This document shows, piece after piece, positions 1-64,000 of a stretch of 64,000 nucleotides of DNA (position 1 is the first letter of the stretch; each line of letters opens with the position of its first letter). Source of the DNA: Pannonibacter carbonis (lineage in GTDB: Bacteria > Pseudomonadota > Alphaproteobacteria > Rhizobiales > Stappiaceae); the NCBI RefSeq assembly GCF_003012935.1, contig NZ_PUDR01000007.1, positions 124,001 through 188,000 of the forward strand. The letters are read 5' to 3'. Position numbers and translations under genes: made by a program. The notes under the pieces were generated by a model, which worked only from the letters and a program-made list of their open reading frames with translations, had not been told where the DNA came from and ran no database searches.

Positions 1-735
1 GTGGTGGAGATCCTGCGGCAGGCCTGGACGCGCGACACCATCGATCACGATGGCGAGGTCTACCAGTTCAAGGGCGTGACAACGGAACCCGCCCGCCCCT
101 ATCAGCAGAACGGCGGCCCGCTGCTCTACTTCGGCGGCTATTCCCCCGATGCGCTGGAACTGTGTGGATCCCAGTGCGACGTCTATCTGATGTGGCCGGA
201 GACCAGGGACCAGCTCGCCGCCCGGATGAAGGCTGTGCATGAACGTGCCGCCGCTCATGGCCGCACCCTCGACTACGGTCTGCGCGTGCACATGATCGTC
301 CGCGACACGGAAGCCGAAGCGCGCGAGTATGCCGAGCATCTCGTCTCCAAGCTGGATGATGAATACGGCAAGCTGATCCGTGACCGCGCCCACGATTCCA
401 TCTCGCTCGGCGTTGCCCACCAGGCCCGCGCCCGCGAGCTGGCCGACCAGTTCGGCTACATCGAACCGAACCTGTGGACCGGAATTGGCCGGGCCCGGTC
501 CGGCTGCGGTGCGGCCCTCGTCGGGTCAACCGACCAGATCCTGACCCAGATCGAGGAATACCGGAAGATGGGCATCCGTGCCTTCATCTTCTCCGGCTAC
601 CCGCATCTCGACGAGGCCGACCACTTCGGGACCAAGGTCCTGCCCCACCTGAAAACCTGCTCGCTGCCGCATGCCTATGGCCGCGTGCCGAACGAGACCC
701 CGGCGACACCGCTGGGTGCCGGAGACCGCCGCTGA
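1..735 (+). CDS. SsuD-like flavin-dependent monooxygenase, 5' part outside window
   Basis: This is the C-terminal part (about 244 residues) of a bacterial-luciferase-fold, FMNH2-dependent monooxygenase. The frame is open to the first base, and SsuD-type enzymes are about 380 residues, so roughly the first third lies outside the window. Visible family features are the segment around GGYSPDALELCGSQCDVYLMW, a VHMIVRDTEAEA stretch and a late VGSTDQILTQIEEYRKMGI segment, which match alkanesulfonate monooxygenase-type proteins. Such enzymes use reduced flavin and O2 to split the C-S bond of a sulfonate and release sulfite and an aldehyde. The stop overlaps the start of the aldo/keto reductase, and a flavin reductase follows, as expected for a two-component enzyme. 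The sulfonate assignment is inferred from context; other luciferase-family substrates remain possible. Confidence 0.85.
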   Translation: MVEILRQAWTRDTIDHDGEVYQFKGVTTEPARPYQQNGGPLLYFGGYSPDALELCGSQCDVYLMWPETRDQLAARMKAVHERAAAHGRTLDYGLRVHMIVRDTEAEAREYAEHLVSKLDDEYGKLIRDRAHDSISLGVAHQARARELADQFGYIEPNLWTGIGRARSGCGAALVGSTDQILTQIEEYRKMGIRAFIFSGYPHLDEADHFGTKVLPHLKTCSLPHAYGRVPNETPATPLGAGDRR

Positions 736-1628
736 TGGACCGCATTTCGCTTAGCCCCGATCTCAGCTTCAGCCGAATTGTCTACGGCATGTGGCGGATC
801 GGCGATGACGCCGACACATCCCCGGCCCATGTCCAGGCCAAGGTCGAGGCCTGTCTCGCCCAGGGCATCACCACCATGGACCAGGCCGACATCTATGGCG
901 GCTACACGGCAGAAGCCATTCTGGGCGCGGCCCTGAAGGCCGCCCCGTCAATGCGTGACCGAATTGAGCTGGTGACGAAATGCGACATCGTCGCACCGGT
1001 CGGCCGCTATTCCACCGCGCGCGTCAAGCACTACGATACAAGCGCCGCGCATATCACGACGTCCGTCGAAACGTCTCTTCGTGAAATGGCGACGGACCGG
1101 ATTGACCTGCTGCTGATCCATCGCCCGGATCCGCTGATGGACGCGCAGGAAACCGGCAAGGCCCTCGACGCGCTCGTCGCGTCCGGCAAGGTGCGCAGTG
1201 TTGGCGTGTCGAATTTCCGGCCCTGGGATTTCTCGCTGCTGCAGTCGGCGATGAGCACTCGGCTCGTCACCAACCAGATCGAGATCAGCCTGACAGAGCC
1301 CGCCCCCTTCACCAACGGTGATCTTGCCTATCTGCAGGAGCGTAAGCTTCCGGTGATGGCGTGGTCGCCACTGGGTGGCGGCAGCCTGTTCTCCGGTGCC
1401 AACGCGCCGCTGCTGGCAGCCCTGGAGCGCATCGCAGCCGACTATGAGGTCGACGTCACGGCGGTCGCGGTCGCCTGGCTGTTGCGACATCCGGCTGAGA
1501 TCATCCCGGTCATGGGCACCAATCGCCTCGACCGGATCGCCCGCTTCCATGAAGCGATGAAGGTCGTGATGGACCGGCAGACCTGGTTTGAACTCTACAC
1601 CCTGGCGATCGGAAAAGAGGTGCCGTGA
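735..1628 (+). CDS. Aldo/keto reductase, YdhF-like
   Basis: A full-length 297-residue NAD(P)H-dependent aldo/keto reductase with a TIM-barrel fold. The catalytic tetrad is present: Asp49 and Tyr54 in DQADIYGGY, Lys82 in LVTKCD and His129 in LLLIHRPDPLMD. The sequence resembles E. coli YdhF closely, including VYGMWR near the start, SVGVSNF and MAWSPLGGG. The start is the ATG in the TGATG overlap with the upstream monooxygenase, so the two are probably translationally coupled. In the Agrobacterium sulfoquinovose monooxygenase pathway an aldo/keto reductase reduces the aldehyde left after desulfonation. The same role here is inference from the neighbours and not from the sequence alone. Confidence 0.9.
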   Translation: MDRISLSPDLSFSRIVYGMWRIGDDADTSPAHVQAKVEACLAQGITTMDQADIYGGYTAEAILGAALKAAPSMRDRIELVTKCDIVAPVGRYSTARVKHYDTSAAHITTSVETSLREMATDRIDLLLIHRPDPLMDAQETGKALDALVASGKVRSVGVSNFRPWDFSLLQSAMSTRLVTNQIEISLTEPAPFTNGDLAYLQERKLPVMAWSPLGGGSLFSGANAPLLAALERIAADYEVDVTAVAVAWLLRHPAEIIPVMGTNRLDRIARFHEAMKVVMDRQTWFELYTLAIGKEVP

Positions 1629-2155
1629 TGATGGCTGCAAATGACAGACACGCCCATGGCGAGACCGTTTTCAGCCCGGATGCCGGCAATGCCCGGGCCT
1701 TCCGCATGGCGCTTGGCAGCTTCACCACCGGCGTGACCGTGGTCACCGCCATGGGCGCGGACGGTCCGATGGGCATGACGGTGAACAGCTTTACCTCCGT
1801 GTCCCTCGACCCGCCACTGGTGCTTTGGTCACCGGCCAAAAGCTCATCGAAGCACGATGCCTTCGCCGCCATCGACCACTACGCCATTCATGTCCTGAGC
1901 GCGGATCAGGATGGCCTCAGCGCCTGCTTCACCCGCGGCGGCACCGCCTTTGACGGGCTGGACTGGCAGCTGAACCCGGACGGGACCCCGGTCATTCCAG
2001 GAACACTGGCCCGGTTCGAGTGCCGCCGCTTTGCCCTGCATGACGCAGGTGACCATTCGCTGATCATCGGCCGCGTGCTGCGTGTCGCCCACCGGGACGG
2101 TGATCCGCTCTGCTTCTCGCGCGGCATGTACGGGCACTTCGCGCGCAAGGCCTGA
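1628..2155 (+). CDS. Flavin reductase family protein (FMN-binding split barrel)
   Basis: A 175-residue protein of the flavin reductase-like split-barrel family. It carries the usual N-terminal FRMALGSFTTGVTVVTA segment, then GMTVNSFTSVSLDPPLVLW, and late HSLIIGRVL. The family reduces FMN or FAD with NAD(P)H and passes free reduced flavin to a partner monooxygenase, which here is most likely the SsuD-like protein two genes upstream. The ATG at 1628 overlaps the TGA of the reductase gene; a GTG three bases earlier and an ATG three bases later are possible. It is the last enzyme gene before the transporter genes of the same operon. Cytoplasmic. Confidence 0.9.
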   Translation: MMAANDRHAHGETVFSPDAGNARAFRMALGSFTTGVTVVTAMGADGPMGMTVNSFTSVSLDPPLVLWSPAKSSSKHDAFAAIDHYAIHVLSADQDGLSACFTRGGTAFDGLDWQLNPDGTPVIPGTLARFECRRFALHDAGDHSLIIGRVLRVAHRDGDPLCFSRGMYGHFARKA

Positions 2156-2209
2156 CAGGACTGCACGGCGCGGACCCGGGGGGAGACCGGTCCGCGAGGG
2201 GAGGAAAAC

Positions 2210-2800
2210 ATGGAACTGTTGCTGGCTGCCACACGGCTTCTTGGCCAGGCCAATGCCGCCGCGCTCGCCGTCGGGCGGTGGCTCGGCGCGCTTTGCGTCG
2301 GGGCCATGGTCGTGATCATTCTCGTGCAGGTCATCTATCGCTATGGCCTGCAGAACGCCCTGCCCTGGACCGAGGAAGCCTCACGCTTCCTCATGCTCTG
2401 GATGACCGGCCTGATGGCTCCGACTGCTTATCGGCGCGGCGGGTTTGTCGGCATCGACATGGTGCTGCTGCTGCTGCCTCGCATGGCGGCGGCCTTGCTG
2501 TCCCTGCTGCTGCTGCTGCTTTCCGGCGTGCTGCTGTGGGTCGGCATGCGGATCGGCTGGGCCGAGGTCATGGGGCTTGGCGGACGCTTTGCCTTGCCCT
2601 CCGTTTCCGTCCCGACCTCGCTGGACCTCTCGACCTGGATGAGCATTCCGCGCGGCTGGATGATGGCGTCCCTCGCTGTGGGCGTCACTGCGATGTTCAT
2701 CGTCAATATCGAACTGGTTCTGCGTGCAATCCTGTCCATCTTCGGCCGCGGCCGTGACCTGGCGCCCGTCGCCATGGCCAGCACATTGGGAGCCGAATGA
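2210..2800 (+). CDS. dctQ: TRAP transporter small permease (DctQ family)
   Basis: A 196-residue inner-membrane protein with four predicted hydrophobic helices: about residues 23-45, 60-75, 85-110 and 145-170. PWTEEASRFLMLWM is a hallmark of the DctQ family. It is the small membrane subunit of a tripartite ATP-independent periplasmic transporter driven by the sodium or proton gradient. A strong purine-rich ribosome site (GGGGAGG) precedes the ATG. Its stop overlaps the start of the large permease gene by four bases, so the two subunits are coupled. Confidence 0.93.
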   Translation: MELLLAATRLLGQANAAALAVGRWLGALCVGAMVVIILVQVIYRYGLQNALPWTEEASRFLMLWMTGLMAPTAYRRGGFVGIDMVLLLLPRMAAALLSLLLLLLSGVLLWVGMRIGWAEVMGLGGRFALPSVSVPTSLDLSTWMSIPRGWMMASLAVGVTAMFIVNIELVLRAILSIFGRGRDLAPVAMASTLGAE

Positions 2801-4089
2801 TGCTGACCCTGTTCCTGCCCCTGTTTCTTGTCTTTCTGATGCTGGGCCTGCCGATCGTCTTCGGCCTCATCGCAGCCCCAGGCATCCTGTTGTGGCTCAA
2901 CGGTCAGGAGCGCGACATCGTTCTCCTGTACCGCAACGTCTACAACGGCATGGACAGTTTCCCGCTGATGGCAATCCCGTTCTTCATGCTCGCCGGCGAG
3001 CTGATGAACCGGGCGGGCATCACCTTGCGGCTGGTCGAGTTCGCCCAGGCCCTGATCGGCCACCTGCGCGGCGGCCTCGCCCATGTGAACATCCTGTCCT
3101 CGATGCTGTTCGCCGGCCTGTCCGGATCGGCTGTCGCTGACGTGTCGGCACTCGGGTCCATGATGATCCCGGCGATGGAGAAGCAGGGCTACACCCGCCG
3201 CTTTGCCGCAGCCGTCACCGCAGCCTCCGCCATCATCGGCCCGATCATCCCGCCCTCCGGCATCATGATCATCTACGCCTATGTGATGGGCGAGAGCGTC
3301 GCGGCCCTGTTTCTCGCCGGTATTGTCCCGGGCATCCTCATCGGCCTGTCGCTGATGGGCATCGTCTGGCTGCTCGCCGACAAGGAAAACCTGCCGCTGG
3401 CCACCCGCCGCGCCAGCTGGGGCGAGCGCGGTCACGCCAGTCTCAAGGCTTTCTGGCCGCTTCTCACCCCGGTCATCATCATGGGCGGCATCCTCGGCGG
3501 CATCTTCACGCCGACCGAAGCCTCCGCCATCGCCGTCGGCTATGCCTTCTTCATCGGGCTGTTCGTGCTGCGCACCCTGAAAGTAAAGGAAATTCCGGAC
3601 GTCCTGACCCGCGCCGGCATGACCTCTGCCGTGGTGTTGCTGCTCGTCGGCGCCGCCATGGCCTTCAAGACCGTGGCCAGCCTGTCGCACACACCGGAAC
3701 TGCTGGCCGACATCATCCTCGGGCTCAGCGACAACCCGCTGGTGCTTCTGTTCCTGATCAACGTGCTGCTGTTCATCGTCGGCATGTTCCTCGATGCAGG
3801 CCCGGCCATCATCATCCTCGGCCCAATCCTCGGCCCGATCTTTCTCGAGCTAGGCGTTGATCCGGTGCATTTCGCCATCGTCATGGCGGTGAACCTCACC
3901 GTCGGCCTGCTCACCCCGCCCATGGGGCTGGTGCTGTTCGTCACCTCGTCCGTCTCCGGACTGCGCGTCGAGACCATTGCCCGGGCCACATTGCCGTTCT
4001 TGGCTGCGGAAATCGCGGTGATCTTCCTGATCACCTATTTCCCGGCCCTCACCCTCACGATCCCGCGCCTTGCCGGATTTGTGGACTGA
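2797..4089 (+). CDS. dctM: TRAP transporter large permease (DctM family)
   Basis: A 430-residue, strongly hydrophobic protein with about a dozen membrane segments. It carries DctM signatures: PLMAIPFFMLAGELMNRAGI near residue 55, GLSGSAVADVSALGSMMIPAM near residue 110, and IIGPIIPPSGIMIIYAY near residue 150. It forms the elevator-type translocation subunit with DctQ. The size is normal for the family. It lies between the small permease (overlapping start) and the substrate-binding protein gene, so the transporter is complete. Confidence 0.96.
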   Translation: MMLTLFLPLFLVFLMLGLPIVFGLIAAPGILLWLNGQERDIVLLYRNVYNGMDSFPLMAIPFFMLAGELMNRAGITLRLVEFAQALIGHLRGGLAHVNILSSMLFAGLSGSAVADVSALGSMMIPAMEKQGYTRRFAAAVTAASAIIGPIIPPSGIMIIYAYVMGESVAALFLAGIVPGILIGLSLMGIVWLLADKENLPLATRRASWGERGHASLKAFWPLLTPVIIMGGILGGIFTPTEASAIAVGYAFFIGLFVLRTLKVKEIPDVLTRAGMTSAVVLLLVGAAMAFKTVASLSHTPELLADIILGLSDNPLVLLFLINVLLFIVGMFLDAGPAIIILGPILGPIFLELGVDPVHFAIVMAVNLTVGLLTPPMGLVLFVTSSVSGLRVETIARATLPFLAAEIAVIFLITYFPALTLTIPRLAGFVD

Positions 4090-4117
4090 CTTCAGACGTA
4101 AAGGGAGGACTGAAGGA

Positions 4118-5173
4118 ATGTTGAAGACCATGCTGAAGACCGTGCTTCTGGCCAGCACGCTGTGCGTTGCCGGGCTGGCCCATGCCGCAGACATCACCCT
4201 GCGCGCCACGGCCAACTCGAACGAGAACGATGAGGACTATGACGGCCTGATCGTGTTCAAGAACTACATCGAGAACGCCTCCAACGGCGCCATCGCGGTA
4301 GAACTGTTCATCGGTACACAGCTCTGCGCCACCGGGGAGGAGTGCCTGCAGGGTGTGGCCGATGGCTCGATCGACGTCTACATCTCGACGTCGGGCGGTG
4401 CGGCTGGCCTGTTCCCCTACATCCAGGTGCTGGATCTGCCGTATCTGATGAGTGACGACCGGGTGGCTGAAGAAGTCCTGTCCGGCAACTTCACCCGCGA
4501 ACTGCGCGCCAAGGCGCTTGCCGACAGCGACAACAAGATCCGCCTGATGACCATCGGCAACACCGGTGGCTGGCGCAACTACGCCAACACCAAGAAGACG
4601 GTGAAGACGCCGGATGACCTGAAGGGCCTGAAGATGCGCACCGTTCCGGCCGCCCTGCCGCAGCAGGTTGCGACCTCCGTCGGCGCGGCTCCGACGCCGA
4701 TTCCGTGGCCGGAACTCTTCACCTCGCTGCAGACGGGCGTGGTCGAAGGCACCGCCAACGGCATCACCGACATCATGTCGATGAAGTTCCCGGACGCTGG
4801 CCTCAAGTACCTGACCCTCGACGGGCACAGCTACATGGGCGCCTTCTGGTGGATGTCCAACGACCGCTTCCAGAGCCTGACCCCGGCCCAGAAGCAGATC
4901 GTCGTCGACGGCTTTGCCGCCCTGCAGCAGGCAACCTTTGCCTCGCCCAAGCGCAAGGAAATCGCCGCCTACCAGGACTTCATCAAGTCCGGCGGTGAAG
5001 TCTATGTCCCGACGAACGAGGAGAAGGCCGCCTTCAAGGGTGCCGTTACGCCGGTGTTCGACTGGTTCAAGGGCAATGTGAAGGACGGCGGCGAGATCTT
5101 CGACAAGTTCCAGGCCGCTGTTGCCGAAGCCGAAGCCAAGGTTGCAGCTGAACGCGCTGCCGATCTGAACTAA
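4118..5173 (+). CDS. dctP: TRAP transporter periplasmic substrate-binding protein (DctP family)
   Basis: A 351-residue DctP-family protein. It has a clear Sec signal peptide (Lys-rich start, then VLLASTLCVAGLAHA) with likely cleavage before ADITLRA. The family features GVADGSIDVYI, IQVLDLPYL and the central WRNYANTKK...PDDLKGLKMRT region with the conserved Arg are present. The start was chosen at 4118 because an AAGGGAGG ribosome site sits 9-10 bases upstream and the signal peptide begins there. It captures the ligand for DctQM. The ligand cannot be read from sequence; a carboxylate or sulfonate is expected, and the flanking desulfonation-type genes favour a sulfonate. Confidence 0.94.
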   Translation: MLKTMLKTVLLASTLCVAGLAHAADITLRATANSNENDEDYDGLIVFKNYIENASNGAIAVELFIGTQLCATGEECLQGVADGSIDVYISTSGGAAGLFPYIQVLDLPYLMSDDRVAEEVLSGNFTRELRAKALADSDNKIRLMTIGNTGGWRNYANTKKTVKTPDDLKGLKMRTVPAALPQQVATSVGAAPTPIPWPELFTSLQTGVVEGTANGITDIMSMKFPDAGLKYLTLDGHSYMGAFWWMSNDRFQSLTPAQKQIVVDGFAALQQATFASPKRKEIAAYQDFIKSGGEVYVPTNEEKAAFKGAVTPVFDWFKGNVKDGGEIFDKFQAAVAEAEAKVAAERAADLN

Positions 5174-5180
5174 CATCCCC

Positions 5181-5207
5181 GGGAGGTGGCGCCCTGCGCC
5201 GCCTCCC
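5181..5207 (+). terminator. GC-rich hairpin between dctP and the exporter gene
   Basis: A 12-base arm GGGAGGTGGCGC and its near-complement GCGCCGCCTCCC flank a three-base loop, with one T-G pair in the stem. No T-run follows. A hairpin just downstream of a binding-protein gene fits mRNA stabilisation or partial attenuation, keeping DctP expression above that of the exporter. Confidence 0.5.
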
Positions 5208-5253
5208 CCTTCCTGCCGCTCGTCAAGAGCCCATCCATGACCGAAAGTCCGTG

Positions 5254-6342
5254 ATGACCGCGCCCGATCCGGCCAATGGCCCGGCTTCAAGCCCGCCTGC
5301 CGCCTCCTCTGCCCCGCACGATCCGATCACGTCAGCTGCCTTCTGGCGCATCCGCTTTCCGGGTCTGTCGATCTCCATCCTGATCGCGCTCGCCTCCGCC
5401 TTCCTGTCGGAGCATTACGGCGCGCCGGCCATGCTACTGGCCATCCTGATCGGGCTTGCCCTGCACTTTCTGGCCGAAGACCCCCGCATGGGGCCAGGGC
5501 TGGAGTTTGCCGCCAAGGCATTGCTGCGCGCGGGCATTGCGTTGCTCGGCCTCAGGATCAGCCTGACCATGTTCGCTGACCTCGGCCTGCCGATGCTCGG
5601 TGTCCTTGTCGCGGCCGTGGTCCTGACCATCGGCTTCGGCATCCTCGCTGCACGGCTGACTGGCCATTCCGCTTCCTTCGGCACCCTCACCGGAGGTGCT
5701 GTCGCAATTTGCGGCGCTTCTGCCGCCATGGCCATCGCCGCCGTGCTGCCCCGGCGCAACCCGCAGGAGGCCGAGCGTGACATGGTCTTTGCCGTCTTTG
5801 GCGTGACGATGCTCTCGACCCTTGCCATGATCGGCTACCCGATCCTCGCCTCAGCGCTGGACCTGGGACCGGTAATCACTGGCGTCTTCCTCGGCGCAAC
5901 GATCCATGACGTTGCCCAGGTGGTCGGGGCCGGTTTCTCGGTGTCGCAAGAGACCGGCGACATGGCGGTGCTGGTCAAGCTGATCCGGGTCACCCTGCTG
6001 GCACCCGTGGTTCTGGTCATCGCCCTCGCCTACCGGCGCAGCGGCAGCATCGAGGGATCGGCTCGCCCGCCGCTGCTGCCGGGCTTCGTCATCGTCTTTC
6101 TCGCGCTGGTGGCGGTGAACTCGGCCGTGACCATTCCGCCCGTCGTTGCCGAGGCCGCCAACGCGACATCCCGCTGGGCGCTGCTGGCGGCCATAGCGGC
6201 AGTCGGCGTCAAGACATCCCTGCCGAATGTGCTGAAGGTTGGTCGCAAGGCCATCGCGCTGCTGGTCGCCGAAACAGTCTTTCTCGCAGTCCTGATCCTG
6301 ATCGCTGTCGAAGTGCTCCCGCTGGCCCGACTTGACCAGTAA
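5254..6342 (+). CDS. YeiH/UPF0324 family putative sulfite/sulfate exporter
   Basis: A 362-residue multi-spanning inner-membrane protein of the YeiH (Cons_hypoth698) family. A Pro/Ala/Ser-rich N-terminus of about 28 residues is followed by roughly ten helices. Family segments are visible: LLRAGIALLGLRISL, LTGGAVAICGASAAMA, and VFLGATIHDVAQVVGAG. Members often sit in sulfonate-dissimilation clusters, where they have been proposed to export sulfite or sulfate. That fits the upstream desulfonating enzymes and TRAP transporter. The ATG at 5254 is preferred; a GTG directly before it is possible. It is the last gene of the rightward operon. Confidence 0.85.
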   Translation: MTAPDPANGPASSPPAASSAPHDPITSAAFWRIRFPGLSISILIALASAFLSEHYGAPAMLLAILIGLALHFLAEDPRMGPGLEFAAKALLRAGIALLGLRISLTMFADLGLPMLGVLVAAVVLTIGFGILAARLTGHSASFGTLTGGAVAICGASAAMAIAAVLPRRNPQEAERDMVFAVFGVTMLSTLAMIGYPILASALDLGPVITGVFLGATIHDVAQVVGAGFSVSQETGDMAVLVKLIRVTLLAPVVLVIALAYRRSGSIEGSARPPLLPGFVIVFLALVAVNSAVTIPPVVAEAANATSRWALLAAIAAVGVKTSLPNVLKVGRKAIALLVAETVFLAVLILIAVEVLPLARLDQ

Positions 6343-6400
6343 AAAAATGACCCGGTTTGCTCCGGGCTCAGACTGGGAACAAAGCCGTCACTTCTCAGTC

Positions 6401-6527
6401 GTCATTCCGGACGATGCGAAGCGGAGATCCGGAACCGGAGAGCCACAGTCTCTCCGGCATCAAGTCATGGTATGTTGATGCCTCGGCTCGCCGGTCCCGG
6501 CTCGGCGCTGCGCTTAGCCGGGATGAC
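6401..6527. repeat. Dispersed-type palindromic intergenic repeat
   Basis: A 127-base segment begins GTCATTCCGG and ends CCGGGATGAC, with internal partial complementarity (GGAACCGGAGAG / CTCTCCGG). It has the look of the long imperfect palindromes found between genes in many alphaproteobacterial genomes. It lies between two converging transcription units and has no coding potential that I would defend. Confidence 0.55.
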
Positions 6528-6555
6528 GGCGGTGAGGTCGAGGTTTTCACCAAGC

Positions 6556-6585
6556 AAAATGGCCCAGTTTACACCGGGCCATTTT
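6556..6585. terminator. Bidirectional intrinsic terminator
   Basis: Perfect 10-base arms, AAAATGGCCC and GGGCCATTTT, enclose a 10-base loop. The A-run and T-run ends make it usable from both strands. It lies between the convergent exporter gene (ends 6342) and the M24 peptidase gene (ends 6610). Confidence 0.8.
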
Positions 6586-6609
6586 GTTGTCAGTACCATT
6601 CTTGGTCCA

Positions 6610-7716
6610 TCACACCACGGCGAGATCCCGGCTGAGACCCGACAGAATCTCGCAGCCGTTCGCAGTTACCACGGCGACTTCCTCCAGGCGGATGCCGAAG
6701 CGGCCCGGCAGGTAGATGCCGGGTTCAATGGTGAAGACCATGCCTTCTTCGAGAACAAGCTCGTTGGCGCTGGTGATATAGGGCTGCTCGTGCACTTCCG
6801 TTCCAAGGCCGTGGCCGGTCCGGTGGGTGAAGAAATCGCCATAGCCGGCATCGGTGATGACCTGACGCGCGGCCAGATCGACACTGCGGGCTGAAACACC
6901 CGGCCGTGCGGCCGACATGGCGGCACGGACGGCAGCGTCGACGACCCAGTGCACATCGCGATAGCCGGCCGGCGGCTCGCCGAAGCTGGCCATCCGGGTG
7001 ATGTCCGAGTTGTAGCCATTCTTGATGCCACCAATGTCGACGAGAACGATGTCGCCCCGCTTCAAGGTGGACGAGCCCGTATGATGGTGCGGATAGGCAC
7101 TGTTCGGGCCGATGGCCAGAATGGCGAAGGTCGTCCGCGCGCCGTTGGCCGCGAAGGTCTCCTGTACCACAGCAGCCAGCTCGCTCTCGCTGATGCCTTC
7201 GGCCAAGGCATCGCGCACCGCGACCTGGGCGATATCGGCGATCCGGGCATTGTCCTTGAGCAGCGCGATTTCATCGGCCGTCTTGATCATGCGCAGCCCG
7301 CCAACCGTTTCGGAGGCAAAGCTGCGGCCACACCCGGCGAGCGCGTCGGTCAGCATGAGCGCGTGGTCGGCACGCATGGTCTCATCAAGACCGAAACGGC
7401 GCGCCTTGGGGGCGGCAAAGCCAATCGCTTCAGCCAGAGCCTTGGCGGGACCGACATCATCCTTCCATTCGAAGAATCTCAGGTCCGTATGCTGACGGCT
7501 GTCGTCTGCATTGAGCGCCGGCATCAGGAAGCAGGCGCTCTCGCGGCCAATCAGGCACAGCGAAGGCCGCTCGTCGGCCGCCGGGGCAAAGCCCAGCAGC
7601 CAGCGCAGGTGTGCACCCGGGGCAAGAGCCACCAGATCGGTGCCGGTGGCTTCCATCTTCTGGCGCAGACGCGCCAGACGCTCAGCTACATAGGGCTTTG
7701 CGGCATCATGAGCCAT
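6610..7716 (-). CDS. M24 family Xaa-Pro peptidase
   Basis: A 368-residue cytoplasmic metallopeptidase with an N-terminal creatinase-type domain (about 1-125) and a C-terminal pita-bread domain. The five metal ligands are all visible: Asp in VDIGG, Asp in NSDITR, His in GHGLGTEVHE, Glu in TIEPGIY and Glu in IRLEEVAVV. The family cleaves the N-terminal residue from X-Pro peptides using two metal ions. The ATG overlaps the stop of the GAF gene, and the whole leftward unit faces a peptide ABC transporter. A role in breaking down imported proline-containing peptides is therefore a reasonable inference. Confidence 0.93.
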   Translation of the reverse strand: MAHDAAKPYVAERLARLRQKMEATGTDLVALAPGAHLRWLLGFAPAADERPSLCLIGRESACFLMPALNADDSRQHTDLRFFEWKDDVGPAKALAEAIGFAAPKARRFGLDETMRADHALMLTDALAGCGRSFASETVGGLRMIKTADEIALLKDNARIADIAQVAVRDALAEGISESELAAVVQETFAANGARTTFAILAIGPNSAYPHHHTGSSTLKRGDIVLVDIGGIKNGYNSDITRMASFGEPPAGYRDVHWVVDAAVRAAMSAARPGVSARSVDLAARQVITDAGYGDFFTHRTGHGLGTEVHEQPYITSANELVLEEGMVFTIEPGIYLPGRFGIRLEEVAVVTANGCEILSGLSRDLAVV

Positions 7717-8175
7717 TCAGGCCTCCATTGGCACGCGGGCCATGGCCTCCAGGAGCGTCGCGCGATGGTCCGCGACAAGGGCCTCCAGCTTGGCCACCCG
7801 CTCAGGGGTGAAATGTCCCTCGACGTCCAGGATGTTGACGGTGCCCACGACCTTCTCGCCGTCGGAGACGGGGATGTTCATGGCCGAGTGGCAGCCGAGC
7901 TGATTGATGAGGGCGTGATCGAAGAAATAGATCGCGAATTCCGGCGTCGTGTTGGCGACGAAGCTTCGGGCTCCGTCGATTACGATCTCCGTCCAGCCGT
8001 CTGACCGCATCGGCTTGGTGCCGGAGGTCGGATAGTCGGCCGGATGGGACGTGTAGGCACGGCGGCTGAGGCCGGCCTTGCGGTCCAGAACGGTGACGGT
8101 GAACAGGCGGGCGCCCACGGCGGTGCGCGCAGCCTCGTGCAAGGCTGCAAAGACGGTATCGGGGGACGTGATCAT
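7717..8175 (-). CDS. GAF domain protein
   Basis: A 152-residue protein that is essentially one GAF domain. Typical pieces are VFAALHEAARTAVGARLFTVTV at the start, GWTEIVIDGARSFVANT in the middle and SAMNIPVSDGEKVVGTVNILD near residue 110. No catalytic, transmembrane or DNA-binding domain is attached. GAF domains bind small ligands, so a sensing or small-molecule binding role is possible but the ligand is unknown. It overlaps the M24 peptidase start and lies behind the solute-binding protein gene, separated from it by a hairpin. Confidence 0.85.
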   Translation of the reverse strand: MITSPDTVFAALHEAARTAVGARLFTVTVLDRKAGLSRRAYTSHPADYPTSGTKPMRSDGWTEIVIDGARSFVANTTPEFAIYFFDHALINQLGCHSAMNIPVSDGEKVVGTVNILDVEGHFTPERVAKLEALVADHRATLLEAMARVPMEA

Positions 8176-8209
8176 GTTCGAATTCCGGGGCGTTGGGGGC
8201 AGGAAAGGA

Positions 8210-8236
8210 CCGGAGGGCAGCAGGGCCGCCCTCCGG
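8210..8236 (-). terminator. Hairpin downstream of the binding-protein gene
   Basis: Perfect 9-base arms CCGGAGGGC and GCCCTCCGG enclose a 9-base loop. It lies between the solute-binding protein stop and the GAF gene start, with no T-run on the leftward strand. It probably stabilises or attenuates the message so that the binding protein is made in excess. Confidence 0.5.
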
Positions 8237-8259
8237 GTGGTCTCGTCATGGGGCTGTGC

Positions 8260-9855
8260 TTAGTTTTTTGAGACGAGACGGTAGTAAACGAAGTCGGACG
8301 TAGCGCCGTTGACGTATCCGGCAACCTTTTCGTTCATGGCGACCTGCTTGACGGCCTGGAACATGATGACGAACGGCGCTTCAGCCTGCATGGCCTGCTG
8401 CAGTTCGACATACATCAGCAGACGCTGCTCCGGCGACTTCTCGGTCAGCGCGGCCATGGTCTTCTCGTTGATTTCCTTCGGCGGCATGTATGCGTTGCGC
8501 CACGTGGTCGTGGAAGCATACTTGTCGTCCGAATTGTCAGCGTTGTAGGCGAAGGCCTTGGCGTTGGAATGCGGGTCCATGAAGTCCGGACCCCAGTAGA
8601 GCAACATGCCCTGATGGGTGCGGGCGCGGTATTTGGTGATCACCTGGGCGCCTGTGCCCGGGATGATCTCGAAATTGATACCGGCCGGAGCAAAAGACTG
8701 CTGCAAGGCCTGGGCAATGTCGGTGAACGGGCTGGAGTTGATCACATCGAGCTGGATCGTCAGCGGCAGGGTGACACCACCATCGGCAAGGATCTTCTTT
8801 GCCTTTTCCAGATCGTAGGTGAAGGGCTTCTCCGTCAGGGCGCCCGGGAAGCCTTCCGGCCAGAACGCCTGATGCACCTTCATCTGGCCCTTCAGGAACG
8901 TGTTGGCCATGCCGTCATAGTCGACGAGATAGCGGGCAGCTTCCCAGATCGCCTTGTTGGTCAGGGCTTCGGTCTTCTGGTTGAAGGAGAACCAGTGCAC
9001 GGCGGCCTGCGGATAGGTCTCGACCTTGACGCCCTGCTTGTCAGCAAGACCGGACACCTGGTCCGGGGTCAGGTTCTTGGCCATATCGACATCACCCGAT
9101 TCCAGCAGAAGGCGCTGGGTCGCAGCTTCGGCGACATGGCGGATGACGACCTGCTTCATGTCTGGCGCGCCGTCCCAGTAGTCCGGGTTGGCTTCGAGAG
9201 ACAAAAGTTCCGACGGCTTGTAGCCGCGCAGCTTGAACGGGCCGGTGCCGGCCGAGTTCTTGTTCAGCCAGGCGTTGCCGAGGTCACCGTTTTCCTCGTT
9301 TGCCATCACCGTCTCCATGTCGACGACGGAGGCCACACGGGCGGCGAGAACGTTGAGGACGAAGAACGGCGAGAAGTCGCCAGCGTAGCGCACGGAAACC
9401 TTGTTGCCGTCCACGGTCACCATCTCTTCGATGTTGTCCGGGGTCCAGCCGAGATTGGCCAAAATGAAGGCCGGGGCCTTGTTGAGCACCAGGACGCGCT
9501 TCCAGGACCCGACCACATCGGCACCGCGCAGCGGATTGCCGGAGTGGAACTTCACACCGTCACGCAGGGTGAAGGTGATGGTCTTGTTGTCCGCGTCGAT
9601 CATCCAGTCGCTGGCAAGGCCCGGCATCAGCTGGGTCGTGTCAGCCGCATCGTAATGAACAAGCTGGTTGTAGACGTTGACGACATATTCGCCCGAGGAG
9701 AACTCATAGGCGGTCGCCGGATCGATGGTGACGATGTCATCGATGTTCTGGGCGATGACAAGCGCCGTCGCCGGGGTCGCTGCCTGCGCGGGAAGCGCTG
9801 TCAGCGCCGTCAGGGACAACAGACCGGCAGCAAGTGCGGTTCTGAACAATTTCAT
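8260..9855 (-). CDS. Peptide/nickel-type ABC transporter substrate-binding protein (SBP family 5)
   Basis: A 531-residue periplasmic binding protein of the DppA/OppA class. The signal peptide (LFRTALAAGLLSLTALTALP, cleavage after AQA) is clear. The family pattern LVIAQNIDDIVTIDPATAYE, YNQLVHYD, then LAS.W and KTITFTLRDGVKFHSG is present. AGGAG lies at a good distance before the ATG. The two permeases and two ATPases of the same transporter are encoded divergently from 10,604. Together with the peptidase downstream, this points to uptake of short peptides, though family 5 proteins also carry other ligands. Confidence 0.95.
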   Translation of the reverse strand: MKLFRTALAAGLLSLTALTALPAQAATPATALVIAQNIDDIVTIDPATAYEFSSGEYVVNVYNQLVHYDAADTTQLMPGLASDWMIDADNKTITFTLRDGVKFHSGNPLRGADVVGSWKRVLVLNKAPAFILANLGWTPDNIEEMVTVDGNKVSVRYAGDFSPFFVLNVLAARVASVVDMETVMANEENGDLGNAWLNKNSAGTGPFKLRGYKPSELLSLEANPDYWDGAPDMKQVVIRHVAEAATQRLLLESGDVDMAKNLTPDQVSGLADKQGVKVETYPQAAVHWFSFNQKTEALTNKAIWEAARYLVDYDGMANTFLKGQMKVHQAFWPEGFPGALTEKPFTYDLEKAKKILADGGVTLPLTIQLDVINSSPFTDIAQALQQSFAPAGINFEIIPGTGAQVITKYRARTHQGMLLYWGPDFMDPHSNAKAFAYNADNSDDKYASTTTWRNAYMPPKEINEKTMAALTEKSPEQRLLMYVELQQAMQAEAPFVIMFQAVKQVAMNEKVAGYVNGATSDFVYYRLVSKN

Positions 9856-9903
9856 GGTCCACTCCTGAAAGAAGGCAGGTTTCTTGGCCGCAGGTTTGCC
9901 CCG

Positions 9904-10524
9904 CTACGGCTGGTCGGGGGTTCGGCCAATGAGGCGCGGCGTGTTGCCGGTCCACAAAAGACGGACCGGCTTGTCACCGACATTGGCGAATGAGTGGGGC
10001 GTGTCGCCCATGAAGTGGAAACTGTCACCCGCGTTGAGCGTGAACATCGCCTCGCCGAGCGTCTGGCGCAGGGTGCCTTCGAGGACGACGATCAGTTCCT
10101 CGCCGGTATGCGCCGTCAGCTCGGAGGCATAACCGACCGGGATATGCACGATGACGGACGACAGCGTGCCGCCCGGCAGCACCGTGTTGAGGCGCTCATA
10201 GGACAAAGACGCGTCAGCGAGAGAGAAAAGCTCCCTTTCGCCCGCCCTTGTGACACTATCAGCTGGCTTGGGCGTTGCGACGAACCAGTCGATCTCGACC
10301 CCGAGCGCATCGGCGATTGATGCCAGCGTCCCGAGAGAGGGAGTAGCCTTGCCGCGTTCGACCTGAGACAGGAATCCAACAGAGATCCCGGCGCGATCGG
10401 CCAGTTGCTGCAAGGTGAGATCCCCCTTGCGGCGCAGATCGCGAATCCGGCCGCCGAAATGCGGCGGTGTCCCGACCGGCAAACCGGTCTGGATCTCCTC
10501 GGCATCCTTCAGGGCTCTGCTCAT
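9904..10524 (-). CDS. XRE-family regulator with C-terminal cupin domain
   Basis: A 206-residue regulator. The N-terminal helix-turn-helix (about 25-80) includes LTLQQLADRAGISVGFLSQVERG, followed by TPSLGTLASIADALGV. The C-terminal cupin (about 120-195) includes HTGEELIVVLEG and GDSFHFMGDTPHSF. The start at 10,524 is preferred over an upstream start because TGGAGG precedes it. Such HTH-cupin proteins usually repress catabolic and transport genes and respond to a small ligand bound in the cupin. It is the first gene of the leftward unit and faces the permease genes across a short AT-rich region with inverted repeats, so it probably controls both directions. Confidence 0.92.
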   Translation of the reverse strand: MSRALKDAEEIQTGLPVGTPPHFGGRIRDLRRKGDLTLQQLADRAGISVGFLSQVERGKATPSLGTLASIADALGVEIDWFVATPKPADSVTRAGERELFSLADASLSYERLNTVLPGGTLSSVIVHIPVGYASELTAHTGEELIVVLEGTLRQTLGEAMFTLNAGDSFHFMGDTPHSFANVGDKPVRLLWTGNTPRLIGRTPDQP

Positions 10525-10532
10525 GGCGACCT

Positions 10533-10576
10533 CCAAAATTTCTTTGACGCTAGTAAAAAAATTTTGGTAAGTCAAA
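10533..10576. promoter_or_regulatory. Divergent control region with two interleaved inverted repeats
   Basis: The 79-base gap between the XRE-cupin gene and the first permease gene is AT-rich. It contains CCAAAATTT (10,533) facing AAATTTTGG (ends 10,567), and TTTGAC (10,543) facing GTCAAA (ends 10,576). Interleaved palindromes in so short a divergent promoter region are probably the operator of the adjacent regulator. Confidence 0.55.
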
Positions 10577-10603
10577 AGAAGTTTAACTGGCAAGGAAAAC
10601 TAC

Positions 10604-11665
10604 GTGAGCAACGCCACCCTGACCGGCAGCCGGGGCGCAGCGGCCGCCCTGTTGGCCCGCCTGACGCCCATCCTGTGGTTCTTCGTGACGATTGCCCTCA
10701 CGTTCCTGGGCTTGCTCGCGATCACCTTTGTCATCGGCCGCGTGGTGCCGATCGACCCGGTCCTGGCCGTGGTCGGTGACCGTGCGCCGAAAGAAGTCTA
10801 TGACGCCGCCCGGCTGAAGATGGGGCTCGATGATCCGCTGATCGTCCAGTTCGTCCACTATGTCGGGGACGTGGTCCAGGGCAACCTCGGCAAGGCGGTC
10901 ATGACCTCCAATCCGGTCATCGAGGATCTCGCCCGCGTCTTCCCGGCCACCCTTGAAATGGCAACGCTCGGCATCATCATCGGTGTCATGATCGGCGTGC
11001 CGCTCGGTGTCTGGGCTGCCGCCCGCCAGGGCAGCATCATCGACCAGATCATCCGTGTGATCGGACTTGCCGGCTATGCCATCCCCGCATTCTGGCTCGG
11101 CCTTGTCGGCCTCGTCCTGTTCTACGCCCAGCTGAAGTGGGTGGGAGGCCCCGGCCGGATCGACATCTTCCTGGACGGTATGGTGACACCGCGCACCGGC
11201 CTGCTGCTGGTCGACAGCCTGATCGACGGCGACATGGACAGCTTCAGGAGCGCCTTCTCGCACATCATCCTTCCGTCGACGATCCTTGGCTTCTTCGCGC
11301 TGGCCTATATCGCCCGCATGACCCGCTCCTTCATGCTGGAGCAGTTGGGGCAGGAGTTCATCACCACCGCCCGGGTCAAGGGTGCGCCGGAATGGGTCGT
11401 GATCTGGCGCCATGCCTTCCGGCCGATCCGCGTGCAGCTCATTACCGTCATCGGCCTGTCCTATGCCGGTCTTCTTGAAGGCTCCGTGATGATCGAGACC
11501 GTGTTCTCCTGGCCCGGCATCGGCAACTACCTCACCAACGCGCTTCTCAATGCCGACATGAATGCTGTGCTGGGCGCGACGCTGGTGATCGGTGCCGTCT
11601 TCATCTGCATCAACAAGCTGTCTGATGCGCTGTATCTTCTCCTGGATCCGAGGGCCCGCGCATGA
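10604..11665 (+). CDS. Peptide-type ABC transporter permease, DppB-like
   Basis: A 353-residue inner-membrane permease with about six helices. The cytoplasmic EAA-type loop is visible in ITTARVKGAPEWVVIWRHAF near residue 255. The first periplasmic loop contains VGDRAPKEVYDAARLKMGLD, typical of DppB/OppB proteins. Translation starts at a GTG preceded by AAGGA. Its stop overlaps the next permease start by four bases. It forms half of the membrane channel of the transporter. Confidence 0.95.
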   Translation: MSNATLTGSRGAAAALLARLTPILWFFVTIALTFLGLLAITFVIGRVVPIDPVLAVVGDRAPKEVYDAARLKMGLDDPLIVQFVHYVGDVVQGNLGKAVMTSNPVIEDLARVFPATLEMATLGIIIGVMIGVPLGVWAAARQGSIIDQIIRVIGLAGYAIPAFWLGLVGLVLFYAQLKWVGGPGRIDIFLDGMVTPRTGLLLVDSLIDGDMDSFRSAFSHIILPSTILGFFALAYIARMTRSFMLEQLGQEFITTARVKGAPEWVVIWRHAFRPIRVQLITVIGLSYAGLLEGSVMIETVFSWPGIGNYLTNALLNADMNAVLGATLVIGAVFICINKLSDALYLLLDPRARA

Positions 11666-12564
11666 GCTCGACCCGCGACTGGCTGCTGGACGAAACGCCA
11701 GCCACCCGCCTGCAAGCCCAGCTTGGCCAGGGCTACCGCACCCTGCGCGCCTTGCTGCGCAATCCGCTCACCGTCGTCGGCCTGGTGATCATCATCGGCT
11801 TGCTGCTGACGGCCGCCTTTGCGCCGTGGATCGCACCCTACAGTCCGATCGAGGGCCAGCTGACCGCGCGCCTGCTGCCACCGTCGGCCGAACACTGGAT
11901 GGGCACCGACGAACTCGGCCGCGACATCTTCAGCCGTGTCGTCTATGGCGCACGCATCACGCTGTTCATTGTGCTGCTGGTGGCCATCATCTCTGCCCCG
12001 CTGGGGCTGGTGATCGGCGCGATCTCTGGCTACTTCGGCGGCGCGATCGACCGGATCATGATGGGAATCACCGACATCTTCCTGTCGATGCCCCGCCTGA
12101 TCCTGGCGCTCGCCTTCGTTGCCGCGCTCGGACCGGGCATCGAGAATGCCGTCATCGCCATCGCCATCACCGCCTGGCCGGTCTATGCCCGCCTGGCCCG
12201 TGCCGAAACGCTGACCGTGCGCAAGGCCGAGTTCATCGCCGCCGTGCGGATGCAGGGCGCCAGCCATGGCCGCATCATCCTGCGCCACATCCTGCCGCTG
12301 TGCATGTCCTCCACCATCGTCCGCGTCACGCTGGACATGGCCGGCATCATCCTGACGGCAGCAGGCCTCGGCTTCCTGGGTCTCGGCGCCCAGCCGCCGC
12401 TGCCCGAATGGGGCGCGATGATCTCGCGCGGCCGCGCCTTCATCCTGGACCAGTGGTGGGTTGCCACCATGCCAGGCTTTGCCATCGTCATCGTCAGCCT
12501 CGGCTTCTGCCTCTTCGGCGATGGCCTGCGCGACGTGCTTGATCCGCGTCAGCGGTCGAAGTGA
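11662..12564 (+). CDS. Peptide-type ABC transporter permease, DppC-like
   Basis: A 300-residue permease of the DppC/OppC type. The N-terminal LRNPLTVVGLVIIIGLLL helix is followed by the characteristic HWMGTDELGRDIFSRVVYGA motif near residue 80. The EAA loop is in AVRMQGASHGRIILRHILP near residue 200. It pairs with the preceding DppB-like permease. The start is in the four-base overlap with that gene. Confidence 0.95.
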   Translation: MSSTRDWLLDETPATRLQAQLGQGYRTLRALLRNPLTVVGLVIIIGLLLTAAFAPWIAPYSPIEGQLTARLLPPSAEHWMGTDELGRDIFSRVVYGARITLFIVLLVAIISAPLGLVIGAISGYFGGAIDRIMMGITDIFLSMPRLILALAFVAALGPGIENAVIAIAITAWPVYARLARAETLTVRKAEFIAAVRMQGASHGRIILRHILPLCMSSTIVRVTLDMAGIILTAAGLGFLGLGAQPPLPEWGAMISRGRAFILDQWWVATMPGFAIVIVSLGFCLFGDGLRDVLDPRQRSK

Positions 12565-12574
12565 GGGACCAGTC

Positions 12575-13411
12575 ATGAGCACGCTTCTCGAGGTGCAGAA
12601 CCTCAAGGTCCGCTTCCCGACCGAACGGGGCGAGGTCGAGGTGGTCAAGGGCATCAGCTTCTCGCTCGGCCGCGAACGTCTCGGCATCGTGGGTGAATCC
12701 GGCTCCGGAAAATCCATGACCGGGCGCTCCGTCATGGGCCTGATCGGCAAGCCGGGCCGGGTCACCGCCGACCGGATGATGTTTGACGGCATCGACCTCA
12801 CCAAAACCGACGAGGCCGGCTACCGGCGCCTGCGCGGGGCGCGCATGTCGATGGTGATGCAGGATCCGAAGTTCTCGCTGAACCCGGTGATGCGCATCGG
12901 TGAGCAGATCGGCGAGGCCCTCGCCTTCCACGCCCGCATGAGCGCCAAGGCCCGCAAGGCCAAGGTGCTGGACGCGCTGGAAGCCGTGCGCATCAACGAT
13001 CCCGAGCGCGTCTACAATCTCTACCCGCACGAAGTCTCCGGCGGCATGGGCCAGCGCGTGATGATCGCCATGATGGTGATTCTCGAGCCGGACCTGATGA
13101 TCGCCGACGAGCCAACCTCGGCGCTGGATGTTTCCGTCCGGGCGCAGGTGCTGGAGATCATGGACGACCTCGTCCGCCGGCGCGGCATGGGCCTGATGCT
13201 GATCAGCCACGACCTCAACATGGTCTCGCACTGGTGCGACCGGATCCTCGTCATGTTCAACGGCCAGATCGTCGAGGAATGCGCCGCCGGCAAGCTGCAC
13301 GAGGCGAAGCACCCGTATACGCAAGGGCTGGTTGCCTCCCTGCCCCGCCTCAACGAGACCCGCGAGCGCCTGCCGGTGCTCGACCGCGCCGCGCTGGAGA
13401 AACTGGCATGA
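12575..13411 (+). CDS. Peptide-type ABC transporter ATP-binding protein, DppD-like
   Basis: A 278-residue ATPase. Walker A is GESGSGKS near residue 43, the Q-loop is VMQDPKFSLNP near residue 95, the signature is VSGGMGQR near residue 155, and Walker B is LMIADEPTSALD near residue 175. The C-terminal piece HEAKHPYTQGLVASLP is typical of Dpp/Opp ATPases. The start at 12,575 was chosen because MSTLLEVQNLKV is the usual beginning and the upstream frame overlaps the permease. It powers import together with the next gene. Confidence 0.95.
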   Translation: MSTLLEVQNLKVRFPTERGEVEVVKGISFSLGRERLGIVGESGSGKSMTGRSVMGLIGKPGRVTADRMMFDGIDLTKTDEAGYRRLRGARMSMVMQDPKFSLNPVMRIGEQIGEALAFHARMSAKARKAKVLDALEAVRINDPERVYNLYPHEVSGGMGQRVMIAMMVILEPDLMIADEPTSALDVSVRAQVLEIMDDLVRRRGMGLMLISHDLNMVSHWCDRILVMFNGQIVEECAAGKLHEAKHPYTQGLVASLPRLNETRERLPVLDRAALEKLA

Positions 13412-14136
13412 TCGACGTCGACAGCCTCAACGTCTTTTATGGCTCGACCGCCGTCGTCAAGGATGTGAGCTTCTCCGTGGCCACTGGCGAGAGCTTCGCG
13501 CTCGTCGGCGAATCCGGTTCGGGCAAGTCCACCATCCTGAAGGCCCTGGCCGGTCAGGTGGACAGCTGGTCCGGCAGCATCGCGCTTGGCAACATGCCGC
13601 TCGGCCACAAGCGCACCAAGGCCATGATGCGCCACGTGCAGATGGTGTTCCAGGACCCCTACGGTTCGCTGCATCCGCGCAAGACCGTCGATGACGCTTT
13701 GACCGAACCGCTTGCCATCCACGGCATCGGTGCCCGGGACGAGCGCGTTCTATCGATGCTCGACGCGGTGGGCCTTGCACGCAAGTTCCGCTTCCGCCTG
13801 CCGCACCAGCTCTCCGGTGGCCAGCGCCAGCGCGTTGCCATTGCCCGCGCGCTGATGCTGGAGCCGGAACTGCTGCTGCTCGACGAGCCGACCTCGGCGC
13901 TCGACGTGTCGGTGCAGGCGGAGATCCTGAACCTGCTGAAGTCGCTTCGCGAGGAGCGCGGCCTCACCTATCTGCTCGTCACCCATGACCTGCCGGTTGT
14001 CTCGTTCCTCTGCGACCGGCTCGGCGTGCTGCGGCATGGCAAGCTGGAAGAGGTCGCCCCGGTCTCGGCGCTGAAGGCCGGCGCGCTGACGAGTGACTAC
14101 GGCCGCGAGCTGGTGGAACGCAGTCAGGTTTTCTGA
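13408..14136 (+). CDS. Peptide-type ABC transporter ATP-binding protein, DppF-like
   Basis: A 242-residue ATPase that overlaps the DppD-like gene by four bases. Walker A is GESGSGKSTIL near residue 35, the Q-loop is MVFQDPYGSLHPRKT near residue 78, the signature is LSGGQRQRVAIARAL near residue 135, and Walker B is LLLLDEPTSALD near residue 155. It is shorter than many DppF proteins because it lacks the C-terminal oligopeptide extension. It is the last gene of the rightward transporter unit. Confidence 0.95.
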   Translation: MIDVDSLNVFYGSTAVVKDVSFSVATGESFALVGESGSGKSTILKALAGQVDSWSGSIALGNMPLGHKRTKAMMRHVQMVFQDPYGSLHPRKTVDDALTEPLAIHGIGARDERVLSMLDAVGLARKFRFRLPHQLSGGQRQRVAIARALMLEPELLLLDEPTSALDVSVQAEILNLLKSLREERGLTYLLVTHDLPVVSFLCDRLGVLRHGKLEEVAPVSALKAGALTSDYGRELVERSQVF

Positions 14137-14162
14137 TCGCGCGTTCTGATCAGGCTTCCTGA

Positions 14163-15242
14163 TCAGGCTTTCCGGGCTGCCTGCCGGGTAGGCGCCGCAT
14201 TGGCGGCGGCCTGAAACTCGGAGCGGTAACGGGACGGCGTGACCGTCATGATCCTGCGGAAATGCAGGCGGAATGTTTCCGGGGCCTTGAAGCCGCAGGC
14301 CGCAGCGATGGCGTCGATGCCCTCGCCGGTGGTCTCCAGCAGGCTACAGGCGCGGCGCACCCGCGCCCGGATCAGCCAGTCCTGCGGCGCAAGGCCCGTG
14401 GCATCGCGGAAGCGGCGGTTGAGCGTGCGCAGGCTGCAGCAGGCAGCCTCCGCCAGCCGCGCCAGATCCCAGTCCTGATCAAGGTCCCGCTCGATCCGTT
14501 CGAGCAGCGGGGCGAGCGAGCCCTGCGGATGACGGGCGACAGGACGGGGCACGAACTGGGCCTGGCCGCCCTCGCGCTGTGCCGGCACCACGAGGCTGCG
14601 CGCCAGGGCATTCGCCGCCTGCCAGCCGAAATCCCGTCGCACCAGGGCCAGCGACAGGTCGATGCCGGCGGCCGATCCCGCAGCCGTCAGCACGTTGCCA
14701 TCCTCGACATAGAGCACATCCTCGACAATCTCGCAGGCCGGCGCGACGGCGCGAAGATCCGCGATGTAGCGCCAGTGGGTCGTCGCCCGGCGCCCGTCGA
14801 GAAGACCGGCTGCGGCCAGAAGGAACGCACCGCTGCAGAAGGTGACGAGTTGCGTGCCGCGCGCCTGCGCTCGCTCAAGCTGGCGCTTCAGCCCGGCCGG
14901 CAGATGGTGATCGCGCCCCGGCCAGCCCGGCACGAGGATGATGTCCGCGTCGTCCAGAAGGCTCGCCGGAGCTGTTGCCCGAACGCTGACGCCGCCGCTC
15001 GCCGACACGGTGTCCAGCTCGACCGCGACGGCGGCAAACCTGTACCAGGGGCCGTCGATCTCCGGCTTCTTTGCTGCGAAAATTTCGGTGCAGATGGAGA
15101 ACTCGAACAGGCTGAGGCCTTCATAGACGAGCGCCACGGCCAGCGGCGGCAGTTGCCCGGCCCCCGCGAGCGCTCCCGCGCCGCCAGCCCCGCCTAGGCC
15201 CGCGACCCGGTCAACTGGGGCGACAGGCGTGTGATCAGTCAT
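14163..15242 (-). CDS. GlxA-type AraC family transcriptional regulator
   Basis: A 359-residue regulator with an N-terminal DJ-1/PfpI-like domain (about 30-215) and a C-terminal AraC double helix-turn-helix (about 250-345). Visible pieces are VALVYEGLSLFEFSICTEIF near the start, the nucleophile-elbow-like VTFCSGAFLLAAAGLLDGRR, and the AraC segment GIDAIAAACGFKAPETFRLHF. The N-terminus carries an Ala/Gly-rich extension. It is divergent from a rhodanese gene, a neighbour pairing common for GlxA-like regulators, so it may control that gene. The inducer is unknown. Confidence 0.92.
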   Translation of the reverse strand: MTDHTPVAPVDRVAGLGGAGGAGALAGAGQLPPLAVALVYEGLSLFEFSICTEIFAAKKPEIDGPWYRFAAVAVELDTVSASGGVSVRATAPASLLDDADIILVPGWPGRDHHLPAGLKRQLERAQARGTQLVTFCSGAFLLAAAGLLDGRRATTHWRYIADLRAVAPACEIVEDVLYVEDGNVLTAAGSAAGIDLSLALVRRDFGWQAANALARSLVVPAQREGGQAQFVPRPVARHPQGSLAPLLERIERDLDQDWDLARLAEAACCSLRTLNRRFRDATGLAPQDWLIRARVRRACSLLETTGEGIDAIAAACGFKAPETFRLHFRRIMTVTPSRYRSEFQAAANAAPTRQAARKA

Positions 15243-15362
15243 GGCGAGGCTCCCGAACAGGTTGGCACGATCCTACCGTATCTTGGCATTCCGGCCAATA
15301 GCCCGAATGCCGCCCATACGGCACCTTGCCTCTATCGACGATCCGATCCAGAGGAGTTCCAG

Positions 15363-15791
15363 ATGTCCAGCTCTGTCAGCGCCACGCCAGCCGCCGCCTC
15401 CGACGCCGCCATCGCCCATTTTGCCGCCAAGCTCGGCTTCGAGACCGACTGCTGGGACACGCATCATGCGCTTTCGACCGGCACGGCCGATTTCGTGCTG
15501 CTGGATGTACGCGGTCCGGCGCTCTATGAGGCCGGCCATGTCCCGGGCGCGCTGCTTCTGCCCCATGGCAAGATCACCGCACGGCGGATGGCCGAGTATC
15601 CGCCGGAGACCCTGTTTGTCGTCTACTGCGCGGGTCCCCACTGCAACGGCTCGACCAAGGCCGCCCTTGCGCTGGCGCGGTTGGGCCGGCCGGTGAAGGA
15701 AATGATCGGCGGCGTGACGGGCTGGCTCGACGAAGGCTTCGCGCTCTCCGAGGGCATGGAACCCGGCGCGCTCGCTGGCAGCAAGGACTGA
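15363..15791 (+). CDS. Rhodanese-like domain protein
   Basis: A 142-residue single-domain rhodanese. ADFVLLDVRGPALYEAGHVP marks the N-terminal half. The active-site loop is YCAGPHCNGSTKAA with a catalytic Cys near residue 88. GVTGWLDEGF closes the fold. The start at 15,363 follows an AGAGGAG ribosome site. Rhodaneses move sulfane sulfur from thiosulfate or a persulfide to an acceptor. Its location facing the GlxA-type gene suggests it is that regulator's target; the substrate is unknown. Confidence 0.9.
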   Translation: MSSSVSATPAAASDAAIAHFAAKLGFETDCWDTHHALSTGTADFVLLDVRGPALYEAGHVPGALLLPHGKITARRMAEYPPETLFVVYCAGPHCNGSTKAALALARLGRPVKEMIGGVTGWLDEGFALSEGMEPGALAGSKD

Positions 15792-15815
15792 ACGAGCCTC
15801 ACGCCTGCGCCAATG

Positions 15816-16589
15816 CTACACCTGTATTGGCGCAGGCGGCCCGTAGAGCCCGGCCTCAAGCTCGGCGGTGGCTTGCCGGAGCGCACCAAGGATCTCGGCC
15901 TGCGCGCCGCCGAGGCGTCCGGATGGGCCGAAGATGGAGAGGCCCGTGACCATGCGGCCGCTGCGGCTGCGGACGGGGACCGCGAGGGCGAACAGCCCCT
16001 CCTCCCGCTCGCCGCGATTGAGCGCAAAGCCCTGCTTGCGGATGACAGCGATTTCCTGCCGCAGGCGCTGTTCATCGGTGACCGTCGCTGCGGTAAAGCG
16101 CTGACGGGCGTGGCCGGCGAGATACCGGTCAAGCTCCGTCTCGCCGAGATGGGCAAGCCAGAGCTTGCCATGCGCGGTGCACCAGGCCTCCAGCTCCACC
16201 CCGACCCGGACATCGACCGCCAGCGCCCGGCGCGGCTGCGCCTTGGCAATGCAGGTGACTTTCGCCCCGTTGAAGCTGGTTGCCATGGAGCCCTCCCCCA
16301 GACGGTCGGTGAGACCGTTCAGCAGGGGCTGCGCCAGACGCGCCAGCATCTGCGCGTCGCGGACCCGGTCACCCAGATCGGCAAACAGGAAACTCAATCG
16401 GTAATGCCCCCGGCTTTCGGCAACGAGCGCGCCGACCTGTTCCAGCGTGCGCAGGAACCGGTGCGCGGTGACGCCGTTCAGATCCAGTTCCCGCGCCAGA
16501 TCCGCCGCCGTGATCACCGGCCGTTCCGGCGAAAACAGATGCAGGATCTCGAAGGCCTTCACGACCGAACCGTTGATCTGAGGTGCCAT
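15816..16589 (-). CDS. IclR family transcriptional regulator
   Basis: A 257-residue regulator with an N-terminal winged helix (about 5-70) and a C-terminal IclR effector-binding domain. VVKAFEILHLFSPERPVITA, LNGVTAHRFLRTLEQVGALV and the late ALNRGEREEGLFALAVPVRS are typical. The ATG at 16,589 is preferred because IclR proteins normally begin just before SVVKAFEIL; an earlier start at 16,610 would add seven residues. It is divergent from a thiamine-diphosphate enzyme gene and is its likely regulator. Confidence 0.92.
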   Translation of the reverse strand: MAPQINGSVVKAFEILHLFSPERPVITAADLARELDLNGVTAHRFLRTLEQVGALVAESRGHYRLSFLFADLGDRVRDAQMLARLAQPLLNGLTDRLGEGSMATSFNGAKVTCIAKAQPRRALAVDVRVGVELEAWCTAHGKLWLAHLGETELDRYLAGHARQRFTAATVTDEQRLRQEIAVIRKQGFALNRGEREEGLFALAVPVRSRSGRMVTGLSIFGPSGRLGGAQAEILGALRQATAELEAGLYGPPAPIQV

Positions 16590-16647
16590 GAGCGCTGTCC
16601 AATCCTGCAAAACTCGGGAGCCGGTTGACCTGCACAGGTCGAGTATT

Positions 16648-16662
16648 CAATAATAGATATTG
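16648..16662. promoter_or_regulatory. Inverted repeat in the IclR/TPP-enzyme intergenic region
   Basis: CAATA and TATTG flank a five-base centre, in an AT-rich stretch (16,641-16,683) that stands out from the GC-rich surroundings. The repeat is 21 bases before the rightward start and 58 bases from the IclR start. It is a plausible operator for the IclR protein. Confidence 0.45.
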
Positions 16663-16683
16663 TAATTTCAAATATAGCAATAG

Positions 16684-18438
16684 ATGCGGGATCGCAAGAT
16701 GCTGACGAGCACGGATGCGCAGAACAGGACCGAGGACAGCGGCGAAAGCCTGACGGCGGGCGGGGCCTTGCTGGTGCGGCTGAAGGCACTGGGGATCGAC
16801 TATATCTTCGCCAATTCGGGCACAGATTTTCCGCCGATCATCGAGGGTCTGGCGGAAGCCGAGGCCAAGGAAATCGACCTGCCGCAGGGCCTCGTGATCC
16901 CGCATGAGGCCGCAGCGATGGCCATGGCGCATGGCTATTATCTGGCGACCGGCCGCACCCAGGCGGTGATGGCGCACACCAATGTGGGCCTTGCCAACTG
17001 CGCCATTGGCGCCATCAATGCCGCCGCCGAGCACATTCCCGTGCTGCTGTTTTCCGGTCGCACGCCGACCACCGAAAAAGGCCGCTTCGGCGCCCGCACC
17101 GTGCCGATTGGCTGGGGCCAGGAAATGCACGACCAGACAGCGCTGGTGCGTGAGGCCTGCAAATGGGACTACGAACTGCGCTTCCCCGAACAGGTGAGCG
17201 AGATCGTCGACCGGGCCAAGGCGATTGCCGAGACGGCCCCGCGCGGACCGGTCTACATCAGCCTGCCGCGCGAGATCCTGTGCGAGCCCTGCGACCGTGC
17301 CGGCCTGGAAGCCCCGGCCCTGATGCGCGCGCCGACGCAGGGCATCGACGCCGCCGCCTTTGACACGGCCGCCGGGTTGATCGCCAATGCCAAGAACCCG
17401 GTGATCTTCGCACAGCGCGGCACCGGCGGGGTTGCGGGCTATCAGGCGCTTGCGCGGCTTGCGACAGACTGGGGCATTCCGGTCTGCCAATACTGGGCCG
17501 TTCGCCTGGCCCTGTCGCTGGACCATCCGATGGCGGCGGGTGCCGATCCCGCTCCGCTGCTGGCCGAGGCGGATGTGATCCTTGTCCTCGACAGCCTGGC
17601 GCCCTGGTCGCCGGACATTCACAAGCTGAAGCCGGGTGCCAAGGTGATCCAGCTCGGTCAGGATCCGCTCTACAGCCGCTTCCCGGTGCGCAACTTCCCG
17701 TGCGATCTGGCGCTGGCCTGTGATGTGGAACCGGGTCTTCTGGCGCTGGAAGCCCGGCTGGCTGACCGGCTTGACGGCCACAAGCCCGAGGCTGAGGCCC
17801 GTTTCGACAGGTGGAGCCGCCGCAATGGCGAGCAGCGCCGCGCCGTCATCACCCGTGCCGAGGCCGGTGGGCAGGACCCGATGACCAAGGAGTTTGTCAG
17901 CCTGACCCTGTCACGGGCGCTGGCCGGGCGGGACGCTGCGGTCCTGTCGGAACTGGGGTGCCCGCTGGCGCCCATGTCGCTGGACCATCCCAAGGCCTGG
18001 TACCAGGAGCCGCATTCCGGCGGGCTTGGCTGGAGTTTTCCGGCAGCTCTCGGCATGAAGCTCGGCAACCGCGAGAGGACCGTCATCGCGACCATGGGCG
18101 ACGGCTCCTACATCTTCGCCAATCCGGTCGCCTGTCATCAGATCGCCGAAGCGCTGGAGCTGCCGGTGCTGGTGCTGATCGTCAACAATGCGGAATGGGG
18201 GGCGGTGCGCCAGTCCGTGCTGGGCCTCTATCCGGGCGGTCATGCGGCGCGGTCCAACCGCATGCCACTGACGCAGCTGTCACCCGTGCCGGATTTCGTC
18301 AAGGTCGCCGAGGCGAGCCGGGCGTTTGCCCGCAAGGTCGAACATGCCGCCGATCTTGAGCCGGCGATCCGCGCGGCCCTGGATCACATGGAGAGCACAG
18401 GGACGATGGCGCTGCTGGATGTCCGTGTCAGGCCGTAG
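16684..18438 (+). CDS. Thiamine-diphosphate-dependent enzyme, acetolactate synthase-like
   Basis: A 584-residue protein with the three-domain layout of the pyruvate oxidase/acetolactate synthase family. The N-terminal PYR domain holds the catalytic Glu in VIPHEAAAMAMAHGYY near residue 79. The central domain spans about 220-350. The C-terminal PP domain has the metal/TPP motif from GDGSYIFANPV to IVNNAEWG near residues 473-502. The exact reaction cannot be read; decarboxylases and ligases of 2-oxo acids share this fold. It is controlled most likely by the divergent IclR gene. Translation could also start at the ATG at 16,699. Confidence 0.88.
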   Translation: MRDRKMLTSTDAQNRTEDSGESLTAGGALLVRLKALGIDYIFANSGTDFPPIIEGLAEAEAKEIDLPQGLVIPHEAAAMAMAHGYYLATGRTQAVMAHTNVGLANCAIGAINAAAEHIPVLLFSGRTPTTEKGRFGARTVPIGWGQEMHDQTALVREACKWDYELRFPEQVSEIVDRAKAIAETAPRGPVYISLPREILCEPCDRAGLEAPALMRAPTQGIDAAAFDTAAGLIANAKNPVIFAQRGTGGVAGYQALARLATDWGIPVCQYWAVRLALSLDHPMAAGADPAPLLAEADVILVLDSLAPWSPDIHKLKPGAKVIQLGQDPLYSRFPVRNFPCDLALACDVEPGLLALEARLADRLDGHKPEAEARFDRWSRRNGEQRRAVITRAEAGGQDPMTKEFVSLTLSRALAGRDAAVLSELGCPLAPMSLDHPKAWYQEPHSGGLGWSFPAALGMKLGNRERTVIATMGDGSYIFANPVACHQIAEALELPVLVLIVNNAEWGAVRQSVLGLYPGGHAARSNRMPLTQLSPVPDFVKVAEASRAFARKVEHAADLEPAIRAALDHMESTGTMALLDVRVRP

Positions 18439-18530
18439 GGCACTCAAGGGACGGACGGCTACACAGATGGAGGGCGCGGCGCCGGACCGGGCCGCGCCTC
18501 ACAGGAAACGCGAAGGACCCGGCGCAAGCC

Positions 18531-19679
18531 TCAGGAGCTTCGGCTAGTTTCGATCTGGGAGCGGATCTTGGCTGCCTCGATCTCGCGCTGCCATTCCCGC
18601 CACATGGCGACCACCAGCGCCATCAGCACGGGGCCGATAAACAGACCGACGATGCCCATGGTCTTGACCCCGCCGATCAGGCCGAAAAAGGTCGGCAGGA
18701 ACGGCAGTTTGACCGGGCCGCCGACAAGCACGGGACGAACCGTCTTGTCGACGATGAAAAGTTCGATCGTGCCCCACAGGAACAGCGCAATCCCGGCAAA
18801 GGCGGAACCGCTGGCAACCAGATAGATCGACACCAGCGTGAAGCAGAGCGGCGCACCGCCGGGAATGAGTGCCATGAACCCGGTGATGACCCCGAGCGTG
18901 ACCGGAGACGGCACGCCGGCAATGGCATAGGCCACGCCAAGAATGATGCCTTCACCGATGGCAATCAGCGTCATGCCGGTGACGGTGGAACTGATCGTGG
19001 TCGGCACCACGCGCGACAGCCGGTCCCAGCGCTCCGGCAGGATGCGCTGGCCGACACGGTCGATCTGGGCCGCGATCTTTTCGCCGTCCCGGTAGAAGAT
19101 GAAAAGCGCGATCAGCATGAAGATCAAGGTCAGCGCCAGATGGAACACCAGCGTGCCGGCGGTCAGGATGCCACGGTAGATCGAGCCGAAATTGGCGCCC
19201 GAAATGATCTGCACCAGTTCGCTGATCGCGCCGGGATGGCCGATATGCTTGTCCCATTGCACGGTCAGCCAGTCACCGACACGCGGCAGCGCGGCGATCC
19301 AGGCCGGCACCGGGGCACCGTTCTGGTTGGTGGCGAAGGCCCAGTCGATCCAGATCTGCAACTCGGCGAAGGCATAGAGCATCGCATACATGATCGGCAG
19401 CACGATGAAGCCGATGATCAGCAGGACCATCAGCGCGGCAACGCCGATGCGGCCAACCGGCAGCATGCGCTCGATGCGCGTCAGCAGCGGCCAGCTGGCA
19501 AAGGCAATGATCGTGGCGGCGAGTACCGGCACGATGAAGCCGTGGAAAAACCAGACGGAGGCCGCCAGGATGATCAGCAGCAGCCAGCGGGCGGCGGCAT
19601 GGTCCGTAATCAGCGGACGCCGCGGTCGAGCGACCACCGCCTCGGCTTCAGCGGTGCTATCCGTGACCTTCTGTTCCAT
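18531..19679 (-). CDS. AI-2E family transporter (PerM/YdiK-like permease)
   Basis: A 382-residue inner-membrane protein of the AI-2E family, with about eight helices and a long soluble loop near residues 100-150. Family landmarks are FIVPVLAATIIAFASWPL near residue 50, GVITGFMALIPGGAPLCFT near residue 260 and MGIVGLFIGPVLMALV near residue 345. Only some members export autoinducer-2; others are linked to ion transport, so the substrate is unknown. It stands alone, convergent with the TPP-enzyme gene. Confidence 0.9.
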   Translation of the reverse strand: MEQKVTDSTAEAEAVVARPRRPLITDHAAARWLLLIILAASVWFFHGFIVPVLAATIIAFASWPLLTRIERMLPVGRIGVAALMVLLIIGFIVLPIMYAMLYAFAELQIWIDWAFATNQNGAPVPAWIAALPRVGDWLTVQWDKHIGHPGAISELVQIISGANFGSIYRGILTAGTLVFHLALTLIFMLIALFIFYRDGEKIAAQIDRVGQRILPERWDRLSRVVPTTISSTVTGMTLIAIGEGIILGVAYAIAGVPSPVTLGVITGFMALIPGGAPLCFTLVSIYLVASGSAFAGIALFLWGTIELFIVDKTVRPVLVGGPVKLPFLPTFFGLIGGVKTMGIVGLFIGPVLMALVVAMWREWQREIEAAKIRSQIETSRSS

Positions 19680-20023
19680 GTATGGCCCCTGAGACTGACA
19701 CCTGGCACTGCCATCTGGCTAGCGCCTGCGGACCGGCGCTTTGCCGCTCTTCGCGCTCTTCCTAACAGACTGCGGCGCAAATTGCCTCCCGGTGGTGTCG
19801 GAATCATGACGCAAAGGCGAGAAAAATGCCAAGGAACTGAATGATCTGTCACCTTGTGCCGAGATCAGGCTGGCACTGCGCATCGGGGCTCTTGCGATCG
19901 GTCGCAACAGCCATGTGGAACAGTCGCTTTCCCTGCGGACAGAGGCGCAAAAGCAGGTAATCTAACCGCCACTCCGTCCGGCCAGCGGCCGGCCACACCC
20001 GACCGGAAACGCTCCTGATCACA
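19680..20023. other. 344-base divergent intergenic region without a gene
   Basis: No coding frame here looks real. The region must hold the start signals for the leftward AI-2E gene and the rightward ureidoglycine gene. A short perfect hairpin, CCGGCC-AGC-GGCCGG at 19,978-19,992, lies 31 bases before the rightward ATG. I see nothing else. Confidence 0.5.
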
Positions 20024-20854
20024 ATGACCGACTATTTCGCTCCCACAGGCGGCCTGCCGCCCCAGACCGCCCTGCACACCGGCCGTGCCGTCTTCACCGA
20101 GAGCTATGCCGTGATCCCGCGCGGGGTGTTCTCTGACATCGTCACCTCCTACCTGCCCGGCTGGGCCGGTCTGCGCTGCTGGATCATTGCCCGTCCCATG
20201 ACCGGCTTTTCCGAGACCTTCAGCCAATATGTCATGGAACTGCAGCCCGGCGGCGGTGCCGAGGCACCCGAGCCGGACCCGCAGGCCGAAGGCGTTATCT
20301 TTCTGACCCACGGCAACCTGACACTGGTGCTCGAAGGCACCCGGCACGAACTGGCGCCCGGCGGTTACGCCTACCTGCCCCCGGCCAGTGGCTGGAAACT
20401 CTACAACGAGGGGACAGAGCCGGCGCGCTTCCACTGGGTGCGCAAGCGCTATGAGGATGCCGCCGGCCTTGACCGCCCGACCGCCTTCATCACCAATGAA
20501 ATGGATACCCCCCCTTCACCGATGCCCGGCACGAATGGCGCCTGGGCAACGACCCGCTTCGTCGATCCGGCGGACCTGCGGCACGACATGCATGTCAACA
20601 TCGTCACCTTCCAGCCTGGCGGCCTTATTCCCTTCGAGGAAACGCACATCATGGAGCACGGGCTCTATGTGCTGGAAGGCAAGGCCGTGTACCGGCTGAA
20701 CCGGGACTGGGTGGAGGTGGAAGCCGGCGACTTCATGTGGCTGCGCGCCTTCTGCCCGCAGGCCTGCTACGCGGGCGGACCCGGACGGTTCCGCTATCTC
20801 CTTTACAAGGACGTCAATCGCCATGCCCGCCTCGGCGGCGTGTTTGGGCGCTGA
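20024..20854 (+). CDS. allE: (S)-ureidoglycine aminohydrolase, bicupin
   Basis: A 276-residue protein with two cupin domains (about 60-150 and 190-265). MHVNIVTFQPGGLIPFEETH and IMEHGLYVLEGKAVYRLN hold the second-domain metal ligands Glu, His, Glu and His. FMWLRAFCPQACYAGG closes the fold, as in AllE/YlbA. The enzyme is a manganese-dependent hydrolase that converts (S)-ureidoglycine to (S)-ureidoglycolate and ammonia in allantoin breakdown. The ureidoglycolate lyase gene follows at once, so the two consecutive steps are co-transcribed. Other purine-catabolic genes are not in view. Confidence 0.93.
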   Translation: MTDYFAPTGGLPPQTALHTGRAVFTESYAVIPRGVFSDIVTSYLPGWAGLRCWIIARPMTGFSETFSQYVMELQPGGGAEAPEPDPQAEGVIFLTHGNLTLVLEGTRHELAPGGYAYLPPASGWKLYNEGTEPARFHWVRKRYEDAAGLDRPTAFITNEMDTPPSPMPGTNGAWATTRFVDPADLRHDMHVNIVTFQPGGLIPFEETHIMEHGLYVLEGKAVYRLNRDWVEVEAGDFMWLRAFCPQACYAGGPGRFRYLLYKDVNRHARLGGVFGR

Positions 20855-21355
20855 ATGATGCGGCAGATTGCGGCCCAGCCCCTGACGCCCGAAGCCTTCG
20901 CTCCCTACGGCGATGTCCTGGACACGTCAGGCGATCCGGACCGGCTCATCAACCAGGGCCTGTGCGGCCGCTACCATGACCGCGCCCGGCTCGATTTCGG
21001 CGCGGACGGCCGCGCCGGGATCTCCCTGTTCAAGGCTGAGCCGCGCGCCCTGCCCTACCAGCTCGACATGGTCGAACGCCATCCGGACGGCAGCCAGGCT
21101 TTTATCCCGATGAGCCTTACGTCCTTTCTTGTGATTGTCGCACCCGACAACGGCGGACTGCCCGGTACGCCACAAGCGTTCCTGACAAAGCCCGGCCAGG
21201 CAATCAACCTGCACCGTGGCACCTGGCACGGCGTCCTCACCCCTCTGGACGCCCCGGGCCTTTTTGTCGTCATTGACCGGATCGGCTCCAGCCCGAACCT
21301 TCAGGAACACTGGTTCGAGACGCCATATGTCGTCCTGGGGCCGGAACTGGCGTGA
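20855..21355 (+). CDS. allA: Ureidoglycolate lyase
   Basis: A 166-residue AllA-family protein. Typical features are TPEAFAPYGDVL near the start, INQGLCGRYHDRARLDF, MVERHPDGSQAFIPM with the conserved His and Gln, and NLHRGTWHGVLTPL. It splits ureidoglycolate to glyoxylate and urea, the step after the upstream aminohydrolase. The ATG directly follows the stop of that gene; a second ATG three bases on is equally possible. Confidence 0.94.
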   Translation: MMRQIAAQPLTPEAFAPYGDVLDTSGDPDRLINQGLCGRYHDRARLDFGADGRAGISLFKAEPRALPYQLDMVERHPDGSQAFIPMSLTSFLVIVAPDNGGLPGTPQAFLTKPGQAINLHRGTWHGVLTPLDAPGLFVVIDRIGSSPNLQEHWFETPYVVLGPELA

Positions 21356-21682
21356 AATCGCCTTCCGGGCCGCCGAACACAGCCAGCCCTCACCTGTCCT
21401 GTTTGGCGGGACATCGGATCGTGGTTAGGAAAGGGTGACCGAAATCAAATGCATTCGAGCCAAGGCACATTGACCCTGAAGAGTTTTCAGCGCCGTCTTG
21501 CTTACCGAAACGTCAATTTCACCGACAATTAAACTCTTGTTTGAATTGCATTAAGTTAGACTTTTAACGAGCTTTTCAATCCGGCAGGCGAGTATTTCCT
21601 CAAGAAGCGCGGCATAACTTAAGCAAAGGCGCTTCCGGGAAGCAGGTTGTAGGGACCTGCAAGTCAAACGGGGAGAGCTGAC
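21356..21682. other. 327-base intergenic region without a gene
   Basis: This AT-richer stretch (especially 21,500-21,560) separates the allE-allA unit from the Sel1-type gene. I see no coding frame, tRNA or strong hairpin. It probably holds the promoter of the following gene. Confidence 0.4.
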
Positions 21683-21952
21683 ATGGCTCGTTTTGAAATG
21701 CACTCGGCCGACATGGCCATCATGGGGGAAGCCCCCGCCACTGCCGACATCCTGTTCCAGATGGGGCTGGACAGCGCCTGTGGCCGGTCTGGCCGCGCTG
21801 ATCTCGTCGCCGCGCACAAGTGGTTCAATCTGGCCGCCATGAAGGGCAACCAGGAAGCCGCCCGCTACCGCAAGGAAATCTCGAGCGAAATGTCTGCCGC
21901 CGACATCGCCGAAGCCCAGCGCACCGCCCGCGAATGGCTGCAACTGCATTGA
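21683..21952 (+). CDS. Small Sel1-repeat-like protein
   Basis: An 89-residue protein with one Sel1-type helical repeat. The core is DLVAAHKWFNLAAMKGNQEA (residues 41-60), which matches the Sel1 pattern of A.KW...AA..G. The rest is helical and charged and ends in TAREWLQLH. A GGGGAGAG ribosome site sits a few bases before the ATG. Stand-alone proteins of this kind are common in alphaproteobacteria and have no defined role that I can name. There is no signal peptide. Confidence 0.82.
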   Translation: MARFEMHSADMAIMGEAPATADILFQMGLDSACGRSGRADLVAAHKWFNLAAMKGNQEAARYRKEISSEMSAADIAEAQRTAREWLQLH

Positions 21953-22153
21953 TTGCGCCGGAGAGCCGCGCCCGGGGCGCAGGTATCCACGCAACTCCAT
22001 CCAATTGCTGCCGGCGCTGACACGCCACACCTGTCCGCCGGCAGCCAGCACACGACTTTCTTTCGTCAGCGCGTCACAAAACTTCACTGATCCACAGGCA
22101 AGAGCCGCAAAGCGCTTGCAATCGGCGTCAGTTCAAGTATCAGGAACGCGACT

Positions 22154-22244
22154 GGAGAGGTGGCCGAGTGGTCGAAGGCGCTCCCCTGCTAAGGGAGTAG
22201 ACGTCAAAAGCGTCTCGTGGGTTCGAATCCCATCCTCTCCGCCA
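22154..22244 (+). tRNA. tRNA-Ser (anticodon GCT)
   Basis: A complete serine tRNA. The acceptor stem pairs GGAGAGG (22,154) with CCTCTCC (ends 22,240). The D-arm has GGCCGAGTGGTCGAAGGC, and the anticodon stem CTCCC/GGGAG encloses loop CTGCTAA with GCT at 22,188-22,190. A long variable arm (GACGTC...AGCGTCTC) and the T-arm GTGGGTTCGAATCCCAT are typical of class II tRNAs. The CCA end is encoded. It lies at the junction between backbone genes and accessory DNA and so is a candidate insertion site. Confidence 0.97.
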
Positions 22245-22270
22245 TTTTCCCCTACAAAGACCTTCTCCAG

Positions 22271-22291
22271 ATCCGGCCCCGGCCGGATTTT
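22271..22291 (+). terminator. Intrinsic terminator after tRNA-Ser
   Basis: Perfect seven-base arms ATCCGGC and GCCGGAT with a CCCG loop, followed by TTTAT. It is 27 bases past the tRNA 3' end and in the same orientation. Confidence 0.75.
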
Positions 22292-22530
22292 ATCGTTGTT
22301 TTCGAAGGTTATGTGGGTGGGGCTGAGCACTGGCCCCTGCGCCAGGAGTCCCGGAAGCGGTCTCTCAGGGCCGAAAATCTCCGGACCTGTTAACTGCGCG
22401 GTTTTGGTGAATAGCCCTTAAGTTCTTGTTTAAATGCCATTTTTTTCAAGTCCCGCAAAGACTCCGATCCCGGTGCCATTTGTCTGAAATGCCACTGACG
22501 CCCAACCGGAATCGTCGGCGCGCCGAAGTC

Positions 22531-24858
22531 TCAGTCAAGCCGGATAGATATCTCCGCTGCCTCTTTCTCGGTGTCGCAGAAGATGGGCTGCGGACGGCCA
22601 TGGCGCCACACCCAGACGGTGAAACCCGCTGTCTTGCGGGTGTGGATGGTGCCATCAGAAATTTCGACATGCCCCTCCGACACGAGACGAAGGACGATCC
22701 GTCGCCCTGCCTCTGATCCGCCGATCTCGAACAATTTCGATGCAGATGCCTCAAGCAGCAGGTGCGTGCCCTTTGTATCGATAGCCACGATGTCCTTGTC
22801 TATCCAGACGAGAAAGTCGGGGAAGTACGCCTTCCCGGCATGCAATAGAGGGATCGAATATCCGCTGCCGGACGGGTTCCGTGTCCAGACCCGTTGGGTC
22901 TTGTCGATCGCCCTCGCAAACCTCAGTTCAAAGCCGTTCAGGCCAGAGTAGCGTTCGTGCAGCGATCTTTTGAAAGTCTCGCCTCCGTTGCTGTCAACCG
23001 CTATCGGTCCAACTGAATAGGGGTGGCCCGTATCATCCTGGAAAACCAAGGAGTGCTGAATATAGGCCTCTACCACTTTGCGAGCCGTCTCCCTTATATG
23101 CTCTGCCGCCGGGCTGCTGGCCTCGATTAACGCATCAAACTTGGGGTCCTCGATATCCACCAAGTTGATCGGGCCCCCCGCTCTGCGCAGCCCACCCGGA
23201 TAGCACCTTTGAATCTCACGGCGGAATACATGGCGTGTCATGATCCGGTTGCTGTGATCTACTTCGACCCAGTCATAGTGTGCATCCGTCTCCGATCCAA
23301 TGAGCTGCAGTACCTGCATGCGGCTCCCTTGACCGATCGTGTTCTGTCCGCCGTCTCGGAAGTCCATCATTCCTTTGACAATCTTCCCTATAGGCTCTAG
23401 CGCATCGCTACTTTCAATCGCGACGGTGGGAATCGTCCGAGCCGGCCGTGGGTCCAAGCTGTCCTTCTTCCCTCGGGTTTTCTCATCCTTCACCACCAAC
23501 GCTATGGACGGATGTTCGGAAACCAAGTCCGCGCGGATCTGCGTCAAGATGTCATCGAAGACCCGTTTCTCATCGGTTCGGATGTGGAAGTGCGCCGTGT
23601 TCATGACCGGATCACTGTAGTGCTGTGCCCCAGGTTGCCGAAGGACTCGCCCGATGACCTGAGTGATCTGTCGCGCTGACGCCATTTCTTTGTCTATGTA
23701 TGCGAAAGACGCCGCTGGATCGTCCCAGCCTTCCTGAAGGCCAAGATTGAAAATGATGTGCTCGTAGTCGCCGGCGATGAATCGGGAGTAGTCTTTCTCC
23801 GCCCCATCGAAGAGGTGCATTTCTGGCGGCTTCTGCGATTCCTTCGAGAATTTGAGCTGGCAGTAGACGGCGATCTTGGCTGGGTCTACCTTTGCGACCT
23901 CGACGAGGTGTCGCCATATTAGGATGGGCCGGGCCTGTCGTTCCTGAAAGGGCCTTTTGAGGTCCTCCGAGACTGGCACGCCATCCACGGTGTTGGTGGA
24001 GCAGACATATATGGCCTTTGGTCGGAAAGGCAGCTTCAGATTTTGAGCTGCTTGCTGCGCCCTTCGCATGTCGGTCAGCAAGTTATCTAGCGCGGGTTCT
24101 AGCGGGGTGATGTATCCGTCTATTGATATCCGCTGCTTCACCAACTGGGCCTCTACGACCTCGGGGCTCGAGACAGTCGTCGAGAAATCCGGATCGGTCC
24201 ACCCTTGGTCGCTACGAAGGCGAGAGATGACATTATTCAGACGCGGCGGCAGCGACATGGTGGCGCTAGCAACGATCAGCGCATCTGGTGCGAGTTCTAG
24301 GAGCCGATCGGTCTGAAGATCGGACAGGTTGTGTCCTTCGTCATAGACGACGATTAGAGGACGTCTCTGTCCCTTCGCCGTACGGCGCTTCTTAAGTAGC
24401 TCCCATAGGGACTCCTCTGCCAAGTCGAGCTGCGCCCTATAAACCTTACGTTCCTCGCTCGACGCGTCGTCAATCGCGAACTTGCCCACGGTTGCAACCA
24501 GGAGCAACGGCTCGTGTTCGCTGCTCAAGTGTTCAGGCGCGGCTTCCAGCAGCGGCATAACTCGAAAACCGGGAAGGTTATCCGCATACTTGCCAGACGA
24601 AAGATTCTCGAAGGTCTGCGAGACCACCACACGTCCCTTCGATATCCAAAGAACCACCGGCGGGAGAGGAAGCTCTTCGCCAATCCGCGCAACAGCCTCA
24701 GCTAGCATCAACGTCTTACCGCTGCCGGTGATCGCCACAAGCGTCTGCAGAAACGGAACAGGCGTGGTGCGATTCACCATTAGCGGGTCGGCAGCGTAAT
24801 CGGTAAAGCGCCGAGCGATTTGCGCTGCCGCGCGGGCTTGAAATTCGATGGGTTCCAT
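22531..24858 (-). CDS. res: Type III restriction enzyme Res-like subunit (helicase-nuclease)
   Basis: A 775-residue protein with a superfamily 2 helicase core. The Q-like start is IEFQARAAAQI, Walker A is ITGSGKT (residues 43-49), motif II is VVYDEGHN near residue 172 and motif III is ASATMS. The late helicase motif is TQVIGRVLRQPG near residue 395. The C-terminal nuclease shows the PD-(D/E)xK pattern, with PDFLVWI followed by IAVIDTKG-type AIDTKG near residue 690. It is shorter than EcoP15I Res. It pairs with the methyltransferase gene upstream in a TAATG overlap. Base composition is lower in GC than the flanks, which suggests transfer. Confidence 0.88.
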   Translation of the reverse strand: MEPIEFQARAAAQIARRFTDYAADPLMVNRTTPVPFLQTLVAITGSGKTLMLAEAVARIGEELPLPPVVLWISKGRVVVSQTFENLSSGKYADNLPGFRVMPLLEAAPEHLSSEHEPLLLVATVGKFAIDDASSEERKVYRAQLDLAEESLWELLKKRRTAKGQRRPLIVVYDEGHNLSDLQTDRLLELAPDALIVASATMSLPPRLNNVISRLRSDQGWTDPDFSTTVSSPEVVEAQLVKQRISIDGYITPLEPALDNLLTDMRRAQQAAQNLKLPFRPKAIYVCSTNTVDGVPVSEDLKRPFQERQARPILIWRHLVEVAKVDPAKIAVYCQLKFSKESQKPPEMHLFDGAEKDYSRFIAGDYEHIIFNLGLQEGWDDPAASFAYIDKEMASARQITQVIGRVLRQPGAQHYSDPVMNTAHFHIRTDEKRVFDDILTQIRADLVSEHPSIALVVKDEKTRGKKDSLDPRPARTIPTVAIESSDALEPIGKIVKGMMDFRDGGQNTIGQGSRMQVLQLIGSETDAHYDWVEVDHSNRIMTRHVFRREIQRCYPGGLRRAGGPINLVDIEDPKFDALIEASSPAAEHIRETARKVVEAYIQHSLVFQDDTGHPYSVGPIAVDSNGGETFKRSLHERYSGLNGFELRFARAIDKTQRVWTRNPSGSGYSIPLLHAGKAYFPDFLVWIDKDIVAIDTKGTHLLLEASASKLFEIGGSEAGRRIVLRLVSEGHVEISDGTIHTRKTAGFTVWVWRHGRPQPIFCDTEKEAAEISIRLD

Positions 24859-26846
24859 TATTCGCTATCGTCAGAATTGTTAAACTCATCATTGTCCGTC
24901 AGACCAAGATCCGCAAGAATCTTGTCCGGAATCTTCCAGAAACGAACGTTCGACGACTGGAAAAGCTCGTATCGGGCGTAAACATGGAAGGGTGGTTCAA
25001 GGCCAGCCTTCTTAGCCTCGGACACGACTTGCTTGTATGTGTCGCGGTTAAGGGATCCGACAGGGCCACCATTGTCCCAGATCAAGAAGTATCCCTCGCC
25101 ATTTTGATCTTTCCCGACCAGATACTGATAGTCAACGCCATCAACTCGGGTGAGGCTCGGGGCAGAACGCTTATGCGTCTCCCAGTGGGAAGTCAGCACC
25201 ACATCTATCAGCTCGTCCCGCTGCATGGTGAGAACGGTCTTTGCGTCGATGGTCTTCGTGAGGAGCCGATACTCGAAGCCGCCGCCTAGGGCTGTAGCTG
25301 GTTTTCCCGTGGGCCGCTCCCCAGTCACAGCGTTTTTGAGGCGTTGCCAAGTCAGTGTACGAGCATATTTGTCGCCGTTTTCAGGCGCGCCTTGCTCGAT
25401 GAGTATAAAGCGGCGAGAGGAACCGAGATCATGATTGAGTTCAAGCACTGCGTGACCTGTCGATCCAGAACCAGCATAAGGATCCAGAACCAGACCTTCT
25501 GGTGGACACCAGATTTGGATGATCTTCTTCAGGAGACGCAAAGGCTTCACCGTATCGAACGCATGTCCTTTTCCAACGATCGCGTCCAGCTCCTTGCGAG
25601 CCATATCTGAATGGCCAGATTGTGCGTGTGGCCACGTGACGGACCCGATGTCGATCGGGGATTCATACAAATCTTCATCCCAGAAGGTTGTCGGAATCAT
25701 GCCGGCCCGAACGGCATCGATCGGCGTCTTGAGCCGCGGGCGGCCCGCGCCAGGTCTCCTATTCTTATCGTCGCGAAAGAAGAGCTTTGGCCAATTGCCC
25801 TTTTGCCGACGTTTAGTCGCCAGCTGTGCTGCTCTCTGAACCGCCGGATCCCGGTCTGGCCGATACCCCTCCAAGGCAACATCAGAGTCAGCGATGACTA
25901 GAGCGTTGCCCCGGCCATCGCCTAGGTCTCGTTCGACGTATTTTACACCCCACTCAGCGAGATACTTGATGACCTCCTCTTTTGTGAAGTTTACCCAGTG
26001 CGATCTGGGCTCCGGAAGCTGTCCATCGAAGGCGTATTCCCCGTTTGGATAGTGCAAATGGCCTGTAAACGGCGACTGAATTGCATAGGCTGTAGCTGCA
26101 CGGTGTTGCCTGGCTGTCGGGTCTGTCGGGATCCAGTCCCCCCCATCATCGCCGTCAATGTTTTTCGTGCCAGACCGGTCAATCGGGAGCAACTGCATCC
26201 TCGAGAGATCTTTGTCCTTCGCGTAAACCAATACGTAGTCAGTGGTCTTCGATATGGAATTTCCGCCCTTCGGAGAGTATGCTTTCTGCCAGTTGATGAT
26301 GGCTACCCGGTTATTCTCCCCGAAAACTTCGTCCATCATCATACCGAGATGAAAGAGTTCGTTGTCATCGATACAAATTGCTACCACGCCGGACGGTTTA
26401 AGCATCGCCTTCATTATCTGAAGGCGAGGCATCATTGCCTTGATCCATTTCGTGTGCTTGGAGCCGTCCTCGTTGGACACGATGGTTCCGAGGTCCGGGT
26501 CGTTCGGGTCATTGTCCCACCGGTCGTTGTAGCGAAAATACTGCCCGGTGTTGTAGGGTGGATCCGTGACGATCAGATCGACTTGGCCCCGATACTTGTA
26601 CAGCGTCACCATTGCTTGGAGGTTTTCGCCTTCGATCAGCATATTCCTCGCTTGATCCTCCGGCGTGCCAACGTTGAGGCGAGGCTCCCGGCGAGTCTGG
26701 CGAGGACGGACACGCTTGGCGATCTGCATGGCGGAACGTCGGCCGTGGAAGCTGAGCGCCACCCCGCTGGTCATCATGCTCTTCGCAAGGCGCTCGAGCT
26801 CGTCTCGGGTGAGCTTCGACAGCTCGGCATCAACATCAAATTCCAT
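24858..26846 (-). CDS. mod: Type III DNA methyltransferase Mod-like (N6-adenine)
   Basis: A 662-residue beta-class methyltransferase. The catalytic motif DPPYNTGQYF lies near residue 95, and the AdoMet-binding motif VLDPYAGSGSTGHAVLELN lies about 375 residues later. This order defines the beta class of type III Mod proteins. The long spacer between motifs is expected to carry the target recognition region. The ATG at 26,846 is preferred over a TTG upstream at 26,924. It modifies host DNA and forms the complex with the Res-like protein. The recognition sequence cannot be inferred. Confidence 0.9.
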   Translation of the reverse strand: MEFDVDAELSKLTRDELERLAKSMMTSGVALSFHGRRSAMQIAKRVRPRQTRREPRLNVGTPEDQARNMLIEGENLQAMVTLYKYRGQVDLIVTDPPYNTGQYFRYNDRWDNDPNDPDLGTIVSNEDGSKHTKWIKAMMPRLQIMKAMLKPSGVVAICIDDNELFHLGMMMDEVFGENNRVAIINWQKAYSPKGGNSISKTTDYVLVYAKDKDLSRMQLLPIDRSGTKNIDGDDGGDWIPTDPTARQHRAATAYAIQSPFTGHLHYPNGEYAFDGQLPEPRSHWVNFTKEEVIKYLAEWGVKYVERDLGDGRGNALVIADSDVALEGYRPDRDPAVQRAAQLATKRRQKGNWPKLFFRDDKNRRPGAGRPRLKTPIDAVRAGMIPTTFWDEDLYESPIDIGSVTWPHAQSGHSDMARKELDAIVGKGHAFDTVKPLRLLKKIIQIWCPPEGLVLDPYAGSGSTGHAVLELNHDLGSSRRFILIEQGAPENGDKYARTLTWQRLKNAVTGERPTGKPATALGGGFEYRLLTKTIDAKTVLTMQRDELIDVVLTSHWETHKRSAPSLTRVDGVDYQYLVGKDQNGEGYFLIWDNGGPVGSLNRDTYKQVVSEAKKAGLEPPFHVYARYELFQSSNVRFWKIPDKILADLGLTDNDEFNNSDDSE

Positions 26847-26975
26847 CGTCAGACTTTCGTGCGCATCGCGCAATGTTCCGCTATTGTTCTTACGTTCCTT
26901 AAAGGATGCGTATAGCCGGTGCAAGCCACTTTGCGTACCCCCCAGGCGGTTGCGTGGGAATAATCTGGGATCCTC

Positions 26976-27398
26976 CTAGACATCGGCGCATGCGCGCGTC
27001 CCCCCTTCGGTGTCTTTTGTTAAGTGTGCGGAATGCTCTACCCACGCAAACGGAAACGGCTCCAGCACCCGCGCGAGCGTTACCTCCCTCCCCTGCTGCC
27101 CGTCCAGAATCGCCTCCACAATATCGGGGGCGAGCAACGTCAGGCGCAGGACGCGGGTCAGGTAGGATACGGCAATTCCGTCATGCTCAGCCAGTTCGGC
27201 GATGGTGGCGAACAACCCGGAATCCAGCATGCGTTTCCACCGAAAGGCGCGGGCCAGCGCCTTGACCAGCGTGTTGTCGGTCCTTCGCGGCTGCGCGGCG
27301 CCGTCAGGCATCTGCATCTCCTTTCGCCCGCCGCGCTTTACGACACGGAACGGGACGTGAATGGTGATGAATTCTGGAATTGGCGTGGCGCGGATCAT
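26976..27398 (-). CDS. Recombinase-module protein with HTH-like segment
   Basis: A 140-residue protein, last gene of the recombinase module. The start at 27,398 overlaps the recombinase stop by four bases. The centre has NTLVKALARAFRWKRMLDSG and then ATIAELAEHDGIAVSYLTRV, which reads as a helix-turn-helix of about 22 residues. The C-terminal part is LAPDIVEAILDGQQ, a pattern shared with small proteins next to serine recombinases in alphaproteobacterial islands. Probably a DNA-binding accessory factor; its role is inferred from position only. Confidence 0.8.
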   Translation of the reverse strand: MIRATPIPEFITIHVPFRVVKRGGRKEMQMPDGAAQPRRTDNTLVKALARAFRWKRMLDSGLFATIAELAEHDGIAVSYLTRVLRLTLLAPDIVEAILDGQQGREVTLARVLEPFPFAWVEHSAHLTKDTEGGTRACADV

Positions 27399-28720
27399 GC
27401 AGCTTTCTCCATGTCGCCGGCCAGCATCTCGCGCGCCAGCCCAGTCAGCCCGTCCGTGCGCAACCGTACGTTCAGTCCGTCCGTGCCTATGTCGACACGC
27501 TCGACCAGCAACGCCACGATGCGCGCCTGCTCGGCGGGGAAGAGTTCGTCCCATAGCGGGTCGAGCTGCAGTAGGGCCTTGCGCGCCTCGTCCTCGCTGA
27601 GGCTGCTCGCTGCGCTGCGCAGCGCCCTCCCCGTTCCGGTGACGATCTCCGGCTGGCGAAAGACAGCGCGGAGTTGGTCGATCACGGCGGCCTCGATCTC
27701 GCCAGCGGGCACACGGCCCACCGGACAGGAGCCGGCCCCGTGTTGCAGGACGGTCTGGCTGACGTAGTAGCGGTAGAGCTTGTCGCCGCTGCGCGTATGG
27801 CTCGGCGAAAAGGCTGCGCCATCCGGGCCGAACAGCAGGCCTTTCAGCAGCGCGGGCGTGTTAGCGCGGGTGCGTGCGGCGCGCTTGCGCGGGCTTTCTG
27901 CCAGGATGGCGTGAACCTTGTCCCAGGTCTCGCGGTCGATGATCGCCTCATGCTCGCCGGGATAGCTGTCGCCCTTGTGCACGGCTTCACCAAGGTAGGC
28001 GCGGTTGTTCAGCGTTCGGTAGATGAACTTCTTGTCGAAGCTGTTGCCGCGCACCGACCGGATGCCCCGGGCACCAAGTTCCCGCGCCAGCACCGTGCCG
28101 GAGCCGATCTCGATGAAGCGGGCGAAGATCCAGCGCACGTGCCCGGCGCGCTCTTCGTCAATGACCAGCTTCCTGTTCTCGGCCCGGTAGCCATAGGGCG
28201 GCATCCCGCCCATCCACATGCCCTTCTTGCGACTGGCGGCGACCTTGTCGCGGATGCGCTCGGCCGTGACCTCGCGCTCGAACTGGGCGAAGGACAGCAG
28301 GATGTTCAGCGTCAGCCGCCCCATGGAGGTGGTCGTGTTGAACGACTGGGTCACCGAGACAAAGGTCACGCCATTGCGGTCGAACACCTCGACCAGCTTG
28401 GCAAAGTCGGCCAGCGAGCGGCTGAGGCGGTCGATCTTGTAGACCACCACCACGTCGACCAGCCCGTCCTCGATGTCGGCCATCAGGCGCTTCAGGCCGG
28501 GGCGGTCCAGCGTGCCGCCCGAGATGCCGCCGTCGTCATACTGATCGCGGACCAGCACCCAGCCCTCGGACCGCTGGCTGGCGATATAGGCCTCGCAGGC
28601 CTCGCGCTGGGCATGCAGGCTGTTGAACTCCTGCTCCAGCCCCTCCTCGGAGGATTTCCGGGTGTAGACCGCGCAGCGCAGCTTGCGGGCGGTCTTCGAT
28701 TGTTCCTGCAGCTTTGTCAT
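27395..28720 (-). CDS. Serine recombinase (resolvase plus recombinase domains)
   Basis: A 441-residue serine recombinase. The N-terminal resolvase domain (about 14-160) has the nucleophile region AVYTRKSSEEG, the YDDGGISGGTLDRPGLKRLM segment and VVVYKIDRLSRSL. The middle recombinase domain (about 180-290) holds PPYGYRAENRKLVID and FIYRTLNNRAYLGEAVHKG. It lacks the very long coiled-coil C-terminus of large phage integrases. It is transcribed leftward, overlapping the DUF2924 gene by four bases. It likely carries out site-specific integration or excision of the island or phage. Confidence 0.93.
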   Translation of the reverse strand: MTKLQEQSKTARKLRCAVYTRKSSEEGLEQEFNSLHAQREACEAYIASQRSEGWVLVRDQYDDGGISGGTLDRPGLKRLMADIEDGLVDVVVVYKIDRLSRSLADFAKLVEVFDRNGVTFVSVTQSFNTTTSMGRLTLNILLSFAQFEREVTAERIRDKVAASRKKGMWMGGMPPYGYRAENRKLVIDEERAGHVRWIFARFIEIGSGTVLARELGARGIRSVRGNSFDKKFIYRTLNNRAYLGEAVHKGDSYPGEHEAIIDRETWDKVHAILAESPRKRAARTRANTPALLKGLLFGPDGAAFSPSHTRSGDKLYRYYVSQTVLQHGAGSCPVGRVPAGEIEAAVIDQLRAVFRQPEIVTGTGRALRSAASSLSEDEARKALLQLDPLWDELFPAEQARIVALLVERVDIGTDGLNVRLRTDGLTGLAREMLAGDMEKAA

Positions 28721-29172
28721 CTCCGGCCCCGCAGGTTCTTGAGGCCGAAGAACACCCAGCCATTCCAGCGGGTGCCGGTGATGGCGCGGGCGATGGCCGA
28801 CAGCGACTTGTAGGGACGCCCCTGCCATTCGTAGCCGTTGGCGGTAACCGTGACGATGTGCTCCGCGCCCTGCCATTCGCGCAGCAGCCGCGTTCCGGTA
28901 ATCGGCCGGTCGCGGCCTGCGCGGATGCCGCGCTTCTTCTTGTCGCCGCCGTCCAGTTCCTCGCCCAGCCGCTCTAGCCGCCGGACCGTCTCGGGGTTCA
29001 GCCCGCCATAGGCGAGTTCCTGGATGCGATAGGCTAGCCGGCTTTCCAGGTAGCGCCGGTTGAACGGCGGCGGCTCGCTGTCAAACAGATCCCGCCACTG
29101 CTTCTTCAGGTCGGGCGTCGGCGTGGTCTTGAGCGCGGCCAGGCGCGCAGGGATGGGGTCGGGCGTGTTCAT
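28717..29172 (-). CDS. DUF2924 domain protein
   Basis: A 151-residue DUF2924 protein. Diagnostic strings are LKKQWRDLFDSEPPPFNRRY, LESRLAYRIQELAYGGL, then GTRLLREWQG and ITGTRWNGWVFFGLKNLR near the C-terminus. The ATG at 29,172 follows CGGAG on the leftward strand. In many alphaproteobacterial islands this family precedes a serine recombinase of just this type. The function is not established; DNA binding that helps recombination is a plausible inference. Confidence 0.92.
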   Translation of the reverse strand: MNTPDPIPARLAALKTTPTPDLKKQWRDLFDSEPPPFNRRYLESRLAYRIQELAYGGLNPETVRRLERLGEELDGGDKKKRGIRAGRDRPITGTRLLREWQGAEHIVTVTANGYEWQGRPYKSLSAIARAITGTRWNGWVFFGLKNLRGRR

Positions 29173-29372
29173 GCGTTTCTCCGGTGAGTTGGAGTTGCAT
29201 GACGGCATTTGTCGGCTGAAGAGTGTAGGCGAATTTCTCCAGCATCGTCAGAAGCTTCGCCGCGCTTGCGCTGCATCAGACGGATGAGCCCGAGCGCCAA
29301 CAGGCCGCAGACTTCGGCGCGTCGCTCGGCGGGCGTCATCTGGTCAGGGGGCAGAGGGTTGGGGCGTTTCAT
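29169..29372 (-). CDS. Small conserved protein heading the recombinase module
   Basis: A 67-residue protein starting MKRPNPLPPDQMTPAERRAE, followed by the hydrophobic VCGLLALGLIRLMQRK and a basic tail ending in THRRNA. Short proteins with this start sit directly upstream of DUF2924/recombinase pairs in related genomes. Its stop overlaps the DUF2924 start. The role is unknown. Confidence 0.75.
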   Translation of the reverse strand: MKRPNPLPPDQMTPAERRAEVCGLLALGLIRLMQRKRGEASDDAGEIRLHSSADKCRHATPTHRRNA

Positions 29373-29495
29373 GAAGGAAGTGTCCGTCAGGTCTCGCCCT
29401 TCTCCTACTCATCGCATTCGCAATCCGTCCCATGGAGCTAAAAAAGTCGCGAGTAGAGCTGCCTTTGACTCGACTCCCGGTTGTTTCTTTGGCTA

Positions 29496-29510
29496 GAACA
29501 TAATCAGAAC
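29496..29510. promoter_or_regulatory. LexA (SOS) box, GAACN7GAAC
   Basis: GAAC-ATAATCA-GAAC is an exact match to the alphaproteobacterial LexA box (GTTCN7GTTC read on the other strand). It sits 27 bases before the ATG at 29,537 and overlaps a CATAAT -10-like hexamer. It is also in the gap upstream of the leftward recombinase module (start 29,372). A LexA site here would place one or both transcription units under SOS control. Confidence 0.7.
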
Positions 29511-29536
29511 ATACCCGACATAAGCGAGGTGGAAAA

Positions 29537-30772
29537 ATGGGTTCAGACCTCAGGAAATTCGTCAACCCAAAGTTCCTGAAGACCATCGAACTTGACCTCA
29601 TCAAGGAACTCATTGCACGGCACTTCGAGCCGAATGACCTGCCCATCGACTTCGATGACGAAGATCCAGTGGTCAGATCTGCGCTCGCGAAGCATTTCGA
29701 GGCAGCCGTCACCGCCTGGAACGAGGGCATGGTGGCCGATCTCCACCGGGTGGCAGACCTCGGAAGCAACGAGGGCATGCAGATTATCCTGAGCGAGGCG
29801 CGACGGCAGGGCGTGGTGCTCTACCCCGACCCAGAGGCAGACGAGAAAGAGTCTGCACCAGTCAGACACGACCCGAAGCATGTCGCGCTGCACACCTACC
29901 TGCATCATAAAAGCGTCTTCGAGGCAGCGGCCGACTTCCATGCCCTGCGAACCCCGACAGCGCTGGCCGAGTTCAGAGGTCCGGAGCGCGACGTCAGTGC
30001 CGACCTGACGCCTGAGATCATCGACGCGTTCAAGGCCGCGGCAATGAAACTCTTCGCTCGCGATCTTCAAGGCGAGTATTGTCGCCTCGGTCCCTACGAG
30101 GAGGACGGCGAGATCAATCTCGTCGTCAGCCATGGAGCTCCGGTCGCGACGACACCTGTGGTAGACGGCGACCAGGAGAAGATCATTCCGCTTCGCGCGG
30201 TGAAATACGCCACGCTGCGCTACTCACCGGCAGAGGCGCGGTTGTTAATCGGCGGGGTCGTGAAGGCACAACAAGCGGATCTCGCCGAGATATTCGCCAA
30301 GCACGTCCTTGGCCGCGCCGGGTTCTTTTCGGGCAAGGATGCCCGTGATCTCTACACCCTCGACCCCATCAGCGAGGCTGGTCCCGACTTCGTTTTCGAT
30401 CATCACTACGACGACCGTATCCTCGGCGTGCGGATCGTGGCCGCCTCCGCCGACTATTTCGAATGGGACGAGGGCGAGGCGAAATGGCGCTATGTCCGGA
30501 CTTGGGAATCGAAGGACGCAACTGGTGCGCTACGTCACTTCAAGGGCAGCGAAGTGCGGTTCGGCAAGGGTTGGCGGCTCGGCGAGATCTCGTTCCGCGT
30601 CTTCTTCAAGTCGGAGGGCAAGCGGCCTACGCAGGTCACCGTGAAGCTGAAACCCCCGGGCACGCTCGCCTTTCGCCGCACGCGGTTCGAAAAGGCGATC
30701 CACACGCTGATCGCACGCCACGGGCTGGAGAAGGACTGCGATGCTGGCATGGTTGTGGACGCGGCTGAGTGA
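29537..30772 (+). CDS. Unrecognised protein, first gene of SOS-box operon
   Basis: A 411-residue soluble protein that I do not recognise. It starts GSDLRKFVNPKFLKTIELDL and has an acidic segment (FDDEDPVVRSALAKHFEAA) near residue 40. A central beta-rich part (about 210-390) contains LRYSPAEARLLIGGVVKAQQ and VFDHHYDDRILGVRIVAASA. No signal peptide, membrane helix, nucleotide-binding motif or classical nuclease motif is apparent. A purine-rich GAGGTGG ribosome site precedes it, and an exact LexA box lies just upstream. It overlaps the next gene by 32 bases, so the two products probably act together. Confidence 0.85.
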   Translation: MGSDLRKFVNPKFLKTIELDLIKELIARHFEPNDLPIDFDDEDPVVRSALAKHFEAAVTAWNEGMVADLHRVADLGSNEGMQIILSEARRQGVVLYPDPEADEKESAPVRHDPKHVALHTYLHHKSVFEAAADFHALRTPTALAEFRGPERDVSADLTPEIIDAFKAAAMKLFARDLQGEYCRLGPYEEDGEINLVVSHGAPVATTPVVDGDQEKIIPLRAVKYATLRYSPAEARLLIGGVVKAQQADLAEIFAKHVLGRAGFFSGKDARDLYTLDPISEAGPDFVFDHHYDDRILGVRIVAASADYFEWDEGEAKWRYVRTWESKDATGALRHFKGSEVRFGKGWRLGEISFRVFFKSEGKRPTQVTVKLKPPGTLAFRRTRFEKAIHTLIARHGLEKDCDAGMVVDAAE

Positions 30773-31679
30773 CGGCGGCCCGGAGGTTTCGATCTCGGGC
30801 CGGGCGCTGCGCAGGTTTCCCGCGCGCGAGATCGAACGCTTGCTGCGAGCGCGTGTGCTGATCGAACATTCGAAGGCGGACAGCTGGTCGGTCTGCGCGC
30901 ATTGCGACTGCGGCCTCGATGTTCGGCCAGTCCGGAAGTTCGGCGACCAACTGCGCGCATGCTGTCCTCACGATGCAGCCGAGGACATTGTCCTCGATCA
31001 TGGCGACCTGACGCGGTTCGGCGTTGATGCCAGCAGACTTGCAGGGCAGATCGGCGTGAGCGGCGGTCTCACCGGCGCCGTTTCGGCGGTCTTGGATGGG
31101 GTCTGGATGATTGGCTCCGGGCCTGCCGGCAGGGCGCTCATGCTTTGCGACAACGCGGATCGGTTGGAGCCACCGGGCGCAATCCTTGCGCTGAAATCCG
31201 CGGCGGCGTTGCGGCCGGTGACGATAATCACCAAGGAGCCGGAGCCGGCGCGGGTGCTGCGGCTGCGCGAGGCCGGGATCGAGGTCCGGGCGCTTGCCGA
31301 CATGATCAAGGCAGATCGGGCGGGCGTCGACCGCCTGATCCTCGAAGACGGGCACACATCGACCGATGGTGCAAGGCTCCTCCTGCATCGCCAGGGGCTG
31401 TTCGCGGTGCTGGACGGTCGGCGCCTCGATCTTCCTCCGCAGATGTTCGCGCTCTTCCGAATGCTTATCGAACGGTCGGGGCAGCGCGACCCCGTGCTCA
31501 GGGCACAGGAGATCGAAGCTCAGTTTCAGCGAACACCGCGAGAGATCGTCCGTGACCTGCGCAGGGCCCTCGTCACCTGCGGGCTCACGGAAGAGTCGGT
31601 TGAAACGCTCGTGGAGACCGTCCGGTCACGCGGGTACCGCCTTGGCCTCGCGCCGTCAGAGGTCGCGATGGAAGGCTGA
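30741..31679 (+). CDS. Unrecognised protein with Cys-rich centre and winged-helix C-terminus
   Basis: A 312-residue protein that I do not recognise as a named family. A cluster CAHCDCGLDVRP with later ACCPHDAA (residues 52-77) could bind zinc. The middle has the glycine-rich VSGGLTGAVSAV and the segment MLCDNADRLEPPGAILALKS. The C-terminal 110 residues resemble an OmpR-type winged helix: FALFRMLIERSGQRDPVL, then a DLRRAL helix and TVRSRGYRLGLA, the usual hairpin ending. It overlaps the preceding gene by 32 bases in another frame. A DNA-binding regulator or defence/induction partner is possible; the function is inference. Confidence 0.82.
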   Translation: MLAWLWTRLSDGGPEVSISGRALRRFPAREIERLLRARVLIEHSKADSWSVCAHCDCGLDVRPVRKFGDQLRACCPHDAAEDIVLDHGDLTRFGVDASRLAGQIGVSGGLTGAVSAVLDGVWMIGSGPAGRALMLCDNADRLEPPGAILALKSAAALRPVTIITKEPEPARVLRLREAGIEVRALADMIKADRAGVDRLILEDGHTSTDGARLLLHRQGLFAVLDGRRLDLPPQMFALFRMLIERSGQRDPVLRAQEIEAQFQRTPREIVRDLRRALVTCGLTEESVETLVETVRSRGYRLGLAPSEVAMEG

Positions 31680-31791
31680 GGGCCGTCGGTCACACACGCG
31701 GCACACATCAAACACACGCCAATCACACCTGGAGACCAATGGAGACCGGCAGTCTTGGGGCATCAGAAACGATGTTCCGAGGCTTTCCCCG

Positions 31792-32385
31792 ATGTATCCC
31801 CCGATTTCACCCCCTGATCTCTCCACGCTGATCCACGAAACCGACCTTGCCGCGCGTCGCCTGCAGCGCAAGCTGAGGCTGCCTGCCGCCGATCTTGATG
31901 ACCTGCGTCAGGATCTTCTGGTCGACCTGATCTGTCGCCTGCCGGGCTTCGACAAGCGCCGCGGCACCATCGGCGCATTCGCAAACATTGTCCTGCGCAA
32001 CCAGTGCTCGCGCATTGCGATCCGGCACCATCGCCAGCGCCGGGCGCAGGGCGGCACGGTGCTGGCGCTCGACGCGCCCGGCGCCGGCAGCGCCGAGCCG
32101 CTGGGCTGCCTGCTGGCGGAGACGGACGGGCTGGCCGCCTGGCATGGCCAGGATCGTTGCGCCGCGGCGGACGTGGAGACCCGCCACGATCTTGCCCGGG
32201 CGCTCGCCGACCTGCCGGAGGATGTCCGCGGGCTCTGCGCGGCTCTCGGCACCTGCGCCGTCGCCGATCTGATCGGCCGCGACGGCATCTCCCGCTCCGC
32301 CCTCTACCGCCGCCTCGCACGCCTCCGGCTCGAACTCGCCATGCGCGGGCTCGGGGGGCGGTGGGACGGTTCGGAAGCCGCGTGA
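31792..32385 (+). CDS. Sigma-70-like / HTH phage transcription factor
   Basis: A 197-residue protein. The N-terminal half resembles sigma region 2: LDDLRQDLLVDLICRLPGFD followed by GTIGAFANIVLRNQCSRIA. The C-terminal part reads as a region 4-like helix-turn-helix: ALADLPEDVRGLCAALGT and GISRSALYRRLARLRLELA. The start at 31,792 was chosen at the first sensible ATG before PPISPPDLSTLI; the upstream frame lies across the preceding gene. It may direct RNA polymerase to later phage promoters. It heads a run of closely packed early genes. Confidence 0.75.
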   Translation: MYPPISPPDLSTLIHETDLAARRLQRKLRLPAADLDDLRQDLLVDLICRLPGFDKRRGTIGAFANIVLRNQCSRIAIRHHRQRRAQGGTVLALDAPGAGSAEPLGCLLAETDGLAAWHGQDRCAAADVETRHDLARALADLPEDVRGLCAALGTCAVADLIGRDGISRSALYRRLARLRLELAMRGLGGRWDGSEAA

Positions 32386-32398
32386 GTAGAGGGAGGAC

Positions 32399-32755
32399 AT
32401 GGAGATGCTCGTCATGCCCCCAACAGCTTTCACCCCGGCGCGGCCCCGGCCGCTCACTGACATCGAGTTCTGCGCCTGGATCGGACAGGCGATGCCCGGC
32501 GACCGGCTGGAATACCACCGCGGGTTCCTCGGAATCGACACGACAGCCGTGATCTCGACGCTGCCGGAGCCGGACCGCCGCAGGCTGGCCGCGATGGCGA
32601 GCGCCGCGCACCGGGCCTTCGAGGCGGACCTCGTCCACCTCGTGCAGGTGCGGCTCGGTCCGGACCGCTTCGCCTATCTCGCCATCGCCCGGACCAGGCC
32701 GCGCCGCACGCCGGTGCCGCTCGCCCGCCTCCTCGAAGACGCCGAGGCCGCCTGA
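32399..32755 (+). CDS. Small phage-island protein, unrecognised
   Basis: A 118-residue protein preceded by a GGGAGG ribosome site. Visible segments are IEFCAWIGQAMPGDRLEYHR and FEADLVHLVQVRLGPDRFAY, then a basic ending with LARLLEDAEAA. It has no cysteine cluster or known motif. It sits 13 bases behind the sigma-like gene, and its TGA overlaps the first possible ATG of the following frame. Probably an early phage protein of unknown role. Confidence 0.78.
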   Translation: MEMLVMPPTAFTPARPRPLTDIEFCAWIGQAMPGDRLEYHRGFLGIDTTAVISTLPEPDRRRLAAMASAAHRAFEADLVHLVQVRLGPDRFAYLAIARTRPRRTPVPLARLLEDAEAA

Positions 32756-32790
32756 TGGCCCTGCCATTCCCCTCCAATGGAGACCCCGCC

Positions 32791-33273
32791 ATGCCGCACC
32801 CCGACAACGCCCCTCGCCTCATTGATCTCGAAGGTCTCGCCCTCGGCGACATCGCGGCGCTGCCGCCCGAGATGCTGCTGGATCTGCAGACGACGGCGCT
32901 CGCCGAGACCGCCCGCGTGAAGCGGCTGCGGGACCGGCTCGAGGCCGGCATCGCGCAGCGCTACGAGGCCGCCGCCGCGGCGGAACGGGCTGCGCAGGGC
33001 AAGACCAGCGGCACCGTGCGGGTCGAGGACGAAGGCGTCGTGATCGTCGCGGACCTGCCGAAGAAGGTCACGTGGGACCAGAACCGGCTGGCGGCGATGG
33101 TCGAACGCATCCGCGCCGCCGGCGACGACCCGACCGAGTATCTCGAGATCGCCTATCGCGTGCACGAGCGGCGCTACGGCGCCTGGCCAGCGGCGATGCG
33201 CGAGGGTTTCGCGGACGCGCGGAGCGAGACCACCGGCAAACCCGTCTTCCGGCTCGAGGCTCGAGACCGGTGA
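32791..33273 (+). CDS. Early phage-island protein, unrecognised, partly coiled-coil
   Basis: A 160-residue protein. LALGDIAALPPEMLLDLQTT is followed by a charged helical stretch (LAETARVKRLRDRLEAGIAQ) likely to form a coiled coil, then TSGTVRVEDEGVVIVADLPK and the conserved ending REGFADARSETTGKPVFRLE. The start at 32,791 has a TGGAGA ribosome site. A start at 32,755 in a TGATG overlap would add 12 residues. It precedes the structured intergenic element and the Sak4-type gene. No function is known to me. Confidence 0.78.
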   Translation: MPHPDNAPRLIDLEGLALGDIAALPPEMLLDLQTTALAETARVKRLRDRLEAGIAQRYEAAAAAERAAQGKTSGTVRVEDEGVVIVADLPKKVTWDQNRLAAMVERIRAAGDDPTEYLEIAYRVHERRYGAWPAAMREGFADARSETTGKPVFRLEARDR

Positions 33274-33274
33274 C

Positions 33275-33349
33275 GCGCGGCGGCGGGACGCCCGGTCGGC
33301 AACGCCGGGCAGGTTCCCCTTCGGCACCCGGTCACCCCCGCCGCCGCGC
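33275..33349. ncRNA. Structured three-way-junction-like intergenic element
   Basis: Perfect 13-base arms, GCGCGGCGGCGGG (33,275-33,287) and CCCGCCGCCGCGC (33,337-33,349), enclose two smaller helices. One is GCCCGG/CCGGGC (33,290-33,310) with a nine-base loop. The other is a weaker GGT...ACC stem at 33,312-33,328. It starts one base after a stop codon and ends 28 bases before the next ATG. It could be a terminator, a processed RNA or a translational control element. No T-run follows. Confidence 0.5.
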
Positions 33350-33377
33350 ACCCTGAACGCAACTCCCGGAGAACCCC

Positions 33378-34235
33378 ATGGCCTTCCGCATCATCACCGC
33401 CGACGAACGGCTTTCGGCCGCCGAGAACAAGACGTCCCTCGCCATCTTCGGCCCGCCCGGCGTCGGCAAGACGACGCTCCTGAAATCCCTGCCCGCCGAG
33501 GAGACGGTGTGCCTCGACCTCGAGGCTGGCATGAAGTCGGTGCAGGACTGGCGCGGGGACTCGATCCCGGTGCGCAGCTTCACCGATTTCCGCGACCTCG
33601 CCGTGCTGATCGGTGGGCACGATCCGGCCCAGCATCCGAAGTCCTGGTACGGCGCCGAGTATCACGCCTGGCTGCAGCAGCAGTATCTCGGCACCGGCAT
33701 CGAGGACTTTCTCGCCCGGAAACGGATCGTCTTCGTCGACTCGATCACCGACCTGACGCGGCAGGCCATGGCCTATGCCCGCCAGCAGCCGGAGGCCTTC
33801 TCCGAGCGGACTGGCAAGCCGGATGTCCGCGGCGCCTACGGGCTTCTGGGTCGCGAGGTGATCCAGGCGCTGAAGCATCTCCAGCATGCCCGCGGCAAGA
33901 CGGTGATCTTTGTCGGCGTGCTCGAGAAGGTCACCGACGAGTTCGGCGCGACGACCTGGCAGCCGCAAATGGAGGGCACGAAGGCCGGGCGCGAGCTGCC
34001 GGGCATTGTCGACCAGGTGGTCTCGATGCAGCTCTTCGGCCGCGACGCCAAGGGCGACTGGACCCTGGATGAGACCTCCGCCGAGCGCCGGCTTGTCTGC
34101 CGCTCCGGCAACCCCTGGGGCCTTCCCGCCAAGGACCGCTCCGGCCGGCTCGACACCACCGAGGCCCCCGATCTCGGCGCGCTGATCGCGAAGATCGACG
34201 GCCGTGCAGCCGCCCACACCGCCACCCCCTCCTGA
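33378..34235 (+). CDS. Sak4-like RecA-fold ATPase (AAA_24 type)
   Basis: A 285-residue single-domain ATPase. Walker A is GPPGVGKTTLLKSLP at residues 25-39, and a Walker B-like strand is RKRIVFVDSITDLT near residue 120. VGVLEKVTDEFGATTWQPQM and the ending LVCRSGNPWGLPAKDRSGRL are typical of phage nucleotide-binding proteins of the Sak4 group. Such proteins act in phage recombination beside a single-strand binding protein, which is what the next gene may encode. The ATG follows CGGAGAA. Confidence 0.85.
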   Translation: MAFRIITADERLSAAENKTSLAIFGPPGVGKTTLLKSLPAEETVCLDLEAGMKSVQDWRGDSIPVRSFTDFRDLAVLIGGHDPAQHPKSWYGAEYHAWLQQQYLGTGIEDFLARKRIVFVDSITDLTRQAMAYARQQPEAFSERTGKPDVRGAYGLLGREVIQALKHLQHARGKTVIFVGVLEKVTDEFGATTWQPQMEGTKAGRELPGIVDQVVSMQLFGRDAKGDWTLDETSAERRLVCRSGNPWGLPAKDRSGRLDTTEAPDLGALIAKIDGRAAAHTATPS

Positions 34236-34257
34236 TCCAGACGCAAAGGACAGACCC

Positions 34258-35034
34258 ATGAGCTACGATCTCAACGACGCCCAGCCGCAGATGGCCCCCA
34301 TCGGCGAGCTGATCCCCGACGGCACCTTCGCCAAGGTCCGCCTGACCGTACGCCCCGGCGGCGTCGACGGCGCGACCCCGATGGACGCCAAGCTCCTGAA
34401 GGCCTCGCAGTCGAGCGACGCGAAGATGCTGGACTGCGAGTTCACCATCCTCGAGGGGCCCCATGCACGGCGGAAGTTCTGGCAGAGCTTCACCGTGGCG
34501 GGCGGCAAGGTCGACGAGAAGGGCCAGTCGATCGGCTGGAAGATCTCGAAATCCACCTTTCGGGCGATGGTCGACAGCGCTCTCGGGCTCGACCCCAGGG
34601 ACGAAAGCCCCGACGCCAAGGCCAAGCGGGTGCTGCCCGGGCTCAAGCATCTCGACGGCATCGTCTTTGCTGCACGGATCATGGTGGAGCCCGCCTCCAA
34701 CCCTCAGTACCGGGACCAGAACCGGATCGCGAACGTCGTTCTGCCCGACGAGCCGCAGCATGCCCCGACCATGCGCGGCGAAACCGTGCCCCCGGAGCCC
34801 GTCAACGCCCCGCCGCGCAAGGCCGCGAGCGCGCCGGCGCCGGGCTGGCAGGCGCCGACACCGGCATGGGGGGCGCAGCCGCAAGCGCCGTCCGCGGCTC
34901 AGGCCTGGGGCGCTCAAGCGCCGGCCCCGCAGCCGCCCACGCAGCAGCCGCCCGCCCAGCAACCGGCTCAGACCCCGCCGTCCCCACCCAGCGGGGCGCC
35001 GGCGACCGGCATGCCCGCCTGGCTCAATGGCTAA
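34258..35034 (+). CDS. DUF669-like putative single-strand binding protein with Pro/Gln-rich tail
   Basis: A 258-residue protein. The N-terminal 165 residues form a folded domain: GELIPDGTFAKVRLTVRPGG, MLDCEFTILEGPHARRKFWQ and LKHLDGIVFAARIMVEPASN. The last 90 residues are a low-complexity Pro, Ala, Gln and Trp tail, with repeats such as QAPTPAWGAQPQAPSAAQAW, ending in GMPAWLNG. The layout mimics an OB-type ssDNA-binding protein with a disordered tail. Position beside the Sak4-like gene supports this, but the assignment is inference. Confidence 0.75.
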   Translation: MSYDLNDAQPQMAPIGELIPDGTFAKVRLTVRPGGVDGATPMDAKLLKASQSSDAKMLDCEFTILEGPHARRKFWQSFTVAGGKVDEKGQSIGWKISKSTFRAMVDSALGLDPRDESPDAKAKRVLPGLKHLDGIVFAARIMVEPASNPQYRDQNRIANVVLPDEPQHAPTMRGETVPPEPVNAPPRKAASAPAPGWQAPTPAWGAQPQAPSAAQAWGAQAPAPQPPTQQPPAQQPAQTPPSPPSGAPATGMPAWLNG

Positions 35035-35344
35035 GGCGCGGTCGGCAGCACGGCGGCGGAGGTCGACCCGGCCTTCGCCGCCGCCCGAGGCCCGGCGCGA
35101 TCCGGCCGGGCCGATGACCCCGGATGAATGGCAGGCGCATGTGACGCGCGAGGCGGCGCTGGAGATCGGACGATGGCTCGAGGCCCGAGGAAGACTGCAC
35201 GCCCCCATCGCAAGCCTCGGCCTCGGCGATCTCGAAGCCATGGCCAGCAACGCGATCTCGCGCTGGTTCGTGCTCCAGTCCGAAAAGCTCCAGAGGGCGG
35301 GCTGGCCGCCCGAGGACCCGATCGGGAGCTTCTTGCTCGGGTAG
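35027..35344 (+). CDS. Small phage protein, unrecognised
   Basis: A 105-residue protein whose ATG overlaps the end of the preceding gene by eight bases. A basic N-terminus rich in Arg and Pro leads into MTPDEWQAHVTREAALEIGR, then LGLGDLEAMASNAISRWFVL and the end PEDPIGSFLLG. The C-terminal 75 residues look conserved and helical. It overlaps the following Cys-rich frame, which complicates the assignment of starts. Confidence 0.7.
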   Translation: MAKARSAARRRRSTRPSPPPEARRDPAGPMTPDEWQAHVTREAALEIGRWLEARGRLHAPIASLGLGDLEAMASNAISRWFVLQSEKLQRAGWPPEDPIGSFLLG

Positions 35345-35712
35345 AGCTCTGCGCCGTCTGCGCCCGCGAGGCGCGCGGCTTCGGCTACTGCCACGGCCTC
35401 CGCTGGGATCGCCACCCCTACCACCGCTTCTGCTCGCGCCGCTGTCAGGACGTGGGCAGCGCCATTGCCCAAAGGAACAACGGCATGATCGACAAGACCG
35501 CCCGCGAGGCCCGTGCGATCCGCGATGCGCGGACGCTCTTCGCCGAAGCGCTCACCGACCTCGGGCTCATGGAGCCCTTCTTCCACCGCAGCGCCGAGGA
35601 CATCGACCGCCTGATCGAGGCGGCCGTCACCGGCTACATCGACAGCATGCAGGACCAGGCCGCGCGCAAGGAGCGCACCGGCACGGCCCTCGACGACCCC
35701 ATTCCGTTCTGA
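35173..35712 (+). CDS. DUF6511-like zinc-finger phage protein, start uncertain
   Basis: The conserved part begins with ELCAVCAREARGFGYCHGLR and has a second cysteine pair in HRFCSRRCQDVG, forming a likely zinc ribbon. A helical part follows (NNGMIDKTAREARAIRDART) and ends GTALDDPIPF. This matches the phage family I know as DUF6511. The start is a problem: no ATG, GTG or TTG lies just before ELC. The nearest ATG at 35,173 gives a 179-residue protein overlapping the previous gene by 172 bases with a basic, poorly folded N-terminus. A -1 frameshift from the upstream gene is another option. Confidence 0.65.
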   Translation: MARGPRKTARPHRKPRPRRSRSHGQQRDLALVRAPVRKAPEGGLAARGPDRELLARVELCAVCAREARGFGYCHGLRWDRHPYHRFCSRRCQDVGSAIAQRNNGMIDKTAREARAIRDARTLFAEALTDLGLMEPFFHRSAEDIDRLIEAAVTGYIDSMQDQAARKERTGTALDDPIPF

Positions 35713-35723
35713 GGGGGCGCGCG

Positions 35724-35939
35724 ATGATCGACCTGAACGAAGACACCGCGTCCTGCAGCTGGAAACCTCTGCTCAAGACGGCCACCGAGAACGCTGTCAC
35801 CGACTTCGAGATCGAGTTCTGCGACAGCCTCCGCGAGAAGCTCGCGCGGTTCGGAGAGAGCGCCCGGCTGACGGACGCGCAGTTCCACAAGCTGACCTGC
35901 ATCGCGCAGGCCGGCGGGTTCTGGGAGCGCGAGAGATGA
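35724..35939 (+). CDS. Small phage protein, unrecognised
   Basis: A 71-residue protein beginning MIDLNEDTASCSWKPLLKTA and continuing with FEIEFCDSLREKLARFGESA. It is acidic and helical. Its TGA overlaps the next ATG, so translation is coupled to the Cas4-like nuclease. It shares the opening MIDLN with that nuclease and with the VapE-type protein further on, which may reflect a common leader sequence. Confidence 0.7.
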   Translation: MIDLNEDTASCSWKPLLKTATENAVTDFEIEFCDSLREKLARFGESARLTDAQFHKLTCIAQAGGFWERER

Positions 35940-36733
35940 TCGACCTCAACCATGGCTCGGGCTGCCTCTACGGCGCCGGCGCGCCACGCCCGCCCATCGC
36001 CGAAGCCGTCTCCGCGGCCATCGACACGGCGCTGTCCGCGCGCAACCGCGCAGAGCGTCCGCGCACCTATGTCAGTTCCTCGGGTCTCGGCCGCGACTGC
36101 CTGCGCCAGATCCAGTACGACTTCCTCGCGGTGCCCAAGGACGAAGGCCAGGAGTTCGCGCCGCGCACGCTGCGCATATTCGAGGCGGGCCACCGGGCCG
36201 AGGACATCGTCGCAGGCTGGTTCCGGATCGCCGGGTTCGACCTGCGGACCGAGCGACCCGATGGACGCCAGTTCGGGTTTGAGGCCCTCGGCGGCCGCTT
36301 CAAGGGTCACATCGACGGCTGTTTCATCTCCGGCCCAGTCGCGATGGACTATCCCGCGCTCTGGGAGAACAAGGCGCTCGGCGCAGCCAGCTGGAAGGAC
36401 GTGGTCAAGCGTGGCGTCAGCCTCGCGCGACCCGTGTATGCGGCGCAGATCGCCCTCTATCAGGCCTACATGGAGCTGCCGGCCCCGGCGCTCTTCACCG
36501 CGCTGAACCGCGACACGATGGAATTGCACGCCGAGCTCGTGCCCTTCGACGCGCGTCTCGCGCAGGAGATGTCGGATCGCGCCGTCGCCGTGGTGCGGGC
36601 CTCCGAGGCCGGGGAATGGCTGCCGCGCGCCGCGGCCGAGCCGAGCGCAGTCCTGTGCCGGGGTGGGATGGCGGCCGGCAAGTGGCACGCGCCCTGCGCC
36701 TGGGCGACACGGTGCTGGGGAGAGCGGCGATGA
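35936..36733 (+). CDS. Cas4/RecB-like PD-(D/E)xK exonuclease
   Basis: A 265-residue nuclease. The motifs are FEAGHRAEDIV (about residue 80), GHIDGCF with the catalytic Asp near residue 124, and ALWENKALG with Glu and Lys near residues 141-143. One cysteine sits early in GLGRDCLRQIQY and three sit in the C-terminal tail (LCRGG, APCAW, TRCW), as in Cas4-type proteins that hold an iron-sulfur cluster. It likely trims DNA ends in phage recombination. It overlaps its neighbours by four bases on both sides. Confidence 0.82.
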   Translation: MIDLNHGSGCLYGAGAPRPPIAEAVSAAIDTALSARNRAERPRTYVSSSGLGRDCLRQIQYDFLAVPKDEGQEFAPRTLRIFEAGHRAEDIVAGWFRIAGFDLRTERPDGRQFGFEALGGRFKGHIDGCFISGPVAMDYPALWENKALGAASWKDVVKRGVSLARPVYAAQIALYQAYMELPAPALFTALNRDTMELHAELVPFDARLAQEMSDRAVAVVRASEAGEWLPRAAAEPSAVLCRGGMAAGKWHAPCAWATRCWGERR

Positions 36734-37479
36734 TCCCCGACGCCTACGAGCTCAAGCGGATCGTGCGCGCGCATCGCGACCGGTTCTGGTGCTCCGACCT
36801 GCTTGGAGCGGCAGAGTTCGCGCCGATCTACTTCTTCGACGATCAGGCCGCCTTCGATGGCGAAATCGTCGACCGCGCGATGACCCGGGTCTTTACCGGT
36901 CCGCTTCGGCTGCCGCATCCGTCCGTGATCTTCGAGGTGCGCGAGCAGCGCGCGTCTCCCTCGGGGCTGATCGTCTGTGCCCGCGCCGACGGCGACATCG
37001 TCGAGGCCACGTTTCTCATGCGCAAGCGGGCGCCGCGCGGCTGGACGGATTGCCTGGTGCGGGTCTGGATGCATCCGGACGGCAAGGCGGAGATCGAGGG
37101 CAACCCGGCCGAGTGGAGCGACGAGACGGTCCGCGGTCACGGCGAAGTCGCCGCCGGCATCGTCTGGCGCGCGCTGACCATCCTCGGCGCCTCACCTGAA
37201 ATCCGCGACCGCAAGGTATCGCACGCGAAACGCTCCCGCCTGTCCCGCGAGGGCGTGCGCGGATGGGTCTGGCGCCAGGTCGCCATCGATCCGGCGCGCC
37301 TGCAGGCAGCGACGCCGCCGCAGGGCGGCATTCACGCCAGCCCGCGCTGGCACATCCGCCGCGGTCACTGGCGGCAGCTCGCGGACGGTCGCCGGGTCTT
37401 TGTCCGCCAGTGCGAAGTGGGCGATCCGACCCGCGGCGGGATCGTCAAGGATTACGCAGTGGAGATGCCCCAGCCATGA
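36730..37479 (+). CDS. Conserved phage protein, unrecognised
   Basis: A 249-residue protein. The N-terminal part has AYELKRIVRAHRDRFWCSDL and IYFFDDQAAFDGEIVDRAMT. The C-terminal segment HASPRWHIRRGHWRQLADGR followed by VFVRQCEVGDP is a string found in many phage and prophage proteins of alphaproteobacteria. It is basic at the end and could bind nucleic acid. The start overlaps the nuclease gene. The function is unknown. Confidence 0.75.
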   Translation: MIPDAYELKRIVRAHRDRFWCSDLLGAAEFAPIYFFDDQAAFDGEIVDRAMTRVFTGPLRLPHPSVIFEVREQRASPSGLIVCARADGDIVEATFLMRKRAPRGWTDCLVRVWMHPDGKAEIEGNPAEWSDETVRGHGEVAAGIVWRALTILGASPEIRDRKVSHAKRSRLSREGVRGWVWRQVAIDPARLQAATPPQGGIHASPRWHIRRGHWRQLADGRRVFVRQCEVGDPTRGGIVKDYAVEMPQP

Positions 37480-38795
37480 CCGAGTTCACCCCATCCGCCA
37501 CGCAGGCCGCCGCGATCCGCGAGATCAAGGAGTGGTTCGAGACCAGGACCGAGCAGCAGCAGGTGTTCCGCCTCTTCGGCTATGCCGGGTCCGGCAAGAC
37601 CACCGTGCTGAAGTTCGCGCTCGACGAGCTTGGCCTCTCGCCCCACCGCAGCGCGAAGGACGGCCGCTGCGTGCCCGGCGTCGTCACCGCCACCTTCACC
37701 GGCAAGGCTGCGCTGGTGCTGAGCCGCAAGGGCACGCCTGCGCGCACCATTCACAGCCTGATATACTCGGTGATCGAGTCGACCGAGGAGGAAATCGAGG
37801 AAGCCGCGCGGAAGATCGCGCTGGCCGAACGCGACTCGCTTCGCCTCACCGGGTTCGCGCGCACCACTGCCGATGCCGCAATCGAGTCGATGCGCCAGGG
37901 GCTCTCGGCGATGAAGCATCCGCGCTTCGCCCTGAACCCGCAGAGTGACGCCGCGGACGCCCGGCTGATCGTGCTCGACGAGGTGTCGATGGTCGGCGAG
38001 GAAATGGCGCGTGACCTGATGAGCTTCGGCAAACCGATCCTTGTGCTCGGCGATCCGGGCCAGCTGCCGCCGATCCGGGGCGAAGGCGCCTTCACCCGCG
38101 ACGAACCGGACGTGATGCTGACCGAGATCCACCGCCAGGCGGCCGAGAGCGCGATCATCCGCCTCGCCACCATGGCGCGTGAGGGCCGGCCCATCGGCTT
38201 CGGCGTCTACGACGACCACGTCGCCAAGCTCCGCAAGGGCGACATCACGCCGGAACAGGCGCTGCGCGGCGGCCAGCTGATCTGCGGGCTGAACGCCACG
38301 CGGCTGCAGATCAACAACGCCATGCGCGCGGCGGCCGGTCTCGGCGGGAGCTGGCTGCCCACGGGGCCGGCCGAGAAGATCATCTGCCTGAAGAACCAGA
38401 ACGATCTGGGGCTGATCAACGGGATGTTCGTGACGCTCGAGGACATCGTCGACGAGGGCAGTCTCTACTTCTCGGCCGTCGTCCATGACGAGGACGGGCG
38501 CCACATCGGCGAGCCCTATGAGGACGGGCGTCCGGGCCGGCTGCGCATCTACAAGGGGCATTTCGAGGACCATGTCGCCTACGACGACAAGCGCCATGAC
38601 CGCGATTACAAGGAGAAGCGCCTGCTGACCGAGGCGACCTTCGGCTGGGCGATCACCGCGCACAAGGCGCAGGGCTCGCAGTGGGAGAACGTGATCGTCT
38701 GGGACGACGGACTGGGCCGCAGCGAGATCGACCGGCGCCGCTGGCTCTACACCGCGATCACCCGGGCTGAGCGCGGGCTCGTCCTTCTGGCCTGA
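37476..38795 (+). CDS. RecD/Dda-like superfamily 1 DNA helicase
   Basis: A 439-residue ATP-dependent helicase. Walker A is LFGYAGSGKTTVLKFAL at residues 33-49, motif Ib is VVTATFTGKAALVLSRKG, Walker B is LIVLDEVSMVGEEM near residue 170, motif III is ILVLGDPGQLPPI and motif VI is AITAHKAQGSQWENVIV, followed by WLYTAITRAERGLVLL. It probably acts in phage DNA replication or recombination between the exonuclease and the primase/helicase. The start at 37,476 follows the four-base overlap with the previous gene. Confidence 0.9.
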   Translation: MTEFTPSATQAAAIREIKEWFETRTEQQQVFRLFGYAGSGKTTVLKFALDELGLSPHRSAKDGRCVPGVVTATFTGKAALVLSRKGTPARTIHSLIYSVIESTEEEIEEAARKIALAERDSLRLTGFARTTADAAIESMRQGLSAMKHPRFALNPQSDAADARLIVLDEVSMVGEEMARDLMSFGKPILVLGDPGQLPPIRGEGAFTRDEPDVMLTEIHRQAAESAIIRLATMAREGRPIGFGVYDDHVAKLRKGDITPEQALRGGQLICGLNATRLQINNAMRAAAGLGGSWLPTGPAEKIICLKNQNDLGLINGMFVTLEDIVDEGSLYFSAVVHDEDGRHIGEPYEDGRPGRLRIYKGHFEDHVAYDDKRHDRDYKEKRLLTEATFGWAITAHKAQGSQWENVIVWDDGLGRSEIDRRRWLYTAITRAERGLVLLA

Positions 38796-38803
38796 GGGGC
38801 GCG

Positions 38804-41389
38804 ATGATCGACCTCAACGACATCGCGGTCCCGAAGACCCGGCACGATCTGGCGGCGGTGAAAGAGCGGCTTGCCTGCACGGCCGCCGACTGGCTGCCGG
38901 GGCTCTTCCCCGAGGCCCGGCTCGCGCGGGACCGTCGTTCCCTGCGCTGCGCGGACCTCTCCGGTCGACCGCCGCGCAAGGAGGGCTCCTGCACCATCCA
39001 TCTCGACGGCCCCTATGCCGGCTGGGGCTTCGACTACGCCACCGGCGAGCGGGCCGGTCCCATCGACCTGATCGCGCAGGCGACCGGTCTTTGTGACGGG
39101 TCGCTCTTCGACGAGGCAGCGCGGCTCGCCGGGATGGATCGCCCTGCGCCGCAGCCTGCGCCTAAGTCGCCCATGCACACACGTCCCGACCACTCGGCCG
39201 AGATCGCGCGTCTGGTCGGTGGGGCCGTGCCCCTCGCGGGCACGCCGGGCGAGACCTATCTGCGCGCCCGCGGGCTCTCGGATCCCGGATCGCCCGATCT
39301 GCTGTTCCACCCCGATCTTCCGGACTTCGACAGCTGCCGCGGCTGGCCCGGCCTGATCGCCATCCTGCGGTTGCATGACGGGCAGCGCGCGCCGGGTATC
39401 CACCGCACGTTCCTGCTCGACGACGGCAGCACCAAGGCGCCTCCGGGCAAGAAGATGCTGGGCAGTGTTAAGGATGCCGTGGTCCGGCTGTTCCCGATGC
39501 CGGAGGACGGCCACATCGGCATCGCCGAGGGCATCGAGACCGCGCTCGCCGCGCATGCGCTCTTTGGCATGTCGGTCTGGGCGGCGCTGTCGGCCGACGG
39601 TCTGGCGCGGTTCCAGTGGCCCGAGAGCACCCGGCGCGTCACCATCTACGCAGATGTCGGGGACGCCGGCCTCCAGGCGGGAGCGACGCTCTCGGACCGT
39701 CTGAACCGCGCCGACATCCCGAACGAGATCGTCGCCCCGCTGCATGGTGACGACTTCAACGACGATCTGCAGCGCGGCGCTCGCGCCGAGGATTACGCGC
39801 GCTCGGCAGACACCACATCGGTGTCGCAGGCCGAGGAAACGGAGACGGCCACCCCGATTGTCGCGTCTGTCGATGATCCCGCCACCCTGATCGCCGCGGC
39901 CGATACGCTGACCAACCCACCCGAGTTCGAAGCCCTGTCCACGCTGCTCGGGCGCATCGCGCTGGCGAGGCTCGATCCTCTGCCCGAACGGCAGGTCATC
40001 GCGCGGATCAAGTCCGCGACCGGCATCGGCATCTCGGTCCTGACCCAGCAGCTGGCCGAACTCGGCCGCCGCGTGAACGCCACCGGCGATCCGCACGCCC
40101 CGATCCCGAAGCCTGCCTGGTTCAGGCGCCTCCGGCTCGACCTCGCGGGGGCACCCGAGCGCAACGAGGCCAATGTCATCGTGGCGCTGACATCCGATCC
40201 TGCCTTCGCCGGCGTTCTCGCTTTCGACGAGTTCGGGCAGGAGATCGTGGTGCGCCAGCCGCTGCCGTGGGATTGTGCGACCGCGCCACTCCCGCGCCCC
40301 TGGGAGGACGCCGACGACATCCGCACCGCCGAATGGCTGCAGCTGCGCGGCATCAACGTGGCGCCGGTGGTCGTCAGCCGCGCCGTCGGCGCCGTTGCCC
40401 GCGAGCTGCGCATCCATCCCGTCCGCGACTGGCTCGACACCCTGACATGGGACGGCACGCCCCGGATGGAGACCTGGACCAGCGCCTATCTCGGCGCCGA
40501 CCCCACCGCGTTCAACCACACCATCGGCGCGCTCTGGCTGATCTCGGCCGTCGCCCGCATCTACCGCCCCGGCGTGAAGGCCGACCACATGCTGATCCTC
40601 GAGGGGCCGCAGGGCGCCCGCAAGTCCACTGCAATCAAGGTACTGGCCGGCGAGGAATGGTTCACCGACGAGCTGCCCGAGCTCGGGTCCAAGGACGCGG
40701 CGCTGCACATGCAGGGCGTTTGGATCGTCGAGATCGCCGAACTCGACGCCATCGGCCGCGCCGAGGTCTCGCGCATCAAGGCGTTCCTGACGCGAACCAC
40801 CGACCGCTTCCGCCCGCCCTATGGCCGCTACACAGTCGAGGTGCCGCGCCAGTGCGTGTTCGCCGGCACCGTGAACCCCGACACCTATCTGCGCGACGAG
40901 ACCGGCAACCGCCGCTTCTGGCCTCTCCGCTGCGGCGCCATCGACATCGCGGCGCTCGCCCGCGACCGGGACCAGCTCTGGGCCGAGGCCGTCCACCGTT
41001 TCCGAGCCGGCGCAATCTGGTGGATCGACGACCCAGCGCTGCTGGCGGAAGCCCGCGAGGAACAGGGCCGCCGCTACCAGTCCGATGCCTGGGACGACCT
41101 GATCGAACACTGGCTGACGCACGAGATCCGCACCGTCTCCGATGGCTTCCCCGACTACGGCAACTCCCGCACCGAGAGCGTGCCGCGGCCGGAGCCGCTG
41201 CGGGACGTGTCGGTCGGCGAGATCCTCGAGGAGGCGATAGGGCTCGAGCCTGCCCGTTGGACCAGACGCGATCAGACGCGTGTTGCGGCGTATCTGAAGG
41301 CGAATGGCTGGAAACGGGAACAAGTGCGCATTGGGTCAGGCCGCAACGCGCCGAGAGTGTGGCGATATCGCCGACGCATGGAAGATTAG
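38804..41389 (+). CDS. VapE-type primase/helicase fusion
   Basis: An 861-residue protein with at least two parts. The N-terminal third has a zinc-free primase-like region with GWGFDYATGERAGPIDLIAQ and a Toprim-like region: GIAEGIETALAAHALFG holds the Glu near residue 245, and TIYADVGDAGLQAG replaces the usual DxD-type motif. The C-terminal half is a virulence-associated E (VapE) ATPase with Walker A EGPQGARKSTAIKVLAG near residue 598, Walker B-like WIVEIAELDA and TVEVPRQCVFAGTVNPDTYL. It would serve as the replicative primase/helicase of the element. Preceded by a GGGGCG-type weak ribosome site. Confidence 0.87.
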   Translation: MIDLNDIAVPKTRHDLAAVKERLACTAADWLPGLFPEARLARDRRSLRCADLSGRPPRKEGSCTIHLDGPYAGWGFDYATGERAGPIDLIAQATGLCDGSLFDEAARLAGMDRPAPQPAPKSPMHTRPDHSAEIARLVGGAVPLAGTPGETYLRARGLSDPGSPDLLFHPDLPDFDSCRGWPGLIAILRLHDGQRAPGIHRTFLLDDGSTKAPPGKKMLGSVKDAVVRLFPMPEDGHIGIAEGIETALAAHALFGMSVWAALSADGLARFQWPESTRRVTIYADVGDAGLQAGATLSDRLNRADIPNEIVAPLHGDDFNDDLQRGARAEDYARSADTTSVSQAEETETATPIVASVDDPATLIAAADTLTNPPEFEALSTLLGRIALARLDPLPERQVIARIKSATGIGISVLTQQLAELGRRVNATGDPHAPIPKPAWFRRLRLDLAGAPERNEANVIVALTSDPAFAGVLAFDEFGQEIVVRQPLPWDCATAPLPRPWEDADDIRTAEWLQLRGINVAPVVVSRAVGAVARELRIHPVRDWLDTLTWDGTPRMETWTSAYLGADPTAFNHTIGALWLISAVARIYRPGVKADHMLILEGPQGARKSTAIKVLAGEEWFTDELPELGSKDAALHMQGVWIVEIAELDAIGRAEVSRIKAFLTRTTDRFRPPYGRYTVEVPRQCVFAGTVNPDTYLRDETGNRRFWPLRCGAIDIAALARDRDQLWAEAVHRFRAGAIWWIDDPALLAEAREEQGRRYQSDAWDDLIEHWLTHEIRTVSDGFPDYGNSRTESVPRPEPLRDVSVGEILEEAIGLEPARWTRRDQTRVAAYLKANGWKREQVRIGSGRNAPRVWRYRRRMED

Positions 41390-41404
41390 CGCTAGGCCTC
41401 GAGC

Positions 41405-41719
41405 CTACCCTGCTTCGGCATAGAGCGCGAAGAGGTCCGGTGTGTCGGCGTCTCGCTTTCGCGAAAGTCGCTCACCCAAGTGGAGGCAGGGATGCTTGAT
41501 CCTTGAGAGTCCTTTTCGCCCCTCGAAATGTGCGCTCCCGCCGTTGGGCATTCGCACCGTGATGACTTCGGCACCGCACATAGGGCATTGGTGACGAAGG
41601 CTTCGACGCTTCTTCTCGTCTGGCGAATGCTGCAGCACCCAGCTTGCCCTGACTTCAATAGTCCTTCCGTCCGGCAGCCGCCGCGAATGTGAGCGTCTTG
41701 GAATCCAGCGGTGACCCAT
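41405..41719 (-). CDS. Small zinc-ribbon-like protein, last gene of the sbcDC operon
   Basis: A 104-residue basic protein. A CPMCGAEVITVRMPNG motif and later IKHPCLHLGERLSR supply Cys and His residues for a possible zinc site. The N-terminus (RWIPRRSHSRRLPDGRTIEV) is strongly basic. Its ATG overlaps the stop of the SbcC-like gene by one base, so it belongs to the same leftward operon. I do not recognise a family. The tight linkage to sbcDC suggests a partner role, perhaps DNA recognition. Confidence 0.75.
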   Translation of the reverse strand: MGHRWIPRRSHSRRLPDGRTIEVRASWVLQHSPDEKKRRSLRHQCPMCGAEVITVRMPNGGSAHFEGRKGLSRIKHPCLHLGERLSRKRDADTPDLFALYAEAG

Positions 41720-44700
41720 CAGACAAGCCCTCTTTCTTCCACACTACTCCCGGAGATCCCTTTTCTGACATAGAAGCCGTTGGGGATCGCCTCCTGGACG
41801 AGCGGCACATGCGAAATCAGACCCACGGCACGGTTCTGTCGGACGATGGAGTTGAGGACCTGGAGTACCTGGTCGAGCGTGCCGGACCCGTTTTCGGTGT
41901 CGAGGCTTCCAAACCCTTCGTCGATGAAAATCGTGTCAAGCCGCACCTTGCCGCTCGCACTTTCGACCACGTCGGCAAGACCGAGTGCGAGAGCGAGCGC
42001 GGCAATGAACGTCTCGCCACCTGAGAGGGTGCTCGTGGCGCGCGATTTCCCGGTGTGAACATCGAACACCTGGATGCCAAGCCCGCGGCTACCTCGTCCG
42101 GCCCCGTCGAGATCTCGCTCGAGCCTGTAGCGGCCGGAGGTCATTGGCGCGAGCCGCAAGTTAGCCGCTTCCAGCACTTGGTCGAACATCGTGCCGATTG
42201 CGAATGTCTCCAACGACAGTCTTTGCGAGTTCTGCCCGTTTACCAGAGCTGCCAGTTCGCGCAGCGGGCCGGATGCAGCTTCAGCTTCATCAAGCTTGCG
42301 CAGGGTCTCCTCCAACCCCGTTCTCAGCTTATCCAGATGATCGACACGGCTCTGGGCGGCGACGCGCTCTTCTATCGCCCTGCCGAATGCCTCGGCATGG
42401 GTCTGGTGCGTTTCCCGTAGTGCTTCGAGATCAGGCCGGGACATCCCTTGGATCGCAGAGGCGGCATCTGTGGCTGCATCGGACGCACTCTTGTGCTCGC
42501 GCCGGTAGGTCTCGACGGCTTCCCTATCCTCATCGAGAGTTTCGATGGCCGGCTTGAGAGACTGAAACGCCTCTGCTGTGAGGCCAGCGCCAGCCAGTCT
42601 TGTTCGGAAGACCTCCGCCGCCTTCTGATGGCGCGTCTTGCTGTCCGCGAGCGCCTTGTCCGCGCTTTCGAGATCCTTGACCGTGCCGAGTGCTTTTTCG
42701 CGAGCGGAGTTCAGCGCCTTTTCCGCCGCGGTCCGCGCCGCCTGAAGCGACTCCAGCGACCCGGTCACCTTCTCGAGTGTGGCCGCGAGCGCCGGCACAT
42801 CGCGGAGGTTCTCCGGCACCTCTGCGAGCCTGCCATCGCGCGCCGCTTTGGCCTCAGTTGCCTTGTTCCGCCGCTCATCGAAGCAGTCTCGCAACTCATC
42901 GCGTTTCCGCTCCAATTCCTCGATCTGCAGTTCCAGTTCCTCGATCCCGGTCTCCGCGGCAAGAATGTCGACCCGGGGCCCAAGCGCTGCGAGTGCGTCG
43001 TCTTCACGACCGATCTGTGCCGCGATGACGGCTGCACGCTCCGCTGGCGGTTCAAGGGTGGACAAGCGCTTCTGTCGCTCCTCGAGCGTCGCTTGCACCC
43101 CGACCAGTGCTTCGCCAGCTTGCCGGGCTTCACGATCGGCGGCCAGCCATGCTTCTCGTGACTCTCGGAATGCCTTGTCCAGGCCGGCACTACCGATTTC
43201 GCCAGTCGCCGGCGCAGGATGTTCGGTTGCGCCGCAGACCGGACATGGCGACCCTGCTTCCAGTCTCGTCGCAAGGTGCAGCGCCTGTGCGGCCGCGAGA
43301 TTTCTTTCGGCCGTCTCATAATCATCTCGCGCCTTCTCGGCCTTTCCGGCCGCAGCTTCCGACTTCCGCAGTTGTTCTTCGACAGCGGCCTGAGCCGTTG
43401 CAACATCCTGCAAGGCGCCCTCGTAGGGCTTGGCGGCCAGATGCCGTTTGTCGAGCTCTGCGCGCCGGCCCGCGATCTCGGCGCGCTTCGCCTCCGTTTC
43501 GCGTGCAGCTTTCAGCTCGGCGCTTTTCGTGATGCGCTTCTCCTGGAGCTTGGTCAGTTGTGCCTTTGCCGCCTGAAAAGCGTTGTCGGCGTCCCGCTGC
43601 TCTTTCAGCGCGGTTTCGACTGCCTGATTGCTATCGGCTGCTGCCTCGAGGATTCGACCATACCGCTCCAGTTCATCGCTTCTCCGGCGCAGGGTTTCGA
43701 CCTCATCGGCACGGTCTTCCTCACGCCGGAGCGCCTCTGCCGCCTTTTCTGCTTGTTTCGCGGCGATATCGGCGGCCTTGTCTGCCTCTTCGCGCTTGGT
43801 CTCGGCTTCACCAACCTCGCGTTCGGCATCCCTCACACGTTCCTCGACATCGATCAGACCGCGCGCGCGCTCGGCTTGTCGGACCTGCTCGGCAAGCGCC
43901 TCGATATCGTCCTTCCGCGCCTCAAGTGCGCGAAGCCGCTCCCTCATCTTTTCGGCCGCCGCGAACTTTTCCTCGATGGCCTCCGCCTGGTGCAACGCCC
44001 TCTCGGCAACTTCCGCCGTCGCCTTCTTGGTTTCTTCGATCGCGCGAAGTTCCGCACATCTCGCAGTTGCGGTTTCGATGCCCGCGATCAGTGCATCGGT
44101 GCTCTCGAATCCTTCTGCCGCGAGCTGCCTGGCACAGAGCGCACGTTCATCCCGCACCTGCCGTTCAGCCTCATCGGCTGCGGACTTGAGATCGGCCATG
44201 AGCTTCTCGTACAGCGAGACATCGAAGAGTTCTCGCAGGATTTCGAGACGCTCTTTCGTCTTGGCCGAAAGGAACTTCTCGAAGCGCCCTTGCGGCAGAA
44301 GGACGATTTGCCGGAACTGCTCAGAGCCGTATCCGAGCATCTCCATGACAGCCGCGTCGACGTCGCGCACCTTCTTCTCGGCTACGATCTTGCCCTGTGC
44401 CGCATCTGTAATTGCGTCGAGCGACATTCCGGTCGCATCGAACAGATAAGCTTCGTGCGTGCTACGGGTCTCGCCCTCACCGCGCGCCTTGGGTCGCATC
44501 TGGTCGGGTCGGCGAAGCACGACATATCGCCGCTCACCAATGTCGAATACGAACTCTGCCTCGGTCATTACATCCGGATCGGCGTGATCCGAGCGCAGCG
44601 ACGGAGCGTCTTGCTCCGCCTTGGCCGCTTCTCCAAAGAGCGCAAAGGTCATTGCGCTGAAGATGGTCGATTTGCCTGACCCCGTCTGTCCGTATATGCC

Positions 44701-44793
44701 GAAGAGGCCCGCCTTGACGGCATCCCGGAAGTCGATGACGACCCGGCTAGGATATGGACCGAACGCCTGAAGTGTGAGCCGAACCGGTCTCAT
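41719..44793 (-). CDS. sbcC: SbcC/Rad50-like ATPase
   Basis: A 1024-residue ABC-type ATPase with the Rad50 layout. The N-terminal half-domain has Walker A YGQTGSGKST at residues 34-43 and the Q-loop segment EQFRQIVLLPQGRFEKFL. Two long coiled coils (about 200-500 and 540-850) flank a zinc hook CPVCG at residues 517-521. The C-terminal half has signature LSGGETFIAALALALGLA and Walker B TIFIDEGFGSLD. With SbcD it forms an ATP-dependent nuclease that opens hairpins and processes DNA ends. Here it lies inside phage genes, so it is probably a cargo copy and not the housekeeping one. Confidence 0.95.
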   Translation of the reverse strand: MRPVRLTLQAFGPYPSRVVIDFRDAVKAGLFGIYGQTGSGKSTIFSAMTFALFGEAAKAEQDAPSLRSDHADPDVMTEAEFVFDIGERRYVVLRRPDQMRPKARGEGETRSTHEAYLFDATGMSLDAITDAAQGKIVAEKKVRDVDAAVMEMLGYGSEQFRQIVLLPQGRFEKFLSAKTKERLEILRELFDVSLYEKLMADLKSAADEAERQVRDERALCARQLAAEGFESTDALIAGIETATARCAELRAIEETKKATAEVAERALHQAEAIEEKFAAAEKMRERLRALEARKDDIEALAEQVRQAERARGLIDVEERVRDAEREVGEAETKREEADKAADIAAKQAEKAAEALRREEDRADEVETLRRRSDELERYGRILEAAADSNQAVETALKEQRDADNAFQAAKAQLTKLQEKRITKSAELKAARETEAKRAEIAGRRAELDKRHLAAKPYEGALQDVATAQAAVEEQLRKSEAAAGKAEKARDDYETAERNLAAAQALHLATRLEAGSPCPVCGATEHPAPATGEIGSAGLDKAFRESREAWLAADREARQAGEALVGVQATLEERQKRLSTLEPPAERAAVIAAQIGREDDALAALGPRVDILAAETGIEELELQIEELERKRDELRDCFDERRNKATEAKAARDGRLAEVPENLRDVPALAATLEKVTGSLESLQAARTAAEKALNSAREKALGTVKDLESADKALADSKTRHQKAAEVFRTRLAGAGLTAEAFQSLKPAIETLDEDREAVETYRREHKSASDAATDAASAIQGMSRPDLEALRETHQTHAEAFGRAIEERVAAQSRVDHLDKLRTGLEETLRKLDEAEAASGPLRELAALVNGQNSQRLSLETFAIGTMFDQVLEAANLRLAPMTSGRYRLERDLDGAGRGSRGLGIQVFDVHTGKSRATSTLSGGETFIAALALALGLADVVESASGKVRLDTIFIDEGFGSLDTENGSGTLDQVLQVLNSIVRQNRAVGLISHVPLVQEAIPNGFYVRKGISGSSVEERGLV

Positions 44794-45938
44794 TGCACAT
44801 CCTCTGTCTCACGCAGGCGACCAAGGGCCGATGCTACGACAGCCAGTTCTTTTTCCGAGATCCGGTCTTCGCGCACATGCTCGAGGAAGTCGCCAATGAC
44901 TTCGACAGGGCTCGCAGCCGCCGGAGCGCGCCCCGCCAGCGATTTGACTTCTGGCGCGCGATCGTTCCGCTCGTAAACAAGTTCACAAGCGTTCGGGAAC
45001 ACGTCGCGGATGCGCTTCATTCCATCGATCACGGGCGTATCGTCGGTAAGAACGATCTTGATGAAATCGTCAGATCGGTCCGCGAGGAGAAGCTCTGCGT
45101 GTCGTCCCCTCAAAACGCGCACCCGACGAATGGGCTCGAAGGGAATGGTCTCTACCGTCGTTCGGCCGACCGCATCGATCTCGACGAGGCTCATCGACTT
45201 CTGGCAGTCAGATTCATCAAATCCGAAAGCCAATGGCGATCCCGAATACCGGATATGAGATGCACCGACCGATTGCGGCCGGTGCAGATGCCCGAGCGCC
45301 ACATAATGAGCACCTTCGAACACGGATGAACTGACCGTCTCGACGCCCCCCACTCGAGTGAGAGGCCGCTCACTTTCGCTGCTCGCCGCCCCAGCTACAA
45401 AAGCATGCGAAACGACGACCCATCGCGCGCCATCGGGAATGTTACGCCGACTGCAAGCCACCTGAGCCGCGAGGATGTCCTCGGTGGTGTGGAGAGCTTC
45501 ATCGGCGAAACATTCGCGGGCGGCATACTCATAAGCGAAGGGCAACCCTGTGAACGCCACGGGTCCGTATGCGTCACTGAGGATCAGAGGTTTCTCGTCA
45601 GCACTGATGGCTCCGCGTATCAACGCGCGCCGTGTGTCGGTCATGATCGCCATGGATGCGATTCGATCACCAGAGTCGTGATTGCCGGCGATCATCACCA
45701 CGGCTGCCTCAGTCTCCGAGGCCACGCGCGCCAGGAACCCATTGAACTGGCGCACAGCAGACGTCGGTGGGGCAGCCCGATCAAATATATCTCCCGCAAT
45801 AACAAGGACATCAATACCATTCGACGTGATCGCCGAAACGATCTGATCGAGAACTGCGCCGTGGTCGGCATCCAGAGGGATCCCGTTCAACTGACGCCCG
45901 AGATGAAGGTCGGCGGTGTGGAGAATCCTCATTGCCAT
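44790..45938 (-). CDS. sbcD: SbcD/Mre11-like nuclease
   Basis: A 382-residue metallophosphoesterase-fold nuclease. Metal ligands are visible: Asp10 and His12 in TADLHLG, Asp50 in AGDIFDR, Asn86 and His87 in AGNHDSG, and later VVSHAFVAGA and ALGHLHRPQSV. A C-terminal capping domain follows residue 260. It is the nuclease partner of SbcC, whose start overlaps its stop by four bases. The ATG at 45,938 has almost no space behind the -10-like TTATAC on this strand, so the mRNA may be leaderless; a second ATG at 45,932 is possible. Confidence 0.95.
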   Translation of the reverse strand: MAMRILHTADLHLGRQLNGIPLDADHGAVLDQIVSAITSNGIDVLVIAGDIFDRAAPPTSAVRQFNGFLARVASETEAAVVMIAGNHDSGDRIASMAIMTDTRRALIRGAISADEKPLILSDAYGPVAFTGLPFAYEYAARECFADEALHTTEDILAAQVACSRRNIPDGARWVVVSHAFVAGAASSESERPLTRVGGVETVSSSVFEGAHYVALGHLHRPQSVGASHIRYSGSPLAFGFDESDCQKSMSLVEIDAVGRTTVETIPFEPIRRVRVLRGRHAELLLADRSDDFIKIVLTDDTPVIDGMKRIRDVFPNACELVYERNDRAPEVKSLAGRAPAAASPVEVIGDFLEHVREDRISEKELAVVASALGRLRETEDVQ

Positions 45939-45943
45939 AGTCC

Positions 45944-45967
45944 GTATAATTTTTAATCGTATAATTT
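45944..45967. promoter_or_regulatory. Direct repeat GTATAATTT in the sbcD/WYL divergent promoter
   Basis: GTATAATTT occurs at 45,944-45,952 and again at 45,959-45,967, a 15-base period. Each copy holds a perfect TATAAT for the rightward strand and TTATAC for the leftward strand. The 71-base gap separates the SbcD start from the WYL regulator start. A regulator bound here would cover promoters in both directions. Confidence 0.6.
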
Positions 45968-46009
45968 CTAGATGGACATTTCGTCAGGAGTCAAGGTAGG
46001 GATGCACCC

Positions 46010-46828
46010 ATGACGCTCGACGACCTCAAGCATGCTCAGAGAGAGCGCCTGATCTTTCTGGACCGCTGCCTGACTTGGCGGGGCATGGCGAACCGCAGGG
46101 ATCTGATCGAGCGCTTCGGTATCTCGACCGCGCAGGCGGCGCTGGACTTCCGTGTCTACCTAGGTCTCGCGCGCAGCACGCCGCCCATCTACGATCCGGT
46201 GCGAAAGACCTACATCGCCGCGAGCGAGCACGAGCCCTTAGCACCATCCGGCCTGACCGAAGCCTTCGATATCTTGGCGAGCGACGATGAAAGCACGCCT
46301 TCGGCCGCGTTGCCCCGACCAGAAAGGAAGGCAGATCGGAGGACCATCGCGCTTCTTCATCAAGCAATCAGGTCGGGGAAAGCCGTCCACGTCCGATACA
46401 CATCCATGTCGTCCGGCGCCGACGATGGGCAGTGGATCGCCCCGACCCGCTTCACGTCGGATGGTGAAAGCGTTCACGTGCGTGCCCACAGCTTCAAGCA
46501 CGGCGAATATCGGAACTACCTCCCGATCCGCATCGATCCTGACAGCTCGTTCGAGGAGAAACTCCTGGCTGAGCCACTGCCGGTGGACGTGGATTGGAAC
46601 ACTCGGGCAATCATCTGGCTGCGCCCGAAGTCAGGGCTTTCGGATCGACAAGCCAGCGTAGTCCGAAGGGAATTTGGCTTTGAGGGAGAGTTCCTGCGCG
46701 TTGAAACGCGGAAGGCACTGGAGTTCTTCTTCAATCGGCGTTGGGGACTGGATGAGAAGGGCGCGCGGCTTGAGCGGGCGAAAACTGAATACGAGCCGAT
46801 CGCGCCGGCATGGCCGAACGATCATTGA
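46010..46828 (+). CDS. WYL-domain regulator, BrxR/CapW-like
   Basis: A 272-residue regulator. The N-terminal winged helix (about 8-70) reads RLIFLDRCLTWRGMANRRDL and FGISTAQAALDFRVYLGLA, the pattern seen in BrxR/CapW proteins. A WYL domain (about 110-190) has AIRSGKAVHVRYTSMSSG, RFTSDGESVHVRAHSFKHGE and FRNYL-like YRNYLPIRI. A C-terminal domain follows. Proteins of this class repress anti-phage defence operons next to them and are thought to sense a nucleic-acid signal. It is divergent from sbcD across a 71-base promoter with direct repeats and probably represses the sbcDC operon. Confidence 0.88.
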   Translation: MTLDDLKHAQRERLIFLDRCLTWRGMANRRDLIERFGISTAQAALDFRVYLGLARSTPPIYDPVRKTYIAASEHEPLAPSGLTEAFDILASDDESTPSAALPRPERKADRRTIALLHQAIRSGKAVHVRYTSMSSGADDGQWIAPTRFTSDGESVHVRAHSFKHGEYRNYLPIRIDPDSSFEEKLLAEPLPVDVDWNTRAIIWLRPKSGLSDRQASVVRREFGFEGEFLRVETRKALEFFFNRRWGLDEKGARLERAKTEYEPIAPAWPNDH

Positions 46829-46860
46829 GAGCGCGGCAAGTGGTAACCTTTGAGCGGCTC

Positions 46861-47152
46861 GTGTCACCAACCGCCAGCGTCATCAACCGTGACACCATCC
46901 CCACGCGAAACTCGGTGACACGAGAAACTCTGCAATTCCAACGGTGTCACCGACCTTGCCGAGTGCCACCAACCGATTTTCTACCTTCATGTGAAGACCG
47001 ACATAGCGGGTGGCGCCCATCTCATCTCTACGAGGGAAATGATAGGGGGCATTGGTGACACCAAGAATGGTGACAGCGCCAGTTAATATATTGAAAAATA
47101 TTAGAAAGATCGTGTCACCAATCGAAAAAGGGCTTCACATAGTCGGTGACAT
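46861..47152. other. Origin-like repeat cluster with AT-rich tract
   Basis: Six exact copies of GTGWCAC start at 46,861, 46,889, 46,915, 46,944, 47,055 and 47,112, with near-copies at 46,963 (GTGCCAC), 47,070 (GTGACAG) and 47,146 (GTGACAT). Several share the longer form GTGTCACCAACCG. Between the copies at 47,070 and 47,112 lies a tract, 47,081-47,110, in which 26 of 30 bases are A or T. Repeats plus an AT-rich stretch resemble a replication origin with iterons. The whole gap 46,829-47,264 has no gene. Confidence 0.55.
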
Positions 47153-47264
47153 CGCTTGAACGGCGATAGCTGATAGCGGCTCCGGACCGGCTTGTTTCGT
47201 TGGGCTTTCCTAAGTATTCTGTGAACGATCAAAGCCGAAGGCCCACAGCTTGTGAGCCTTCACG

Positions 47265-47789
47265 ATGCACACACCGATCCCCGCGCAGGACGTTCGCCCC
47301 GAGCCGGGCGCGATTTTTCGATCCTGCATTCTCACCCTCGACCTTGCAACCACGACCGGCTGGGCGCTTCGCAGCCATGACGGACTGATCACCAGTGGCA
47401 CGGTCAGCTTTCGACCCGGCCGCTTCGACGGCGGTGGCATGCGGTTTCTCCGCTTCACCAACTGGCTGACCGAACTCGATCGGCTGTCCGGGCCCATCGC
47501 CGCCATCTGGTTCGAGGAGGTCCGTCGGCACGCCGGCACTGACGCGGCCCACATCTACGGCGGGCTGATGGCCACGCTTACATCGTGGGCCGAACTGCGC
47601 GGCATTCCCTATGAGGGCGTGCCGGTCGGAACATGGAAACGATGCGTCTGTGGCAAGGGCAACGCCAGCAAGGACGAAGTCGTCGCCGCCATGGTCGCCA
47701 GAGGCTTTGCGCCTTCCAGCTCCGATGAGGCCGACGCATTGGCCATCCTCCATTGGGCCATCGCGACGAACGGAGGCATCGATGGCTGA
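47265..47789 (+). CDS. RuvC-like Holliday junction resolvase of phage type
   Basis: A 174-residue protein with an RNase H fold. ILTLDLATTTGWALRSHDG holds the first catalytic Asp near residue 26, AAIWFEEVRRHAGTDAAHIY holds the Glu near residue 89, and SSSDEADALAILHW supplies the last Asp residues near 156-159. It cuts branched DNA before packaging. It follows the origin-like region and overlaps the endonuclease VII gene by eight bases. Confidence 0.85.
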   Translation: MHTPIPAQDVRPEPGAIFRSCILTLDLATTTGWALRSHDGLITSGTVSFRPGRFDGGGMRFLRFTNWLTELDRLSGPIAAIWFEEVRRHAGTDAAHIYGGLMATLTSWAELRGIPYEGVPVGTWKRCVCGKGNASKDEVVAAMVARGFAPSSSDEADALAILHWAIATNGGIDG

Positions 47790-48429
47790 CAAGTGGCATT
47801 CGCCGGTCGACCGCGTCTGCGAAACCTGCGGGTTGGCGTTCACGGTCCAGTACCAGACCACGCGGCGGTTGGGTGGCGGTCGTTATTGCTCGCCGACGTG
47901 CAATCCGCGCGTCAAGGGCGTCGCCCGAAGCAGGGTCGCCCTGAAAATGGGGGCAAAGCGCGCCCTCGTTGACGTTGCATGCGCCGGGTGTGGACGGAAC
48001 TTCCAGACGCGAGTGAAGAACATCGCGCGCGGCGGGGGACGCTATTGCTCGCGGGCATGCAACCCGGGCTATGAACGGCGTTACGAACCTTCGGAGAAAT
48101 ACCGCCGCCACAATCTGAAGCGGAACTACGGCCTCTCGAGCGCCGAGTTCGATCAAATGCGCTTGGCCCAGCAGAGTCGCTGCGCCATCTGCCGGTCGCT
48201 TCCGGACGAGCCCCACGGCGTGCTGGTGATCGACCACTGCCATATGACAGATCGCGTAAGGCAGTTGCTGTGTAACAACTGCAACATGGCTATCGGCCTG
48301 CTTCGCGACGACGCGGTCACCGCCACCAAATTGGCAGCTTATCTGCTCAGGCATGATCCCGACGAGACCGACGGCGAGTTGGCACTCTCCATTCTTCAGG
48401 AAACCCTGTACGCGGAGAGTCTCGCATGA
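47782..48429 (+). CDS. Recombination endonuclease VII-like protein
   Basis: A 215-residue protein with two Cys4-type N-terminal elements (CETCGLAF...CSPTCNP and CAGCGRNF...CSRACNP, residues 13-90) and a C-terminal endonuclease VII domain. The latter shows RNYGLSSAEFDQMRLAQQSR, CAICRSLP, VIDHCHMTDRVRQLLCNNCN and MAIGLLRDD. The family resolves branched phage DNA. The start at 47,782 overlaps the RuvC-like gene. Having two junction-cutting enzymes side by side is unusual. Confidence 0.9.
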   Translation: MADKWHSPVDRVCETCGLAFTVQYQTTRRLGGGRYCSPTCNPRVKGVARSRVALKMGAKRALVDVACAGCGRNFQTRVKNIARGGGRYCSRACNPGYERRYEPSEKYRRHNLKRNYGLSSAEFDQMRLAQQSRCAICRSLPDEPHGVLVIDHCHMTDRVRQLLCNNCNMAIGLLRDDAVTATKLAAYLLRHDPDETDGELALSILQETLYAESLA

Positions 48430-48626
48430 GGTGGTACCCGAAAGGCTACGGCGGCACGCGTCGGGATCCCGACCAGGTTAAACGCGATGGCTGGCATGAC
48501 GAGGGTGTGCTCGCCGTCTCCGTTGACGACCATCGCCTGACCTGGCCGGAGCGCGAGCTGGTGCGTCAACTCGGTGAGAAGCTGTATGGGCCACGTGCGG
48601 GCAACCGGGAGGCTGCGAATGGCTGA
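48426..48626 (+). CDS. Small phage protein, unrecognised
   Basis: A 66-residue protein with an ATG in a four-base overlap with the endonuclease VII gene. It begins MRWYPKGYGGTRRDPDQVKR and contains LTWPERELVRQLGEKLYGPR. Its end overlaps the DUF6362-like start by eight bases. The tight packing on both sides supports it as a real gene. Function unknown. Confidence 0.72.
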   Translation: MRWYPKGYGGTRRDPDQVKRDGWHDEGVLAVSVDDHRLTWPERELVRQLGEKLYGPRAGNREAANG

Positions 48627-49047
48627 GTGGACGCCTACTATGGTCGAGGACCGGCTCGAGAGCGCGGCCGACGTGTTCCGGTCGCAGCCCGAGGTGAAGC
48701 CGCAGGGCTACTTCAACGCCTGGCCCGAGTACTTCCACAGCTTCGCCGACCAGGTCGGCCAGGAGCCTCGGATGCGCCGACCCAAGCCCGGGCCGCGTGA
48801 CATCACGCAGGCCGAGGATGCTCTGCTCTGGCTGCGCTGGCTCGAAAAGGACGATGCTCGCCTGCTCTGGCTGCGTGCCAACCGGACGCCCTGGAAGCCG
48901 ATCTGCTGGGAACTCGGCATCAGCCGCGCCACCGCCAACCGGCGCTGGCAATACGGGATCGCGGTCATCGTCTGGCGGCTGAACGGCAGGCGCGTACCGA
49001 AGAAGCGGTCGATGGAGTTCGTAGTGGCGAAGGCGGGCCAGGCTTGA
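48619..49047 (+). CDS. DUF6362-like phage protein
   Basis: A 142-residue protein. MVEDRLESAADVFRSQPEVK, then PGPRDITQAEDALLWLRWLE and the helix-turn-helix-like PICWELGISRATANRRWQYG match the phage family I know as DUF6362. The HTH suggests DNA binding, possibly at packaging or late transcription sites. It ends inside a 28-base perfect inverted repeat. Confidence 0.8.
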   Translation: MAEWTPTMVEDRLESAADVFRSQPEVKPQGYFNAWPEYFHSFADQVGQEPRMRRPKPGPRDITQAEDALLWLRWLEKDDARLLWLRANRTPWKPICWELGISRATANRRWQYGIAVIVWRLNGRRVPKKRSMEFVVAKAGQA

Positions 49048-49070
49048 ATAGCGACGGAAGGCTATTCAAG
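49043..49070. terminator. Perfect 10-base inverted repeat before the fic gene
   Basis: CTTGAATAGC and GCTATTCAAG enclose an eight-base loop. The left arm includes the stop codon of the DUF6362-like gene. No T-run follows. It may terminate the early operon or serve as an operator for the fic gene, whose ATG is 51 bases downstream. Confidence 0.5.
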
Positions 49071-49121
49071 CTTGACGCCACATGTCTTAATAAGGACTGG
49101 TGGTTGTTAAAGGGTCGAACG

Positions 49122-50297
49122 ATGACGACAGAGCAGAACCAAAGGCTGGGCACCTTCGCTGAAACAAGCGTGGGCGGCGAACGCGTTCGCGCCTATGTGC
49201 CTGCGCCACTGCCGCCAAACCCGCCGCTCGACCTGCCGCAACTGATGAGTGTCTACGAACGCGCCATTGCGGCTGTCGGACGCCTCGACGGGATGGCGAC
49301 GATCCTGCCGTCGACCCCGCTCTTCCTCTACATGTACGTCCGCAAAGAGGCGCTGCTGTCTTCGCAGATCGAGGGGACGCAGTCCTCGCTGTCCGACCTC
49401 CTGCTCTTCGAAAACGACGAGGCGCCCACGGTTGAACTCGACGATGTCACCGAAGTCTCGAACTACGTCGCGGCGATCGAGCACGGTGTCGCCCGCATTC
49501 GCGGCGGCTTCCCGCTCTCGCTCCGCCTGATCCGCGAGATGCACGAGATCATCCTGAGGTCGGGCCGTGGAGCCACCAAGCAGCCCGGCGAATTCCGCCG
49601 ATCGCAGAACTGGATCGGCGGCACGCGCCCGGGCAACGCCCTATTCGTACCACCGCCTCCAAACCAGCTCGATGCCTGCCTTCATGCCTTCGAAGGCTTC
49701 CTGCACACCCGCGAGGCGGGCCTGCCGCCGCTCATCCGGGCCGGGCTTGCCCATGTTCAGTTCGAAAGCATCCACCCGTTCCTCGATGGCAACGGCCGAT
49801 TGGGACGGCTGCTGATCACGCTTATTCTGGTCGAGGCGGGTGTCCTGCGGGACCCGATCCTCTATCTCAGCCTGTTCCTGAAATCCCGACGCGATGACTA
49901 TTACCGGCTTCTGCAGGAAGTCCGCCAGGCGGGCACCTGGGAGGCCTGGATGGAGTTCTTCCTCACGGGGGTCGCGGAGACGGCCGAGCAGGCGTCCGAG
50001 ACCGCCCGCGACCTGATTGCCATGTTCGATGCGCACCGCACGCAGATCGGAGCGCTCGGGCGGTCCGCACCATCGGCGCTGCGCGTGCACGAATTCATGC
50101 AGGCCCGCCCCATCGTCACCATCCAGACGGTCGCGGACAGCCTCAAGACCTCGTTCCCGACGGCGGGTGGCGCGCTCGAGAAACTGGCGGACCTCGGCAT
50201 CGTGCGCGAGACGACCGGCAAGCAGCGCGGTCGCATCTACGCCTACTCCGACTATCTCGCCCTGCTGGATCGCGGCACCGAACCACTGCGCGCTTGA
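49122..50297 (+). CDS. Fic family AMP-transferase with N-terminal inhibitory motif
   Basis: A 391-residue Fic protein. The catalytic motif is HPFLDGNGRLGR starting at His218. The N-terminal inhibitory helix motif is SSQIEG at residues 80-85, so this is a class II, self-inhibited enzyme. A C-terminal winged helix follows (about 315-385) with VTIQTVADSLKTSFPTAGGA. Fic enzymes usually attach AMP to a Tyr or Thr of a target protein. The inhibitory Glu84 would block ATP until relieved. The start at 49,122 was chosen over an upstream ATG that overlaps the inverted repeat. It is a likely cargo gene. Confidence 0.92.
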   Translation: MTTEQNQRLGTFAETSVGGERVRAYVPAPLPPNPPLDLPQLMSVYERAIAAVGRLDGMATILPSTPLFLYMYVRKEALLSSQIEGTQSSLSDLLLFENDEAPTVELDDVTEVSNYVAAIEHGVARIRGGFPLSLRLIREMHEIILRSGRGATKQPGEFRRSQNWIGGTRPGNALFVPPPPNQLDACLHAFEGFLHTREAGLPPLIRAGLAHVQFESIHPFLDGNGRLGRLLITLILVEAGVLRDPILYLSLFLKSRRDDYYRLLQEVRQAGTWEAWMEFFLTGVAETAEQASETARDLIAMFDAHRTQIGALGRSAPSALRVHEFMQARPIVTIQTVADSLKTSFPTAGGALEKLADLGIVRETTGKQRGRIYAYSDYLALLDRGTEPLRA

Positions 50298-50759
50298 ATC
50301 CCGCCGCACCATGTCAACCCGCCTTCGGCGCGCGAGACATTTTCCTGCGAGACATCGCAAGGCGAGACGGATCGCCCTTCTGACGCTATCCATGGCGATA
50401 TGCTCGCTCTCGTGCGCTCAGGCGAACCGCCGTTCCTCCTGCGGTGGACACCGGAGCTGGCTTCTGGCGTCCAGCCAGAGTCCATCCGGCCAAGCCATTG
50501 TTTTCCGGTTCCTTTCCGGGCCGAAACGTATGCTGGCGGGCGAAGCGCGGGACTTCGCCAGCGACTGGCCTCGATTTTTGGGAAGCCACCGGGGTCCAGC
50601 GTCCAACCGCGACGCCGTGAAACCCTCGTGAAATCAGAGACCTGACCGGCAACACGGGATGGATGCCCGGTGGATGCCGGCTCCAGCCGGAAGCCGGTGG
50701 ACACCACCGCTCCGGAGTCCACCTCGGCGGATGCCGATCCTTCATCGACAGGACCCTGC
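50298..50759. other. 462-base region between fic and the HNH gene, no convincing gene
   Basis: The region reads openly in some frames because of its GC content, but none resembles a known protein. It contains a 15-base-period repeat (listed separately) and near its end the small inverted repeat CCGGCT-CC-AGCCGG. It may hold the promoter of the downstream group. Confidence 0.4.
50332..50370. repeat. Three 15-base-period repeats of GCGAGAC
   Basis: GCGAGACAT at 50,332 and 50,347 and GCGAGACGG at 50,362 recur with an exact 15-base spacing, starting 34 bases after the fic stop. The even period could present binding sites with a regular phase, or be a remnant of a coding repeat. Confidence 0.45.
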
Positions 50760-51524
50760 ATGCCCCTCGCGCACGGCACTGCGGCGAGCACGGACGCCGT
50801 CGCGCCGTGCGCCAGGTCTCGGAACCGCGGGATGCGCCTCCGGACCTGCACAGCGTGCGGCAAGGTCGAGAAAGTGCGCGCCGACAACCCTGCCACTCAA
50901 TGTCGACCGTGCGCCGCGCGGCCGGCGCTGGCGCAAGGCCGACGCGCTCGATCCGCGGATCGGAACCGTGAGACCTGCCAGCACTGTGGCAGGGTCTTCC
51001 CGGCGCCGCCGAGCAGCCGCCAGCAGTTCTGCAACCGCGCCTGTCGCCACGCGGCGCAATCGGTCGAACGGACCTGCGCAACCTGCGACGGCTCGTTTCG
51101 CATCGCCAGGTCGGTCCTGTCGGATCGCACGAATTCCAGCGGGCGGTTCTGCTCGCGGTCCTGCTACGAGCGCCATCTGTGCCGGACGCCGCGCATCCGC
51201 GGGCGCGGCTCGCGCTGGAAAACGATCCGCAAGGCTGCGCTCCGGCAGACGCCATTCTGCGCCTGCTGCGGAAAGACCAGGCACCTTCAGGTGCACCACA
51301 TCATCCCGTTCCGCCTGACGCGGGACAACTCGCCAACCAACCTGATCCCGCTTTGCCGCGCCTGCCACAAGCGGGTGGAGAGCGTGTTCCACGATGTCGA
51401 GGCGGTCGATCCGCCGCTCCCAGTCACCAAGCTCGTCCTGTTCTGCAGCATCCATGCGCGCCGGACGGTGACCCTTCACATGCTCAAGAGTTCCGCCCAT
51501 GCCGGCCAACGCGCTGCAGCTTGA
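50760..51524 (+). CDS. HNH endonuclease with several zinc knuckles
   Basis: A 254-residue protein with a string of Cys pairs: CTACGKVEKV...CRPC, CQHCGRVF...CNRAC, CATCDGSF...CSRSCYE and finally CACCGKTRHLQVHHIIPF with LIPLCRACHKRVE, the HNH nuclease core. HNH genes near terminases often support DNA packaging. The start is uncertain: 50,760 is used here, but 50,832 just before RLRTCTACGK is equally credible. The 3' end overlaps the ParB-methyltransferase gene by 26 bases. Confidence 0.82.
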   Translation: MPLAHGTAASTDAVAPCARSRNRGMRLRTCTACGKVEKVRADNPATQCRPCAARPALAQGRRARSADRNRETCQHCGRVFPAPPSSRQQFCNRACRHAAQSVERTCATCDGSFRIARSVLSDRTNSSGRFCSRSCYERHLCRTPRIRGRGSRWKTIRKAALRQTPFCACCGKTRHLQVHHIIPFRLTRDNSPTNLIPLCRACHKRVESVFHDVEAVDPPLPVTKLVLFCSIHARRTVTLHMLKSSAHAGQRAAA

Positions 51525-52818
51525 ACAATGGCCCATCGGCCGCCTCGTCGAATACGAGCGCAACCCGCGCAAAAACGACGACGTGGTCGACCGGATGGCG
51601 CAGGCCATCGTCGAGTTCGGCTTCCGCATCCCGATTGTCGCGCGCAGCGACGGGCTGGTGGTTGACGGGCATCTGAGGCTGAAGGCCGCCCGCCTGCTCG
51701 GTCTCGACACCGTGCCCGTGGTCCTCGCCGATGAGCTGTCGGAGACGCAGATCAAGGCGTTCCGTCTGCTGGCCAATCAGTCGGCGAACTGGGCGGAGTG
51801 GGACGAGGCGCTGCTGTCGGCCGAGCTGCAGGACCTGCTGGCGGACGACTACGACCTGTCGCTGGTCGGCTTCTCGGACGGCGAACTGGACAAGCTGCTG
51901 GCCTTCGATCCTGACGGGGGCGGCGAGGAAGAAGGTGGCGCCGGAGGCTCCGTGCCGCCGGTGACCATCCCGGAGCCGCCACGCAATCCGGCGTCGCGGA
52001 CGGGCGATCTGTGGATCCTCGGCGATCATCGTTTGCTTTGCGGGGACAGCACGAGCCACGAGCATGTGCGCCGCCTGATGAACGGCGAGCGCGCGATCCT
52101 GTTCGCGACCGACCCGCCGTATCTCGTCGACTATGACGGCTCTAACCACCCAACACGGAACAAGGACTGGTCCGCGTCCTACGGCACGACCTGGGACGAC
52201 AGCTCGCAGGGCGCCGAACTCTATGACGGTTTCATCGCGACGGCTGTTGCCGAGGCCATCACCGAGGATGCGGCCTGGTACTGCTGGCACGCCTCTCGCC
52301 GCCAGGCGATGCTCGAAGCTTGCTGGGAAAAGGCCGGCGCCTTCGTGCACCAGCAGATCATCTGGGTGAAGGATCGCGGCGTCCTGACCCGGTCGCACTA
52401 CCTTTGGAAGCACGAGCCCTGCTTCATGGGCTGGCGGCGGCCGAACCGCCCGCCGAAGGTGGCGGAAGAAACCCTTCCCTCGACTTGGGTACTTCCCAGC
52501 TTCTCCAAGGACGAGCGGCCCGATCATCCGACGCCGAAGCCACTCGACGCCTTCGGGATCCCGATGCGCCAGCATGTGGCGCGCGGCGGGCTCTGCTACG
52601 AGCCCTTCTCGGGATCCGGCTCGCAAATCATGGCGGGCGAAGCCAACAGCCGCCGCGTCTTTGCGATGGAAATCAGCCCCGCCTATGTCGATGTTGCCGT
52701 CGAGCGGTGGCAGGCAGAAACCGGCCGCGACGCGATCCTCGATGGCGATGGTCGGACCTTCGCTGAGGTGAGGACCGAGCGGCTGGGGGATGGATCGAGC
52801 AAGACCAGCGGCACCTAG
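51499..52818 (+). CDS. ParB-like domain fused to DNA methyltransferase
   Basis: A 439-residue protein. The first 115 residues are ParB/Srx-like: VEYERNPRKNDDVVDRMAQA and DGLVVDGHLRLKAARLLGL. The methyltransferase part begins after a Gly/Glu-rich linker near residue 145. It has CGDST and the catalytic motif ATDPPYLVDYDG near residue 204, then CYEPFSGSGSQIMAGEANSR near residue 365 for AdoMet binding. Such proteins are common in prophages and likely protect phage DNA from host restriction. The target site is unknown. Confidence 0.88.
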   Translation: MPANALQLEQWPIGRLVEYERNPRKNDDVVDRMAQAIVEFGFRIPIVARSDGLVVDGHLRLKAARLLGLDTVPVVLADELSETQIKAFRLLANQSANWAEWDEALLSAELQDLLADDYDLSLVGFSDGELDKLLAFDPDGGGEEEGGAGGSVPPVTIPEPPRNPASRTGDLWILGDHRLLCGDSTSHEHVRRLMNGERAILFATDPPYLVDYDGSNHPTRNKDWSASYGTTWDDSSQGAELYDGFIATAVAEAITEDAAWYCWHASRRQAMLEACWEKAGAFVHQQIIWVKDRGVLTRSHYLWKHEPCFMGWRRPNRPPKVAEETLPSTWVLPSFSKDERPDHPTPKPLDAFGIPMRQHVARGGLCYEPFSGSGSQIMAGEANSRRVFAMEISPAYVDVAVERWQAETGRDAILDGDGRTFAEVRTERLGDGSSKTSGT

Positions 52819-52961
52819 CCTTGCAGCAATGCGCTCCCCTTATCCAACCAAACCCAACCGGGACATTGTCCAGACACGGACCTCAAACCCACCGACCATG
52901 ACGATCACAATGATCGACAAGGATGCACCGCGCCCGAGGCATGCTGGTCGGCGACGCTTTG

Positions 52962-52978
52962 GTATGATATTTTCATAC
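52962..52978. promoter_or_regulatory. Inverted repeat upstream of parDE
   Basis: GTATGA and TCATAC flank a five-base TATTT centre in an AT-rich spot 31 bases before the parD ATG. A palindrome of this kind is the expected operator for the ParD ribbon-helix-helix repressor. Confidence 0.6.
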
Positions 52979-53009
52979 TGCTTTCTCGGTCGCCACGGAA
53001 CGATGCTTT

Positions 53010-53291
53010 ATGTCCGCCAGCCACAAAAGAACAATCAGCCTGCCAGCAGAACACGCCGCGTTCATCGATCGCCTCGTGGAGTCTGGTGTTTATGGATCAG
53101 CCAGCGAGGTGGTCCGTGCCGGCTTGCGCGCATTGCAGGAGCGTGATGCGGCCGTGGAACGCTGGCTGCGTGAAGAGGTTGCACGCACATATGATGACGT
53201 CGCAGCCAGTCCTGAGCAGGTTGTGCCGACGGAGGTGGTTCGAGACCGCTTGCGCGCACGGCATATCAAACGCAGCAGCACCAGCCAGTGA
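53010..53291 (+). CDS. parD: ParD-type antitoxin
   Basis: A 93-residue ribbon-helix-helix antitoxin. The N-terminal strand and helices are HKRTISLPAEHAAFIDRLVE and YGSASEVVRAGLRALQERD. The C-terminal tail, rich in charged residues and ending in KRSSTSQ, would wrap the toxin. The overlap of four bases with parE and the palindrome upstream are typical of self-regulated parDE operons. The pair lies between the methyltransferase and small phage genes. Confidence 0.9.
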   Translation: MSASHKRTISLPAEHAAFIDRLVESGVYGSASEVVRAGLRALQERDAAVERWLREEVARTYDDVAASPEQVVPTEVVRDRLRARHIKRSSTSQ

Positions 53292-53590
53292 GGGAACGCA
53301 AGGTTGAGTTCAGCTTCGAAGCGGAGGCGGAACTCATGGAGATCTATGACTGGATCGCTCGAGCCGCGTCGCCAGATGTGGCGTTTGGCTACGCCATGCG
53401 TGTCGAGACGTTCTGCAGGAAGCTTGGAATTGCATCCGAGCGCGGCCAGCTCCGCGATGATATCAGGCCGGGCTTGAGGATCGTGGGCTTTGAACGTCGC
53501 CTCACGGTCGCGTTCAAGGTCGAACAGGACCGTGTCGTGATCCTGCGCTTGTTTTTCGGCGGTCGTGACTGGGAAGCCCAAATGGACTGA
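53288..53590 (+). CDS. parE: ParE-type toxin
   Basis: A 100-residue toxin of the RelE/ParE superfamily, starting with GTG. VEFSFEAEAELMEIYDWIAR opens the fold. The middle has LGIASERGQLRDDIRPGLRI and the end has VVILRLFFGGRDWEAQM, as in ParE proteins that poison DNA gyrase. Whether this copy targets gyrase is not shown by sequence. It is translationally coupled to ParD. Confidence 0.9.
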   Translation: MRERKVEFSFEAEAELMEIYDWIARAASPDVAFGYAMRVETFCRKLGIASERGQLRDDIRPGLRIVGFERRLTVAFKVEQDRVVILRLFFGGRDWEAQMD

Positions 53591-53663
53591 AGCTGGGTCG
53601 CGCGGAGATCATGCAGTCAGATCATTCCGGCATTCGATGCGATTTTTACGGGCACTGGCGCGG

Positions 53664-53837
53664 TCATTTCAATTGAGGCAGCTCATCGAAGAACTGGCCT
53701 GCCTCAATGCCCTCGCCGGCACGGGCCTGCTTAAGACCCTTGCGGATCCCCGCGACAGTTTCGCGATGATCAAGCTGGTTCTGCATCTCTTGTCCCTCCG
53801 GGTTATCCGTTCCAAAGATCAAGCGTTCTCGGTTCAT
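53664..53837 (-). CDS. Short antitoxin-like protein
   Basis: A 57-residue protein, MNRERLIFGTDNPEGQEMQN at the start and IRKGLKQARAGEGIEAGQFF at the end. The second half resembles the C-terminal helix of small RHH or Phd-type antitoxins. A GAGG ribosome-like site lies 12 bases before the ATG. No matching toxin gene is next to it on this strand. The remaining gap (53,591-53,937) holds nothing else I can support. Confidence 0.4.
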   Translation of the reverse strand: MNRERLIFGTDNPEGQEMQNQLDHRETVAGIRKGLKQARAGEGIEAGQFFDELPQLK

Positions 53838-53937
53838 CACATCGATCCTCAAAACGCCCCTCGAACGCGGCGAGGCTAAAGCTGGTACTGTTGCCTTGGA
53901 CGAACTGCGGCGATACCACGAAGAAGGGGGCGCGTAA

Positions 53938-54198
53938 TTACGCGTCCCATTCCGGGTCAACGTCAGGCGTAAAGCTGACGCCGTACTTCTCGGCGTGGCG
54001 CTCGCAATAGTAGTCCCATACCCACTGGGCATCATAGGTGCAATCGTGGCGCGGGTAGTTGTCGCGCTCGTCTTCCATAGCGAGCACTGAAGCGGTCAAC
54101 AGCGCCTTGTCCATCAAATAGGCGGCGCGGTCAAAATCGACTTTCTTTGCTCCGCCGCCCGGACGCGTAGCAGCAGTCAAAACATACGTGTGAAACAT
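53938..54198 (-). CDS. Small protein, unrecognised
   Basis: An 86-residue protein, starting MFHTYVLTAATRPGGGAKKV after a GGAGAG ribosome site. It has DRAAYLMDKALLTASVLAME and an aromatic C-terminus (DAQWVWDYYCERHAEKYGVS). It is transcribed against the surrounding phage operon. Its AT-rich upstream region (54,199-54,275) probably holds its promoter. Function unknown. Confidence 0.65.
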   Translation of the reverse strand: MFHTYVLTAATRPGGGAKKVDFDRAAYLMDKALLTASVLAMEDERDNYPRHDCTYDAQWVWDYYCERHAEKYGVSFTPDVDPEWDA

Positions 54199-54328
54199 CG
54201 GCGATTTTCTCTCCTGCCAATGGCTCAGTATGGCATTTTTCTGATTAAAATTCAATAAGATCAACAAGATTTAGATGCACTTATGCGGGCTGCTGGCGCA
54301 CTTGATGCGGGCCCTTCTACGAGACCGA

Positions 54329-54346
54329 GCCCGCCAGTCGGCGGGC
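54329..54346. terminator. Hairpin between small genes and the packaging module
   Basis: Perfect seven-base arms GCCCGCC and GGCGGGC with an AGTC loop, 19 bases past the 3' end of the leftward gene that stops at 54,365. There is no T-run. It may mark a transcription end. Confidence 0.4.
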
Positions 54347-54364
54347 AGCCCGGAGGGGGTTACC

Positions 54365-54589
54365 TCACTTGGTGTGCTCGCCCTCGCGAAAAGCGCTGTC
54401 CGTGATCTCGCGCAGCTTGGCGCGGTAGTGGTTCAGGGTGCCGACATGGCCCCAGTTGATCTCGTCGGGGTTGGTATCGAAGTGGTCGGCGCTGAGGGCA
54501 ACGAGCCGCTCCAGCATGGCGTCGATCTCGATCTTGGCGGCAATAAAAGCGTCGAGGGCCTTGGCGTTGTTGGTTGCTTTGCGTGTCAT
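54365..54589 (-). CDS. Small conserved phage protein
   Basis: A 74-residue helical protein. NAKALDAFIAAKIEIDAMLE and TLNHYRAKLREITDSAFREG match a short protein often found just before terminase genes in alphaproteobacterial prophages. It reads leftward and ends in GEHTK. Its role is unknown. Confidence 0.72.
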   Translation of the reverse strand: MTRKATNNAKALDAFIAAKIEIDAMLERLVALSADHFDTNPDEINWGHVGTLNHYRAKLREITDSAFREGEHTK

Positions 54590-54701
54590 TCTGGTGGCTC
54601 CCTGCTGGGGTTTAATCCTTGCGCTGGATTGACGTTCGCTCTGGTCGTGACGCTTATCAACTGAATAACCATCTGTTTTTGAATGATAATCGGATCCACG
54701 A

Positions 54702-55286
54702 ATGCAGGGCATGAGCGAGCGCCAGTACGCTGCCCATGTCGGGCTGTCACGCGGAGCGATCCAGAAGGCGAAGCTCGCCGAGCGGCTGGTTCTCCATCCC
54801 GACGGCAGCATCGACGCGGCCGCCAGCGACATGCGGCGTGCCGAGATGACGGATCCGTCCAAGACCCGCAAACCGCCCGCGCCGAAGCTGAAGCCCGTGC
54901 CCGAGGCCGCGGTTGCCGCTGTTGGCGACACGCTGCGCGAACAGGGGCTGGCGGTTCCGGCGGTTGGCGGTGGCACGACCTTCCTGCAGGCCAAGACGGC
55001 AAATGAGGTTCTGAAGGCGCAGGAACGGCGCATCCGCCTCCAGAAGCTGAAAGGGGACCTGGTCGACCGCGCCAGGGCGGAGACCCTGATGTTCCGGCTC
55101 GCGCGCGATGAACGCGATGCGTGGGTGACGTGGCCGGCGCGCGTCGCAGCCCTGATGGCCTCGGAACTGACCGCGGTGCTGGGGAGCGCAGCCACGGTGG
55201 AGCCGGCCTTGATGCAGAAGGTTCTGGAGGCCCATGTCCGCGCCCAGCTCGAGACCCTCTGCGAGGTACGCCCCGGACTTGGATGA
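54702..55286 (+). CDS. Phage terminase small subunit
   Basis: A 194-residue protein. An N-terminal helix-turn-helix reads SERQYAAHVGLSRGAIQKAK, as in Nu1-like small terminases. After a Pro/Lys-rich linker, a helical C-terminal part has NEVLKAQERRIRLQKLKGDL, DRARAETLMFRLARDERDAW and MQKVLEAHVRAQLETL. It recognises the packaging site and forms the terminase with the large subunit. The two genes overlap by 53 bases. A start at 54,711 would remove three residues. Confidence 0.85.
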   Translation: MQGMSERQYAAHVGLSRGAIQKAKLAERLVLHPDGSIDAAASDMRRAEMTDPSKTRKPPAPKLKPVPEAAVAAVGDTLREQGLAVPAVGGGTTFLQAKTANEVLKAQERRIRLQKLKGDLVDRARAETLMFRLARDERDAWVTWPARVAALMASELTAVLGSAATVEPALMQKVLEAHVRAQLETLCEVRPGLG

Positions 55287-57219
55287 CGGCGTTTCTGACT
55301 TCGACGGTGCGGACCGGCTGATCCGGACCTGGCGCGAGGGATTGCGACCTGATCCGGATCTCTCCGTCTCGCAATGGGCGGACCGGCATCGCCGCCTGGC
55401 CTCGCGGGCCTCCGCAGAACCGGGACAGTACCGGACCGCCCGCACACCCTACATGCGCGAGATCATGGACCGGCTGTCGCCGGGCGATCCGACCCAGCGG
55501 GTGGTGTTCATGAAGGCCGCGCAGGTCGGGGCGACCGAGGCCGGCAACAACTGGATCGGCTTCGTGATCCACCAGGCGCCGGGGCCAATGCTGGCGGTCC
55601 AGCCGACCGTAGAACTGGCGAAACGCAACTCGCGTCAGCGGATCGACCCGCTGATCGACGAGAGCCCCGAGTTGCGGGAGCGGGTGAAGCCGGCGCGGTC
55701 GCGCGATGCGGGCAACACGATGCTGTCGAAGGAGTTCGCGGGCGGCATCCTGATCATGACCGGGGCGAACTCGGCCGTGGGACTGCGCTCCACCCCTGCC
55801 CGCTACATCTTCCTCGACGAGGTCGACGCTTATCCGGCGTCCGCCGATGAGGAAGGCGATCCGGTCACGCTGGCCGAGGCGCGGTCGCTGACCTTCTCCC
55901 ACCGGCGCAAGGTGCTGCTGGTCTCGACACCGACCATCCGCGGGCTGAGCCGCATCGAGCGGGAGTTCGAGGCCAGCGACCAGCGGCGGTTCTTCATGCC
56001 GTGCCCGCATTGCGGCGCGATGCAGTGGCTGAAGTTCGAGCGGCTGCACTGGGAGAAGGGTCGCCCGGAAACGGCCGAATACATCTGCGAGGGCTGCGAC
56101 GCTGCAATCGCGGAGCATCACAAGACGCAGATGCTGGACGCAGGCGAATGGCGCGCGACCGCCACAGCCACCGATCCGACAACGGTCGGCTACCACCTCT
56201 CGGCGCTCTATTCGCCGGTGGGCTGGCTCAGCTGGCAGCGGATCGCGCGGGCGCATGAGGCGGCACGGGGCAGCGACGAGGCGATGCGGGCGTTCCGGAA
56301 CACCATCCTCGGCGAGACCTGGATGGAGACCGGCGAGGCGCCAGACTGGCAACGGCTGGCTGACCGGCGCGAGGCCTGGAAGGCGGGGACCGTTCCGGCG
56401 GGCGGCCTGTTCCTGACTGCTGGCGCCGACGTTCAGAAGGACCGGATCGAGGTTGATGTGTGGGCCTGGGGCCGGGGCTTGGAAAGCTGGCTTGTCGACC
56501 ACATCGTGATCGACGGAGGCCCCGGCGATCCGGCCTGCTGGCAGCAGTTGACCGGGTTGCTGGGACGCTCCTGGATCCATGCCTCAGGCCAGCCGGTGTT
56601 GCTCACCCGGCTCGCGATCGACACCGGCTTTGAGACCAGCGCGGTCTATGCCTGGTCGCGGCAGGTGGGATGGACGCAGGTTGCGCCGGTCAAGGGCGTC
56701 GAAGGGTTCACCCGGACGAGCCCTGTGACCGGACCGACGTTTGTTGACGCAACGGTTGCGGGCAAACGTCTGCGGCGCGGCGCGCGGCTATGGACCGTCG
56801 CGACCTCGACCTTCAAGGCGGAGACCTATCGCTTCCTGCGACAGGACCGGCCGACGAAGGAGGATCAGGCAGCCGGCGACAGCTGCCCGCCGGGAACGAT
56901 CCACCTGCCGGACTGGGCAGACGGTGAATGGCTGAAACAGCTGACGGCCGAGCAACTGGTGACGGTTCGCACGAAGCGCGGCTTCGCAAGGCTGGAATGG
57001 CACAAGCTCAGGGAACGCAACGAGGCTCTGGATTGCCGGGTCTACGCCCGCGCCGCCGCCTGGATCGCAGGGGTTGACCGGTGGCCCGAAGCGCGTTGGG
57101 CCGAAATGGAGCGCCAACTGACCATTGAGACTGAGCGGATCCCTCACGACCCACCCACCAAATCCCTGGCTCGGCGCATTGCCAACCGGCGAACGGTGCG
57201 CTCGAGTTACATGGGGTGA
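55234..57219 (+). CDS. Phage terminase large subunit (GpA family)
   Basis: A 661-residue packaging ATPase-nuclease of the lambda GpA type. The ATPase has the modified Walker A FMKAAQVGATEAGNNW near residue 90 and Walker B YIFLDEVDAYPASADEE near residue 190. A zinc pair is visible in MPCPHCGAMQWL and ICEGCDA. The nuclease domain begins near residue 395 with TAGADVQKDRIEVDVWAWGR. It cuts and pumps phage DNA into proheads. The size is normal. Confidence 0.95.
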   Translation: MSAPSSRPSARYAPDLDDGVSDFDGADRLIRTWREGLRPDPDLSVSQWADRHRRLASRASAEPGQYRTARTPYMREIMDRLSPGDPTQRVVFMKAAQVGATEAGNNWIGFVIHQAPGPMLAVQPTVELAKRNSRQRIDPLIDESPELRERVKPARSRDAGNTMLSKEFAGGILIMTGANSAVGLRSTPARYIFLDEVDAYPASADEEGDPVTLAEARSLTFSHRRKVLLVSTPTIRGLSRIEREFEASDQRRFFMPCPHCGAMQWLKFERLHWEKGRPETAEYICEGCDAAIAEHHKTQMLDAGEWRATATATDPTTVGYHLSALYSPVGWLSWQRIARAHEAARGSDEAMRAFRNTILGETWMETGEAPDWQRLADRREAWKAGTVPAGGLFLTAGADVQKDRIEVDVWAWGRGLESWLVDHIVIDGGPGDPACWQQLTGLLGRSWIHASGQPVLLTRLAIDTGFETSAVYAWSRQVGWTQVAPVKGVEGFTRTSPVTGPTFVDATVAGKRLRRGARLWTVATSTFKAETYRFLRQDRPTKEDQAAGDSCPPGTIHLPDWADGEWLKQLTAEQLVTVRTKRGFARLEWHKLRERNEALDCRVYARAAAWIAGVDRWPEARWAEMERQLTIETERIPHDPPTKSLARRIANRRTVRSSYMG

Positions 57220-57222
57220 AGT

Positions 57223-57513
57223 TCATCCCGCCAGGGTACGCTGGACAATGTTCGGATCCTTGTCGATCAAAGCCAGCAATACGCGGGCCGGGCCTTCCGG
57301 CGAACGCCGACGCTGTTCCCAGTTCAGCAGCGTGGACTTCTTGACGCCGATGCTTCTGGCAAACTCTGCCTGCGAAAGACCGGTGCGAGAGCGAATGGCC
57401 TGAACGTCTGCGTCAGGGATCTCGATCTCATGGATCGTCACCATCTGGTCGCCCTGCGCATGGGCAATGGCTTCTTTCAGGCCCTGTTCGATGCTCCTGA
57501 ATACATCACTCAT
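57223..57513 (-). CDS. higA: HigA/NadS-type HTH antitoxin
   Basis: A 96-residue antitoxin with a C-terminal XRE helix-turn-helix: VQAIRSRTGLSQAEFARSIG and KKSTLLNWEQRRRSPEGPAR. The N-terminus is helical with IEQGLKEAIAHAQGD. It follows its toxin gene with a four-base overlap, the inverted order typical of higBA. It sits between the terminase and head genes on the opposite strand. Confidence 0.9.
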   Translation of the reverse strand: MSDVFRSIEQGLKEAIAHAQGDQMVTIHEIEIPDADVQAIRSRTGLSQAEFARSIGVKKSTLLNWEQRRRSPEGPARVLLALIDKDPNIVQRTLAG

Positions 57514-57851
57514 CTTGTCCTCCTGTAACTGGCGACCAGCAGTTTGCCGAGCGATTTGATCATGTCCGTCTCTGCCTTGGTCAGACTGGCCTTCTCGTTC
57601 TTGGCAAAGACGGTGATCAGGAAAATCGGCATGGTCTCTTCGCCGCTGAAAAAGTGAATGACCCGATATCCGCCGCTCTTGCCGCCACCATCGCGGGCAT
57701 AGCGCATCTTTCGAATGCCGCCACCGATCGAGACGCCTGCTGTCGGATTGCGCGCAATGAAATCGATCAGAGCCATGCGCTCCTCATCGCTCATGAGAGC
57801 GCGGGCGCGGCGCTGGAACTCTGGCGTCTCGGCAACAGTCACAATGCTCAT
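57510..57851 (-). CDS. higB: HigB/RelE-type toxin
   Basis: A 113-residue toxin of the RelE/HigB superfamily. VAETPEFQRRARALMSDEER opens the fold, and GGIRKMRYARDGGGKSGGYR then VIHFFSGEETMPIFLITVFA match ribosome-dependent mRNA interferases. KNEKASLTKAETDMIKSL closes it. It is the first gene of the pair and is preceded by a strong palindrome. Confidence 0.9.
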   Translation of the reverse strand: MSIVTVAETPEFQRRARALMSDEERMALIDFIARNPTAGVSIGGGIRKMRYARDGGGKSGGYRVIHFFSGEETMPIFLITVFAKNEKASLTKAETDMIKSLGKLLVASYRRTR

Positions 57852-57858
57852 CGATCAC

Positions 57859-57883
57859 ACTTATGCGTCAATGGCGCATAAGT
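57859..57883. promoter_or_regulatory. Operator-like inverted repeat upstream of higBA
   Basis: Perfect nine-base arms ACTTATGCG and CGCATAAGT with a seven-base centre lie eight bases before the higB start codon. The adjacent bases repeat part of the pattern (GCGTCAATG, then GTCAATGACGC). It is probably the HigA-binding operator, and it also lies 25 bases before the rightward joiner gene. Confidence 0.65.
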
Positions 57884-57907
57884 CAATGACGCACAGAAGG
57901 AGCGCTC

Positions 57908-58123
57908 ATGTCCGATCTGGCGACCTTGCGCCAAAGACGCGACGCCCTGACCGTGCAGCGGTCCTCCGGCGTCGCGCGGGTCAGCTATGACGGCAAGACC
58001 GTGGACTATCGCAGCGTCGCCGAGATCGACCGGGCCATCGAGGCGCTGGACCGCGAGATCGCTGCGGCCGAGGGGCGGCGGATTGTCCGGCACGTACGCG
58101 TGACGACAGCAAAGGGGCTCTGA
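57908..58123 (+). CDS. gpW-like head-tail joining protein
   Basis: A 71-residue protein of the gpW type: LATLRQRRDALTVQRSSGVA, VSYDGKTVDYRSVAEIDRAI and ALDREIAAAEGRR. In lambda the homologue plugs the portal after packaging. It lies four bases before the portal gene. Confidence 0.85.
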   Translation: MSDLATLRQRRDALTVQRSSGVARVSYDGKTVDYRSVAEIDRAIEALDREIAAAEGRRIVRHVRVTTAKGL

Positions 58124-58127
58124 GCCG

Positions 58128-59639
58128 ATGGGCCTCTTCGAGCGCTTCCGCCGCCGGTCCACAGGCGGCCCCACAGCCTTGCGCGCCCGTCTCGAGGGCG
58201 CCATGGCGAAACGCCGCCTGCGCGGCTGGAACCCACCACTTGAGAATATCAACGCGCTGGTTGCTTCAGGCGGCCCGCGCCTACTGGCCCGGTCCCGCGA
58301 GCTGGTGGTCACCAACGGCTATGCGGCCAACGCCTGCGAGGCCTTTGCCGCGAACCTGGTCGGGGACGGGATCAAGCCGTCCTCTCTGATCGAGGATGGG
58401 ACCCTGCGCGAGCGGGTCCAGCGGCTCTGGCTCGCCTGGACCGACGAGGCCGATGCGGACGGCCTGACGGATTTCTACGGCCTGCAGGCCATGGTCGCGC
58501 GCGAGATGTTCATGGCCGGCGAATGCTTCGTGCGGCTGCGGCCACGGCGGATCGAGGATGGTCTTCAGGTCCCGCTGCAGCTGCAGCTTCTCCAGTCCGA
58601 GATGCTGCCCTTCGAGAAGACCGAGACAGCCGCCAACGGCAACCGCATCCGCTGCGGGATCGAGTTCGATCGCGTAGGCCGGCGCGTTGCCTACCACTTC
58701 CGCCGTCGTCACCCGGGCGACAGCACGGACCAACGGGGGGCGGTGCCGGAGACGGTGCGCGTCCCAGCGGAATCCGTGCTGCACATCTACCGGCCGATCG
58801 ATGCCGGGCAGATCCGCGGCCTGCCGCATGTGGCGCCCGCCATGGTGCGGCTGTTCCTGCTCGACCAGTATGATGACGCGGAACTCGACCGGAAGAAGAC
58901 CGCGGCGATGTTCGCGGGCTTCATCACCAAGACCGCTCCGGAAGAGCCGATGATGGGTGAAGGCGCGGCCGATACCGAAGGTGCCGCGATTGCCAGCCTC
59001 GAGCCCGGCACGATGCAGGTGCTGCTGCCGGGCGAGGACGTGAAGTTCTCGTCGCCGGCAGATGTCGGCGGCGGCTACGAGGCGTTCCAGTACCGGACGC
59101 TGCTGGCCGTCTCGGCCTCGCTGGGGCTGCCCTATCATCTCGTCACCGGCGATGTCCGGCAGGCAAACTACTCGTCCCTTCGCGCCGAACTCGTCGAGTT
59201 CCGCCGCCGGATCGGCCAGCTGCAGCACGGCGTGATCGTGCACCAGCTGTGCCGCCTGGTGTGGCGGCGCTGGCTCGAGACGGCGGTGCTGACGGGGGCA
59301 ATCGATCTGCCTGGATTTGCCGCCGCACCCGCTCCGTTCCTCGCCGCGCAATGGATCCCGCCGCGCTGGGACTGGGTCGATCCATTGAAGGACATCCAGG
59401 CGCAGGTCCTGGCGATGGAGGCAGGCATCACCTCGCGGCGCAAGGTGGTCGAGGCCACCGGCTACGACATCGAGGAAGTGGACCGCGAGAACGCTGCTGA
59501 TGCCCGGCGGTCGGCCGATCTGGGCCTGCGGTACCGCACAAGCCCCGGCGAGACGCAAGGCGCGCGGGCAACGCCCTCAAGGCTACCCGATCCGGGAACC
59601 GATGGACCCGACGCCGGCGCGCAATCCGATGAGGAGTGA
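58128..59639 (+). CDS. Phage portal protein (lambda family)
   Basis: A 503-residue portal protein. Landmarks are RSRELVVTNGYAANACEAFA near residue 55, YGLQAMVAREMFMAGECFVR near residue 115, SVLHIYRPIDAGQIRGLPHV near residue 222, and YEAFQYRTLLAVSASLGLPY near residue 315. It forms the dodecamer through which DNA enters the head. The C-terminus is low-complexity. Followed after four bases by the protease gene. Confidence 0.95.
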   Translation: MGLFERFRRRSTGGPTALRARLEGAMAKRRLRGWNPPLENINALVASGGPRLLARSRELVVTNGYAANACEAFAANLVGDGIKPSSLIEDGTLRERVQRLWLAWTDEADADGLTDFYGLQAMVAREMFMAGECFVRLRPRRIEDGLQVPLQLQLLQSEMLPFEKTETAANGNRIRCGIEFDRVGRRVAYHFRRRHPGDSTDQRGAVPETVRVPAESVLHIYRPIDAGQIRGLPHVAPAMVRLFLLDQYDDAELDRKKTAAMFAGFITKTAPEEPMMGEGAADTEGAAIASLEPGTMQVLLPGEDVKFSSPADVGGGYEAFQYRTLLAVSASLGLPYHLVTGDVRQANYSSLRAELVEFRRRIGQLQHGVIVHQLCRLVWRRWLETAVLTGAIDLPGFAAAPAPFLAAQWIPPRWDWVDPLKDIQAQVLAMEAGITSRRKVVEATGYDIEEVDRENAADARRSADLGLRYRTSPGETQGARATPSRLPDPGTDGPDAGAQSDEE

Positions 59640-59643
59640 CAGG

Positions 59644-60648
59644 ATGAAGAACTGGTACACGATCCGCGCCAGGGGCCAGGCTACGGAAGTGCTGATCTAT
59701 GACGAGATTGGCGCCTTTGGCATCAGCGCCAAGGGGTTCCTCGCTGAGCTCGGCGCCTTGCCGGACAATGCGCCCATCGACCTTCGGCTCAACAGCCCGG
59801 GTGGATCGGTGTTCGATGCGGTCGCGATCTACAACGCCCTGCAGCGGCACGAGGGACCGGTCACGGTCTGGATCGACGGCATTGCCGCTTCAGCCGCCTC
59901 GTATGTGGCCATGGCCGGCGATGAAATCGTCATGCCCGAGAATGCCTTCCTGATGATCCATGACCCCTCGGGTCTCGTCATGGGCACGGCCGCCGACATG
60001 CGGGAGATGGCCGACACCCTGGACAAGATCGCCGGCACAATGGTTCGCGGCTATGCCGCTCGCTCCGGCCGCTCCGAGGATGAGATCACGGCACTGATGG
60101 CGGCCGAGACCTGGTTCGATGCCACAGCCGCCCTTGAGGCAGGGTTTGCCACGCGCATGATCGAGCCGGTGCGGATTGCCGCCAGCTTCGACATCGGCCG
60201 GTTCCGCAACGCGCCGCCCGCGCTGGCCGAGGCCATCGCCGATCCGGCTCCCGAGAGCGACCAGGAGGGCAATGAGGCCGCCGAAGACGCCATCGGCGAC
60301 GAGATCGGCGACGAGGCTCCCGCGACGCCAGATGAGCCCAAGCCTGAGCCCAGCACACTGGCGGGTCCTGGCCCTGTGGTGACCGGCATGGATCCAATCG
60401 CCATCCGGCGTGACGCGATCGCCCATGCCCGTGCCATCGTCGACCTCTGCCGCCTCGCGGGACAGCCGCAGATGGCCGGGCGCTTTCTTGACGAGGACGC
60501 CAGCCTCGAGACGGTTCGCACCAGCCTTCTCGGCGCAAGGGCCGATGCGGAGGCAGATATCAGCCCCCATCACCCCCAACCCGGGCCCTCCCCCACGACC
60601 CGTCCCTGGGGCGACGTGATTGCCCGCACATTCAAGCTGAAAGGATGA
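59644..60648 (+). CDS. ClpP-like prohead maturation protease
   Basis: A 334-residue protein. The N-terminal 190 residues form a ClpP-type serine protease: LRLNSPGGSVFDAVAIYNAL, the nucleophile Ser in DGIAASAASYVAMAG near residue 84, and the His in AFLMIHDPSGLVMGTAADM. A long acidic linker (AIADPAPESDQEGNEAAEDA) leads to a C-terminal segment that probably acts as scaffold. It trims capsid components during head assembly. The start follows AGG at 59,641. Confidence 0.93.
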   Translation: MKNWYTIRARGQATEVLIYDEIGAFGISAKGFLAELGALPDNAPIDLRLNSPGGSVFDAVAIYNALQRHEGPVTVWIDGIAASAASYVAMAGDEIVMPENAFLMIHDPSGLVMGTAADMREMADTLDKIAGTMVRGYAARSGRSEDEITALMAAETWFDATAALEAGFATRMIEPVRIAASFDIGRFRNAPPALAEAIADPAPESDQEGNEAAEDAIGDEIGDEAPATPDEPKPEPSTLAGPGPVVTGMDPIAIRRDAIAHARAIVDLCRLAGQPQMAGRFLDEDASLETVRTSLLGARADAEADISPHHPQPGPSPTTRPWGDVIARTFKLKG

Positions 60649-60654
60649 TCTTCA

Positions 60655-61026
60655 ATGACCACACTGACCGAAGGCCGGCACCCGGGCGGCTTCCTCGTCT
60701 GGGAAGCCTTGCGCGACTACACCCGGGAGACGATCACTCTCGCCTCCGGCGCAGGCAAGCTCGAACCTGGAACCGTGCTCGGCAAGATCACCTCGGGTGG
60801 CAAGTTCACCCGGCTCGCTCCCGCAGCCTCAAACGGAAGCCAGACCGCCGCCGGGATCCTCTGGGGGCCCGCCGACGCAAGTGCCGCCGATGCCCCGGCC
60901 GTCGCGGTCCTGCGCGGCCCGGCCATCGTCAACCGCAACGAGCTGGTCTGGCCCACAGGCGCAACGGAACCGCAGATCACGGCCGCGACTGCGGCGTTGA
61001 CTGCGCTCGGCATCCTGCTGCGCTGA
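60655..61026 (+). CDS. Head decoration protein (lambda D-like)
   Basis: A 123-residue protein. The pattern EALRDYTRETITLASGAGKL, EPGTVLGKITSGGKF and TAAGILWGPADASAADAPAV matches phage decoration proteins that cement the capsid surface. It lies between the protease and the major capsid gene, as in lambda. Confidence 0.9.
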   Translation: MTTLTEGRHPGGFLVWEALRDYTRETITLASGAGKLEPGTVLGKITSGGKFTRLAPAASNGSQTAAGILWGPADASAADAPAVAVLRGPAIVNRNELVWPTGATEPQITAATAALTALGILLR

Positions 61027-61051
61027 CCCCTCCCCCCGAAAGGACATTCCC

Positions 61052-62065
61052 ATGGCATCCATGGACATCTTTGAAGGCGATGCCTTCTCGATCATCGAGC
61101 TCACCCGAGCACTGGAGACCATTCCCTTCAAGCCGGCGATCCTGTCGGGTGCGGGGCTCTTCGGTGCGCGCGGCGTCCGCTCCCGGACCGTCATGATCGA
61201 GAGCCGGGATGGCACCCTGTCGCTCATCCCCTTCTCCGAGCGTGGCTCTGCCTATGAGCAACAGGTCCCCGAACGGCGGCAGATGCGGGCCTTCGTCGTC
61301 CGCCAGTTCAAGAAGCAGGACGTACTCTGGGCCTCCGAGATCCAGGCAATCCGGGACTTCGGTTCGGAAACGGCCGTGCAACAGGTCCAGGCTGAAGTCG
61401 CCCGCAAGTTGGGGCGGCTGCGGAACGACGCCGAGGCCACGTTCGAGTTCCATCTCTTCAATGGCATCCAGGGCGTGGTGAAGGATCCGAAGGACGGTGT
61501 GACCGTGGTGGATTACTTTGCCGAGTTCGGCATCACGCCGGCGCCAGAAGTGGACTTCGACCTCGACAATGCCACCCCGGCGTCGGGTGCACTGCGCAAG
61601 CGCTGTCAGGCGCTGATCGAAAGCGTCGAGGACAGCCTCGGCGGGCTGGCAGCCGGACAGGTTCAACTGCGCGCCGAATGCGGATCCAGCTTCTTTGCCG
61701 ATCTGGTCGCCCACAAGGAGGTGCGCGAGACCTATCTCAACACCGCTGCGGCCGCGGATCTTCGTGGCCGTGTCGGCGAGGAGGTCAGCTTTGGCGGCAT
61801 CACCTTCCGCCGCTATCGGGGTGGCCTCGGCTTTGGCGTTCCCACCGACAAGGCGTACTTCTATCCCGAAGGTGTCGAGGGGCTGTTCGAGATCTACCAT
61901 GCCCCGGCCGACACCTTCGAGACGGTCAACACGCTCGGCCTGCCGCTCTATGCCCGCATGATCCCGGACCGTGACCGCGACGAATGGGTCCGCCTCGAGA
62001 TCGAGAGCAATCCCCTTCCGATCTGCACCCGCCCGCAGGTGCTGCGTTCGGCACGGCGGACGTGA
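61052..62065 (+). CDS. Major capsid protein E
   Basis: A 337-residue protein of the phage major capsid protein E family. Typical strings are MDIFEGDAFSIIELTRALET, IPFSERGSAYEQQVPERRQM and VSFGGITFRRYRGGLGFGVP, with KAYFYPEGVEGLFEIYHAP near residue 270. It builds the icosahedral shell. A run of CCCCCCGAAAGGA with an AAAGGA site precedes it. Confidence 0.95.
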   Translation: MASMDIFEGDAFSIIELTRALETIPFKPAILSGAGLFGARGVRSRTVMIESRDGTLSLIPFSERGSAYEQQVPERRQMRAFVVRQFKKQDVLWASEIQAIRDFGSETAVQQVQAEVARKLGRLRNDAEATFEFHLFNGIQGVVKDPKDGVTVVDYFAEFGITPAPEVDFDLDNATPASGALRKRCQALIESVEDSLGGLAAGQVQLRAECGSSFFADLVAHKEVRETYLNTAAAADLRGRVGEEVSFGGITFRRYRGGLGFGVPTDKAYFYPEGVEGLFEIYHAPADTFETVNTLGLPLYARMIPDRDRDEWVRLEIESNPLPICTRPQVLRSARRT

Positions 62066-62376
62066 TGAGTGCGCTCGCTATCGCGCTGGATGCGCTGTAC
62101 CTCGACCCGAACGTCGGTCGAGACGCGGTCTACATCGCCGACGGCGGCGCGCCGGTTCTGGTGCGCGTCGTCGCCCGGCGTGCGGATGTCGTCTCCGACT
62201 TCGGCGACGCCCGGCTCTGGTCCGAGACCACCCGGATCGATCTGCGCGTGGCCGAGGTTACGAACCCGCGCCCCGGCGACCGCATCGAGATCGACGGCGA
62301 TGCCTTCCTCATCCAGGGCGAGCCTGTCCGCGACCGCGAGCGGCTGGTCTGGACCGTGGATTTGAGGCCCGCGTGA
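62065..62376 (+). CDS. Small head-tail connector-like protein
   Basis: A 103-residue protein starting in the one-base overlap with the capsid gene. MSALAIALDALYLDPNVGRD, VLVRVVARRADVVSDFGDAR and GDRIEIDGDAFLIQGEPVRD resemble short beta-rich head-tail connector proteins of prophages. The next gene overlaps its stop by four bases. The exact family is uncertain. Confidence 0.75.
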   Translation: MSALAIALDALYLDPNVGRDAVYIADGGAPVLVRVVARRADVVSDFGDARLWSETTRIDLRVAEVTNPRPGDRIEIDGDAFLIQGEPVRDRERLVWTVDLRPA

Positions 62377-63008
62377 AACTGAAGCTCGACATCGATCCCA
62401 ACATCGTCGCGATGATGGCGGCCGAGGTCGCGGCGGGCGAACGCGCCGTGACGGCTGCCATGCGCGAGGCCGGAACCGGGCTGAAGACGGCGTGGCGGTT
62501 GCAGATCACCGGCGCGGGGCTCAGGCCCCGGCTGGCCAACTCGATCCGGAGCCAGAACTTCCCGAGGTCGGGCGAAAGCCTGGACGCCGCCACTCTGGTC
62601 TGGTCCAAGGCCCCGGTCATCGTCGGCGCGCACGACACCGGTCCTCTGATCCGCTCGAAGGATGGGTTCTGGTTGGCGATCCCGCTGCCCGCGGCGGGCA
62701 AGTCCCTGCGTGGCGGCAGGATCACGCCCGGAGAATGGGAGCGACGACGCGGGCTGCGCCTGCGCTTCGTCTATCGTCGCACGGGACCGAGCCTGCTGGT
62801 CGCGGAGGGACGGCTTAACACCAAGGGCCAGGCCGTTGTGTCCCGCTCCAAGACCGGGCGCGGCAAGGTCACCGCGCCGATCTTCCTGCTGGTGCCGCAG
62901 GTCAAGCTGCCGAAACGGCTGGATCTGGCGCGGGATGTCGAAAGGGCGGTGGACGGCGTGCCGGGGTTGATCGTGGCGAATTGGGTAGAGGTGAGGTCGG
63001 GTCTTTGA
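62373..63008 (+). CDS. DUF6441-like phage protein
   Basis: A 211-residue basic protein starting with GTG. It contains AGERAVTAAMREAGTGLKTA, GFWLAIPLPAAGKSLRGGRI and TPGEWERRRGLRLRFVYRRT, and ends PGLIVANWVEVRSGL. This matches the phage family I know as DUF6441, usually between capsid and tail genes. It is probably a connector or minor tail protein. Confidence 0.78.
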   Translation: MKLKLDIDPNIVAMMAAEVAAGERAVTAAMREAGTGLKTAWRLQITGAGLRPRLANSIRSQNFPRSGESLDAATLVWSKAPVIVGAHDTGPLIRSKDGFWLAIPLPAAGKSLRGGRITPGEWERRRGLRLRFVYRRTGPSLLVAEGRLNTKGQAVVSRSKTGRGKVTAPIFLLVPQVKLPKRLDLARDVERAVDGVPGLIVANWVEVRSGL

Positions 63009-63025
63009 CCTTTGCAGACCATGGC

Positions 63026-64000
63026 TCAGGTAGAGAGAAAGGATCGAAAACCGGCTTGGGCCTTTTGTGCTAGCTCGGGCGGCACATCCGCCTCCGAAGT
63101 GAACTCTCTCCAGCGATCAGCCGCCGCCTCAACCTCCCGCAGGATGTCATCGGTTTTTCGAGGTTTGAGATCGGCCATCTTGCCGAACCGGTGAAGGTCG
63201 TCGAGGTCAAACTTGTCAGCTTTTCCGCTAAGTGTCATCTGGTGAGCGTTGGTCCATTGGCCTTCCGGGTTGTGTGCGTAGACAACATCAAAGGCTGGTG
63301 CGAGACGCCATTCGCCTTTCTTGTTCATAAGAAATGCAATGTTCTTCACGTGGTCATCTTGGTTTCGAATTACCAGATTGACGAAAGCCCGTCGGACCAT
63401 TTGTTCGAGGGACTTCTGTCCCATCCCGAGCCGTCTGATCGTTTCCAGTGCTTGTTCGTAGGAGTATGCGCGGGGCTGGTTGAAATCGAAATGGCGCATT
63501 GCTCCGAGCGAGAGCACATGAAGTTTTTCGCTCTGACCAGTCTCAGCGGTTCCCGTGCGATCAAATCGCTGCGTCATAAAGTGCGCGCGACCTCCTTCGT
63601 GATGCAATCGAGACCGCGTCATTTCCACACCGGCCGAGGTTGCCAGAAGATAGCAGGCATACTCGAGTCGGCCGAAACCCTGCGGGTCGGCAAGATTATG
63701 ATCACCGCTCTTCGAGACCCCGTCGAACTTGAAGAGCCACTGGGTATACCCGGGACCAGCCTTGATCTGACCGGAATGGAACTCACCAGTCTTTTCGTTC
63801 CAGGCAAGGACGGCCTTGGCACGGGCACCGCCGGCCGAGGTGCCAACTCTTAGAATCTGCGCCAATGCCTCGGCTTGGTCTTCGCCAGTCATCTGTCCGG
63901 TCAGAGACTTTCGGTCGTTCAAAACCCGGTTCGCCAGTTCAACGAGGGGTGCGATATCGACCGGTGTGCCGTCCTCCCGGCGAACACCTGTCGCAGGCTC
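63026..64000 (-). CDS. hipA: HipA-type serine/threonine kinase toxin, N-terminus outside window
   Basis: The leftward frame is open to the last base, so 324 residues of the C-terminal part of a HipA protein are visible. The ATP-loop SAGGARAKAVLAWN, the segment YTQWLFKFDGVSKSGDHNLA, the catalytic loop IRNQDDHVKNIAFLMNKKGE and the metal-binding APAFDVVYAHNP are present. HipA kinases phosphorylate a translation factor or tRNA synthetase and slow growth. An HTH HipB-type antitoxin gene should lie upstream, beyond the right edge. It reads against the phage head operon. Confidence 0.92.
   Translation of the reverse strand, partial: EPATGVRREDGTPVDIAPLVELANRVLNDRKSLTGQMTGEDQAEALAQILRVGTSAGGARAKAVLAWNEKTGEFHSGQIKAGPGYTQWLFKFDGVSKSGDHNLADPQGFGRLEYACYLLATSAGVEMTRSRLHHEGGRAHFMTQRFDRTGTAETGQSEKLHVLSLGAMRHFDFNQPRAYSYEQALETIRRLGMGQKSLEQMVRRAFVNLVIRNQDDHVKNIAFLMNKKGEWRLAPAFDVVYAHNPEGQWTNAHQMTLSGKADKFDLDDLHRFGKMADLKPRKTDDILREVEAAADRWREFTSEADVPPELAQKAQAGFRSFLST

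Follow-up and report, generated by a model that had tools for sequence, protein, structure and literature searches.

Why does a prophage carry a copy of the repair nuclease SbcCD beside a transcriptional regulator of the kind that controls immune operons? The locus lies within a 64,000-nucleotide stretch of Pannonibacter carbonis DNA (the window), where sbcD, sbcC and a 104-residue CPMCG gene had been read, from the sequence alone, as a leftward operon of overlapping genes, divergent from a WYL gene and set amid phage replication genes. The open reading frames were all recovered (Table 1), with overlaps of 4 bp between sbcD and sbcC and of 1 bp between sbcC and the zinc gene, and with 71 bp between the divergent sbcD and WYL genes, while matches to a primase-helicase and a RuvC-like resolvase agreed with the phage replication setting. 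The likeliest reading of the cassette is a defence module built on SbcCD and open to induction.

Table 1 The SbcCD cassette and the surrounding prophage features, in window coordinates
Feature	Position	Strand	Basis
Recombinase of integrase/DNA-invertase (serine) type, probable prophage integrase	27395..28876	-	phrog_95 9.7e-113, phrog_125 1e-45
VapE/Toprim primase-helicase, left border of the slot	38804..41389	+	Pfam, PHROGs, slot comparison
Extent of the mobile cassette	41385..46860	.	DNA identity to four other records, flanks dissimilar
Zinc-ribbon-like protein, 104 aa, accessory gene	41405..41719	-	ORF; CPxCG, GG..HFEG..GL..KHPC, C-terminal TPDLF
sbcC, Rad50-like ATPase, 1024 aa	41719..44793	-	ORF; Pfam, PHROGs, NCBIfam and PDB matches
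sbcD, Mre11-like nuclease, 382 aa	44790..45938	-	ORF; Pfam, NCBIfam and PDB matches, alignment
Putative divergent promoter/operator region, 71 bp	45939..46009	.	TTGACT and TCCAT elements, palindrome ahead of sbcD
BrxR/CapW-family WYL transcriptional regulator, 272 aa	46010..46828	+	ORF; Pfam, PADLOC and PDB matches
Iteron-like non-coding region between cassette and RuvC, 436 bp, candidate phage replication origin	46829..47264	.	7 copies of GGTGACA/TGTCACC
RuvC-like resolvase, right border of the slot	47265..47789	+	PHROGs, slot comparison
Terminase large subunit, marks the element as phage	55234..57219	+	phrog_15 7.9e-260

The catalytic motifs of both nuclease subunits are all intact. SbcC carries the Walker A motif GQTGSGKS, the zinc hook CPVC, the signature TLSGGE and the Walker B motif IFIDEGFGSLD, and it matched AAA_23 (9.2e-22), SbcC_Walker_B (3.4e-10) and SbcC in the PDB (9.3e-34), scoring below the cut-offs of the named NCBIfam SbcC models (278.6 bits for TIGR00618, cut-off 478.5). 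SbcD scored above the cut-offs of Metallophos, SbcD_C and TIGR00619 (152 bits, cut-off 77.65) and matched SbcD in the PDB at 5.4e-43. Residues D10, H12, D50, N86, H87, H178, H217 and H219, which we take, after E. coli SbcD, to be the metal-binding and catalytic residues, are invariant across 15 aligned members; the protein may instead start at the third codon, from a conserved methionine. Mre11-type phosphoesterase motifs with an SbcD_C domain, next to a Rad50-type ABC ATPase with a zinc hook, identify the pair as SbcCD.

The divergent gene encodes a regulator of the BrxR/CapW type, as the sequence-only reading had proposed. Its match to PF13280 lies just above the cut-off (23.5 bits against 21.8); similarity to known structures, however, extends over nearly the whole protein and would take in the winged HTH, the WYL domain and the C-terminal extension, residues 3–248 of 272 aligning to 7qfz (1.5e-24), an entry labelled ‘WYL domain-containing protein’ in the PDB that we take to be BrxR, alongside matches to CapW (1.6e-23) and BrxR 7t8k (1.9e-14). 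No PafBC entry was present among the five PDB matches. CapW/BrxR is described, in part of PMC13373217, as repressing until single-stranded DNA (ssDNA) is bound. Ahead of sbcD, the promoter region contains the TTGACT and TCCAT elements and an AT-rich imperfect palindrome (TTATACG..TAA). All 40 WYL-linked loci carry the promoter element, whereas none of 80 others does (34 of 8000 shuffled sequences did), a post hoc comparison in which the pattern was relaxed after sequences had been viewed, 13 of the 40 having been inspected before any pattern was written, and in which one place is counted twice among the 80 (the upstream sequences of L065 and L323 are identical). An earlier, first pattern had matched 20 of 40 WYL-linked loci and none of 26 others, and a stricter one occurs once in the whole P. 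carbonis genome, at window positions 45959-45994 on the minus strand. The spacer between the WYL gene and sbcD measures 69–88 bp across the 40 loci. The promoter element and the palindrome-like sequence together make a candidate WYL operator, at which sbcDC would be repressed.

We then asked how tightly these genes are linked. Among 385 genomes of the class (P. carbonis included), the WYL gene was found in five and this type of SbcD in six; the two co-occur in the same five genomes, adjacent, divergent and 71–80 bp apart. Within the best 80 of 571 SbcD matches, a divergent WYL gene accompanied 12 of the 14 loci at ≥47% identity and none of the 66 at ≤41% identity (two of the latter with less than 1 kb of upstream sequence), in keeping with the earlier remark that SbcCD normally has no such regulator. 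These counts disfavour a chance association of the genes, although WYL-less relatives do exist: six SbcCD copies without the WYL gene nest within the WYL-linked SbcD clade. The SbcD tree (72 rows, comprising 45 loci with either the WYL link or more than 44% identity, together with 27 of the 75 others) requires five gains or losses of the link, so that a single origin of the WYL association is not established. A search of many genomes for the trio, as proposed from the sequence alone, thus upheld the link between WYL gene and SbcD (five of the five WYL genomes among 385 searched) but not the constancy of the zinc gene. The sequence-only reading had also named what would count against it, namely zinc and WYL genes occurring independently of sbcDC, or sbcDC grouping with housekeeping copies; this came about in part, because the SbcD clade of the WYL-linked loci also takes in the WYL-less copies, and a few plasmids hold the zinc gene without intact sbcDC (within the stretches fetched).

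The cassette moves as a unit. Its 5.4 kb recur at 87–90% DNA identity in four records, from Mesorhizobium, Fluviibacterium and two Roseobacter-group plasmids, whose sequences beyond the cassette are not similar; the shared stretches are 41385-46860 (L051), 41428-46800 (L052 and L034) and 41487-46800 (L130). The sharp borders, at which DNA identity ends, bear out its earlier description as a cargo locus. The copies found lie mostly on plasmids or in other genomes, which led us to reject a phage-specific cassette. Besides this provirus, pattern-limited scans of IMG/VR yielded a single contig carrying both genes of this kind, WYL and SbcD (L143/L147), another in which the end of the zinc gene lies next to a primase of 93% identity (L141/L229) and two with short, weak WYL matches (L144, L145).

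IMG/VR lists the prophage itself under UViG_2833391513_000003, a viral contig of 58365 bp. Converted to window coordinates, its start falls near position 22531, beside tRNA-Ser(GCT) (22154-22244), and its genes include a recombinase/integrase, a Sak4-type annealing protein, the terminase large subunit, a portal protein and a head protease. In a survey of the best 80 of 224 primase relatives, P. carbonis included, the gap between primase and RuvC measured 437–535 bp in 33 loci and 688–872 bp in three, whereas 32, again including P. carbonis, held an insert of more than 1.5 kb; in the remaining 12, the stretch ended before RuvC was reached. We compared with PADLOC families the products of 20 ORFs from 14 loci. 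Of the 31 filled slots besides that of P. carbonis, 13 are represented, and the fourteenth locus is L227, whose contig ends before RuvC; the ORFs came from a simple longest-ORF script, and some tested proteins may be wrong frames. Seven of the 14 loci matched defence families, six of them below 1e-100 (2e-122 to 0), with Dsr1, AbiEii, IetAS, a CBASS cyclase and phospholipase, Lamassu LmuAB and PD-Lambda-2_B, and the seventh weakly (PD-Lambda-2_B, 9e-21); the other seven had no match at the thresholds used, or one of 6e-7 at most (L254). A defence-type setting had been suggested earlier, and sister prophages do hold known defence families in the homologous slot. That this slot holds variable cargo, in half of the tested loci of known defence type, is the strongest evidence for a defensive role. 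Because the other half had no PADLOC match or a very weak one, the arrangement of primase, cargo, iteron-like region and RuvC also offers a practical hunting ground for further, as yet unrecognised defence systems.

Plasmid copies present a mixed picture. Of 21 annotated plasmid loci, eight have a neighbour of the cassette whose match to a specific PADLOC model lies below 1e-50 (Shango SngABC, BrxL, CBASS cyclase/JAB, SIR2-HerA, GajAB, ThsB, OLD and a type II REase), a descriptive count in which PADLOC was run on 12 of the 21 loci, with proteins chosen mainly by their defence-like names and no matched random-position baseline, and which includes groups of kin plasmids (L034/L130/L131; L133/L138/L139). 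PADLOC thresholds were 1e-3 for cassette genes and the first plasmid neighbours, 1e-8 or 1e-6 for cargo and 1e-8 for later neighbours. Five more loci have defence genes by product name alone, and two proteins tested from one of these (L039) gave no or weak PADLOC matches. The remaining eight have no clear defence gene within ~8 kb, counting as generic the long UvrD-type helicases of L040 and L137, which match RTasHel/GajB at 2.6e-61 and 4.3e-77. The expected clustering with defence genes was therefore seen at 8 of 21 plasmid loci and was not clear at another 8; with that descriptive limit, the cassette has the genomic marks of a defence system, as a mobile unit found in defence hotspots and islands. 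In L037, also a plasmid copy, its direct neighbours are a gene for an error-prone polymerase and one that is damage-inducible.

Because SbcCD and an immune-type regulator move as one cassette among plasmids and a prophage, and here occupy a slot used by related phages for known anti-phage systems, the cassette is probably an undescribed defence system. We put at roughly 70% the probability that it acts as one mobile, regulated DNA-end nuclease module that protects its carrier, and with it the host cell, from other phages or from invading DNA.

Classically, however, SbcCD is a nuclease of DNA repair, which suggests a different reading, in which an ssDNA-responsive WYL protein and SbcCD form a DNA-damage-inducible module that helps the element and its host survive replication damage, hairpins and broken ends, the defence neighbours being other cargo of variable regions. 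No second SbcC or SbcD match was found in the P. carbonis genome, WYL-less copies of the same clade lie on Agrobacterium vitis chromosome 1 according to the record title (L054) and in a common neighbourhood read by eye as truA-fmt-def (L059, L321), and the damage-related neighbours of the L037 cassette would fit as well. The WYL regulators PafBC, SiwR and DriD are described, in parts of PMC11804915 and PMC12288472, as steering damage responses through ssDNA binding, and the latter source in part describes Myxococcus xanthus SbcC1D1 as upregulated by mitomycin C independently of LexA. Yet the structures matched by the regulator are CapW/BrxR types that control immune operons, with PafBC absent among the five, sister phages keep known defence systems in the same slot, and the cassette repeatedly lies beside several different defence systems, all of which makes a repair module unlikely.

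We regard as improbable a module directed chiefly at the destruction of plasmids that enter the cell or of DNA in conjugation, in the manner of Wadjet or DdmABC, rather than of phage. The zinc gene was found in 33 plasmid records, 20 of them typed as conjugative and 10 as mobilizable, and on several Roseobacter-group plasmids the cassette sits beside coupling-protein or relaxase genes, mostly between these and type IV secretion genes; but it also occupies a temperate phage slot amid anti-phage types of cargo, and circular plasmids should offer SbcCD no free ends except in transfer or replication. An ordinary recombination pair serving the prophage's own replication, like T4 gp46/gp47, is hardly credible: phages do encode SbcCD-like proteins (PHROG 77, 100, 19980) and the genes lie near a primase, but this is the sole case among the best 80 of 224 primase loci, 12 of whose stretches end before RuvC, along with a contig that ends in the zinc gene; the same cassette also occurs on plasmids, and here the pair lies on the strand opposite to the phage genes and has its own immune-type regulator.

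The third gene differs between copies of the cassette. Searches of Pfam, PHROGs, NCBIfam and PADLOC assigned its product to no family at E<=1e-3; a family of 11 members gave weak Pfam matches, many to zinc ribbons (best E 0.0023), and nothing below E 0.25 in a PDB profile search. An AF2 model was mostly beta (pLDDT 63), and Foldseek found no fold match for it at E<=0.001. In L038 and L044, an HNH gene takes its place (the L038 copy matching PF13395 at 7.9e-07); with the true HNH a separate gene, the model of low confidence and the Pfam matches weak and of zinc-ribbon type, we rejected an HNH identity for the zinc protein. The zinc gene was detected in 23 of 40 WYL-linked loci; the 17 others include two with the HNH gene and three that are truncated or interrupted, so that 25 of 40 carry one accessory or the other. 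The protein proposed earlier as a partner of SbcCD is accordingly a frequent but non-constant one.

As a defence module, the cassette might work as follows. In an uninduced cell, the WYL protein would sit on the operator between the divergent genes and keep sbcDC off, until a signal of infection or DNA damage lifts repression; ssDNA bound by the WYL domain is the most likely signal, proposed because it is reported for CapW/BrxR. Derepression would yield the intact Mre11-Rad50 (SbcCD) complex, predicted to attack foreign DNA during its replication by cutting its ends and hairpins, as well as ends that are branched or blocked by protein, while the accessory (a zinc-ribbon protein here, an HNH nuclease elsewhere) may load or license the complex, or supply nicks for it. 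On balance we favour an undescribed alphaproteobacterial immune system that joins a complete and intact Mre11-Rad50 effector to an ssDNA-sensing repressor of the BrxR/CapW kind, the third gene and even the regulator being exchangeable, possibly paralleling a step from Rad50-Mre11 repair to SMC-type immunity. If so, the repair nuclease itself has become an immune module that is regulated and spreads horizontally, and both the relation of Rad50/SMC-type defence such as Lamassu to repair machinery and the way in which such a nuclease is directed to foreign DNA and away from that of the host become testable. The regulator's kinship with BrxR/CapW makes ssDNA a definite predicted signal, and direct mutants suggest themselves in the conserved promoter element, in the active sites, which are intact, and in the exchangeable third gene.

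How does the cassette compare with known systems? Its genes match no single system's models in PADLOC-DB 2.0.0 of 2023, and neither there nor in the literature searched did we find the combination as a named system, as the sequence-only reading had supposed. Wadjet (JetABCD), described in part of PMC10586767 as acting against extrachromosomal DNA, likewise pairs a coiled-coil ABC ATPase with a nuclease, but it is an SMC-type complex with the JetD nuclease, and the cassette SbcC matches JetC at chance level (16.7 bits). Lamassu and DdmABC, like the cassette, place a coiled-coil ATPase of the Rad50 type in a mobile defence context, LmuAB occupies the same primase-RuvC slot in a sister phage, and the logic proposed for Lamassu is the sensing of DNA ends or hairpins (PMC10586767, in part). 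The same portion of that source gives LmuB as ~650 aa, generally with E to Q in Walker B, whereas the cassette SbcC is full-length (1024 aa), keeps the Walker B glutamate and comes with an Mre11-type nuclease subunit; with a best LmuB match of 72.9 bits, against 661.8 for the L305 LmuB, and no LmuA or LmuC in the cassette, we rejected Lamassu as its identity. BrxR/CapW-controlled operons (BREX, CBASS, Bub) resemble it in the regulator family, by sequence, and in a palindrome-like element behind the promoter element, but here the operon is SbcCD, which the main text of PMC9122601 does not name among BrxR-associated systems (‘sbcc’ and ‘sbcd’ have 0 occurrences there). With housekeeping SbcCD, finally, the cassette shares both subunits, the overlapping sbcD-sbcC order and the nuclease, ATPase and zinc-hook motifs; it differs in its divergent BrxR/CapW-type WYL gene, its accessory gene at 25 of 40 loci, its mobility on plasmids and a prophage, and an SbcD clade of its own that also holds the six WYL-less copies.

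The four-gene layout proposed by the sequence-only reading, a leftward operon of overlapping genes facing a divergent WYL regulator gene, is borne out by the ORF coordinates, with overlaps of 4 bp between sbcD and sbcC and 1 bp between sbcC and the gene for a zinc-ribbon-like protein (the zinc gene), and with a 71-bp spacer between the WYL gene and the operon. SbcD carries Metallophos and SbcD_C domains and scores above the TIGR00619 cut-off. For SbcC, both the N- and C-terminal ATPase parts, of Rad50 type, were detected, and the closest PDB match is the SbcC of SbcCD entries (6s6v and others, 9.3e-34). At E<=0.001 the 4.78-Mb P. carbonis genome yielded no further match to either subunit. The SbcD residues taken to correspond to the metal-binding and catalytic ligands of the E. 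coli enzyme do not vary across 15 aligned members, and Walker A, zinc hook, signature and Walker B, including its glutamate, are kept in nearly all complete SbcC members; by pattern, Walker B was not found in L053, nor the hook in L055, and SbcC is cut short in L063 and L131 (L numbers denote loci on plasmids, genomes and IMG/VR viral contigs). Given this conservation, the cassette SbcCD is expected to be an active nuclease that processes ends and hairpins.

Coordinates of the cassette and of neighbouring prophage features
Feature	Window position	Strand	Basis or remark
Type III restriction-modification pair	22531-26924		PADLOC MTase_III 4e-68, REase_III 2.9e-10; tRNA-Ser end of prophage
Primase, left border of slot	38804-41389
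Zinc gene (104 residues, CPMCG)	41719-41405	-	ORF
sbcC	44793-41719	-	ORF
sbcD	45938-44790	-	ORF
Stricter promoter pattern	45959-45994		single occurrence in own genome
WYL gene	46010-46828	+	ORF, divergent from sbcD
Iteron-like non-coding region	46829-47264
RuvC, right border of slot	from 47265
Fic-family protein	49044-50297		PADLOC SoFic model 4.6e-118; directly after DUF6362 gene

The WYL protein has nearly end-to-end PDB matches to 7qfz (1.5e-24; labelled 'WYL domain-containing protein', which we take to be BrxR), to CapW (1.6e-23) and to BrxR 7t8k (1.9e-14). In all 40 SbcD loci with a divergent WYL gene (WYL-linked loci), the two genes are separated by 69-88 bp. A TTGAC ... T[CA][CT]AT element precedes sbcD in 40/40 of these loci, compared with 0/80 SbcD loci of other kinds, a set in which one place appears twice, and 34 of 8000 shuffled sequences, the motif having been set post hoc, with 13 of the 40 promoters already inspected, by loosening a stricter version that gave 20/40 and 0/26. 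The element is followed by an AT-rich palindrome, perfect in some loci (for example TTATACGTATAA in L038) and imperfect in the window. Between plasmid copies L036 and L134, SbcD is 98% identical and the regulator only 40%, which argues that the regulator was swapped while spacer and promoter element were kept. Directly behind the WYL gene, mostly overlapping it, tblastn found a small WGR-domain gene in L036, L038, L039, L041, L044, L056, L063, L135 and L137 (PF05406 match for the L036 copy). WGR domains bind DNA nicks or ends, an activity in keeping with a DNA-end theme.

The WYL gene and SbcD occur in linkage. In a set of 385 genomes of the class that includes P. carbonis, the WYL gene (E<=1e-30) occurs in five and SbcD (E<=1e-50) in six; all five with the WYL gene also carry SbcD, in divergent orientation at a distance of 71-80 bp by match coordinates, and the sixth (G426, 48% identity) has no WYL gene within its 7.5-kb contig. 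Among the best 80 of 571 relatives from an SbcD scan of 84,980 species genomes, a divergent WYL gene accompanies 12 of 14 loci at >=47% identity and none of 66 at <=41%, two of the latter having less than 1 kb of upstream sequence. Plasmid records found by WYL, SbcC and zinc searches largely overlap. On a 72-row SbcD tree, a 46-row clade (support 100/100) comprises every one of the 40 WYL-linked copies plus six without WYL; the WYL label changes five times, as low a number appearing in 0/500 shuffles. The WYL-less members are L054 (Agrobacterium vitis chromosome 1), L059 and L321 (a common neighbourhood, truA-fmt-def by eye), L320 (a 122.8-kb contig from the host's genus) and the short contigs L319 and L322. 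One SbcCD lineage thus includes both the cassette type and a small number of further copies that are at least partly chromosomal.

The zinc protein had also been put forward as an SbcCD partner. This stood for 23 of the 40 WYL-linked loci, where tblastn found the gene; an HNH-endonuclease gene replaces it in two (L038 and L044; PF13395 for L038), and 15 have neither. Among the 17 zinc-less loci, the sequence stops within sbcC in L063 and L147, and a transposase occupies the place in L132; L040 has its zinc match split into two pieces. In the stretches examined of several plasmids, the gene is present in the absence of intact sbcDC, at least one such locus (L048) being a remnant that keeps a piece of the SbcC end and another (L046) adjoining a nucleotidyltransferase/SLATT pair. 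The zinc gene is thus a frequent accessory outside the core, and the third gene is swappable. Its protein matched no family at E<=1e-3 in Pfam, PHROGs, NCBIfam or PADLOC; homologue alignments reveal a conserved C-terminal TPDLF stretch, presumably resembling a sliding-clamp binding motif.

The cassette lies in a prophage, among genes for a recombinase, a Sak4-type annealing protein, terminase, portal, protease, VapE/Toprim primase and RuvC-like resolvase, with the sbcDC operon on the strand opposite to the adjacent phage genes. A 58365-bp IMG/VR viral contig is the same element; by coordinate arithmetic its left end falls near window 22531, adjoining tRNA-Ser(GCT). The SoFic-like gene and the Type III pair give the prophage at least two defence-type loci besides the cassette. 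Tabrizicola L050 shares the cassette and much of the surrounding prophage (76-90%). By contrast, L051 (Mesorhizobium), L052 (Fluviibacterium) and plasmids L034 (Sulfitobacter sp. THAF37) and L130 (Roseovarius indicus) each give a single DNA match of 87-90% identity spanning 41385-46860 or slightly less, with zero similarity outside. Matches so confined indicate that the cassette moved as one unit, both from or to the prophage with unrelated surroundings at the other end, and across the divide separating a Mesorhizobium from Rhodobacterales.

Among the best 80 of 224 primase relatives in IMG/VR, our own included, the primase-RuvC gap is only 437-535 bp in 33, 688-872 bp in three and filled by more than 1.5 kb in 32 (own included); RuvC was not found before the stretch ended in 12. 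Since the 436 bp right of the cassette match an empty site in size, the cassette appears to have been inserted cleanly, immediately behind the primase. We ran PADLOC on 20 cargo ORFs taken from 14 loci, comprising 13 of the remaining 31 filled slots and L227, where the contig stops short of RuvC, and obtained matches to Dsr1 (L227, 3e-135), AbiEii (L232, 1e-204), IetAS (L236), CBASS cyclase and phospholipase (L255), Lamassu LmuA and LmuB (L305, 1e-167 and 3e-199) and PD-Lambda-2_B (L250, 1e-141; weaker in L256, 9e-21). Seven of the 14 loci gave no match, L254 among them with just a 6e-7 capP match. The primases of L227, L232, L236, L250 and L305 are 92-93% identical to the window primase. With known defence families among the tested cargo, the slot often holds defence cargo; the WYL-SbcCD cassette adds to the types of cargo found there.

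Across loci L227-L305, the slot appears to be a hotspot for defence cargo within a phage family, and PADLOC-negative cargo in L228, L231, L234, L244, L259 and L301 offers candidates for novel systems; that of L231 has a GHKL-ATPase-like start by eye, with relatives in L240 and L300. Between slot and RuvC, the window and sister phages (for example L246, 12572-13012) carry an iteron-like region whose repeat word varies: GGTGACA in the window (7 copies), GTGGGAC in 4/5 small-gap phages examined (10-11) and CCCAACC, the commonest word, in 18/20 filled-slot phages examined (5-10), against at most 6 copies in shuffled sequences. The region resembles an origin of phage replication whose specificity has diverged into groups.

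On plasmids, we counted 21 annotated loci, excluding degenerate, zinc-only and unannotated ones, and tested 18 neighbour proteins from 12 of them, chosen mainly by defence-like names. A specific PADLOC model at E<1e-50 lies beside the cassette in 8/21 loci (12 tested; several loci are close kin): Shango SngABC (L034), BrxL (L036), CBASS cyclase and JAB (L038), SIR2-HerA (L041), GajAB (L044), ThsB (L133), OLD (L135) and a type II REase (L138). Long UvrD-type helicases in L040 and L137 match RTasHel/GajB models (2.6e-61 and 4.3e-77) and were discounted as generic homology. For L037 (error-prone polymerase) and L039, the proteins tested produced weak matches or none. Product names alone indicate defence genes in L035, L039, L130, L131 and L139; no clear defence gene was seen within ~8 kb in 8/21 (L037, L040, L042, L043, L132, L134, L136 and L137).

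CapW/BrxR is described as repressing until ssDNA is bound (PMC13373217), BrxR as a repressor binding inverted repeats (PMC9122601) and PafBC as activated by ssDNA via its WYL domains (PMC11804915). Such behaviour, together with the conserved motifs, suggests a cassette that would stay silent until an ssDNA or related damage signal arises from an infecting phage or plasmid; SbcCD would then be produced and cut ends, hairpins and forks of the invader, with the zinc or HNH protein as a helper. The chief competing reading is that of a repair module induced by DNA damage; in its favour, M. xanthus SbcC1D1 is upregulated on mitomycin C, reportedly independently of LexA (PMC12288472). Most likely, the cassette mounts a signal-induced SbcCD attack on invader DNA, for which we infer repression, signal, substrate and protection.

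PADLOC-DB 2.0.0 (2023) has no model for the cassette, and no paper on WYL-linked SbcCD as defence came up in searches of open-access PMC articles. Wadjet was rejected. Lamassu was ruled out: unlike it, the cassette lacks LmuA, has a full-length SbcC with the Walker B glutamate, and includes SbcD. The cassette is a candidate new form of immunity that is based on a nuclease of the SMC/Rad50 type and controlled by a BrxR/CapW-type regulator.
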